A program made the position numbers and the translations under genes. A stretch of DNA of 41,577 nucleotides from Caldisericota bacterium (lineage in GTDB: Bacteria; Caldisericota; Caldisericia; Cryosericales; Cryosericaceae). The notes beneath the pieces were generated by a model. It was not told the origin of the DNA and searched no databases. It saw nothing but the letters and a program-made list of their open reading frames with translations. The stretch is taken from NCBI GenBank assembly GCA_026390155.1, contig JAPLGL010000089.1, positions 1-41,577 of the forward strand, read 5' to 3'. Shown here in pieces: positions 1 to 41,577 of the stretch. The number at the start of each line of letters is the position of its first letter. Within the stretch, counting starts at the first letter, position 1.

Positions 1-2
1 TC

Positions 3-392
3 AATGACCTCCACCTACGTTCCGAACACGACCTTCCGTTCGAGGGTGGCTACCTGAAGACGGCACAGCTGGACCACCTGCTCATAGGCCCTGCGGGGAT
101 CTACGCCATCGAGACCAGGAGCTGGAGTCGCACCGCCATCGCTGCTGGGGAGGAGGCAGATCCTGTACTGCAGGTTGCAAGGGCATCCTTCCTGTGCACC
201 CACATCCTGAAGGATGCGGGCTGCGACCAGATCGTACGTTCTATCGTCGCCTCCGAGGGTGCCGCGCCCACGCGGTCCGGCGGAGCCCATGTCGCGGTTG
301 TTCCCGCAGCGCGCCTTCTCGCCTACATTCAGTACGGGCCCCAGCTGATGTCGGTCCAGGAGATCTCTGACGCCTGCAGAATACTGTCGTAG
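3..392 (+). CDS. NERD (nuclease-related) domain protein, C-terminal fragment (5' truncated by window)
   Basis: Open frame from window edge to TAG; motif KTAQLDHLLIGPAGIYAIETRSWS resembles NERD core (DH-LLIGP-GIY-IE-K-W). Confidence 0.7.
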   Translation, partial: NDLHLRSEHDLPFEGGYLKTAQLDHLLIGPAGIYAIETRSWSRTAIAAGEEADPVLQVARASFLCTHILKDAGCDQIVRSIVASEGAAPTRSGGAHVAVVPAARLLAYIQYGPQLMSVQEISDACRILS

Positions 393-552
393 AGTCCCGC
401 AAACCATCACTGATCCCTGACTGCAGCCCGGCAGGCCAATCTGCAGTTGTCAGCAGTCCTGCCTTCACAATTATGTGTACGAAACCTCTGTATGCTGCGT
501 ATAGAACATGCAGGGACGCAAAGGCGTCCCGAAGAAAGGAGAAGTGATATCT

Positions 553-879
553 ATGATGGGATTTGCAAGATATGGTGGTTTCGAACGCGGCGGGTGGGGC
601 GGCATGTGGGGTGTAGGGCATCTGTTTATGGGCCTGCTGTGCCTGGTGTTCTTCATCGCGCTCATCGGTTGGATCATCCGAATGGTGACGTGGAGACGGC
701 ACGGTATGGGCTGCCGCATGGGATACATGCGTCACATGCATGGAATGCACGATGACAATGGCATGATGCAGGGCAATCAGAACGAGGCCCTCGACATCCT
801 CCGAAAGAGATTCGCTTCAGGCGACATCACGAAGGAAGAGTACGAAGACCGCTTCAAAGTATTGAGCGGAGACAAGTAG
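553..879 (+). CDS. Small membrane protein with C-terminal SHOCT domain
   Basis: RBS aaggag upstream of ATG 553; one TM segment; C-term EALDILRKRFASGDITKEEYEDRFKVL is SHOCT-like. Confidence 0.8.
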   Translation: MMGFARYGGFERGGWGGMWGVGHLFMGLLCLVFFIALIGWIIRMVTWRRHGMGCRMGYMRHMHGMHDDNGMMQGNQNEALDILRKRFASGDITKEEYEDRFKVLSGDK

Positions 880-900
880 CCGTCTCCGAGAAACACGCGC

Positions 901-931
901 CCCCGTGCCGGTTCACGGCACAGGGGTTTTT
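901..931 (+). terminator. Rho-independent terminator after SHOCT gene
   Basis: ccccgtgccg-gttca-cggcacagggg hairpin followed by ttttt. Confidence 0.8.
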
Positions 932-957
932 GCATGTCCTGGCCTAGCTTCAGCTCG

Positions 958-1356
958 CTAGACGCCTGATAGTTCACCGAGTTCGACGTGTTTGTCGGGC
1001 TGCAGCTCCTCCATGAAGCTGAAGGTGTTGCCTTCGGTATCCTTGCAGTTCACGATGCGTCCCACTCCAGGGATCGTGTCGATGTTGCCCACGATCGTCC
1101 CTCCCGCGGCGGTGACCTTCGCGATGGCGTCTTCCAGCGACGCAACACCCAGGGTCAGATTCGTCTCGATGCCCTCGTCCTTGGTCGGGGCCAGACCTCC
1201 GTCGATGCCCGGTTCGCCCGGCCCGCCGGTCGTGATCATGTAGTATTCGAAAGGTCCGTCCCACCTCTCCACGGTCCAGCCGAACGCAGCCTTGTAGAAA
1301 GCAATCGCGCGGTCTGGGTCCATCGCCCCTAGGTCAAAGTGAATCGGTCTTGGCAT
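958..1356 (-). CDS. VOC family (glyoxalase/bleomycin-resistance-like) protein
   Basis: MPRPIHFDLGAMDPDRAIAFYKAAFGWTVERWDGPFEYYMI...; RBS aggaggcgtgag before ATG 1356. Confidence 0.85.
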   Translation of the reverse strand: MPRPIHFDLGAMDPDRAIAFYKAAFGWTVERWDGPFEYYMITTGGPGEPGIDGGLAPTKDEGIETNLTLGVASLEDAIAKVTAAGGTIVGNIDTIPGVGRIVNCKDTEGNTFSFMEELQPDKHVELGELSGV

Positions 1357-1634
1357 CTCACGCCTCCTGTGCTTGTCGGGCCTCTTAGGCCTCGACCACA
1401 ACCATACTCCGCGCCTCCTGCCATGCAAGGCCACCCTTGACATTCACATCACAATGCACAACGATGTGATGTGGCAATACCGGGGATCTCAGTGCCACTT
1501 CCGGGCTGCGATCGGAGCCACGACCGATATGTGTTCGTCAGTAAGGATATGTGGGAACCAGAACCTGCCGACGGTCGTCCAACTGGAAGAAGGATGGCGA
1601 CCCCGGGGGGGTTCGCCACATGGAGGTAGAACAG

Positions 1635-2486
1635 ATGAAGAGACCATTGATTGTCTTGATGATAGCTGCACTGGCGCTCACGGTGAGTGTGCGTCAAGTA
1701 AACGCGGCCGACCCGCCCGCCGGCATCCGCTACGCGCCGCCGACGACAACACTGGCGACGGGCAGACTCTCGTACACACCGGGTGAGGCTATCGACTGGC
1801 GCTACACCCTGTACAACGGCAACGATCAGCCTCTCGTGCTGACCTTCACGTCGTCTCAGACCTACGACCTCGTCGTGCGCCAGGACGGCAGGATGGTTGC
1901 CCGGTGGTCGACCGGCAAGGCGTTCGCCGACGTCATGAGTACCCGCACGGTCATGATGGGCGAGACCATGGAACTCAACGGATCGTGGAAACTAGCGACG
2001 GAACTTACGATCGGTACCTGTGAATTGGAGTTCATCCTGGCCAGCACGACCACCGAACCGACGGGCGCGAAGACGCAATTCGCCGTCGGCAAGGCGAGCG
2101 TGGTGGACCTTGGCGTCAACTTCACCACCAACAAGCTCATCTACCGCGTGGGAACGACCATGACGGTCAAGTACACCATCACCAACCTGACGGACCAGCC
2201 TATCGTGCTGACCTTTCCTTCCTCACAGCAGTTTGACTGGACCGTCACCGACGCCGAGGGCAACCTCGTCTACCAGTGGATGGCCACCAAGAGGTTCGCA
2301 GCAGGCATCACCCATCTTACGATTCCCGTCGGAACCAGCGACGGCTTCGAGAGCTCGTGGAACATCCCGCGGGACCTCGAACCCAACGGCTTCTACATCC
2401 ATTTCACCGTGCTGGACGACAGCCTCGGTGTCCTCAAGACGCAGCAAGCTGCCGTACTCATGGGCAGTACGCCCCCCTCAAACTAG
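1635..2486 (+). CDS. Secreted protein with two tandem BsuPI-type (intracellular proteinase inhibitor-like) domains
   Basis: Signal peptide MKRPLIVLMIAALALTVSVRQVNA; two repeats of Y-x-G---xxYTLYN/YTITN--DQP-VLTF-SSQ-x-D; RBS ggagg. Confidence 0.75.
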   Translation: MKRPLIVLMIAALALTVSVRQVNAADPPAGIRYAPPTTTLATGRLSYTPGEAIDWRYTLYNGNDQPLVLTFTSSQTYDLVVRQDGRMVARWSTGKAFADVMSTRTVMMGETMELNGSWKLATELTIGTCELEFILASTTTEPTGAKTQFAVGKASVVDLGVNFTTNKLIYRVGTTMTVKYTITNLTDQPIVLTFPSSQQFDWTVTDAEGNLVYQWMATKRFAAGITHLTIPVGTSDGFESSWNIPRDLEPNGFYIHFTVLDDSLGVLKTQQAAVLMGSTPPSN

Positions 2487-2494
2487 ACGCAGAC

Positions 2495-2513
2495 GCCCCC
2501 TCACCCGAGGGGG
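2495..2513 (+). terminator. Hairpin terminator after BsuPI gene
   Basis: gccccct-cacccg-agggggc followed by a short T-rich stretch. Confidence 0.6.
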
Positions 2514-2750
2514 CTCATCCGTTTTCCCCACTTGGCAGCAGGGGCAGGGCCGGCTTGCCAGGGAGAGGCTCTCGCTTGACTGACAACTGCCCTTCTCTAT
2601 ACTTCAGAAAATGAATCAGCATGCCAGACGGGCCTTTGGCCGGCGTGCGAACGGTTCCAGCAAAGGGAGAATCGTGATGCAGCATGGCACAGCACTTGTG
2701 CAGTTGACGGCCTGTGTATGTGCACCAGACATGAGCCGGGGAGGCGACGC

Positions 2751-5648
2751 GTGACCACTGAGTCTTTCGTCGCTCTGGTCGGCAACGCCGCCCTGCTGCT
2801 GTCGCTGGTCTACATCTATGATCTGCTGAACGTCGTCCGCTGGGTGTCCAGTACGTGGATACGCCAGGTAATTGCTGGTATTGCCGTCGGCGCGGTCGGT
2901 ATCTTCGTCATGCTGATGCCCTGGACCTTCGTGCCAGGCATCACGTTCGACACGCGGTCCGTCCTGCTTGCCATCTCGGGGCTGTTCTTCGGCATGATCC
3001 CCACGGTGGTTGCGGTCCTCATGACTGCCGCGTTGCGCGTGGTCCTCGGAGGCAGCGGCGTGGTGATGGGCGCCTCGGTCATCGTCGCTTCGGGGACCAT
3101 CGGTGTGGCCTGGCGGCATGCGCGGAAGCACCAGCTGGTGAACCTCTCGTTCAGGACGCTGTACGCACTGGGACTGGTCGTCCACCTCGTCATGCTTGCG
3201 CTCACGTTCACGCTTCCACCGAAGTCGGCAATTCCCGTGCTCCGCAGCATCGCCCTCCCGGTGATCATCATCTATCCCATCGCGACCGCCGCGCTTGGCA
3301 TGCTGATGGTCGACCGGCTGCGGCGCGATCAGGCGACTGGAGCCGTCCTCGAGAGCGAGAGCAGGTTCCGTGCCCTGTTTGAACAGGCGGCCATCGGCGT
3401 TGCCAAGATCGAGACGGCGACGGGCCGATTCGTCCTCATCAACCGGCGCTACGCGGACATCGTCGGCTACTCCCGCGAGGAGTTGCTTGCTCTGGACTTT
3501 CGGACCATCACCTACCCTGACGACAGGCTCAAGGACGAGCACAACATGAGGCTGCTTGCCTCAGGACAAGTCCGCGAGTTCACGACCGAGAAGCGATACC
3601 AGCGCAAGGACGGCACGCAGGTGTGGGCAAACCTGACCGTCTCCGCGCTGTGGAACCCTGGGGAGCGGCCGACCTACGATATGGCCATGATCGAGGACAT
3701 CACGGAGCGCAAGCAGGCGGAAGCGGCGCTCACATCGTCCTTGTCGCTGCTCAATGCCACCATGGAATCAACGGCTGACGGTATCCTTGTCGTAGACCTG
3801 GCCGGACGCCTTACGCTCTGGAATCAGAAGTTCACAGAGATGTGGCACATCCCGGAAGAGATCATGTCCAAGCATGCTGATGAATTGGCACTCAACTATG
3901 TTCTCCAGCAACTGGCTCAGCCGGAGGAGTTCCTGGCCAAGGTCACAAAACTATATGGATCGCCGGAAGAATCGAGCAATGATCAGTTCGCACTTGCAGA
4001 TGGACGCATTTTCCAGCGCTATTCCCAACCCCAGAGGGTTGGTCAGGATGTCGTGGGTCGTGTGTGGTCCTTTTCCGACATTACTGAGCGCAAGCAGGCA
4101 GAGGAAGAGACGCAGCGCGAACGAGTCTTCTTCGACCGCCTGGTGGAGACAGCACCGGAAGGTATCGCGATCACTGGAGAGAAGGGGAAAGTCCTGCGGG
4201 TGAACGCCGAGTTTGTTCGCATGTTTGGCTACACCGCCGACGAAGCCGTCGGACGGATTATCGACGATCTGGTGGCACCCCCTGCGCTCGACGAAGAAGC
4301 CAGGGCGATCACGAGGTTGACCAGTCAGGGAGGCGAAACCCGTATGGAGACGGTGAGGCGCAGGAAAGACGGCTCCCTCGTCGACGTGACGCTCATTGCA
4401 GCGCCGATCCGGATTGCAGGAAAGCAAGAAGCTGTCTATTCCATCTACCGCGACAACACGGAGCGCAGCCGAGCAGAGGCTCAACTGCGCCAGTCCCAGA
4501 AGATGGAAGCCATCGGGACGCTGGCAGGAGGCGTCGCCCATGATTTCAACAACCTGCTGACCGGCATCCTGGGCAACATCGCTCTCATGCGCAGCAACCT
4601 CTCCCCATCGGACCCGCTGCTGGAGAACCTGAATGCAGCCGAGAACGCTGCCCATCAGGCAGCCGAACTCACCAAGGGACTGCTGACCTTCGGCCGCAGT
4701 GCCATGGTCCTGCCGGTGCCCATGAAGATCGTGACTGCACTCGAAGCGAGTCTTAAACTGCTCAAGCAGTCACTGCCAGCCACCATGGAGATCGTCCGCG
4801 ACGATGACCAGACAGTCTGGAACGTCCTGCTGGACCAGTCGCAGATGACACAGATCCTCCTCAACCTTGCGGTGAACGCACGGGATGCCATGATGGGCAA
4901 AGGGACCCTGACGATACGAACCAAGAACGAAGTCGTGGGAGAGGACTATGTCCAGAACCATCCGTTTGCGCGGGCCGGGGAGTACATTCATCTGAGCATC
5001 GGGGATACCGGTCCGGGGATTCCACCGGCGATCCTGGAACACCTCTTCGAGCCCTTCCACACGACCAAGCCCGTGGGGTCCGGCACTGGGCTGGGGCTCT
5101 CCATCGTCTACGGTGCCGTCAAGCAAGCCGGCGGGTGGATCACGGCAGTGTCCACGGAGGGTATCGGCACCACCTTCGACGTCTACTTGCCGCGCTGTCT
5201 TGACCAGCCCCGAAAGACCGCTGTTCCTGCATCCATCGCCGTGAATGCAGGCAACGGCACGATCCTGGTCGTCGAAGACGAGCCGATCGTCTCCGCAGTC
5301 GCACAGACTCTTCTGACCAGGAGGGGATATGCCGTCCTGACAGCACCCGATGGAGCTTCAGCACTGAATGTCCTTCGAGAACACATGGCCAGCGTCCAGC
5401 TCATCCTGCTGGACATGACCATGCCCGGCATGACGATCGACGAGGTCGTGCAAGCCATCCGGGCGCTGGACACCACGGTACCCATCCTGTTGAACTCCGG
5501 GTATACGTCCAACGACACGGTCAGGCAGATGCTCGACGAGGGCGGCGTCCAGGGGTTCCTGGAGAAGCCATACAATCCAGGGCAGCTGCTGGAAGCTGTT
5601 GAGGACCTGCTCCGCGCAGATCGGCGAGGCGCCGTCGTCGAAGGATAG
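2751..5648 (+). CDS. Hybrid sensor histidine kinase: LytS-like 5TM region, PAS domains, HisKA/HATPase_c, C-terminal receiver
   Basis: GTG start with ggggagg RBS; hydrophobic N-term; [14 protein letters not shown] repeats; [18 protein letters not shown]-box; GDTGPGIPP...GTGLGLSIV; receiver ILVVEDE...[11 protein letters not shown]...EKPY. Confidence 0.92.
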
Positions 5649-5659
5649 TGCCGGCGACA

Positions 5660-5800
5660 GGACTAGATTCCGGCATCCGCGGGAATGACAAATCACTCTC
5701 CTATCGTCCCCGCGAAAACGGAAGTGACTGCCCCTTGTTCGTCTCTCCGGCGAAGGCGGGGGTCCATGCGTTACGAGAGGACTGGATTCCCGCATCCGCC
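5660..5800. repeat. Copies of a 'ggattcccgcatccgcgggaatgac' / 'cgtccccgcgaa' type intergenic repeat
   Basis: gattccggcatccgcgggaatgac (5666), ggattcccgcatccgcc (5784); related ccccgcatccgcgggcacgac at 36681. Confidence 0.6.
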
Positions 5801-5872
5801 AACAACGCTTCTCGTATCGAACTGAAATGCTCGGGGGGAGTAACTGGGGGGCGAGGACAAAGCGCCTGCAAG

Positions 5873-5934
5873 TGTAACATACTTGGAACCGTCCCGAGAA
5901 TGTTACAGTTTCGGAACCGTCCCGAATGGTTACA
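5873..5934. repeat. Two adjacent palindromic repeats with core GGAACCGTCCCGA
   Basis: TGTAACAT-acttggaaccgtcccgaga-ATGTTACA (5873-5907) and TGTTACAGtTTCGGAACCGTCCCGAATGGTTACA (5901-5934). Confidence 0.8.
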
Positions 5935-5993
5935 GGCGGCCCCGCCATGGAGGCCAAGGTCGCCATTTGTTCAAAGTCAGCCGATGTCGAACC

Positions 5994-8336
5994 TCAGGCG
6001 GCTCCCCCTTCCACGACTGCACCGGTGAACTGGCTGTTGTAGAGGCTTGCGTAGAACCCGCCCTTGGCGAGCAGCTCTTTGTGGGTGCCCTGTTCGACAA
6101 TCGAACCATGATCCATGACAAGGATGTGGTGAGCGTCTCTGATGGTCGAGAGGCGGTGAGCGATGACGAAGCTGGTCCTGCCGGTCATCAGCAGTGCCAT
6201 TGCTTTCTGGATGCGTACTTCCGTTCTGGTATCGACACTGCTTGTGGCCTCATCGAGAATCAGGACGGCTGGGTTTGCCAGGACCACACGCGCGATCGTC
6301 AGTAGCTGCTTCTGACCAGCCGAGATGTTGGAGGCCTCTTCATTGAGCACGGTGCCGTATCCTTCCGGCAGGCTCCTGATGAAGTGGTCAGCGTGCGCAG
6401 CCTTGGCGGCAGCCACGATCTCCTCCTCCGTCGCGTCATCGCGCCCGTAGGCGATATTCTCACGGATCGTGCCGTTGAACAGCCACGTATCCTGCAGGAC
6501 CATGCCGAACATCGTGCGCAGACTTCCCCGGCGCACTTTTCGGGTCTCGACGCCGTCGAATGTGATGGCGCCACTCTGGATGTCGTAGAAACGCATGAGC
6601 AAATTGACAAGTGTCGTCTTGCCTGCCCCGGTCGGTCCGACGATGGCAACGGTATCGCCTTGCTTGACGTCCAGATTCATGTCCGCGATCAGGGGTTCGG
6701 TCGCGCGGTAGCTGAACGCAACGTGGTCGAATGTGATGGCGCCACGAGGTTCGGCGATAACGATCGCGTCGCTCGCATCCGGTTGCTCCTCGGGCTCGTC
6801 GAGCACGCTGAACACACGCTCGGCACACGCCATCGTCGACTGAATGACGTTGGCGATGCTCGCCGTCTGGATGATCGGCATCGAGAAAGACCTCGAATAC
6901 TGGATGAACGCCGTGATGTCGCCCAGGTTGAGGAGGTTCCTGGTGACATAGACGCCCCCAAGGACCGCGATGAAGACATAGCCAAGGTTGCTGATGAGGT
7001 TCATGACGGGAAACATGACGCCTGACATGAACTGAGCCTTCCAGCCAGCCTGATACAGCTCATTGTTGACGGCCTCAAAGGTAGCGATCGATTCCTGTTC
7101 ATGGCCAAACGCCTTGACCACATTGTGGCCGGTATACATCTCCTCTGCGTGACTGCTGAGCCGACCTAGGTGCACCTGCTGTGCACGGTAGAACTTCTGC
7201 GACTTTCGTGCGATGAGGGCCGTCGTGAGGATGTATAGCGGCAGCGTGGCAAGTGTCACGATGGTCAGCTTCCCACTGATCGTCAGCATCATATAGATGT
7301 AGCCAAGAATCTGGAACACGGAAACAATGACCTGTGTAAGGCCTTGCTGAAGGGTGGTCGAGATCGTGTCCATGTCGTTCGTCATGCGGCTCAGGATCTC
7401 GCCGTTGGAGTGCATGTCGTAGTAGCGGAGGGGCAATGCCGCCAGCTTGTAGTCGAGTTCCTTTCGCATGTCATAGGTCGTCCTCTGGGCAACATCCGAC
7501 ATGATGTACTGCATGACGAAGGTGAGCAGCGCACTCAGCACATAGACAAGCAGAAGGAAAAGCAAGGTCCTCCCGATCGCAGGCAACGGGATCGTGCCAC
7601 CGTTTTCCCGGATATCGGCGATGCCCCTGTCGAGGTCGGTCTGTGAGACGTTGATCGTCTGCTGCTGACCGGTCATGGGTAATGTCTTGCCGAGATTGAT
7701 AATGGTCAGGACGGTGTCAGCCTTCTTGTTGTTGTCCGTGATGCTGCTGACGAGGGGCAACGCGACGAATTGCTGCATTGCAGTGAGCTGGGCCGGCGTC
7801 AGCTTGGCGGTGTCGAGGAAGCCTTTCTGCACTGCACTTGTTGCGGCATCTGCAGCCTTTGCCTGAGCAACAGCAAGTGCTGCGGTGTACCCTGGTATGT
7901 TCGCCAGTGGCACGCCCGGGAACTTCGCCGAGAACTGCTGATCGATTCCTTGCTTGGCAGCCGCCTGCGCTTGCGTTACAGCAGCATCTTCGGCACGCTG
8001 CATCTGCTGCAGTACCTTTTGGATCTGAGGGACGCCCTGCTCCTGTGCCTTGGAGATCCCGCTCACCATACTCTTGGCCACGAACCCGTTCATGAGCTGG
8101 TTTACGGCATTTCCGCTGATCTTGGGGCCATACACGGCGAACGCAGTGCTCGCTATGGCAAGTGCAAAAACAATCATCAGTTTGGCGGTTTGCGGTTTGA
8201 GATATTGCATGAGGCGCCTGGTTGTGCCCCGGAAGTCCTTGGGCTTCTCTACCACCCCACGCATGCCGCCACCGGGACCTCCACCACCCATGGGTCCACG
8301 CATAACGGGCTGTTGTTCTCTCTTGGTATCGCTCAT
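5994..8336 (-). CDS. ABC exporter, fused permease/ATPase (half of heterodimer), with long insertion between TM1 and TM2
   Basis: Walker A GPTGAGKTT, signature ISAGQKQLL, LILDEATSSVD, AHRLSTI; 780 aa. Confidence 0.93.
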   Translation of the reverse strand: MSDTKREQQPVMRGPMGGGGPGGGMRGVVEKPKDFRGTTRRLMQYLKPQTAKLMIVFALAIASTAFAVYGPKISGNAVNQLMNGFVAKSMVSGISKAQEQGVPQIQKVLQQMQRAEDAAVTQAQAAAKQGIDQQFSAKFPGVPLANIPGYTAALAVAQAKAADAATSAVQKGFLDTAKLTPAQLTAMQQFVALPLVSSITDNNKKADTVLTIINLGKTLPMTGQQQTINVSQTDLDRGIADIRENGGTIPLPAIGRTLLFLLLVYVLSALLTFVMQYIMSDVAQRTTYDMRKELDYKLAALPLRYYDMHSNGEILSRMTNDMDTISTTLQQGLTQVIVSVFQILGYIYMMLTISGKLTIVTLATLPLYILTTALIARKSQKFYRAQQVHLGRLSSHAEEMYTGHNVVKAFGHEQESIATFEAVNNELYQAGWKAQFMSGVMFPVMNLISNLGYVFIAVLGGVYVTRNLLNLGDITAFIQYSRSFSMPIIQTASIANVIQSTMACAERVFSVLDEPEEQPDASDAIVIAEPRGAITFDHVAFSYRATEPLIADMNLDVKQGDTVAIVGPTGAGKTTLVNLLMRFYDIQSGAITFDGVETRKVRRGSLRTMFGMVLQDTWLFNGTIRENIAYGRDDATEEEIVAAAKAAHADHFIRSLPEGYGTVLNEEASNISAGQKQLLTIARVVLANPAVLILDEATSSVDTRTEVRIQKAMALLMTGRTSFVIAHRLSTIRDAHHILVMDHGSIVEQGTHKELLAKGGFYASLYNSQFTGAVVEGGAA

Positions 8337-10069
8337 GCCAGTTCCTCCTCGGAGAGCTGCGAGTAGACGATCTCGCGGTAGACCTCACACGTCGTCATCA
8401 GCTCCTTGTGCGTGCCGATACCGGCAACTTTACCTTCATCCAGCACGATGATGCGGTCGGCATTCATGATGCTGCCCACTCGCTGGGCGACGATGAGGAC
8501 TGTTGCATCGAACGTCTCCTTCTTGAGTGCTGCCCTGAGGTTGGCGTCCGTCTTGAAGTCCAGCGCCGAGAAGCTGTCGTCGAAGACATATATCTCCGGC
8601 CTGCGGACAAGAGCGCGAGCCATGGCAAGCCGCTGCTTCTGTCCCCCGGAAAGGTTCAGTCCGCCTTCCGAGAGCATCGTCGCGTACCCGTCCGGCAGTG
8701 CGGTGATGAACTCGGCCGCCTGGGCCACATCGGCAGCGTGTGCTACTTCCATGTCCGTGGCGTCCTCTTTGCCATAGCGTATGTTGTCTGCAACGGTGCC
8801 GGTGAAGAGGACAGCCTTCTGAGGCACAAAGCCGATCCTGCGTCTCAGATCCTCCTGCGAAAGCTCTCGTACATCCACGCCGTCAACCAGGACCTTGCCA
8901 CTATCCACATCGTAGAACCGGGGGATGAGGCTGACCAAGGTGGTCTTTCCACTTCCGGTGCTGCCAATAATGGCGGTAGTCTCGCCGGGCTCCGCGTCGA
9001 AGCTGATGTTGCACAGGGCAGCCTCCTCGCCGCCATCGTAGCTGAAACCGACATCCTGGAAAGCCACATGACCTCGTTCTGCATCGGCCTGACGTACCTC
9101 AGCTGCGTCCGTTATCTCGGGGTGCGTCTCGAGCACGGCCATGATCCGGTCGCTTGCCGCCACACTGCGTGGCAACTGGATGAACAGCATTGTCAGCATG
9201 AGGATCGCAATCAGGATCTGAAGGGCGTACTGCATGAAGGCAAGCATCGGGCCCAGCGTCAGATTCCCGGTGTCGATGCGCTTGCTGCCGAACCAGATGA
9301 TCGCGATCGTGACGCCGTTCATCACGAGCATCATGAGCGGCATCAAGCCGGCCATGATCCGGTTCACACTGATGTACGTATTGGTGACATCTGCGTTGGC
9401 CTTGTCGAAACGGGCCTTCTCGTGGTCGATCCGATTGAACGCACGGATGACGCGGATGCCAGTGAGGTTCTCACGAACAACCTTCGTGATCTTGTCGATC
9501 TCGGTCTGAACGGTGCCGAAGAGCGGTATGACCAGCCTCATCACGATCACAATCGTCACGGCGATGACCGGCAGAGCGACGTACAGGATCCGCGTCAGCT
9601 GCGGGTCTGCGGCATAGGCCAGGAATGCCGCGCCGACACTGGTGAATAGTGCGTTTGCGATCATGGTCAGGAACAGGACGGTACTCGTCTGGACCTGGAC
9701 GACGTCGTTTGTCGTCCGCGTGAGCAGCGTCGATGCGCCGAACTTGTCAAATTCGTGAAGGGAGAAGTTCTCAACATGCGTGAAGATCTTGGCACGCAGG
9801 ACCCTGCCCAGGCCCAGGGCTGACCGGGAAGCCATCAGGCTTGCCAGGACGGCACACATGCCGCCCGCTGCTGAAACCAGCAGCATGATGCCTCCTTCCT
9901 TCCAAATGTAGCCGGTATCGCCAGTGATGATGCCCTTGTCGATGATGTTTGACATCAACGTGGGCAGTTCAAGGTTGGCCCTGACCGACAGGTACATGAG
10001 TGCCACGCCGACAATGATGAGAATCGTGAACTGCTTCAGGTTCCGGTATATCTTGAACAGGTTACGCAC
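8333..10069 (-). CDS. ABC exporter, fused permease/ATPase (partner half-transporter)
   Basis: Walker A GSTGSGKTT, LSGGQKQRL, VFDDSFSALD, 4-bp overlap (ATGA) with downstream ABC gene. Confidence 0.94.
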   Translation of the reverse strand: MRNLFKIYRNLKQFTILIIVGVALMYLSVRANLELPTLMSNIIDKGIITGDTGYIWKEGGIMLLVSAAGGMCAVLASLMASRSALGLGRVLRAKIFTHVENFSLHEFDKFGASTLLTRTTNDVVQVQTSTVLFLTMIANALFTSVGAAFLAYAADPQLTRILYVALPVIAVTIVIVMRLVIPLFGTVQTEIDKITKVVRENLTGIRVIRAFNRIDHEKARFDKANADVTNTYISVNRIMAGLMPLMMLVMNGVTIAIIWFGSKRIDTGNLTLGPMLAFMQYALQILIAILMLTMLFIQLPRSVAASDRIMAVLETHPEITDAAEVRQADAERGHVAFQDVGFSYDGGEEAALCNISFDAEPGETTAIIGSTGSGKTTLVSLIPRFYDVDSGKVLVDGVDVRELSQEDLRRRIGFVPQKAVLFTGTVADNIRYGKEDATDMEVAHAADVAQAAEFITALPDGYATMLSEGGLNLSGGQKQRLAMARALVRRPEIYVFDDSFSALDFKTDANLRAALKKETFDATVLIVAQRVGSIMNADRIIVLDEGKVAGIGTHKELMTTCEVYREIVYSQLSEEELA

Positions 10070-10084
10070 GGTGCCACCTCAATG

Positions 10085-10702
10085 TCAAGTTGTCTTCTGT
10101 GATGCGGGCTGGAAGATTCGCATGAGTATTTCGGAGTCGGGCATGGATGTCATGGTTCCGGAGACTTTCAGCGAAGCAAGACCGAGGATGGCTGAGAAAA
10201 ACGTCAGCACCAGTTCCGTGGGATCTCCTGCCGCGATCTGCCCTTTGTGCTGCCCCTCTTCGACGACGCTGACCAGCAGACCCAGCGGCCTCTCCTGATT
10301 GTGCGAGTGCAAGGCGGCACGCGCAGGATAGACCCCGCTCGTCATGGCTTCCATCATCAGGACGAAGTAGTACCCCGCTGACTGGTTCTTGCCGACACCC
10401 TTGAAGATGTTCTGTGCCAGCGAGCGCATCTTGTCGATCGGTTCGCTGTCGTCGGCCCGTACCCGCTCGATCGCGCGCTTCGAGGAATCCACGGCATCCC
10501 TGACCAGCTCGGCGTAGATCTCATCCTTGGACTGGAAGTAGTGATACATTAGTCCATAGCTGATGCCGGCTTCGGTCGCGATGTCACTCATCTTCGCGGC
10601 GGCAAAGCCCTTGTGAATGAACACTCTCAGCGCAGCAGCAAGGATCTGCTTCTGCCGATCGTCCTTCACCTGCGCGTTTGCCTGTTCACTTCGGGGACAC
10701 AT
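10085..10702 (-). CDS. TetR/AcrR family regulator
   Basis: KQILAAALRVFIHKGFAAAKMSDIATEAGISYGLMYHYFQSKDEIY HTH; upstream of ABC pair; start chosen at MCPRSEQ after aggtgg RBS. Confidence 0.92.
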   Translation of the reverse strand: MCPRSEQANAQVKDDRQKQILAAALRVFIHKGFAAAKMSDIATEAGISYGLMYHYFQSKDEIYAELVRDAVDSSKRAIERVRADDSEPIDKMRSLAQNIFKGVGKNQSAGYYFVLMMEAMTSGVYPARAALHSHNQERPLGLLVSVVEEGQHKGQIAAGDPTELVLTFFSAILGLASLKVSGTMTSMPDSEILMRIFQPASQKTT

Positions 10703-10719
10703 TGCTACCACCTTTTTGA

Positions 10720-10735
10720 TTGACTTGTCAGTCAA
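10720..10735. promoter_or_regulatory. Candidate TetR operator
   Basis: Inverted repeat TTGACT-gaca-AGTCAA (minus-strand reading) immediately upstream of the TetR RBS. Confidence 0.6.
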
Positions 10736-10923
10736 CAGGGTAAGAGTGTATACAGTGTCGCGCAAGAAACAGCAGGAAGGCTTCACAGTTGGAACACGTG
10801 GACCTGGGCACGGTCCGGCAAAGATTTCACGGAAAAGCGTACAATGAGATCACTCAGGACGTATGGAACAAGCAGGCTGCAATTGACTTGGAAGCAAGAA
10901 GGAACGATTGACAGGAGGCTGCC

Positions 10924-11493
10924 ATGTTGAAGGACCTGGTCTTGAAGAACAGGAGCTACCGCAGGTTCTATGAAGATGTTGGCGTGGACTGCCAGACGCT
11001 GAGGGAACTTGTCGACCTTGCACGGCTGTCCGCTTCGGCCGCCAACAAACAACCTCTGCGGTATATCCTGTCGTGCACGAAGGACAGGAGTGCGCTGATC
11101 TTCCCGAACCTTGCCTGGGCTGCGTACCTCAAGGACTGGGATGGACCGTCCGAGGGCGAGCGTCCTTCGGCGTATGTCGTCATGCTCGTGGACAAGGAGC
11201 TGTCTGCGAATTTCAACTGGGATGCCGGTATCTGTTCCCAAAGCATCCTCCTTGGAGCGGTGGAGAAAGGTCTTGGCGGCTGCATCATCGCCTCGGTCAA
11301 CAAGCCCGGTCTCAAAAAGGCTCTGGGCATCCCCGACCAGTACGAAATCGTGTTCGTTCTGGCGATTGGCAAGCCAAAGGAGAAGGTGGTCATCGATCCT
11401 GTCCCCTCGACCGGAGACATCAAGTACTGGAGAGATGCCGAAGAAACCCATCATGTCCCAAAGCGGTCTCTCGAGGACCTGATTATCGGGTAG
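10924..11493 (+). CDS. Nitroreductase family protein
   Basis: LKNRSYRRFYEDVGVD...LVDLARLSASAANKQPLRY...GICSQSILLGAVEKGLGGCII. Confidence 0.9.
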   Translation: MLKDLVLKNRSYRRFYEDVGVDCQTLRELVDLARLSASAANKQPLRYILSCTKDRSALIFPNLAWAAYLKDWDGPSEGERPSAYVVMLVDKELSANFNWDAGICSQSILLGAVEKGLGGCIIASVNKPGLKKALGIPDQYEIVFVLAIGKPKEKVVIDPVPSTGDIKYWRDAEETHHVPKRSLEDLIIG

Positions 11494-11513
11494 CACGCTC
11501 CTGGAGGCAGGAG

Positions 11514-12080
11514 CTACTCGCCGGCTTTCGTCTCGGCCGGCTCCTGGTCTGCCTTGAACTCCCTGCTCTGCTGGATCAGGTCCTTAACCCACTCGGGCAG
11601 CTTGGCATAGACTGTATCTTCACCCTTCTCGGTATTGTACAGGACCACCGGGTTGACCGCTTCAGGGACAGGCGTCCCCTCGGGCACGCTCATGACGCCG
11701 GCCACGTACTCGTATACCTTCTCGGCGTTCCCGCCGTGAAGGATGGAGAGCAGGCAGGCAGCGCCTAGCATCCAACCGAGGGCAAATCCGTCGCGCTTTT
11801 CGGTGGCGGTGACCGGACGGCCAAGCCATGACTCCAGGTCCTTCCTCAGGTTGGCCTTGTCGTTGAGGCTCAGGGTGTACTTCTCGGAGATGATGGACGG
11901 GCGCCCGTCCTCCGTCAGGTCTGCTGGCAGCTCGAACTGGAACATGATCTTGTTCGCCCACCTGCCGAACTTGTCGGAGTACTGGGTTCCCAGGTCGATG
12001 ATGCCGTAGCAGCGTGCGACATGCGTCACGGTGGAAGTGACGCCCTTCTCTCCAGCCTCGTTCTTCGTGATCAGTCCCAA
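11514..12080 (-). CDS. Phage-type protein resembling replication-initiation/NGO0469-like family
   Basis: THVARCYGIIDLGTQYSDKFGRWANKIMFQFELP...PSIISEKYTLSLNDKANLRKDLESWLGRPVT; likely TTG start (MGLITKNEAGEKG) with aagggag RBS. Confidence 0.6.
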   Translation of the reverse strand: MGLITKNEAGEKGVTSTVTHVARCYGIIDLGTQYSDKFGRWANKIMFQFELPADLTEDGRPSIISEKYTLSLNDKANLRKDLESWLGRPVTATEKRDGFALGWMLGAACLLSILHGGNAEKVYEYVAGVMSVPEGTPVPEAVNPVVLYNTEKGEDTVYAKLPEWVKDLIQQSREFKADQEPAETKAGE

Positions 12081-12176
12081 GGTGCTCTCCCTTGCCGCCC
12101 TGCCACTTGTTGGCAAAATCGGTGCTTTCGGCGTTAAGTATGGGCGGCGGCGCCCGCGCGGCAACGTGCCTTGCGG

Positions 12177-12617
12177 TCAGCGCGGCAAGGTGAAGATGGA
12201 CGTGCCCCGGACCTGGACCAGCACGCTGGTGGTCGCCCCCGCGGTGTTGATCATGACACTGACCGTGTTCTTGCCGAAAAGAGCGTTGCTGGAAGTCTCC
12301 GTGGCATCGGGGCCGGCAAGGGGAAACTCAGAGACGTTCCAGTGCTCGCTGGCGCCTGAGGCGAAGGCGTCACGGTAGAACTGTACAACGTCCAGGAAAA
12401 GAAGGCCAGACTGGATGCGGACCTCGACGACACGCACCAGATCGTCGCTCCGGCCCGTCGTGCAGGACGTGACCGTGCCGGGGACGATCGGGACATCACT
12501 GGGGAATCCGCTCGGGAGGGATGTCCCGAAGTCGAACTCGCGGAATGCGAGTGTCATGACGAGAGCCAGCACAGTCACACCACACACGACGACCGGCAAC
12601 CAACGTTTTGCCACCAC
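12177..12617 (-). CDS. Membrane-anchored/secreted protein of unknown function
   Basis: N-terminal hydrophobic anchor LPVVVCGVTVLALVMTLAF; GTG start with ggggagg RBS. Confidence 0.65.
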   Translation of the reverse strand: MVAKRWLPVVVCGVTVLALVMTLAFREFDFGTSLPSGFPSDVPIVPGTVTSCTTGRSDDLVRVVEVRIQSGLLFLDVVQFYRDAFASGASEHWNVSEFPLAGPDATETSSNALFGKNTVSVMINTAGATTSVLVQVRGTSIFTLPR

Positions 12618-12843
12618 CCGCCACCTCCCCGAAACAACCCTTCTTCATGGTACCTCTCACGCGCTTACTGTGCAAGATCGAGTCTTTGCGGTCGGCTCGT
12701 AAACAGACAGCAAGTGACAGGTTCGCCTGCTCGGTGAAGCCTGGCTTACGACGACAGCATGGCAGCTATGCCGGGATGCTACTACCGGGCCAATGGAAAC
12801 GCCTGATTCCAGGGAAGTCAAGCCATCGTGTTGACGCTTCTTG

Positions 12844-12872
12844 TTGCGCTCGGAGCGAGAAAGCGGTATCAT
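12844..12872 (+). promoter_or_regulatory. Candidate sigma70-type promoter for redoxin gene
   Basis: TTGCGC - 17 bp - TATCAT upstream of CDS 12900. Confidence 0.4.
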
Positions 12873-12899
12873 GTCTGCGACATTCCAGTGAGGTGAGCG

Positions 12900-13532
12900 A
12901 TGAACAGGACTCGCATGCACAAGAACGGAACCAGCAAGCTGACACTCCTGATCGTGGCCTTGGTCATCATCCTCGTTGCCGTCATCGTCGTCTCGGCTTT
13001 GCAGGACGCACGCAAGAGTGCAGCCGACCCGGGCACGACAACCGGCACAGATACCGCTACTGGACCCGGTACGCTGGGCACCGGGTACGTGGTCCGACCC
13101 TTCAGCGCAAGCGATCTGCGTGGCCACATCATCGACAACACCTTCTTCGCAAAACAGCGACTCACCATGGTCAATGTCTGGGGGACCTTCTGCGGCCCCT
13201 GCATCCGGGAGATGCCTGACCTGGCGCAGCTGCCCGGTGAGTTCCCGGCTACCGATTTTGCCATCCTCGGAGTCATCGCCGACACGCCAGACACTGCGAA
13301 TGAGGCAACGGCGCGTCAGCTTACAAGTTCGACGGGTGTGACTTACACCAACGTGATCCCGGATCGTTCGATCTCGACCGAGATGCTGGCCGATGTCAGC
13401 GTCGTTCCGACGACCTTTTTCGTCGACCGCACGGGCAAGGTTGTGGGCCAGGTCTTGACAGGGTCACGCTCCAAGACGGAGTGGATGACCGTCATCCAGG
13501 GAATGCTGGCGAGCCTTCCCACCGGCTCGTAG
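12900..13532 (+). CDS. TlpA/ResA-like membrane-anchored thioredoxin-family protein
   Basis: N-terminal TM then NVWGTFCGPCIREMPDL (CxxC) and VVPTTFFVDRTGKVV. Confidence 0.92.
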   Translation: MNRTRMHKNGTSKLTLLIVALVIILVAVIVVSALQDARKSAADPGTTTGTDTATGPGTLGTGYVVRPFSASDLRGHIIDNTFFAKQRLTMVNVWGTFCGPCIREMPDLAQLPGEFPATDFAILGVIADTPDTANEATARQLTSSTGVTYTNVIPDRSISTEMLADVSVVPTTFFVDRTGKVVGQVLTGSRSKTEWMTVIQGMLASLPTGS

Positions 13533-13536
13533 CAGG

Positions 13537-13680
13537 ATGAGCGCGCGGGTCAGGCTCCTGCGAGTCTCCCTGCTGGTCCTTGCCATCCTCGGCATCGTCC
13601 TTGGTGCCATCAACGGCGAGGTCCGCACGGTACTCACCAAGGCCATCAACGTGTGCCTTCAGTGCATCGGCATCGGGTAG
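13537..13680 (+). CDS. CD1871A-like small CXXC membrane protein (47 aa; not in supplied ORF track)
   Basis: ATG after caggatg; MSARVRLLRVSLLVLAILGIVLGAINGEVRTVLTKAINVCLQCIGIG*. Confidence 0.8.
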   Translation: MSARVRLLRVSLLVLAILGIVLGAINGEVRTVLTKAINVCLQCIGIG

Positions 13681-13684
13681 ACGC

Positions 13685-14539
13685 ATGAGCTCGAGCAGGA
13701 CTGCGTTCCAGGGTGTTACCGCCGTCCTTCAGAATTCCTGGTTTGCCGGGTTCCTGCGCGGCCACGTCTGGCGCGGTGCCAGCAAAGCCGTCTGCGTCCC
13801 GGGGCTCAACTGCTACTCGTGTCCGGGCGCCTGGGGCTCCTGTCCCATCGGCTCCCTGCAGGCCGTCTTCAACCGTGCGAGCAACCGCGTCTCACTATAC
13901 GTCTCCGGGCTCATTGCACTCTTCGGCGTCCTGCTGGGGCGCGCCGTGTGCGGATGGATCTGCCCGTTCGGCCTCATCCAGGAACTGCTGTACCGCATCC
14001 GCTCGCGCAAGGTGCGTATCGGCCCGACGCCTCTGCGCTGCCTCAAGTACGCGGTCCTGGCCGTCCTGGTCATCCTCATGCCTTTGCTGACACGGGACGT
14101 CTTTGGCGTTGGAGACCCATGGTTTTGCAAGCTGGTCTGCCCCGCAGGCACGTTGGAAGCTGCCGTGCCTCTGATGGCCTTGAACGCGTCGCTGCGCGGT
14201 GCCGCAGGCTGGCTGTTTGCGTGGAAGCTCACCCTACTGACAGCCACGATCGTCTCGTCGCTCGTCATCTACCGTCCGTTTTGCCGCTTCGTCTGCCCGC
14301 TGGGCGCTATCTATGGACTCTTCAACCGCCTCAGCTTTGTTCAGTTGACCTTCAAAGAAGATACGTGTACACACTGTGGTGCGTGCACAGCAGTCTGCAA
14401 GATGGGCGTGGACCCATCAGTGAGCGCCACGGACCCGGAGTGCATCCGCTGCGGCGACTGCGTCGCCGTCTGCCCGGTGCACGCCTTGTCGTTGGGCCTG
14501 CCTCCTGTGCAGCGTCAGCGAACCACCATTACGGACTGA
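13685..14539 (+). CDS. 4Fe-4S binding polytopic membrane protein (NapH/CcoG-like)
   Basis: Membrane segments with GRAVCGWICPFG, CRFVCPLGAIYG, and two ferredoxin motifs CTHCGACTAVCKMG / CIRCGDCVAVCPVHA. Confidence 0.92.
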   Translation: MSSSRTAFQGVTAVLQNSWFAGFLRGHVWRGASKAVCVPGLNCYSCPGAWGSCPIGSLQAVFNRASNRVSLYVSGLIALFGVLLGRAVCGWICPFGLIQELLYRIRSRKVRIGPTPLRCLKYAVLAVLVILMPLLTRDVFGVGDPWFCKLVCPAGTLEAAVPLMALNASLRGAAGWLFAWKLTLLTATIVSSLVIYRPFCRFVCPLGAIYGLFNRLSFVQLTFKEDTCTHCGACTAVCKMGVDPSVSATDPECIRCGDCVAVCPVHALSLGLPPVQRQRTTITD

Positions 14540-14549
14540 GCCGCCACCC

Positions 14550-15656
14550 CTACGTCTGGAGGTGCAGTTCTTCGATGGCGCGCCAGAAGCACTGGAGGTC
14601 GTCGGGGCTGACCTCACCCGTGTGCGCGACAATCAGGCCGGTTGGGCCCATGTTCGCGTCAATGCCACGGCGGGCCAGCTCTGCGTGCAAATCCGCGACG
14701 TCCACACCCGCCAGCGGTCTCAGAGCCGTCAGCATCGCAGCCTCATGGCCGGGTGGCGCGAACACGCCGAACCCATGTGTTGCGGCTTCTTCCCGGAACG
14801 CCCGGGCAACCCCCTCGCACCGCTCAAACCGCGCGGAGAGTCCCTCGGCCTTGATACGGCGAAGGGCAGCGCACAGCGCAAAGACCAGGCTTGGAGGCAC
14901 CTCGGCCCCTGTCGGGGAGGACCATCGGGCCAACTCGATATAGAGTGGCATGGCAGCATCACGCCGCACCCTGCGCATGCTCAAGCGAGTGCTCACGGCT
15001 GCCAGCACGAGTCCTGGACAGCCTCCCAGCGTCGAAGCGCTGTCCGTGAACACCAGGTCGGCATGCCAATCGTCCATGCGCTGCTGCATGCAGCCGGTTG
15101 CCCACGTCCCGTCGACGACCAGCAGCGTCTCGGGAGCGACCTCGCGGATGACCGCAGCATAGTCGTCGATCGGAGCAACGATGCCACTGTCCGCGTCGAC
15201 GTGGGCTACGACAACAGTGGAAGGCCGGGTCTCGGTCAGGCGCGTGCGCAGGGCCCGCAGGTCGACGCTGCCGTCCTCCTGCGCCCGGAGAATGTCGACG
15301 ACACGACCGCGGCGCGACACGACGTAGGCGATGTGCTCTCCTTGCGGGCCGTGTCCGAGGACCAGAACGACGGCACCTGGGGGCGACGCCGCAACGACCG
15401 CGACCTCGATGCCGAGGGATGCTGCTCCGGGGACGACGACGATGCCGGCCTGCTCGGTCCCAAACAGGGACTTGAGTCCATCCCGACACTCGGTGTCTGC
15501 ACGCTCCACCTCGCGCCAGCTCTCGAACGATGTGGCGGAAGCCCGCAGAACGCCCCCAGCCGGGCACGCCCGCCCGGGGGCCAGCAGGAGATGTCTGCTC
15601 TGCACGGGTTGCTCGTCATGGACTTCTGCAGGCACCATCTGATGCTCGTCACCCAT
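14550..15656 (-). CDS. Class-V aminotransferase-fold protein; catalytic PLP lysine position appears substituted
   Basis: LLAPGRACPAGGVLRA..., VVDGTWATGC; motif DLVFTDSASTLGGCPGLVL where homologues have GSQKxLxxPPG; RBS gaggagg. Confidence 0.75.
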   Translation of the reverse strand: MGDEHQMVPAEVHDEQPVQSRHLLLAPGRACPAGGVLRASATSFESWREVERADTECRDGLKSLFGTEQAGIVVVPGAASLGIEVAVVAASPPGAVVLVLGHGPQGEHIAYVVSRRGRVVDILRAQEDGSVDLRALRTRLTETRPSTVVVAHVDADSGIVAPIDDYAAVIREVAPETLLVVDGTWATGCMQQRMDDWHADLVFTDSASTLGGCPGLVLAAVSTRLSMRRVRRDAAMPLYIELARWSSPTGAEVPPSLVFALCAALRRIKAEGLSARFERCEGVARAFREEAATHGFGVFAPPGHEAAMLTALRPLAGVDVADLHAELARRGIDANMGPTGLIVAHTGEVSPDDLQCFWRAIEELHLQT

Positions 15657-15837
15657 CGCCAGCCTCCTCTTCCTGCGGCGCTATCGGCCTCCCCGTCCAC
15701 ACACAGTGTCCGACAAGTGCTCCTCTACGCTTCCCAACGACAGCACGAACAAGCCTGCTGTTGCCACGACGCGCCCAGCAATCATCATACACATGAACCG
15801 CATGACGGCAACACTCGTGCTGAGCCGAGGCAACTTC

Positions 15838-15865
15838 TTGCGCGCTGCCGGCGCGGCTCTATAAT
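15838..15865 (+). promoter_or_regulatory. Candidate promoter for flavodoxin operon
   Basis: TTGCGC - 16 bp - TATAAT upstream of CDS 15924. Confidence 0.55.
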
Positions 15866-15923
15866 AAGTTGAAGAGTGCTGCACTCGGGAGAAACTCGAC
15901 ATCGTCAAGTACGAGGGGGTCTT

Positions 15924-16436
15924 ATGGATACGTTGATCGTGTACTACAGCAGAAGTGGATCGACGAGAACCGTGGCAGCGGCATTGGCTCGCGGCGTTGG
16001 GGGGACCCTGCGCGAGCTGGTCGACGCAAACGCCCGGGCGAACCTGTTCGCAGCCGTCATCGCTGCACTGTTCCGAAGGTCCGCCCGCCTTGTCAGCCCA
16101 GACTACGACGTGGCCGCCTACGAGACCGTCGTGGTCATGACCCCTGTCTGGGCCGGGAACCCCACCCCGGCAGCCAACACGTTCCTGCGGACGGTCAATC
16201 TGACTGGCAAGAAGGTTCTGATCGTGGCACTCGGCGAGAGCGGCGACAACCTTGTCACGTCGAGCCGCCTCGAGAAGATGGCTCGCGACCGCGGGGGACA
16301 AGTGATCGGCGTCCATCACATCCATGGCCTCAACTCTTCCGGAAAGGCAGGGCCATCCGCCACGGCCGAGGAACTGCAGAACGAGGGGGGACACCTGGCC
16401 GACCTGCTGCGAGAGCCCGAGGACCAGGAGAGTTGA
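15924..16436 (+). CDS. Flavodoxin-family protein
   Basis: MDTLIVYYSRSGSTRTVAAALA phosphate-binding loop; VVVMTPVWAGNPTPAANTFL. Confidence 0.88.
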   Translation: MDTLIVYYSRSGSTRTVAAALARGVGGTLRELVDANARANLFAAVIAALFRRSARLVSPDYDVAAYETVVVMTPVWAGNPTPAANTFLRTVNLTGKKVLIVALGESGDNLVTSSRLEKMARDRGGQVIGVHHIHGLNSSGKAGPSATAEELQNEGGHLADLLREPEDQES

Positions 16437-16438
16437 CC

Positions 16439-16834
16439 ATGCGTCGACACCCACGGCCACTGCGGATGCTCCTCATCCTGGTCGGCGTGCTGGTGGTATG
16501 CTCCCTGGTTTCGCAAGTCACCTACGGACGATGGCTCCAGCGCACTGCTGATGCCCTGGCCATGCATTCGCCCATCATATCGTATCGGTATCCCGGTATC
16601 TACGAGGGCAGTGCGCGGGTCGGGCACGTCGCCGCAGAGGTCCGCGTGACAATGGGGGCCCAGGGCATCACCGCCATCGAGTTCCTCCGGCGGCCGTTCG
16701 GAAAGATGGACCCGCTGATCGACCGGATCGTCAAGGCGGGCGGCGTACCGGTTGATGTCATCACCGGAGCCACAGTCAGCAGCAAGGTCGTGATGAAAGC
16801 CATCGACGATGCCCTCATGAAGCAGCAGCCGTGA
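16439..16834 (+). CDS. FMN-binding domain protein, membrane anchored
   Basis: N-term TM; VDVITGATVSSKVVMKAIDDAL matches covalent-FMN (S/T)GATxSS motif. Confidence 0.88.
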   Translation: MRRHPRPLRMLLILVGVLVVCSLVSQVTYGRWLQRTADALAMHSPIISYRYPGIYEGSARVGHVAAEVRVTMGAQGITAIEFLRRPFGKMDPLIDRIVKAGGVPVDVITGATVSSKVVMKAIDDALMKQQP

Positions 16835-16842
16835 CCTGAGCA

Positions 16843-17613
16843 GTGGACCTGCTCATCATCTACTACAGCCGCGAAGGGTCCACCAGGCAGATCGCGCGGG
16901 GACTGGCACAGGCGACCGGGGGCACCGTACGGGAACTGGTGGACAGCCGCAGGATGGCAAACGGGGGCATGTTCCGTGCCCTGCTCGCTGTCATGCTTGG
17001 CCTGGAGACGACGCTGGTGAACCCCGATTACACCGTCGAACCATATGAGCGGGTCGTGATCATGACGCCGATCTGGGTGGGCCGTCCAACGCCCGCTGTC
17101 ATGACGTTCATCGGCAATGCTGTGCTCAAAGGCAAGAAAACGTTTGTCGTGGCCGTCGGCAGCACTGCGGCCAACCCAGGGGCTATCGCCAGGCTGGAGA
17201 AGCGGCTGACAGCCCGTGGAGCCCTCGTTGTCGGACATAGTGACGCACTGGGGTACATCCCAGACCCAAAGGCAGTCCGTCCATCGGGCGAGGAACTCGC
17301 TGCTGAGGGAATTCTGCTCGCACAGACCGTCCGGCAGGCGTTCGAGCCACAGTCCCGATCACAGGCTACGTCTCCTGGCACTCCAGCACAACAAGAAGGC
17401 CGGCAGCGTATAGCTGCCGGCCTGGTCACTGAGAAGCCGTTCTCCCTAGTGATGCAGCAGGCTGATCATGATCCCCGCAGCAACGGCAGTACCAATAACG
17501 CCGGCGACGTTGGGACCCATGGCGTGCATGAGGAGGAAATTGGCAGGATTGTCCTTCTGCCCGACCTTCTGGCTGACCCGCGCGGCCATGGGGACAGCCG
17601 ACACGCCAGCTGA
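16843..17613 (+). CDS. Flavodoxin-family protein with apparent C-terminal run-on into the convergent gene
   Basis: GTG start; [27 protein letters not shown]...[20 protein letters not shown]; last ~80 aa have no counterpart in the upstream paralogue. Confidence 0.8.
17398..17422 (-). terminator. Terminator-like hairpin downstream of Na+-pump decarboxylase beta subunit
   Basis: Perfect 10-bp stem GGCCGGCAGC-gtata-GCTGCCGGCC; T-rich ttcttgttgt follows on minus strand. Confidence 0.7.
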
Positions 17614-18531
17614 ACCGATGAGCGGGTTGATTTTGTGTCCGGACAGCACCCACATGAGGTCCCCCAGGAGCATCCCGCCCGCAGTGCTGAACCCGAAGGC
17701 GATGACGCCCAGTCCGATGATGTAGAGCGTCTGCTTGTTGAGGAAGGACTCCGCATTCATCGATGCGCCCACGGCGACGGACAGGAAGATCGTGCAGATG
17801 TTGATGAGCTCGTTGGCGGCTGTGTTGGTGAGCCTCTCGACCACACCGCTCTCGCGCAGCAGGTTGCCCAGCATGAGCATGCCCACGAGCGGCCCGACCG
17901 GGGGCAGCAGGATGCTGATGACGAAGGTGGTCACGATGGGAAACAGGACACGCTCGAGCTTGCCGACGGGGCGCAGCTGCTCCATGACCGTGCTGCGCAT
18001 CTCGTGCGTCGACAGTAGCCGCATGATGGGCGGCTGGATCAGCGGCACAAGGGACATGTACGTGTACGCGGCGACGGCGATTGGACCCAGCAACTCGGGG
18101 GCCAGCTTGGTCGCGGTGTAGATAGCCGTCGGCCCGTCGGCCCCTCCGATGATGCCGATGTCGCCCGCCTGGCTGATGGTGAAGTTCAGCAGTTTGGCGA
18201 TGACCATGGCAACAAAGACACCAAGTTGTGCAGCAGCGCCCAGCAGCAGCGACACGGGGTTGGCCAGCAACGGGCCGAAGTCCGTCATGGCGCCAATACC
18301 CAGAAAGATAAGCGGGGGCAGGATCTCGGACTTGACCATGAAGTAGAAGAAGTCGAGCAGGGCTGTCGGCTTGACGGTTCCGGTCAGATCACGAACGTAG
18401 TCGGGGTTGATACTGAAGAAGGCGCCCTTGGCCGCCGGGATGTTGGCGAGAAAACAGCCAAACGCAATCGGCAGCAGCAGGATCGGCTCGAAATCCTTGG
18501 CGATCGCCAGGTACATGAGCATAATGCTCAT
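17446..18531 (-). CDS. oadB: Sodium-translocating decarboxylase, beta subunit (OadB/GcdB/MmdB family)
   Basis: [71 protein letters not shown]. Confidence 0.93.
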
Positions 18532-18535
18532 AGCT

Positions 18536-19312
18536 CTACTCCATCCTCAGGAGAGGCTCGCCGGTCTTGACCGACTGGTTGACCTCGACACAGACGTCGC
18601 CGACCACACAGTCACGTGGGGCAAGGATCTCATTTTCCATCTTCATAGCTTCGATGATCAGCAGCGTGTCGCCCCGCTTGAACGCCTTGCCAGGCGCGGC
18701 AAACACCTTGAGGACCTTGCCGGGCAACGGGGATTTCATGAGGTTCGGTGCATCAGCGGTGGGCGCAGAAGGCACAGGGCGAGGTGTGGCGGTTGGAGAA
18801 GGAAGCATCGCGCGGGGAGAAGGTTGGACAACCGCAGCGGGCTGCGCAATACGCGCGGGAGTTGCCGCGACCTGACCCACAGACTGTACCACGGGCTGTG
18901 CGCCGGCTGTCTGCCCAACCCCTACTTCAAACGTCCTACCGTTGACCGTGATTCTGAAGGCACGCGATCGCGCGGTCGGAATCCTGAGGCCTCCTCCGTT
19001 CTGGGCGGCACTGCGGACACCATCTGTCCCCAGCTGACCGAGGTCAACCGTGGCTGGCATCGCCAACGGCTGTTCGGCCCCCTCACCAGTTCGCAGCGCA
19101 CGTTGAATCATCGGGAGCTCGGAGGCAGGCTCATCCCCAGCGGCGACGTCGAACTGGCCGTCTGCACCGTCGACGGGGACAACCTCACCCCGGGACCCAC
19201 GGCTGAGGAACCTCAATCCGTAGCAGACAAACATGAGAAACGCCAAGACGGCAAACACCACCAGCATGTCCACCAGGGACAACCAGAGGCTCGAAGCAAC
19301 CGTATCCGGCAT
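18536..19312 (-). CDS. Decarboxylase gamma-like membrane anchor fused to C-terminal biotinyl (BCCP) domain
   Basis: N-term [27 protein letters not shown]; Pro/Ala linker; C-term [13 protein letters not shown] biotinylation motif. Confidence 0.88.
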
Positions 19313-19549
19313 CGCCATCATCTCCTTTTCACTGATTCCATGCGCCCGGCTGGAAGGAGTCTGGCTTAGCCCGATGCCCAGACAAACGGTCTCGACATCA
19401 ACTCCAACTACTCCCAGTTTATTATATCAAATCCAGAACTGAATCAATGGAAAGAGGCTGGGGGGCTGGAACCCACTCCTTCATAGACCGCCGGCAGCCA
19501 TCCACAAGCTGACTCCAGACACGAAGACACGCGAGAACTATATGATTGC

Positions 19550-19585
19550 TGCCCTGGAGACCTGTCTACGCAGGTGTCCAGGGCA
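19550..19585. repeat. Inverted repeat, 15-bp arms, one mismatch (terminator-like)
   Basis: TGCCCTGGAgACCTG-tctacg-CAGGTgTCCAGGGCA just beyond the stop of CDS 19620. Confidence 0.65.
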
Positions 19586-19619
19586 GACCATCCACGTTTC
19601 TTCTTTGACGTGCTCTCTC

Positions 19620-20354
19620 TTAGTCGACCTTCTCCCTCATCGTGGCCAGTATCTGTGAGACATTTCCAAATCTTGCGTTTCTTGTCTGCACTTTCAGAAG
19701 GTACTCTGATGCCTTGACTTTGTCGCCCTTGCTGAGATAAGCAATACCTAAACCAAAAGAAACAGCAAGTTCATTTTCGTTCATGGGAAGGGATGCAGAA
19801 TCATACCGGCTCAAGACTTCAATTGCGCCATCGTAGTCTTTCATGTCATAGAGAGCCGAGCCCAATAGCCTGACCGTCTTGATCGTACGCTCTTCAACTG
19901 GGATCGCCGTCAACAGTTCCTTTGTCTTCTGAATATCGCCTGCAAAGTAGAAGAAGCTCCCAATGAGAAATCTTACAAAGGGTGTATCACTCGCATCCAT
20001 CTTTATGTACAGTTTGGATGATGCGGCCTTGAAGGTATCGAGATTCTTCCTCTGTTGTCCGAATATCTTGACAAGATTTTCCTCATTCGCATTCAGCCTG
20101 GCAGATGCCAGCATACAATCGACTGCTTTGTCTACTTCCTTCCTATCAAGGTGCTTTTTGGCTTTCTGCATCAAGTGAGACGCTTTGTAATCGTAGGAAA
20201 GCAGGTACACAAGATAAATGGCAAAGGAGACGAAAAGGCACATGGCACCAAACAGCCACTTGTCCCTGAAAAACACGGAAAAAATGCTGATGATCAGGCC
20301 AATCGTCGAGATGGAAAGCAGGAGTTTGGGGAAGCTTCGAATTCTGAACATCAA
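19620..20354 (-). CDS. Membrane-anchored TPR-like protein
   Basis: Two N-terminal TM segments then helical repeats (AKKHLDRKEVDKAVDCMLASARL..., YDMKDYDGAIEVLSRY). Confidence 0.65.
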   Translation of the reverse strand: MMFRIRSFPKLLLSISTIGLIISIFSVFFRDKWLFGAMCLFVSFAIYLVYLLSYDYKASHLMQKAKKHLDRKEVDKAVDCMLASARLNANEENLVKIFGQQRKNLDTFKAASSKLYIKMDASDTPFVRFLIGSFFYFAGDIQKTKELLTAIPVEERTIKTVRLLGSALYDMKDYDGAIEVLSRYDSASLPMNENELAVSFGLGIAYLSKGDKVKASEYLLKVQTRNARFGNVSQILATMREKVD

Positions 20355-20397
20355 CTGGTCTCCTTGTTGTTACTGCTCTTCAGTATGCAGACAGAAA

Positions 20398-20417
20398 GGG
20401 AGGGCATACGCCCTCCC
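20398..20417 (-). terminator. Rho-independent terminator downstream of NCS2 permease
   Basis: GGGAGGGC-atac-GCCCTCCC; minus-strand tract TTTCTGT follows. Confidence 0.75.
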
Positions 20418-20445
20418 CACAAGAGGAACTACCTGAAGAAGTATC

Positions 20446-21855
20446 CTAGTCTCTTACTCCAATACCTCTTTCCTTGTCAGTACCGGGGACAAGGTTGTCA
20501 AGAATACCAGCAGTAATACCACCAACAGCCATACCATTCTTGAGAAGACCGTTGAAGATGCCCGCAAGCCATTCTGCGTTGGCGAAGACAATCGTATGCT
20601 GTGCCATATATCCGGGAAGTCCAAGGCCAAGAGCGAATGCAAAACCGAAAATCAAGAGGTTTCTCATGGATGTTACATCTGCACGAGTAAATACCTGGAG
20701 TCCAAGTGCACCGATGAGACCGAACAGCGAAAGATACGCCGCACCAATAATCGGGGAAGGAATCGTTCCAATGACTGTGCCAAACTTCCAGAGGAAGCCC
20801 AACACGATAAGAATGACTGCACCGGTTCTAATAACCCTTCTTGAAGCAATACCTGTAAGGGCAACAATACCGATGTTCTCGGTGTAACTAGTGGTCCCTA
20901 CGCCACCCATCATACCTGAGATGATGCAGCCGAGTCCTTCTGCGCCGATACCCATTGAAATCGTTTTCGCAGAAGGATCTTTGAGTCCTGATGCATAGCT
21001 GATGCTGTGGTAGTCTCCAATTGACTCAATTATTGAAGAAGTATACGCTGCGATAATTGCCGTGAAGGCCAGCGTGTTGAACTTCAGCGTCTGCCCAACG
21101 CTGCCGTAACGGAAAAGTGTGGGCCAGACAATCCACGGCGCTCCGGAAATTGCCTGAAAGTTGATATGCATTGAGTTGCCCGCTGGAAACCAACCGACAA
21201 GTGTTCCAAGCACTGCAACCAGATAAAGAGTGATCATCGAAAGAAAGACCGGGAACGCATTGAGATTCTTGTTCTTTATGATCAGGGCAAAGACAAAGAT
21301 GAGTGCTACTCCCAGAAGAGAGACAATCCAGTTGGATGATGCGGTGCTGACTGCTGTTCCAGCGAGGCCAAAGCCGATCAACATGATTGTTGGCCCTATG
21401 ACAACAGGGGTGACTATCTTCTTGAGAAGCCCGACGAGTCTTGAGTAGCCAACAACCAATTCATAGATACCGCCATAGAATAGTGCTCCGCCGAGAGCCT
21501 GCATCATCTCGTTGACTCCGCCGCCATTGTTCTTCACGCTGGTAAAGATGATCACGGCAGCTGGAATGAATGAGAACGACGAGCCCTGTACTATCGGAAG
21601 ACTAGAGCCAATTCTTGCGTCGCACTGGATGAGCGTTGCAATACCCGTTACCATATAAACGGTTGCGATAAGGATGCCCAGTTGCTGAGAGTTCATTCCC
21701 ATCGCCTGTCCAAAGAGAATCGGCACAAGCGTCGTCGCTCCGAACAGTGTGAGAATGTGCTGGAGTCCTGCAACAATCGAGAAACCCCATGACGGATATG
21801 AATCCACGGGCCACGGGACTACTCGAGTCTTGAATGCACCTTGCTCTTCTGACAT
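20446..21855 (-). CDS. NCS2-family xanthine/uracil permease
   Basis: GLQHILTLFGATTLVPILFG, SIIESIGDYHSISYASG, GGVGTTSYTENIGIVALTGIASR; RBS gggggagg. Confidence 0.93.
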   Translation of the reverse strand: MSEEQGAFKTRVVPWPVDSYPSWGFSIVAGLQHILTLFGATTLVPILFGQAMGMNSQQLGILIATVYMVTGIATLIQCDARIGSSLPIVQGSSFSFIPAAVIIFTSVKNNGGGVNEMMQALGGALFYGGIYELVVGYSRLVGLLKKIVTPVVIGPTIMLIGFGLAGTAVSTASSNWIVSLLGVALIFVFALIIKNKNLNAFPVFLSMITLYLVAVLGTLVGWFPAGNSMHINFQAISGAPWIVWPTLFRYGSVGQTLKFNTLAFTAIIAAYTSSIIESIGDYHSISYASGLKDPSAKTISMGIGAEGLGCIISGMMGGVGTTSYTENIGIVALTGIASRRVIRTGAVILIVLGFLWKFGTVIGTIPSPIIGAAYLSLFGLIGALGLQVFTRADVTSMRNLLIFGFAFALGLGLPGYMAQHTIVFANAEWLAGIFNGLLKNGMAVGGITAGILDNLVPGTDKERGIGVRD

Positions 21856-22013
21856 TTGGAACCTCCCCCTATCCCTTGTCATCGCTCTCATTGGAGGCGA
21901 TTACGACTCCGGTCTTTCCAACATGACTCTGCTCAAGCCTCTTGACGATGCCAGCACCTCCCTTTCTGCAAGATACCTCCAAAGCCGTTTCCTGGACTTC
22001 CCCCTATTCTGCA

Positions 22014-24362
22014 TTATAGTGATTTTCCGGTTTCTTCCTTCAAAGCCTGCACAATCTTTTCAGCTGTCATTGGCGGGCTCTTTATGCGTATGCCAAGTGC
22101 GTTTTCAATCGCATTGGCGACAGCGGGCATCACTGGAATCATTGTATGCTCTCCGACCCCTCTTGCTCCAAACGGACCATCAAGCTGTGGCACCTCAACA
22201 ATGATAGAGTGCATCTCGCGAGGGGCGTCAAGAGATGTCGGGATCTTGTAATCAGTGAAGTTCGGATTGCGTATTCTGCCTTCTTCGTCAAAGATGACCT
22301 CTTCCCAGAGAGCCGTCCCAAGACCTTGGACAAACCCACCCTCAATCTGCCCTTTGACGAGGTCAGGATTGATGGCTTTTCCTGCATCAAAGGCTTCTGC
22401 CATTCTCAGGACCCTGACTCTGCCTGTTTCCTTGTCAATTTCAATTTCAACGGCACCTGCACCAGTTGTGTAGTGCACGTTCGGGTGTCCTCCCATGCCT
22501 GTTTCGGGGTCTACTTTGGCTGACGTAAACTCTGGCATAAAGGAACCCCTTCCAAGAACTGGGCCTCCTCGGAAAGTCCCGTCCGACATCTGTATACCGT
22601 TGATGACAAATTCCTCCAGAGGAAGCGCAAAGTCAGGCTTCGCATGGCACTTTACCGTCCCATCTTCCAGATAGAGGTCTGCTTCCTCGATGTGATGTGC
22701 GATAGAAACCACGTTGATGATCTGATTCCTGGCATCAATTGCAGCACGTCTTACGGCATTGCCACAACTCCATGTAACGTGTGAAGCAACCGTCTGCCAT
22801 TCGTACGGGTTTCTATCAGTATCTGGAAGCTCCACCCTGACTTTTTCAAGTGGAAGCCCAAGCTCCTCGGCGGCGATCTTGCCCATCGCCGTCATGAAGC
22901 CCTGGCCAAGCTCCATTCCTGAAACAAGTATGTTGATGCTTGCATCTTCATTGAACTTGATGAATGCCGCAGATGATTCATTCGCGGGCATAGCCGGTGC
23001 TTTCCACACCAAGGCAAAACCTTTGCCTCTCACTCTATTAACATCATCTGATTTGCTTTCCTTGCCCCATTCAATTGCCTTGGCAACTTCATCGATACAC
23101 TTCAGTATTCCTGTTGGGCCCATTTCAACGCCGTAGGCGACAGTGTCTCCTTCTTGAATGGCATTCTTCTTCCTGAATTCAACGGGGTCCATGTTTAACG
23201 CCTTGGCGATCCTGTCGATATGGCTTTCAATTCCAAAATGGAACTCAGAATAGCCAAATCCCCTGTAAGCCCCGCATGGAGGCCTGTTTGTATAGATCGC
23301 ATATGAGTCAATCCAGACGTTTGGAATCCTGTAGGGGCCAGTTGCAGAGAAGCCGGTTGCATTGACGACGTTTGAACCATACTCAGCCGAAGCTCCGACA
23401 TCCCAGAACAGCTGATGCTTGAGGGCAACTATTGTGCCGTCGTTCTTTACGCCCATCTTGACATACGCTTTCAGTTCCTGCCTCTGGGAAGTGTTCTGGA
23501 ACTCATCTTTCCGCGAGTATCTGATCTTGACTGGATGGCCTGGCACTTTCATTGCGCAGGCAGCTGCGATGACTTCCATATTGACTCCTGCCTTGCCGCC
23601 AAAACCACCACCGACATAAGGAGTAATGATCCTTACATCCTTGTGTTTCAGGTTCAAGACGTTTGCAAGAATGTTCCTTTGCGTGTGTGGGGACTGAGTG
23701 GAGTTCCACATCGTCAATCTGCCGTCGAACGTATAAAGTGCTGCCGAAACGTGCGTTTCGATCGGCGCATGCACAACGTGAGGTATGTGATACCAGTCTT
23801 CGAGAATGTAATCAGCCTCTTCAAACGCCTTCTCAACGTCGCCCTTCCTTATCTTTCTGAGATGGGCGATATTTGTGCCGGGCTGCGGATAAAGCCATGG
23901 AACAACTTCGTAGTCTCCGAGATCTGGATGAATGAGTACCGCATCTGGCTTGAGTGCTTCAAGGGGGTCTTGAAGGACTGGAAGTGGCTCATACTCCACC
24001 TTGACAAGGCTTATGGCCTTGTCTGCTATTCCCTGAGAGGATGCCACTACTGCCGCAACCTGCTGACCGACATAGCGAACCCTGTCCCTTGCAAACAGCT
24101 GGCTGTCCTTCAGATAGAGCCCGCATGTTCCCGGACAATCCTGCCCGGAAAGCACTGCATGTACCCCTGGCACTTGTTCTGCATCGCTCGTATTGATGCT
24201 CTTGATTGTTGCATGAGCATAGGGGCTTCCGAGAATCGCCGCGTACAGCATGCCTGGACCGAGGTCGATATCATCAGCATATTTCGCTGTTGCTGTGATC
24301 TTCTCAAGACCATCAAGCCTCACGGCATTGTGGCCAACTAGCTTAAGATCCAATTCTGTCAT
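22014..24362 (-). CDS. Molybdenum hydroxylase (xanthine dehydrogenase family), molybdopterin-binding subunit
   Basis: YVGGGFGGKAGVNMEV, CGAYRGFGYSEFHFGIES, SGMELGQGFMTAMGKIAAEELG, FGARGVGEHTMIP. Confidence 0.95.
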   Translation of the reverse strand: MTELDLKLVGHNAVRLDGLEKITATAKYADDIDLGPGMLYAAILGSPYAHATIKSINTSDAEQVPGVHAVLSGQDCPGTCGLYLKDSQLFARDRVRYVGQQVAAVVASSQGIADKAISLVKVEYEPLPVLQDPLEALKPDAVLIHPDLGDYEVVPWLYPQPGTNIAHLRKIRKGDVEKAFEEADYILEDWYHIPHVVHAPIETHVSAALYTFDGRLTMWNSTQSPHTQRNILANVLNLKHKDVRIITPYVGGGFGGKAGVNMEVIAAACAMKVPGHPVKIRYSRKDEFQNTSQRQELKAYVKMGVKNDGTIVALKHQLFWDVGASAEYGSNVVNATGFSATGPYRIPNVWIDSYAIYTNRPPCGAYRGFGYSEFHFGIESHIDRIAKALNMDPVEFRKKNAIQEGDTVAYGVEMGPTGILKCIDEVAKAIEWGKESKSDDVNRVRGKGFALVWKAPAMPANESSAAFIKFNEDASINILVSGMELGQGFMTAMGKIAAEELGLPLEKVRVELPDTDRNPYEWQTVASHVTWSCGNAVRRAAIDARNQIINVVSIAHHIEEADLYLEDGTVKCHAKPDFALPLEEFVINGIQMSDGTFRGGPVLGRGSFMPEFTSAKVDPETGMGGHPNVHYTTGAGAVEIEIDKETGRVRVLRMAEAFDAGKAINPDLVKGQIEGGFVQGLGTALWEEVIFDEEGRIRNPNFTDYKIPTSLDAPREMHSIIVEVPQLDGPFGARGVGEHTMIPVMPAVANAIENALGIRIKSPPMTAEKIVQALKEETGKSL

Positions 24363-24371
24363 GTCTCCTGC

Positions 24372-24833
24372 CTATTCACTTCTTGTTACGTCAACAATTG
24401 CATCAACGACGCTCCCATAGCCCGTACACCTGCAAAGGTTGCCGGCGATTGCCTCCCGTATCTCTTCTTCGCCCGGGTGGGGATTGCTTGTCAGAAGCTC
24501 CGTTGCAGAGATTATTATCCCAGGGGCACAGAAACCGCACTGGAAGGAGTTATGAGCCAGAAAAGACTCCTGCAAAGGCGTAAGTCCGTCCTTTTCAAGC
24601 CCCTCCACCGTGACAATCTCCTGTCCATCTGCTTCAACTGCATACATGATGCAAGTTCTTACACTCTTCCCATTCAGGAGAACAGAGCAAGCTCCACACT
24701 CTCCTCTTCCACAGCCATACTTGGGACTCTTGACGCCAAGCTTGTCTCTCAGGACGTCAAGAAGCTTCTCGTGCGGTTCAACAGCAACCGTTGTCTCATA
24801 TCCATTCAGTTTGAGCGTTATCTCTTTCTTCAT
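24372..24833 (-). CDS. Molybdenum hydroxylase, [2Fe-2S] subunit
   Basis: YGCGRGECGACSVLLNG and QCGFCAPGIIIS...GNLCRCTGYGSVVDA. Confidence 0.96.
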   Translation of the reverse strand: MKKEITLKLNGYETTVAVEPHEKLLDVLRDKLGVKSPKYGCGRGECGACSVLLNGKSVRTCIMYAVEADGQEIVTVEGLEKDGLTPLQESFLAHNSFQCGFCAPGIIISATELLTSNPHPGEEEIREAIAGNLCRCTGYGSVVDAIVDVTRSE

Positions 24834-24842
24834 CTGCCCCTC

Positions 24843-25724
24843 CTACACAAGGCTCATGCCGTACTCAGGGTCCTTGCCTTGAAGTCTTGAGGATGATGCC
24901 CTCAAAGATCTCTTGAGAAGTACGCCACTGATATGTACCCTGTACTCCTTGCTTGCACGGACATCTGAAATTGGTGAAATTGATTTCATGGCAAGAGGAA
25001 CCGCCTGCTCAAGAACACTTTCGGTCAGAACCCGGTCTTTCAAGAACTCCTCGGCCTCATAGGCCCTCACAGGCTTTGGAGCAACTGCACCGAACGCTAT
25101 TCTGACAGCTCCCTCATCATTCACGAAAGTACCGACGCCTACCTGGGCAAGGTCTTCTCCGTCATAACGACCCATTTTGATATAGTTCGAGCCGAAGGAA
25201 CCCGAGGGAAGGGGCAATCTGATTCCCGTGACAATGTCTCCTGGAACAAGGACGGTTCTTCTTGGCCCTAGGAAGAAGTCTGCTATGGGCACTTCTCTGG
25301 CTCCTGCCCTATTCTGCACCACAACCAGAGCCTGAAGCACAAGGAGCGCAGGAGCAGAATCAGCCGATGGAACAGCAGAGCAGATATTGCCCACGAGCGT
25401 CGCCCTGTTCCTTACGCCATTTGATGCGACAGTGCGGGACGCCTCCCACAGAACTGGAAAGTGATCGCGCACCGCAGATGACTCAATGAGCTCACTAAAG
25501 GTAACGCTCGCACCTATTTCGAGGTGACTGTCAGCAAGCTCAAGCCTCCTGAATTCCGGCACGCCCTTTAGGTCAACAAGATAGTCGGGCGCCACCAAGT
25601 TGTTGTCAATATTCACCACAAGATCCGTTCCGCCCATCAGAATCTGTGCGAGATTGCCACATTTCTCGTACAACTCAAGAGCTTCAACCAGCGTTGACGG
25701 CTTGAAGTAGTCGAATGTCTTCAT
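24843..25724 (-). CDS. Molybdenum hydroxylase, FAD-binding subunit
   Basis: MKTFDYFKPSTLVEALEL, LMGGTDLVVNI, ATLVGNICSAVPSADSAPALL. Confidence 0.95.
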   Translation of the reverse strand: MKTFDYFKPSTLVEALELYEKCGNLAQILMGGTDLVVNIDNNLVAPDYLVDLKGVPEFRRLELADSHLEIGASVTFSELIESSAVRDHFPVLWEASRTVASNGVRNRATLVGNICSAVPSADSAPALLVLQALVVVQNRAGAREVPIADFFLGPRRTVLVPGDIVTGIRLPLPSGSFGSNYIKMGRYDGEDLAQVGVGTFVNDEGAVRIAFGAVAPKPVRAYEAEEFLKDRVLTESVLEQAVPLAMKSISPISDVRASKEYRVHISGVLLKRSLRASSSRLQGKDPEYGMSLV

Positions 25725-25733
25725 GGAGCCCCC

Positions 25734-26549
25734 TTACGGAGCCCACGCAACAATTCTCGACCAGGCAGACTCCATCTCGATACCTTTCACGTTGAACGCT
25801 CCCATGTACACTCTCTGGTTGTTCAGTTTGTCGATATCTCCACCCAGGTTTTCAGCATGAACAAGCCCTTTGGGGAAGAGTTTGAGGTGCATAATCTGGT
25901 AGAATTCTTCCGTTGGGAACATCTCATCCCAGCTCTTGCCGTATGTTGCCTGGAGCTTCTTGTCAGCTTCAATGAAAAGGTTCGGATGCCAGTTTCTGAG
26001 AATGGTGTTCATGGGGTGGTCTGCACTGCCGCAATCCACGCCAATCCACTTGAACTTCATATCAAGCGCCCATTGCGCAAATGCCGGGCTTGGTCCCGGA
26101 TGTTTCACCATATATCGTACTTCATCGCAGTCCTTCTCGTACCAGGCATATCTGTGATAGCCTGTATTGATGATGAGAATGTCCCCAGGATGAATTTCAG
26201 CTTTCTTCATGAGCATTTCTGGAGTGTAGAGGTCGTAGTCCCCGACCTCATCCGAAATGTCAACGATAACGCCAGGGCCAACCCACTCTTCGAGAGGCAC
26301 TTTCCCGATAGGTCTTCCAGCGCTGTAGAAATGGATCTCGCCATCCATGTGAGTGCCCACGTGGTTGCTTGAAGTGATAATCTGACCATTTGCTCCCTGT
26401 CCTCTGTCTGCTCCCGCGATTCTCTTGAAATACTGGAGCCCAAGTGGCATGTAGCTCGGCCACGGTGGCGTATGGATGCTCAAAGGCTGAGTGAGGTCGT
26501 ACATCTTCACTTCCCCGGTCATGAACTTGATGAATTCTTCTGCGTTCAT
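25734..26549 (-). CDS. Cyclase-family (PF04199-type) metal-dependent hydrolase
   Basis: DLTQPLSIHTPPWP, SSNHVGTHMDGEIHF metal site, ILIINTGYHRYAW, WIGVDCGSADHPMN. Confidence 0.88.
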   Translation of the reverse strand: MNAEEFIKFMTGEVKMYDLTQPLSIHTPPWPSYMPLGLQYFKRIAGADRGQGANGQIITSSNHVGTHMDGEIHFYSAGRPIGKVPLEEWVGPGVIVDISDEVGDYDLYTPEMLMKKAEIHPGDILIINTGYHRYAWYEKDCDEVRYMVKHPGPSPAFAQWALDMKFKWIGVDCGSADHPMNTILRNWHPNLFIEADKKLQATYGKSWDEMFPTEEFYQIMHLKLFPKGLVHAENLGGDIDKLNNQRVYMGAFNVKGIEMESAWSRIVAWAP

Positions 26550-26563
26550 GGAAACCTCCCCTT

Positions 26564-27808
26564 CTAGGCGTACTTTTTTGAAAGTGCTATGATAGCCTTC
26601 TTGAAGACCGCCATTGGTGCATCGACAAGTCCCGCTCCAACCTGGCCAACACCGGGATTCTTATGAGCTATGCCCGTATCTATGAATGGCAGAAGCCCTT
26701 TCTCAACGACAAGCCGCACGTCAATTCCAGTAGGAGTGCCTCTGAAATTCAGGTAAGGCACCTGATAAGCAGTGTTTTCTCCAATAGTAATCTCGTACAT
26801 CGACAGTGTTTTGTTCAGTGCGTCTCTTGGCGTTCCTCCCGTAAACTGGACTATTGCAGGAGCGGCTCCGATGGCAAAACCCCCAAGGCCTGCTGTTTCC
26901 ATGATAGAACTGTCACCAATGTCCGGGTTGGCGTCCTCTTTGGTGAAGCCCGCAAAATAGAGGGCGTTGGGTGGAACTTCTGCGGGAGCTGTAAACCATT
27001 CATCCCCAAGCCCCGAAACCTGAATCCCGAAGTCAGTGCCATTTCTCGCCATACAAACAACCATTGTGCTTCCCTCGATATCCCTTGCAGGATCAAGGCT
27101 TGCTTTTGCAGTAGCCATCGAGAGATTGAGGAACGTATGGTCATTGCCATCGATGAACCTGAGTACCTTCTCAATGACAAGCGGGTCGCTCGTCGTTCGT
27201 ACCATAGCAGGGGCAATGGCCCTGTAGAACAGAGACGTTGCACCTCTGTTTCTGTTGTGCAGCTCGTCTCCCATGTGGAGTGCTTGGGCAATGATGCTCT
27301 TCATGTCCATTCCGCCAAGAAAACGTATGGCTCTATCGAGTGTCGGATAGAGAACCTCTTCCATCCATTTCAATCGCTCGATGACATCAGGAGAGTACGC
27401 GCCCATTCGCAGAACCTTGCCAAGCCCTTCGTTCATCGTCGCATAGGACTTGTTCCCAAACGCTGCGTTCTCTATGATGTAGACAGGCATGGATGGGGAC
27501 ACAATGCCTGCCATCGGCCCGACAGCCTGATGGTGGTGGCAGGGAGAGAATTCGATCTGGCCGGATGCGGCAAGGGCCTCTGCTTCTTCCTTCGTGTGTG
27601 CCATGCCTTCATAGATGAGAGCCGCAATAACCCCACCTTTCATTGGGCCGCACATTCTGTCCCATGTGACTGGCGGCCCTGAATGCAGGATCATGTTCGT
27701 CTTCATTCCAGGCACGATATCAATGGCCTTGCCCATTCCAACCAGCTCTGGTGTCGCCGAAACAAGTCTTCTAAGTGCTTCTATGTTTGCTTTGGCTATG
27801 TCAACCAT
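26564..27808 (-). CDS. allG: DUF1116 protein, AllG (YlbE)-like subunit of oxamate carbamoyltransferase
   Basis: LHSGPPVTWDRMCGPMKGGVIAALIYEG, PCHHHQAVGPMAGIVSPSMPVYIIENAAFGNKSYATMNEGLGKVLRMGAY; RBS aaggaga. Confidence 0.88.
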   Translation of the reverse strand: MVDIAKANIEALRRLVSATPELVGMGKAIDIVPGMKTNMILHSGPPVTWDRMCGPMKGGVIAALIYEGMAHTKEEAEALAASGQIEFSPCHHHQAVGPMAGIVSPSMPVYIIENAAFGNKSYATMNEGLGKVLRMGAYSPDVIERLKWMEEVLYPTLDRAIRFLGGMDMKSIIAQALHMGDELHNRNRGATSLFYRAIAPAMVRTTSDPLVIEKVLRFIDGNDHTFLNLSMATAKASLDPARDIEGSTMVVCMARNGTDFGIQVSGLGDEWFTAPAEVPPNALYFAGFTKEDANPDIGDSSIMETAGLGGFAIGAAPAIVQFTGGTPRDALNKTLSMYEITIGENTAYQVPYLNFRGTPTGIDVRLVVEKGLLPFIDTGIAHKNPGVGQVGAGLVDAPMAVFKKAIIALSKKYA

Positions 27809-27839
27809 GTATCTCTCCTTTTGACTCTCTTGATGTGCA

Positions 27840-28013
27840 TTACTTGCCGATCAGTTTTCTGAGTGCTTCCATTGCCTCCTCATCCCCACCTGCCGGCGGT
27901 CTCCAATCAACCTGGACAACCTTGAACCCTTCCTGCTCCAGGCTTTCCTTGAAAGAAGTCAGCCCCACATTGATCACCTTCAGCTCTGAGGTAAATAGAT
28001 CGAGTGTTTTCAT
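27840..28013 (-). CDS. 57-aa FdrA-associated small protein (not in supplied ORF track)
   Basis: TAATG overlap with allF stop; MKTLDLFTSELKVINVGLTSFKESLEQEGFKVVQVDWRPPAGGDEEAMEALRKLIGK*. Confidence 0.8.
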   Translation of the reverse strand: MKTLDLFTSELKVINVGLTSFKESLEQEGFKVVQVDWRPPAGGDEEAMEALRKLIGK

Positions 28014-29569
28014 TAGTTGCCTCTTGGACTCTGAAGGATATATCCTGCCAGCCTTGATGCTGAAGCGTTTCTTTCAAGCACAATTGCACCTGCATCCTTG
28101 TACATCTTGACGATCTTGTGCTTATCCTGAGGATCCCTGCCAGTGCCTGTTACAGTGACAATGATAAGAGCATTCCCCGCGTTTCTGGCCTCGGAAATAA
28201 CCGGGGTAAGTTCCTCGCCCGGGTTGGGGTTGGTACCGTGCCCAATAACCACGTCAAGGTAGATTACTGCAACGCTCTTGTCGCGAGCCTCTTCCAGAAT
28301 TCTCTTGTTTCTCAGGGAAAAATCAATCTGGGGGTGAGGGCGTCCTACCGTAAACTCATCCTCGCCGAGGTCAACCACTGTATGCCCAACGCTTCTCCAT
28401 GAATCTGCAAGTCTCAGCTTCGGGTCAAGCGGTGCGTTGGAGTTGATAACACCAATCATGTCCTTAAGGATCACCTGTGTCTCATATGCAAGAGTGCCGC
28501 CCTGGAAGAGTCCCCTCACGTATCTTTGCTCTGGTTGAAGCTGTCCTGCAAGGCCTTTGGCAAGCTCCTTGAGCTCGTTTTCGCTCTCCTCTATCTCCTT
28601 GTTGAACTGTTCCATGGATATGCCTTTCGACAAACTCACGGAGAGCAAGGCAGCCTCCTCGAGGTTTGATGCAGGAATTGCACCAATACTCTTAACAAGT
28701 GCCGGGTCTGCTCCAAGGAACACTGCAACAACAGGCTTCCTGTTTGTCTTCAGCACTTCGCCGATGCGCTCAAGCACTTCTGGGTGAGGTGGTTTGGAAA
28801 TGAGCGTTATGACCCTCGTTTGAGGGTCTGCAATGAGAGCCTCCACTCCCGTCAGGAATGAAAGGCCCCCAAATTCCTTCTTCATGTCAATCCCGCCCGT
28901 GCCAATGCCTTGAGAGATGCCACAGCCTTCGTTTGAGATAATTGATGAGACTTCCTGAAGTCCAGTGCCTGCGGCAGAAACAATCCCGATGTCGCCACGA
29001 TTGACAACATTCGCGAAGCCAAGTGGTGCCCCGTTGATAATGGCTGTGCCGCAGTCAGGGCCCATCACTAGAAGTCCCCTCTCCCGTCCCAGCTTCTTGA
29101 CCTCGAGCGTTTTGTCTCTTGGGACGTTGTCCGAGAAGATCATCACGTGCAAATCATGCTGAAGAGCCTTCATGGCCTCTTCTGCCGCATACTTACCCGC
29201 AACAGAGATGATCACCATATTCGCTCCTGGCAGTACATTGATGGCACTTTCGATGCTCTTGGGCATGTATTCAGAGGAATCTGATGTTTTCTGTCTGCTC
29301 TTCTCCAACAATTCCTCGGTCTTCTTGAGCCCGGAGACAGCTGCGGCTTCATCCTTTGCTTTTACGGCAATGATCAGGTCGTTATCAGAGGCATCCCTGA
29401 ATTCATCGAGAAGCATTTCAGACATCTCGAGAATGGACTTGTTCTGAGCGGTACCCATCACAATTGTGGCATCGATGACCCCATCAATCTTGGAAGCATC
29501 ACGGGCGACCAGCATGAGGGTTACGGAATCAAAGTACTCGCCCTTCCTGATTACTCCTTTAGCAACCAT
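28013..29569 (-). CDS. allF: AllF/FdrA-like (acyl-CoA synthetase fold) subunit of oxamate carbamoyltransferase
   Basis: VMGPDCGTAIINGAPLGFANVVNRGDIGIVSAAGTGLQEVSSIISNEGCGISQGIGTGGIDM; 518 aa. Confidence 0.92.
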   Translation of the reverse strand: MVAKGVIRKGEYFDSVTLMLVARDASKIDGVIDATIVMGTAQNKSILEMSEMLLDEFRDASDNDLIIAVKAKDEAAAVSGLKKTEELLEKSRQKTSDSSEYMPKSIESAINVLPGANMVIISVAGKYAAEEAMKALQHDLHVMIFSDNVPRDKTLEVKKLGRERGLLVMGPDCGTAIINGAPLGFANVVNRGDIGIVSAAGTGLQEVSSIISNEGCGISQGIGTGGIDMKKEFGGLSFLTGVEALIADPQTRVITLISKPPHPEVLERIGEVLKTNRKPVVAVFLGADPALVKSIGAIPASNLEEAALLSVSLSKGISMEQFNKEIEESENELKELAKGLAGQLQPEQRYVRGLFQGGTLAYETQVILKDMIGVINSNAPLDPKLRLADSWRSVGHTVVDLGEDEFTVGRPHPQIDFSLRNKRILEEARDKSVAVIYLDVVIGHGTNPNPGEELTPVISEARNAGNALIIVTVTGTGRDPQDKHKIVKMYKDAGAIVLERNASASRLAGYILQSPRGN

Positions 29570-30459
29570 GGTAAGCCTCCCTTGTAGAACTGTTTCATGG
29601 AGATAGTGAATCCTGTGGACACGTCTGCTCCAGAAGTCTCCCCGATGTCGAGAAACCTGGAGGCAGCATCATGAATCCTGGTCCTGTTGTGCGCAAGAGC
29701 GTCGAGCAGATCCTTGAACTTCTCGTAGACTCTTCCCAGCGAAGCGTACAGCAGGAAGCTGTTTGAGATTTCATTGGAAGTCCTCGCCCTGTTGTATATG
29801 TCATGCCTCAGACCTTCGGTTGGAAGTTGCTTCATCAATCCGTACGCATAGATGGCAATCAGAGTCCCGCTGATGAGGTCATCACCCTGGGGAGTCAGTC
29901 CAAAACCAGCGCCCTTCAGGAGATCGACCTCTTCAATAGAGCCGTTCAAGAATCCTGCATAGGAACGGCGCAGGTGGTCTCTCACACCTATTTCGAAGGG
30001 CGTACTGAAGAAGCCTGCTCTCCTTTCGTCAAGCATGAACGCACAGCTCAACGGTGAGGCTTCACGTATGACGATCTGTTCCAGGAAGTGAAGGTTTGTC
30101 AGAAACTCGCTTGAATCGTGTTCGTCCAGAACAGGCCTTGAATCAAAGACTCCGGCATTACTGAAGTCAATGACAGTGAGATGACAAGCACATTCTTCAC
30201 GACCGGTCAAGAAAGTCAAGTCAGCACTGTCCACGACAATATTGTTCGGTCCTGAACCTATGGCAGGCGTGACAATGGAAACAAGTCTTCCATCAACTAT
30301 GCAGTTGATGACATGTCTGAAGGCAGTATGAACTACGCCCCGCTTTGCATTCAGGTCAATGTCATCGCCAACCGAAACTGCCACTATGTTCACGCTGTTC
30401 CCGGCTTCCTCCAGAAGCGAAGGCACCCCCAGACAAAACGCTGGGGGTGCCCAACTCAC
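29551..30459 (-). CDS. allH: DUF2877 protein, AllH (YlbF)-like; start uncertain (GTG 30393 is an alternative)
   Basis: GAGFGLTPQGDDLISGTLIAIYAYG typical of DUF2877; overlaps allF start; upstream-most GTG lies inside a hairpin. Confidence 0.82.
   Translation of the reverse strand: MSWAPPAFCLGVPSLLEEAGNSVNIVAVSVGDDIDLNAKRGVVHTAFRHVINCIVDGRLVSIVTPAIGSGPNNIVVDSADLTFLTGREECACHLTVIDFSNAGVFDSRPVLDEHDSSEFLTNLHFLEQIVIREASPLSCAFMLDERRAGFFSTPFEIGVRDHLRRSYAGFLNGSIEEVDLLKGAGFGLTPQGDDLISGTLIAIYAYGLMKQLPTEGLRHDIYNRARTSNEISNSFLLYASLGRVYEKFKDLLDALAHNRTRIHDAASRFLDIGETSGADVSTGFTISMKQFYKGGLPWLLKE
30422..30451 (-). promoter_or_regulatory. Strong hairpin in allH leader/start region (attenuator-like)
   Basis: Perfect 11-bp stem GGCACCCCCAG / CTGGGGGTGCC with 8-nt loop. 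Confidence 0.55.
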
Positions 30460-30640
30460 TTATGACTAGACTTCCACTGTCTTTGGAACCCGAGAGGTTC
30501 CTGCCGTCTTCAAGGCGTCCAAGGGAACGGCGCTCGTCAATAACGCTCCAACCATAGCCACGAGACATCTCTGTGCTATCTTGTTCCAGTATTCTTCCGG
30601 CATAGAGCTCCCTCTGTGGAGAACCATCCGTACCCGATCC

Positions 30641-31309
30641 TTAAGTAATGCAGTGCGCATGGACCAGCGCCTCCTTGATGGCAGTATCCACTCTCTCTTT
30701 GCCCCATTCGATGTTACGCTGGATGCTGCTGGCAGCTGCTTCACGGTCCCGCCTGCCGATGGCATCCAGAATTGCCAGATGATCCAGACAGGTTGTTTTG
30801 AGACGTTCGGGATCGGTTATGTCGGAAAGCCGGACAAAGTGGATTTGCTGATCGATATCCTTCAACATGCGCTGCATGACCCGATTTTGCGCAGCCTCTG
30901 CGAGAATCTCGTGAAAACGCTCGTCCTCAAGCACTGCCTGTTCAGCCATGCTGGGAAGTGCGTCATACAGCTGCTGCCAACGTTGTGCCAGGTTGCAGCG
31001 AACAGACTCATCCATCCCGTTCGTGCAGACGATGTCGATCACTGCCAGCTCCAGCACCAACCGGGTATCATACAATTCGTTGATCTCCCTGCTATCGACG
31101 TGGCGCACCGCATATCCCTTGTGTTCCATCTTGTCGATCAGGGAAGCCTCGACGAGCATATTCAGGGCTTCACGCACAGGGCTTCGACTCACCTTGAATT
31201 CGTCACTTATCTCCTGTTCGGTGAGGCGCTGTCCGGGTGGATACACCCAAGTGCTGATGCGGTGGAAAAGGGTCCTGTAAATCTCGCCGCTCATGTTGCG
31301 CCTAGTCAT
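30641..31309 (-). CDS. GntR family regulator, FadR/FCD subfamily
   Basis: N-term wHTH IYRTLFHRISTWVYPPGQRLTEQEISDEFKVSRSPVREALNML; C-term all-helical FCD with ERFHEILAEAAQNRVM. Confidence 0.92.
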   Translation of the reverse strand: MTRRNMSGEIYRTLFHRISTWVYPPGQRLTEQEISDEFKVSRSPVREALNMLVEASLIDKMEHKGYAVRHVDSREINELYDTRLVLELAVIDIVCTNGMDESVRCNLAQRWQQLYDALPSMAEQAVLEDERFHEILAEAAQNRVMQRMLKDIDQQIHFVRLSDITDPERLKTTCLDHLAILDAIGRRDREAAASSIQRNIEWGKERVDTAIKEALVHAHCIT

Positions 31310-31330
31310 GGCCAAATCCTTCGTCAACAC

Positions 31331-31714
31331 CTATTCTTTGAATACGAACACATTCACCGGCTTGCCAGGCCGTTCGTCCGACTCCTTGACCGTGGCATTC
31401 AGTTTCATGCCAGTCTTCGGTTCTTCTACTTCCAGCTGTCCAGATGCCCTCAGTCCGTTTTCGAACTGGACAATCCCGAACAACAGGTACTTCTCGGTGT
31501 ATCCTTCCGGCAAATTCCACACCCGAGTCCAGGTTAGGAGTACGCAGGATCCCTCCAAGTTAAAGGTCTCCCATCCCTTCCCGGTAAGCGGATCTCGTCG
31601 TGCGGAGCACTTTCCACAAACCATGGGGGCTGGATAATACACGGTACCACAGGTGAGGCATTTGTAAGCCTTGATTGTTGGTGCCGTGGCTCCGTACATA
31701 CTGAAATCTATCAT
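31331..31714 (-). CDS. DUF35-type Zn-ribbon/OB-fold protein
   Basis: YKCLTCGTVYYPAPMVCGKCSARR zinc ribbon; GSCVLLTWTRVWNLPEGY...LFGIVQFENGLRASGQL OB; RBS ggggtgag. Confidence 0.88.
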   Translation of the reverse strand: MIDFSMYGATAPTIKAYKCLTCGTVYYPAPMVCGKCSARRDPLTGKGWETFNLEGSCVLLTWTRVWNLPEGYTEKYLLFGIVQFENGLRASGQLEVEEPKTGMKLNATVKESDERPGKPVNVFVFKE

Positions 31715-31724
31715 GTTCTCACCC

Positions 31725-32924
31725 CTAGTCCTTCGCACAGATAAGCGCGACCACGTTGTTACCGAATCCTCCGAAATTGACGGACATGCCGTATCTAGGA
31801 TTCCTCACCTGGCGCCCTTCCTCTGCCTCTCCACGAAGCTGCCTGACGAGTTCCACTGCCTGGGATATACCGGTCGCGCCTACGGGATGACCTTTGGATT
31901 TGAGGCCCCCGGAAGTGTTGATCGGAAGTCGCCCATCAATTTCGGTTTCCCCCTTGCGAACAGCCAGGAAACTCGTTCCCCGCTCAAAGAATCCGACTTC
32001 CTCACTGATGGCCAATTCCAGGATGGTGAAGGCATCATGGAGTTCCGCAAAGGAGATATCCTCTGGTCCCACGCCTGCCATCTTGTAGGCCTTTCCCGCG
32101 GCCAACCTGACCGCATCGAGGCGCAGCGGATCCTTGCGGTTATGCACGCAATGGGTGTCCGTCGCACTGGCAACTCCCGCGATACGGACAGGTTTCTTCT
32201 TGAACTCCTTCACCTTCGGAGAATCCATGTTCACCAGGAGCAGTGCCGCCGCCCCGTCGGAGACTGGACAGGTGGAATACATGCGCAGGGGTTCTGCAAT
32301 GTAGTTGTTCACCACAGCCGCCTCGGGTCCATCGGCGATAGCCTCGATGGTACAGGGAGCTTGGATGTGCGCGTACTTGTTCTTGGCACCATTCTTGTGG
32401 TTCTTCACCGCCACGAGGGCGAGATCCCGCTCTGTCAGGCCATACTTTTCCATGTATAGCCGTGTGAACATGCCTCCAAATGCAGGCAGGGTCAACCCCA
32501 TGTTGTATTCCGCTTCGGTCTCGAGCATCGTAGCCACCACGTCGGTGGCATTCCAGCCGCTCACCTTGCGCATGATTTCTCCACCTACCACCAGGACGAT
32601 ATCGGCCATGCCAGAAGCAACAGCCATATAGCCGATCTTGATGGCGCTGGCCCCCGATGCCGGTCCGTTCTCGACCAGTTCAGCGGGCACTGGCTCCATG
32701 TCCATGCGACTAACCAGGGAAGAGGCCACAGCTGATTGATGGCAGAACATTCCGGAGGCCATGTTGCCGACTATGACCTGATCGATTTCTCGCCTTCGCT
32801 CAAGGAATCCAGCATCCTCGAGGGCGTTGGTAGCCGCATAAGCCATGACGTCCGCCAAATCGTACTCGGACGAGTTGCCAAACCGCGTATGCCCGATCCC
32901 GACAATGCCTACCTTGATAGCCAT
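31725..32924 (-). CDS. Thiolase-fold (SCP2-like) protein lacking the nucleophilic Cys
   Basis: VGIVGIGHTRFGN, VENGPASGASAIKIG (C->P), ELHDAFTILELAISEEVGF, NTSGGLKSKGHPVGATGISQAVEL. Confidence 0.9.
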   Translation of the reverse strand: MAIKVGIVGIGHTRFGNSSEYDLADVMAYAATNALEDAGFLERRREIDQVIVGNMASGMFCHQSAVASSLVSRMDMEPVPAELVENGPASGASAIKIGYMAVASGMADIVLVVGGEIMRKVSGWNATDVVATMLETEAEYNMGLTLPAFGGMFTRLYMEKYGLTERDLALVAVKNHKNGAKNKYAHIQAPCTIEAIADGPEAAVVNNYIAEPLRMYSTCPVSDGAAALLLVNMDSPKVKEFKKKPVRIAGVASATDTHCVHNRKDPLRLDAVRLAAGKAYKMAGVGPEDISFAELHDAFTILELAISEEVGFFERGTSFLAVRKGETEIDGRLPINTSGGLKSKGHPVGATGISQAVELVRQLRGEAEEGRQVRNPRYGMSVNFGGFGNNVVALICAKD

Positions 32925-32927
32925 GTA

Positions 32928-33614
32928 TTATCTCTTGAAGCCGGGAATCTGGACATACTCGCTCGGCATGATGAGTTTGTTGGCCGATTTGAGGTCCTCT
33001 TCAGAAACGGGACGCGTTCCAGTGCATTTCACTTCTCTCGCCGCGTCCCAGAGTTTCCGCGTGAGTGCAAATGTGGGGACGCCACCCAGCTCGCTGCGCA
33101 CTTCGGGGTACTGCGAAGAACGATCCTCAAGCTGCAGCTCAATCATCCAGCGCTTGAATCCGATCGGACTCTCTGCAACGATATACACCTCTTCCTCGCC
33201 CAGGACATCGATATGATGCTCCATCTTCGCTGCAAAGAGCTGAGCTCCGACCCGGAGGCCCCTCTTGATGGCCAGGGTATGCAGGCTCATACCGAGTCTG
33301 TTCGTGACGTGGCGGCTGTTCACGATCCCCGCGATGACTCCATCGATGGAACCGACAAGCACGAATTCGTTGGCCACCCGATAGCGATACCATGCCAGCA
33401 CCTCGGAATACATGCGGGCAGCAACAATGTCATAGTAGTCGGCTGACACACCGATGAGAGGGTAAATGGTTCCAAGCAGGATGCCGGTCTCCTCGCGTCT
33501 CGCCTCACGGACAACCATCTTCTCCCCGGAAGCAAGCGTAATGACTTTGCTCGGATAGGGCTTGAGTGGAATCTCCGGTGGTCTGAGTTTCTTCTCCAAC
33601 TCATCAATAGCCAT
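32928..33614 (-). CDS. GNAT-like acyltransferase-fold protein
   Basis: Region LHTLAIKRGLRVGAQLFAAKMEHHIDVLGEEEVYIVAES-PIGFKRWMIELQLE resembles GNAT motif A/B; RBS aaggaggt. Confidence 0.5.
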   Translation of the reverse strand: MAIDELEKKLRPPEIPLKPYPSKVITLASGEKMVVREARREETGILLGTIYPLIGVSADYYDIVAARMYSEVLAWYRYRVANEFVLVGSIDGVIAGIVNSRHVTNRLGMSLHTLAIKRGLRVGAQLFAAKMEHHIDVLGEEEVYIVAESPIGFKRWMIELQLEDRSSQYPEVRSELGGVPTFALTRKLWDAAREVKCTGTRPVSEEDLKSANKLIMPSEYVQIPGFKR

Positions 33615-33705
33615 GATGTACCTCCTTCTGCGCGGCTGCTTGAGCCATCGCATCACATGAATCCCGGGTCTTCGCGCACAAAACGATCTGCCGTACGTCC
33701 ATCAT
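33604..33705 (-). CDS. Possible 33-aa leader ORF overlapping GNAT-like start
   Basis: gaggagatgatctcATG; MMDVRQIVLCAKTRDSCDAMAQAAAQKEVHHGY*; overlaps 33614 start by 11 nt. Confidence 0.35.
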   Translation of the reverse strand: MMDVRQIVLCAKTRDSCDAMAQAAAQKEVHHGY

Positions 33706-33806
33706 GAGATCATCTCCTCTTAGGGGGCTCCTCGCGAAACCAAGGTTTCGTATTCTCCATCGTACCCGTCTCCTCCGATGTAAACAGCGTTTGCGGGAAT
33801 AGTCGA

Positions 33807-33834
33807 ATTATATGCATGGTTGTATACAAGTCAA
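33807..33834 (-). promoter_or_regulatory. Promoter for GNAT/thiolase/DUF35/gntR operon with GntR-type operator in the spacer
   Basis: Minus strand TTGACT - 16 bp - TATAAT; perfect palindrome TTGTATACAA at 33820-33829. Confidence 0.75.
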
Positions 33835-33884
33835 GAAAGCCGGGTTACTGCTCAGCCTGTTGGTGGACTGGATTAGGTGGACCG

Positions 33885-34319
33885 ATGCGCCATTGCATTA
33901 ACACAGCAAATCCCGCATACTGTGGGCACTGCATCTCAGGAGAATCCTGGTCGGCAAAGGAGATCCATATTCATATCACACGCATCTGGGCTGATGAATC
34001 AGGTGAGTCTCACTATCAGGATGTCGAGATCGTCCTGGTCCCATCTGGACCTTTGGGATGGATGTCCTCTCCCCTTCCCGTGGCGTCAATGATTCTTCGT
34101 GAGAACGAGCCAGGATACGACTATGATTGGCATGTCGCACCCCGAAGACAATACATCGTCATGCTGGCGGGTTCCGTAGAAATTCAGGTGTCTGATGGAG
34201 AATCCAGGACATTCGGACCCGGTGACATCGTTCAGATGGAGGATGTCACCGGCAAGGGACACAAGTCCTGGTCCCCCGACAGCAACCCCAGGAGATCGCT
34301 CTTTCTAACACTGCCTTAA
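33885..34319 (+). CDS. Cupin-domain protein (start uncertain)
   Basis: HVAPRRQYIVMLAGSVEIQVSDGESRTFGPGDIVQMEDVTGKGHKSW. Confidence 0.7.
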   Translation: MRHCINTANPAYCGHCISGESWSAKEIHIHITRIWADESGESHYQDVEIVLVPSGPLGWMSSPLPVASMILRENEPGYDYDWHVAPRRQYIVMLAGSVEIQVSDGESRTFGPGDIVQMEDVTGKGHKSWSPDSNPRRSLFLTLP

Positions 34320-34569
34320 CGATCAAATCCTGCTTTTCCTTTTGGGATCTCTTTCAAGGAAGCAAACCCGTGAAACCGTTGCGGTTCGTCCGCACGGTTC
34401 GCTTGGATTGGGGGATACAACTCGAACTTGTCATCCGCGCTCCTTCGGGTTTCCTGAATAATATAGAAGGGGGACATATGCGCCGAAGTGCCAACAATCC
34501 ATACTCGTCTTAGTCTTTTCCTAACGCTTTACGTCTTCATGCTTTCTTCACTATCTCACGATTTGCCTC

Positions 34570-34597
34570 TTGACATTCATGTGTAACTTAATATTAT
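34570..34597 (+). promoter_or_regulatory. Promoter for SHOCT-like/DUF2089/DUF4097 operon
   Basis: TTGACA - 16 bp - TATTAT upstream of 34637. Confidence 0.65.
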
Positions 34598-34636
34598 TCA
34601 TGTGCAGGTGAGCAAAATTCTACCAGGAGGCACGAG

Positions 34637-34765
34637 ATGACTGACACGACGACGAGATTGATGGACATGGTGTACGATGGCAGGCTGGATATGAGAACGG
34701 CGGCGGCGCTGTTCAACGTCGTCTGGACGGTCAGCGGCAAGCGTGAGTACATCATCAGGGACTGA
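34637..34765 (+). CDS. 42-aa protein with SHOCT-like helix (not in supplied ORF track)
   Basis: RBS aggaggcacgag ATG; MTDTTTRLMDMVYDGRLDMRTAAALFNVVWTVSGKREYIIRD*. Confidence 0.65.
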   Translation: MTDTTTRLMDMVYDGRLDMRTAAALFNVVWTVSGKREYIIRD

Positions 34766-34792
34766 CCAACTATCAGCAACCGGGAGGAACAA

Positions 34793-35188
34793 ATGTCGCA
34801 AGAACACGAGAAGATCGAACGCATGGCCCAGCAAGGCAAACTCTCACGCGCCGAAGCAGATGAACTGATCGCGACGCTAGAGCCGCAAGATTCCGGGCGG
34901 TCCCGTCCACCCATCCAAGGGGCGCAGCCTCGCACACGCCGGACGTTCCGGATCCACGTTGACGAAGCCAACGGAGAACATGTCGACCTCGGATTTCCCA
35001 TGGCGCTCGTGGGCGTCGGCCTGAACATCCTCGCCCGCAGGGGCAAGGCGACCATTGACGTCGACGGCAAGGAAGTTCCCATCGACATCGAGGAAATCAG
35101 GCGCCTGATCTCGGACCCTGCTTTCGTTGGTGAACTGATGAACGTCCACACGGGCGACGGAGCCAGCGTCGTTCTCAGCATCGAGTGA
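34793..35188 (+). CDS. SHOCT-like-domain protein of YvlB/LiaX-type cluster
   Basis: HEKIERMAQQGKLSRAEADELIATLE N-term; RBS gggagg. Confidence 0.75.
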   Translation: MSQEHEKIERMAQQGKLSRAEADELIATLEPQDSGRSRPPIQGAQPRTRRTFRIHVDEANGEHVDLGFPMALVGVGLNILARRGKATIDVDGKEVPIDIEEIRRLISDPAFVGELMNVHTGDGASVVLSIE

Positions 35189-35195
35189 CGCTGTC

Positions 35196-35606
35196 ATGAA
35201 GCGCCTGCCGACGACATGCCCGTCCTGCGGGTCACAGCTGGAGATTGCCGAGCTGCACTGCCCAGCCTGCGGCACGACGGTGCGAGGAACGTACCCGCTC
35301 GACCGGTTCGCGGCCCTGTCCGCCGAGGATGAGCAGTTCCTGCTGACCTTCCTGGCCGCCCGCGGAAACCTGAAAGAAGTCCAGGACCGCCTGGACCTGT
35401 CCTATCCGACCGTGCGCGGCCGTCTGGACAGGGTACTTGGCGCACTGGGACTGGCAGGCGATGACAAGACCGCTGAGAGGATCACACGCAAGCCCGACGT
35501 CATGGACCTGCTGGACAAGCTGGAAGCTGGCGACCTGAGTGTCGACGCGGTCCTGAAAACCATCAAGGGAGGGAGCGATGAACCGGGCGACGGAACGACT
35601 GAGTGA
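35196..35606 (+). CDS. DUF2089 family Zn-ribbon/HTH protein
   Basis: CPSCGSQLEIAELHCPACGTTVRGTYPLDRFAALSAEDEQFLLTFLAARGNLKEVQDRLDLSYPTVRGRLD. Confidence 0.92.
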   Translation: MKRLPTTCPSCGSQLEIAELHCPACGTTVRGTYPLDRFAALSAEDEQFLLTFLAARGNLKEVQDRLDLSYPTVRGRLDRVLGALGLAGDDKTAERITRKPDVMDLLDKLEAGDLSVDAVLKTIKGGSDEPGDGTTE

Positions 35607-36558
35607 GCTGAAGGACAAGGGGCTCATCACCCAGGAACAGTACGACGAGTTGCTGGCGGCTCTCGGAACGGTCGAGAACGGGCTGCTGGAGGCCCCCTCG
35701 ACGTCTCCTGTGCTCGTCGAGCCTGTGCTGCCGACCGCCCCCGTACAGCCATTGGCTCCCACGTCCCCTCTGCAGGTTGTGGGCGGAAGTCTGACCGTGC
35801 GTCTGATTTCCGAAGACCTGCTCGTGCGTGGTGTGCAGGGACTCCCGGCGGTTCGGGTCGTGCGGGGCCAGTCGAGCATCCATACGCATCAAAGCGGCAA
35901 CAACGTCGAGATCGAGTCAGGACTGACCGCGGGGGAATTCCATGGCTTTTCGTTCAGCTTCGGCTTTGGCAGCAATGGCGATCCTGTAGAACTTGAGGTT
36001 CCTGCCGGCATGCCATGCGAGCTCAAAACTGTGTCCGGTGACATCACGGTCATCGATCTTCAGGGCGAAGCCGTCGTGCGCAGCGTGTCTGGCGAGATCG
36101 ATGCCAACCAGATGGCACGCCTCAGGTCTGCACAGTCGACGTCGGGCGACGTCGACCTGGACGAGTGCATCGTCGATGGTGACGTCATCAGCAAGTCGGG
36201 CGACGTCGACATCCGGAACTCGACCGTGCGTGGCATGATCAAGTCCTATTCGGGAGACGTGTCCGTCCTCAACACTGTCCTGAACGATGCCGACGTCCTC
36301 AGTTTCAGCGGGGATGTCAGCCTGGAAGGTGTCACCGTCCAGGGTGGCGCACGCCTGAAGACAACGAGCGGCGACGTGAGCGCAGAACTCGACCAGCACG
36401 ACGTTATGGTGGACGTCGAGACGCGGTCGGGCGAGGCGACGGTCAGAGGGCCGGGCGTCGACGTGGAGGTCCAGCGGAAGCGCATTCCCGTGGGCCTGGC
36501 GACCGTCGAACTCTCGGTGCGTACCGGCAGCGGCGATATCGAGGTACGACTGACGTAG
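35578..36558 (+). CDS. DUF4097 beta-strand repeat protein with N-terminal SHOCT-like helix
   Basis: LSELKDKGLITQEQYDELLAAL; repeated (V/K)SGD(V/I) strands: TVSGDITV, STSGDVDL, KSGDVDI, YSGDVSV, FSGDVSL, TSGDVSA. Confidence 0.9.
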   Translation: MNRATERLSELKDKGLITQEQYDELLAALGTVENGLLEAPSTSPVLVEPVLPTAPVQPLAPTSPLQVVGGSLTVRLISEDLLVRGVQGLPAVRVVRGQSSIHTHQSGNNVEIESGLTAGEFHGFSFSFGFGSNGDPVELEVPAGMPCELKTVSGDITVIDLQGEAVVRSVSGEIDANQMARLRSAQSTSGDVDLDECIVDGDVISKSGDVDIRNSTVRGMIKSYSGDVSVLNTVLNDADVLSFSGDVSLEGVTVQGGARLKTTSGDVSAELDQHDVMVDVETRSGEATVRGPGVDVEVQRKRIPVGLATVELSVRTGSGDIEVRLT

Positions 36559-36584
36559 TTCTCCTTCCGAAAAGGAATCACCTG

Positions 36585-36607
36585 CCCCCGGTTCTCGCAG
36601 CCGGGGG
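36585..36607 (+). terminator. Terminator-like hairpin after DUF4097 gene
   Basis: cccccgg-ttctcgcag-ccggggg. Confidence 0.55.
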
Positions 36608-36626
36608 TTCGCGGTCTTGAACAGAG

Positions 36627-36659
36627 TGTAACATTTCGGAACCGTCCCGAAGTGTTGCA
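36627..36659. repeat. Third copy of GGAACCGTCCCGA palindromic repeat
   Basis: TGTAACATTTCGGAACCGTCCCGAAGTGTTGCA; followed by ccccgcatccgcgggcacgac (36681-36701). Confidence 0.8.
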
Positions 36660-36797
36660 GCTGTACCACGACGTATAGGTCCCCGCATCCGCGGGCACGA
36701 CGGGAAGCAGGGGAACCTCCGCTGATGGGCTGAGGCTGTCACACCTTCCGCGACGTTCTCAGGTATACTGTCAGTACCCTGATCCGTGGAGGAACCA

Positions 36798-38666
36798 ATG
36801 CTGGCCGACGACACCAACCTGAGCGTATGCGCATATGACTGTCCCGACTCGTGCGGCATGGTCGCAACCTGCAGGGACGGGCGGCTCGTGGAGCTGGAGG
36901 GGCGAAAGGACAATCCGTACACGCGCGGCTTCATCTGTCACAAAGGGCGCCGCTGGGTCCGTGACCTGCGCGGCCGGGACCGCCTGACGTCGCCTCTCCT
37001 GCGCCGCAACGGCAAGTTCGTCCCGATCGGCTGGGACGAGGCCCTGGACATGACAGCACGGGCAATCCAGTTGGCCGTCCAGCTTCATGGGCATCAGTCC
37101 TTCCTCTTCTACGAGGGTTCCGGAAATCTGCTCATGGGCAACAAGGTCCAACGCCTCCTTCCCCTGATGCTGGGGGGCGGAACCATGGCCACAGGGTCAC
37201 TGTGCAGCTCCGAGGGCAAGGCCGGGCTCGCCCGGAGCTACGGAACGGTCGGCCGCGACCAGCCGTCCGCAGCACTGAAGAGCAAGTCCATCCTGTTGTG
37301 GGGTCGCAATCCGGCTGAAAACAGCGTCCACTTCCTTGCCATTCTTCACGACGCACGCCGAGCGGGAGCCCGCATTGGGACGATCGAGGTCCGCGCCACA
37401 CCCACTACAGAGGCCAGTGACTCCGCGTGGATCGTGCGGCCGGGTTCCGACCTGACGCTGGCACTGTACCTGTGCCATGAGGCTGTCCTCCTCCATGGTG
37501 AGCCACAGACGCCCTATGAGGGATACGAGCTGTTCAGGCAGGCGTGTCTAATGGTGTCCGCGGAGGACGCGCAGTTGGCGACCGGCCTCTCGGCCGAAGC
37601 GCTGCATGCACTCGTCAGCTTCGTGGTGGACCAGCCACCCCTCAGCATCTGGATGGGCGTCGGTCTTCAGCGGACACAGTGGGGAGCCGACCTGGTCCAT
37701 ACCATCGACACGCTGGGATTTCTGCTGGGCAATCACGGCATCCTGGGCGGCGGCGTGTGGTTCGAGCTGGGCGACGACGGTCTTCTGCCAAACGACTTTG
37801 CAGTCGTGCACGGCGCTCAGACCCGCCTGATGTCGCGTCCCAGCCTGGGAGCATCACTGCTGGAAGCCGAACCGCCCGTTGAGGCGGCGATGTTCGTACG
37901 GGGCAACCCCGCTTCGCAGAACCCGGACGCCGGCAAGGTGCTGCAATTCCTGAAGCAGTGCCCCTTCTCGGTTTGCCTGGACTGGCACATGAGCGTGACC
38001 GCCCGCGCCTGCTCGCTCGTCCTGCCGATCACCGTTTTCCTGGAACGCGGTGGCGACTATGTCATGAGTTATTTTCACGACCTGCTGCAGAAGACGACGA
38101 GGACGGCGGAACCGCCTGAGGGTGTGCGCGACGAGCTGGACATCGTCCGGGACGTCGCACTGCGCCTTGGGCTGCCAGACCGGTTCACCGCCGAAATGAC
38201 GCGGCTCGCGGATGTCGAGAGTGATCCCCGGCTGACGCCCGTGGGGCCGGGCATGTGGCGCCTCGCGGAAGCGCCGCGCATCCGGGGCACCTTCCACTTC
38301 CCCTCCACCGTGCCCAGCGTGCCATCTGAACCGGGAATGCTCCGGCTCATCACGGTCCACGTGCGTGACTACATCAATGGCATCGACCCGGCACAGGCTC
38401 GGGTACGTGTCCTGCCTCCCGTGGCTGCAGTGTCGACGAAGCTTGCGCGCGAACACGGCCTGACCGAGGGGCAGAGGATGACCCTGCGCAACGCACTGGG
38501 TTCGCTGGATGTGCGCATCCATCTGGACAAGAGCATCGCTGAGGAGACCATTGTGCTGGCGCAGGGAGTGGAGGGCGTCAACGTGCTCGTGGCTCCCGGA
38601 CTCACGGCGAATGGCAACTCCTGCATCAACGACACCTGGGTCCTGCTCGAGCCAGTGCAGCACTGA
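36798..38666 (+). CDS. Molybdopterin-dependent oxidoreductase (DMSO reductase superfamily)
   Basis: N-term Fe-S motif VCAYDCPDSCGM...GFICHKG; FYEGSGNL; FVRGNPASQNPD; SVTARACSLVLPITVFLERGGDYV; RBS ggaggaacc. Confidence 0.92.
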   Translation: MLADDTNLSVCAYDCPDSCGMVATCRDGRLVELEGRKDNPYTRGFICHKGRRWVRDLRGRDRLTSPLLRRNGKFVPIGWDEALDMTARAIQLAVQLHGHQSFLFYEGSGNLLMGNKVQRLLPLMLGGGTMATGSLCSSEGKAGLARSYGTVGRDQPSAALKSKSILLWGRNPAENSVHFLAILHDARRAGARIGTIEVRATPTTEASDSAWIVRPGSDLTLALYLCHEAVLLHGEPQTPYEGYELFRQACLMVSAEDAQLATGLSAEALHALVSFVVDQPPLSIWMGVGLQRTQWGADLVHTIDTLGFLLGNHGILGGGVWFELGDDGLLPNDFAVVHGAQTRLMSRPSLGASLLEAEPPVEAAMFVRGNPASQNPDAGKVLQFLKQCPFSVCLDWHMSVTARACSLVLPITVFLERGGDYVMSYFHDLLQKTTRTAEPPEGVRDELDIVRDVALRLGLPDRFTAEMTRLADVESDPRLTPVGPGMWRLAEAPRIRGTFHFPSTVPSVPSEPGMLRLITVHVRDYINGIDPAQARVRVLPPVAAVSTKLAREHGLTEGQRMTLRNALGSLDVRIHLDKSIAEETIVLAQGVEGVNVLVAPGLTANGNSCINDTWVLLEPVQH

Positions 38667-38683
38667 AGCGGAAGGCCAAACCT

Positions 38684-40267
38684 GTGACCGCCGTGGCGCC
38701 CACCGCGAAGAGCAGCGTTCCCCGCACCAGCCGGGCGGACCCCTCCCTGGAGGTCATCTCCTACGCCGTCGCCGCCCTGGCAAACGCCTATGCCGAAGCA
38801 CCAGACAAGGCGAAGCTGCTGCCGAGGCTGACAGCCGCCATCATCCGTGTCGCTGCCCTGACCGGCCCTGCTGAAGCCGAGGAGCAGCTTGCCCGTCTCG
38901 CAAGCATGCAGAAGGAAGCCACCCGCCTCGCGGAGCAGCACCTGGAGCGCAAGAAGCAGCTCTCGTCGACAGCCATGGCTCTGGCCCCGTCCACCGACTG
39001 GAAAGACACGCGGTCAGCGCTCGACCGGCTGATGCACGAGTGGCGCCTGACCGGCTGGTCGGACGACACAGCGACCACTCCCTTCCGAACGGCGTTCAAC
39101 GATGCCATCGCGAACTTCACGCGACGGCAGGAGCAGTGGTTCGACGAACAGCGCATGCGCGGCGCCCCCATCCATGAGTACCGCGAGTACCTGTGTACGC
39201 GCGCCGAGCAGCTGCTGGACGAAACGGACGACACGATGTGGGCAGCAGCCAGCGAGCGCCTTAGGCAGCTGGTCCAGTTGTGGAAAAGGACAACCCGGCA
39301 GGAGGAAGACCCCACGCTGTCGGCGCGCTTCTTTGCCGCCCAGCGCGCCTTCGAGGCGCACCGGGACGCCTGGTACGACGCCAACCATGCGCGCAAGGAG
39401 CAGCTGCTCCACCGCATCGAGTATTTGACGGATGCCACGAGCGGACTCGTATGGGAAGCGGCGCGGCGCGAAGTGGCGGACATCGAGGAGCACGACTGGC
39501 GCGACGCAGGACAGCTGCCCCACGACCAGCATGAGATCATGGAACGCGAACTGCGCCGCGCCCTAGCCGCCTTCCATGCCCGCCAGAGTGAAGCGGAGCA
39601 CGAAGCCCTCAAGCAGAAGGAGAAGGTCGTCGCCCGCATCCAGGCGCTGGCTCAGCGTCCCCTGGACAACTGGAAGGCGACGCGCGCCGTCCTACTCGAG
39701 CTGCAGCAGGCATACATGGACGTCGGTCCTGTCGCAACGAGCAGCGAAACCGACCTGCTGCAGGCATACAGCGTGGCCTGCCAGGCTGTCTTCAGCAGGT
39801 TGGGAACGCTGCGGGGCAACAGTGTGGAAAAGCGAAGCGACGTCATCCGCCTTATCCGAGACCTGAGCGAGAAGGCGGGCAAGGGTGTCTCATGGCGCGA
39901 TGCCCGGGAGAAGGTCCTGGTCCTCCAGAAGCAGTATGTCGGAGCCGGTCCGGTCGCACACGCCGAAGGCGAAGGCCTGTGGCAGGAGTATCGTGCCGCC
40001 TGCGACCACTTCTTCGAACTCTACCGCTCGTGGACCGGCGAGAACGTCGGGGCCAGGGAACAGCTGTGTGTCCAGGCGGAAGCACTGATGGAGGAGCGCG
40101 ACCCCTTCGAGGCCAAGGAGAAAGCCAAGAAGCTCCAGCAGCGGTGGAAGTTCTCGGGGCCCGTACCGCCCGAAGAGGACGAGTCGCTGTGGACCCGCTT
40201 CAGCGAGGCTGTCGACAAGGTCTTCGAGCGAGCCCGCGCCGAGTGGGAGGACACCCACGGCACCTGA
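38684..40267 (+). CDS. Protein with multiple DUF349 repeats
   Basis: Coiled helical repeats: LQQAYMDVGPVATSSETDLLQAYSVACQAVFSRL, LQKQYVGAGPVAHAEGEGLWQEYRAACDHFFELYRSW, LQQRWKFSGPVPPEEDESLWTRFSEAVDKVFERAR. Confidence 0.88.
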   Translation: MTAVAPTAKSSVPRTSRADPSLEVISYAVAALANAYAEAPDKAKLLPRLTAAIIRVAALTGPAEAEEQLARLASMQKEATRLAEQHLERKKQLSSTAMALAPSTDWKDTRSALDRLMHEWRLTGWSDDTATTPFRTAFNDAIANFTRRQEQWFDEQRMRGAPIHEYREYLCTRAEQLLDETDDTMWAAASERLRQLVQLWKRTTRQEEDPTLSARFFAAQRAFEAHRDAWYDANHARKEQLLHRIEYLTDATSGLVWEAARREVADIEEHDWRDAGQLPHDQHEIMERELRRALAAFHARQSEAEHEALKQKEKVVARIQALAQRPLDNWKATRAVLLELQQAYMDVGPVATSSETDLLQAYSVACQAVFSRLGTLRGNSVEKRSDVIRLIRDLSEKAGKGVSWRDAREKVLVLQKQYVGAGPVAHAEGEGLWQEYRAACDHFFELYRSWTGENVGAREQLCVQAEALMEERDPFEAKEKAKKLQQRWKFSGPVPPEEDESLWTRFSEAVDKVFERARAEWEDTHGT

Positions 40268-40270
40268 CCC

Positions 40271-40317
40271 TCAATTGTGAATCCCATGGTGTCAGACACC
40301 ATGGGATTCACAATTGA
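40271..40317. repeat. Perfect 23-bp inverted repeat with 1-nt centre
   Basis: TCAATTGTGAATCCCATGGTGTC-a-GACACCATGGGATTCACAATTGA. Confidence 0.95.
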
Positions 40318-40331
40318 CACATTGCTAGGTG

Positions 40332-41300
40332 CTACAACCCGAACTGTTGACGTGCGAGGAGAAGCAAGGTCTTGGTATAGCTGGACATGCGGCCGAGCGG
40401 CACGCTGATCTCCAGATCATAGGCTGCCTGATCGGTGCCGGGATCAGCAACGTGCAAACCGCTTTCGTCGAACAGCCAGCTGTCCTTGCTGTTGAGACTG
40501 TCTCCAAAGAACGTGGTCTCTAATGGCCACAGCTTGCGCACCAGGGGTCGGCCCAGATAGGCGCCGTGGCGGCACAGCCAGCTGGGCGACGTCGCTGTCG
40601 TGGTGTCCAGCGGAGCGGAAACCCGCAGAGTGTCGACAAATACCGGGTTGCTGCGCGCAACCATCGCACCCTGGTACTCCTCGAGGTTGTAGTGATGATT
40701 GGTCGCCGATCCCATGAGGGTGCTGAAGCTGCCGATCCCCTTGAAGATGAGACCTGCGGGCGCAGGGACCCCGTGGTAGGGCTGGGTGGTGTCCTGGACG
40801 TAATGCATCGCCCGAGCAAGGTACCGGAAGGTCCAGTAGAGGTCGCCCTTTTCGTTTGCCTTGCCTGCCAAGTCGAAGAAGTACTGCGCGCGCGACGGCG
40901 CGACACCGAAGCGGAGCCAGCCCAAGCCATAGTACTGGTGTCGCCAGCCCTGTGAGCCACCCGTCAGTGCCTGCAGCGGACTGAGATTGAGGTCCTGGTC
41001 CATCTTCCAGTCCGGCTCGTCCGCATAGTTGGTCAGGATGGCGGCGGCGCTGGTCACGGTCCCCGGCTTGCCCTCGATGTACTGCAGGACGAAGTTGGGA
41101 CCGACCAGTGCCGCGTCCACGTCTTCGTAGGTCCACGGCGTCACGGTGATATTCTCGTACGCTTTCAGCCACTCCTGATCACCGATGATCAGCTTTGTGC
41201 AGGCTCCATGGCTGTTCCAGGCGTCCACCGGACTCGCCAGGAGAAGTGCGGCCAGGATGACGATAAGTGTTCCGCAGAGCAGCTTCCGATTCTTCTTCAT
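40332..41300 (-). CDS. Secreted zinc-dependent phospholipase C / S1-P1 nuclease-fold protein
   Basis: Signal peptide ...LLASPVDA|WNSHGACTKLI; LARAMHYVQDTTQPYHG; TNHHYNLEEY. Confidence 0.75.
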   Translation of the reverse strand: MKKNRKLLCGTLIVILAALLLASPVDAWNSHGACTKLIIGDQEWLKAYENITVTPWTYEDVDAALVGPNFVLQYIEGKPGTVTSAAAILTNYADEPDWKMDQDLNLSPLQALTGGSQGWRHQYYGLGWLRFGVAPSRAQYFFDLAGKANEKGDLYWTFRYLARAMHYVQDTTQPYHGVPAPAGLIFKGIGSFSTLMGSATNHHYNLEEYQGAMVARSNPVFVDTLRVSAPLDTTTATSPSWLCRHGAYLGRPLVRKLWPLETTFFGDSLNSKDSWLFDESGLHVADPGTDQAAYDLEISVPLGRMSSYTKTLLLLARQQFGL

Positions 41301-41351
41301 GACTCCCCCTTTGGCGAGCGTTCCCATAGATCGTCTCTCCATGCTAATCTG

Positions 41352-41577
41352 CTACAGGCGTGCATTTGACGTCAGGATGGCGACGACACGGTCGAGCCCG
41401 GCCACAATTGTCTCCAGCGACATGGAGGGTGTCCCCGGCTTGTCCGCCACCTGCCCGGGCAGGAATGGCACGTGGACAAACCCAGCCTGCGTATTGAGAT
41501 TGTGGGTGGCAATGTGATGCAGAACGCCGTAGAACAAGTGGTTGCAGACGAACAGGCCAGCGGTGTTGCTGACCGCG
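41352..41577 (-). CDS. pcp: Pyrrolidone-carboxylate peptidase (pyroglutamyl peptidase I), C-terminal part
   Basis: AVSNTAGLFVCNHLFYGVLHHIA...AGFVHVPFLPGQV; 5' end outside window. Confidence 0.88.
   Translation of the reverse strand, partial: AVSNTAGLFVCNHLFYGVLHHIATHNLNTQAGFVHVPFLPGQVADKPGTPSMSLETIVAGLDRVVAILTSNARL

Follow-up and report, generated by a model that had tools for sequence, protein, structure and literature searches.

The window covers positions 1-41,577 of contig JAPLGL010000089.1 of a Caldisericota bacterium of the class Caldisericia (genome G000). The nine collinear minus-strand genes that an initial annotation had placed at 20446-30459 are all open and have the order and strand described, and nearly all of them pass curated family models in profile searches. 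In the direction of transcription, they encode AllH (29551-30459; PF11392, 71 bits, cut-off 25), the main part of AllF (FdrA) (28013-29569; NF004760, 479.9 bits, cut-off 433), orf57 (27840-28013), AllG (26564-27808; PF06545, 328 bits), a cyclase-family metal hydrolase that we propose as ring opener (25734-26549; PF04199, 119.9 bits), the FAD (24843-25724; PF00941 and PF03450), [2Fe-2S] (24372-24833; PF01799 and PF00111) and molybdopterin (22014-24362; PF01315/PF02738/PF20256) subunits of a molybdenum hydroxylase of a non-xanthine subfamily and, as the last gene of the operon, an NCS2 nucleobase permease with a UraA-type ENxG motif (20446-21891; PF00860, 240.5 bits). AllH and AllF overlap by 19 bp and AllF and orf57 by 1 bp, the other spacings are 9-31 bp, and a gap of ~120 bp separates the molybdopterin subunit gene from the permease gene. 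A terminator-like minus-strand hairpin 3' of the permease gene (20397-20418), identified by match to the consensus only, has a 9-pair stem and a T-rich tail.

The operon does not start at AllH, as had been annotated; rather, four further genes on the same strand, almost gapless, extend it upstream to position 33656. These genes encode a GntR/FCD transcriptional regulator (30641-31330; PF00392 and PF07729), a zf-ChsH2/DUF35-type OB-fold partner (31331-31738; PF12172) of a thiolase-superfamily protein that lacks the catalytic Cys (31725-32924; PF22691/PF00108) and, as the product of the first gene, a GNAT-fold protein outside known Pfam and NCBIfam families, X242 (32928-33656). Leaving the GntR gene aside, these upstream genes also adjoin the same core in other phyla. 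Nor is orf57 a separate gene. It aligns to residues 511-554 of E. coli AllF (39% identity over 44 aa, 4.6e-8), and in the congeners G004 and G013 AllF, orf57 and AllG form a single reading frame of ~1,040-1,050 codons; thus, orf57 represents the AllF C-terminal domain in detached form. Overall, the interpretation in the initial annotation is partly supported: its checkable predictions held, but it lacked the third of the operon that lies upstream of AllH, the identity of orf57 and the genomic island described below.

AllF, AllG and AllH occur together in the window operon and are 39%, 44% and 25% identical to the E. coli proteins, respectively. In a phylogenetic tree, the window AllG groups with Caldisericaceae copies (support 99/95), and the operon AllG proteins, as a clade, lie far from E. 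coli AllG. As in the E. coli allFGHK operon, homologues of all three subunits lie in one operon and a carbamate kinase is encoded in the genome; by contrast, in the window the C-terminal domain of AllF is detached, AllFGH is linked to a molybdenum hydroxylase and a PF04199 hydrolase, the operon contains no gene for carbamate kinase (AllK), and its neighbourhood contains no allantoin or ureidoglycolate genes. In line with the initial annotation, no allantoinase match was found in the window genome at E 1e-20. The carbamate kinase expected elsewhere in the genome was found as a gene on contig C140 for a carbamate kinase-like protein of 361 aa, scoring below the curated cut-offs. Of 26 operon genomes, 24 encode a carbamate kinase, as do 27/28 genomes with AllG vs 42/90 others; in the genus of the window organism, it is near-universal with or without the operon.

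The prediction that the linkage is conserved in other genomes was borne out by loci combining hydroxylase, cyclase and AllFG across phyla, with the gene order retained in many phyla that have been little studied. Full ±10 kb flanks were available for 27 related loci; in 23 of these, spanning ~ten phyla, AllF, AllG, the cyclase and the three hydroxylase subunits are all encoded on the same strand. The cyclase and AllG are found together in 27 of the 30 genomes that have either (cyclase alone in 2, AllG alone in 1), while 88 genomes have neither (Fisher p ~3e-23, uncorrected for relatedness). Moreover, the X242-type GNAT gene is linked to the core in Caldisericota, Cloacimonadota, Ignavibacteriota, Verrucomicrobia and others, and the complete 1.56-Mb chromosome G028 carries the same operon, as do many further genomes. 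We conclude from the gene content, order, conservation and co-occurrence observed in these genomes that the linkage of cyclase and AllG is far above chance and that the operon linkage is real and old. Open-licence PMC papers on DUF1116/DUF2877, barbiturase, uracil dehydrogenase and malonamidase did not describe the operon, which is a new combination of already known families.

In the window organism, the whole operon lies on a ~15-kb genomic island (19465-34450, right edge at ~34450-34535); at least four congeners lack it at the corresponding site. In four of them, the island flanks abut with gaps of ~40-380 bp, and the empty-site junctions are at 19464|34451 (G010), 19466|34532 (G013), 19456|34533 (G002) and 19454|34536 (G009). 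The left junction, from a TPR gene into the NCS2 gene, is also present in the congener G005. The GC content is 0.50-0.52 in the core vs 0.58-0.66 in the flanks, and the metagenome-assembled genome is 80.6% complete with 5.3% contamination. These values speak for the reading that the genes are functionally unrelated neighbours or that the contig is chimeric; however, the conserved linkage contradicts this reading, and the occurrence of the same operon in the complete chromosome and many other genomes, the recurrence of the left junction and the clean empty site in four congeners make it very improbable.

The cyclase matches PF04199 over the cut-off, and the metal motif H63xxxH67xD69xxxH73 is invariant in the cyclase alignment. 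Among solved structures, those of KynB and isatin hydrolase come nearest (best PDB E 4.6e-12). The operon cyclase shares with these enzymes the fold family and the N-terminal metal-ligand motif, but is distant in sequence and forms its own subfamily (53-88% identity to the window copy among nine aligned sequences). The window cyclase matches PF04199 and not PF09663, the family of the barbiturases AtzD/Bar, and PF09663 was found in 0/16 operon genomes in a search that had no positive control. A haloarchaeal cyclase locus encodes a cytosine deaminase and a cytosine permease; the homologous haloarchaeal loci also include a xanthine-type permease and a dihydropyrimidinase/allantoinase-like enzyme, and the hydroxylase at these loci has only 27% identity.

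Like xanthine dehydrogenase (XDH), the hydroxylase has three subunits (Mo/FAD/2Fe-2S) and a conserved catalytic Glu (Glu738). Unlike XDH, the window enzyme has Ala258 and Ala335 at the positions of the substrate-binding residues Glu232 and Arg310 (R. capsulatus numbering), and both of these purine-binding positions are Ala in 62/64 operon hydroxylase homologues. The Mo subunit is closest overall to 4-hydroxybenzoyl-CoA reductase and, in its central part, to nicotinate dehydrogenase. In the permease, the window motif aligns with TYGENIG of UraA and contains the UraA-type Glu of ENxG; Glu, not Gln, is present in every one of the 19 operon permeases with a recognisable motif, across two NCS2 subfamilies. 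The best specific model is uracil permease for the Cloacimonadota operon permease and RutG for that of Bryobacterales. Against curated models, the window permease scores 229.7 for pbuX (xanthine; cut-off 414) and 119.7 for uracil permease (cut-off 477).

Beside the core, three accessory modules occur that exclude one another: a CoA-transferase with an amidase nearest malonamidase E2, in which Ser155 and Arg158 are conserved; an omega-amidase-like enzyme; and the GNAT/thiolase-like module, which is found in the window and is missing from most operons. The operon CoA-transferases (family III, dicarboxylate-type) are nearest YfdE and SUGCT. The window operon contains neither an amidase nor a CoA-transferase. 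An AlphaFold2 model of the GNAT-fold protein (pLDDT 86.5) gave E. coli PatZ (9isq, E 3.7e-7) as the best Foldseek match, followed by many other GNATs, with a TM-score of only ~0.4-0.5 on the query. The 50 top matches listed are generic GNATs with no malonyl-CoA decarboxylase among them, and we rejected this assignment. In the thiolase-like protein, ENGPASG replaces the CASG nucleophile motif, with Pro for Cys, in 11/11 operon copies, while both His motifs are kept; its OB-fold partner weakly matches BbsA of benzoylsuccinyl-CoA thiolase. A Cys-less thiolase with an OB-fold partner recalls the Ltp2/Sal steroid aldolases.

Genomic context gives good support to a general scheme in which a cyclic ureide is converted via an N-acylurea to an amide and carbamoyl phosphate, and we hold this scheme to be probable. 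The fuller reading, in which the operon degrades cyclic ureides by phosphorolysis, with uracil and/or thymine as the most likely substrates, lies just on the probable side, and the choice of uracil/thymine as substrate is evenly balanced. In this pathway, for which we infer the substrate, each reaction and its direction, the NCS2 permease would import the base, and the hydroxylase would oxidise uracil or thymine at C6, forming barbiturate and 5-methylbarbiturate, respectively. Opening of the cyclic imide by the PF04199 hydrolase would then give ureidomalonate, an N-acylurea, which AllFGH and phosphate may convert to malonamate and carbamoyl phosphate, in analogy to the action of E. coli AllFGH on oxalurate, also an N-acylurea (PMC11326118). 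The carbamate kinase encoded elsewhere would yield ATP, NH3 and CO2. In relatives, the malonamidase-like or omega-amidase-like enzyme probably hydrolyses the amide, and in some a family III CoA-transferase may activate the dicarboxylate; in the window, the GNAT-fold protein and the Cys-less thiolase/OB-fold pair would fill the amide-processing slot by a putative reaction. Barbiturate and ureidomalonate are also intermediates of the oxidative pyrimidine pathway, in which uracil is converted to barbiturate, followed by the barbiturase Bar and ureidomalonase (PMC3758960); here, by contrast, we propose that a PF04199 enzyme opens the ring and that phosphorolytic cleavage yields carbamoyl phosphate, not urea.

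This pathway is favoured because the one-strand operon is conserved across phyla with cyclase and AllG hardly ever apart, AllFGH chemistry on an N-acylurea is already known, the accessory modules are mutually exclusive, carbamate kinase is common in operon genomes, and a haloarchaeal cyclase locus has a cytosine deaminase and permease. The uracil route to ureidomalonate had already been suggested in the initial annotation; it gains circumstantial support from the UraA-type Glu in all 19 motif-bearing permeases, the affinity of the relatives' amidase to malonamidase E2 and of the CoA-transferases to YfdE and SUGCT, the loss of the XDH substrate residues from a hydroxylase that keeps the catalytic Glu, and the location of Caldisericaceae purine enzymes in separate clusters, although its substrate is deduced rather than observed. 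Several observations count against it: the higher pbuX than uracil score of the window permease, the xanthine-type permease, dihydropyrimidinase/allantoinase-like enzyme and 27% hydroxylase in haloarchaea, the presence of carbamate kinase in the genus regardless of the operon, and the missing amidase and CoA-transferase in the window. Moreover, a PreA-type dihydropyrimidine dehydrogenase subunit scores over the cut-off in the window genome and in Caldisericaceae, where its genes sit inside another Mo-hydroxylase cluster, so that a reductive pyrimidine route may exist.

The separate purine cluster of Caldisericaceae holds its own Mo hydroxylase, SsnA, adenine deaminase, an allantoinase-type enzyme, a carbamoyltransferase and carbamate kinase. 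As in anaerobic purine clusters (SsnA, YgeW-type carbamoyltransferase, carbamate kinase), a Mo hydroxylase in our operon would feed carbamoyl phosphate to carbamate kinase, but the carbamoyltransferases are non-homologous. This separate cluster, the Ala substitutions in the hydroxylases and the Glu in the permease motif speak against a purine route, with xanthine, urate or a derived ureide as the substrate of hydroxylase and cyclase and with AllFGH removing the carbamoyl group of the ring-opened product; even with an NCS2-family permease whose best specific model is pbuX (below cut-off) and the purine-type neighbours of the haloarchaeal cyclase in its favour, we consider it the least likely of three improbable substrate alternatives. 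The other two are about equally improbable. In an imidazolidine (parabanate/hydantoin) route, the hydroxylase would form parabanate, the cyclase oxalurate, AllFGH oxamate and carbamoyl phosphate, and amidases oxalate. In its favour, the E. coli enzyme acts on oxalurate, the CoA-transferase closest in sequence, YfdE, acts on oxalate, and oxamate transcarbamylase of a Streptococcus is inducible by parabanic acid, according to a 1965 paper to which PMC3364942 refers. However, no oxalyl-CoA decarboxylase scored over the cut-off in 24 operon genomes, which disfavours an oxalate branch, and the operon AllG clade is distant from E. coli AllG. Moreover, oxidation of hydantoin at its sp3 carbon is not known as a typical reaction of the molybdenum hydroxylase family. 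Finally, the resemblance of the Mo subunit to 4-hydroxybenzoyl-CoA reductase and nicotinate dehydrogenase, and that of the thiolase/OB-fold pair to Ltp2/Sal, would suit another N-heterocycle (a pyridine, pterin or flavin fragment), with AllFGH acting on a different ureido or amide intermediate and the thiolase-like module possibly catalysing CoA-linked C-C chemistry. Such substrates are difficult to reconcile with a permease motif of the uracil type and with an enzyme that cleaves N-acylureas, and most operons lack that module.

It is possible, at somewhat below even chances, that the operon represents a widespread, undescribed phosphorolytic oxidative pyrimidine pathway that provides anaerobes with ATP from uracil via carbamoyl phosphate. 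If so, genes would be assigned to uracil/thymine dehydrogenase, PF04199 would contain a second, non-homologous barbiturase family, and the AllFGH clade would be a ureidomalonate transcarbamylase. Free nucleobases would serve uncultured anaerobes of ~ten phyla, including Caldisericota, Elusimicrobiota, Cloacimonadota, Ignavibacteriota, Bacteroidota and Verrucomicrobiota, as a source of nitrogen and, by substrate-level phosphorylation, of energy. The oxidative breakdown of pyrimidines, called rare on the basis of AtzD/Bar homologue counts (PMC3758960), would then prove common, with a different set of enzymes. The pathway would also provide testable functions for protein groups that lack an assignment, namely the GKAG clade of hydroxylases, the clade of PF04199 enzymes, and the GNAT-fold and Cys-less thiolase-like proteins.

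The linkage of cyclase, hydroxylase and AllFGH genes that the initial annotation predicted for other genomes was recovered: AllF, AllG, the PF04199 cyclase and the FAD, 2Fe-2S and Mo hydroxylase subunits occur together in 23 of the 27 neighbourhood loci with full 10-kb flanks, always on a single strand. In the available stretch, two of the other four loci lack AllG and one lacks Mo; the last (L099) lacks AllH, AllF and AllG. The commonest gene order is AllH-AllF-orf57-AllG-cyclase-FAD-FeS-Mo; in many Elusimicrobiota, the AllHFG block is placed after Mo. Moreover, AllG is present in 28, the cyclase clade in 29 and both in 27 of 118 relatives (Fisher p 3e-23, uncorrected for phylogeny). The cyclase-alignment scan, with one genome per species, kept the best 80 of at least 550 relatives; neighbourhood genes were called by a simple ORF script rather than by gene-finding software, and for loci from MAGs misassembly is possible.

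In the window, the nine previously annotated genes (20446-30459) were confirmed in position, are all open and on the minus strand, and nearly all match curated families. The NCS2 gene follows the Mo subunit gene after ~120 bp, and a terminator-like hairpin then lies at 20418-20397. Upstream of AllH, the operon goes on with a GntR/FCD regulator, an OB-fold protein (zf-ChsH2), a thiolase-like protein and one further protein, which had no significant match in Pfam or NCBIfam and is predicted to adopt a GNAT fold. The source genome is a MAG of 1.61 Mb (80.6% complete). A literature search confined to open-licence PMC papers found no description of this operon, and we call it undescribed in that sense.

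Orf57 aligns with residues 511-554 of E. coli AllF and is the AllF C-terminal domain, encoded as a polypeptide of its own. Two genomes of the window's genus (L034 in G013 and L036 in G004; about 7.3-10.6 kb) have AllF-orf57-AllG as a single reading frame of ~1,040-1,050 codons, and this natural fusion suggests that the subunits form a complex. In four loci (L044, L045, L048 and L049), a double-length protein of ~545 aa with two cyclase domains adjoins AllG; in L048 and L049 the operon has a single cyclase as well, at another position.

AllFGH catalyses the phosphate-dependent cleavage of oxalurate, an N-acylurea (PMC11326118). A cyclic ureide such as barbiturate, once ring-opened, would yield an N-acylurea, the compound class that AllFGH cleaves; uracil or thymine would be the simplest substrate, and the AllFGH product would be malonamate, matching the malonamidase-like enzyme of relatives. 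We consider a phosphorolytic cyclic-ureide pathway likely, and give its uracil/thymine version an even chance.

Three modules stand beside the core and never co-occur in any locus. The first, a CoA-transferase III with an amidase-signature enzyme, is present at 11 loci, and the second, a nitrilase/omega-amidase-like enzyme, at 7. The third, which the window has, is the GNAT-fold protein, in some cases accompanied by the thiolase-like/OB pair, and is present at 8 loci; one further locus has only the thiolase-like gene. None of the three is seen at 13 loci, of which many are truncated. Because the modules are mutually exclusive, we infer that all three may process one shared product, a dicarboxylate amide. 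Every one of the closest solved relatives of the first module's amidase is malonamidase E2 (1.4e-44, against 2e-35 for the next family), whose Ser155 and Arg158 are conserved in the amidase; structure 1obk appears to be an Arg158Gln variant. The closest matches of the CoA-transferase are YfdE and succinate-hydroxymethylglutarate CoA-transferase, both of which use dicarboxylates. Finally, all 11 operon copies of the thiolase-like protein are devoid of the nucleophilic Cys, which is likewise missing from the steroid aldolase Ltp2, a repurposed thiolase.

The initial annotation also proposed a carbamate kinase elsewhere in the genome; 24 of the 26 operon genomes have a match. The gene is present in 27 of 28 AllG genomes versus 42 of 90 others; within the window's genus, however, the test is weak, because nearly all genomes there have the gene. 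In the source genome, L151 (contig C140, 7261-10427) holds a 361-aa carbamate kinase-like gene below curated cut-offs. It is flanked by two different ornithine-type carbamoyltransferase genes.

At the positions of Glu232 and Arg310 in R. capsulatus XDH, the window Mo subunit has Ala258 and Ala335, so by its substrate residues the operon hydroxylase does not pass as XDH. Of 64 operon homologues, 62 have Ala at both positions (the exceptions being L041 and L050), and all 63 that cover the catalytic Glu738 retain it. In two Caldisericaceae relatives with the same operon, G016 and G028, SsnA-type aminohydrolase, adenine deaminase and allantoinase-type enzymes stand in separate clusters (assigned in G028 by sequence resemblance to the G016 genes), which speaks against the operon serving as the purine route there. 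The G016 purine cluster adds a carbamoyltransferase, a carbamate kinase and a Mo hydroxylase of its own, which, unlike the operon hydroxylase, has the motif GGGFGTKQE; each genome holds yet another Mo-hydroxylase cluster. An oxalate branch is disfavoured because no oxalyl-CoA decarboxylase scored above cut-off in 24 operon genomes. A PreA-type protein above cut-off in the window genome counts against the uracil/thymine model.

All 19 operon permeases in which the substrate motif was found, from two NCS2 subfamilies, have Glu at the UraA ENIG position. The best specific model is uracil permease for those of Cloacimonadota and RutG for those of Bryobacterales; for the window permease, the xanthine permease model outscores the uracil model, the protein being below the cut-offs of all specific models. 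In Halostagnicola, Natronococcus, Natrinema and Halorussus, plasmids encode a cyclase of this kind next to a Mo hydroxylase that is more distant (27%), together with NCS2 permeases and an enzyme resembling dihydropyrimidinase. Cyclase identities are 38.9-46.4% across the 12 plasmid hits, which include one from Rhodococcus. The Halostagnicola locus also has cytosine deaminase and cytosine permease, both above cut-off, and that of Halorussus vallis a Cys-less thiolase, an OB protein and a CoA-transferase. Because one haloarchaeal permease is xanthine-type, this evidence is mixed; some haloarchaeal cyclase copies have no adjoining hydroxylase. Five loci on large haloarchaeal plasmids (L135, L137, L141, L142 and L143) carry cyclase, Mo hydroxylase and NCS2 sets without AllFGH; one of them holds the two cytosine genes.

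Other cluster types were also observed. L041 and L050 (in G050 and G049) combine AllG, cyclase (30%) and Mo hydroxylase (35-37%) with a TRZ/ATZ-type amidohydrolase, a class III aminotransferase, a nitroreductase-like protein and an ABC transporter, and represent a diverged second type, probably with a different substrate. L046 (in G103) has AllH-AllF-AllG, a 513-aa permease-like membrane protein and carbamate kinase, with neither cyclase nor hydroxylase, and is a putative minimal uptake-and-phosphorolysis cluster.

An island of ~15 kb carries the complete operon: the flanks of 19465-34450 abut in four genomes of the genus (G010, G013, G002 and G009; gaps of ~40-380 bp); in a fifth, G005, the left junction is present up to the contig end. 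Identity of the window AllF, AllG, cyclase, Mo, FeS, FAD and NCS2 to their counterparts in four Caldisericaceae loci is 59-88%, against 38-58% to the copies present in G004 (L036); for the GNAT/thiolase-like/OB module, by contrast, identity to the G004 module reaches 88-92%. The AllG tree is consistent with a Caldisericaceae-like core. Judged by these identities, the operon (20446-33656) is a mosaic of one clade's core and another clade's accessory module, and that the two travel together argues that they function jointly. Contig C146 of the source genome carries a PreT/PreA-type pair (L154) and a second OadB/biotin-carrier pair, paralogous to that at 17446-19321 in the window. Finally, a ~45-bp sequence at about 40271-40317 is a dispersed palindromic repeat, with matches on both strands at many sites in the source genome and its congeners.
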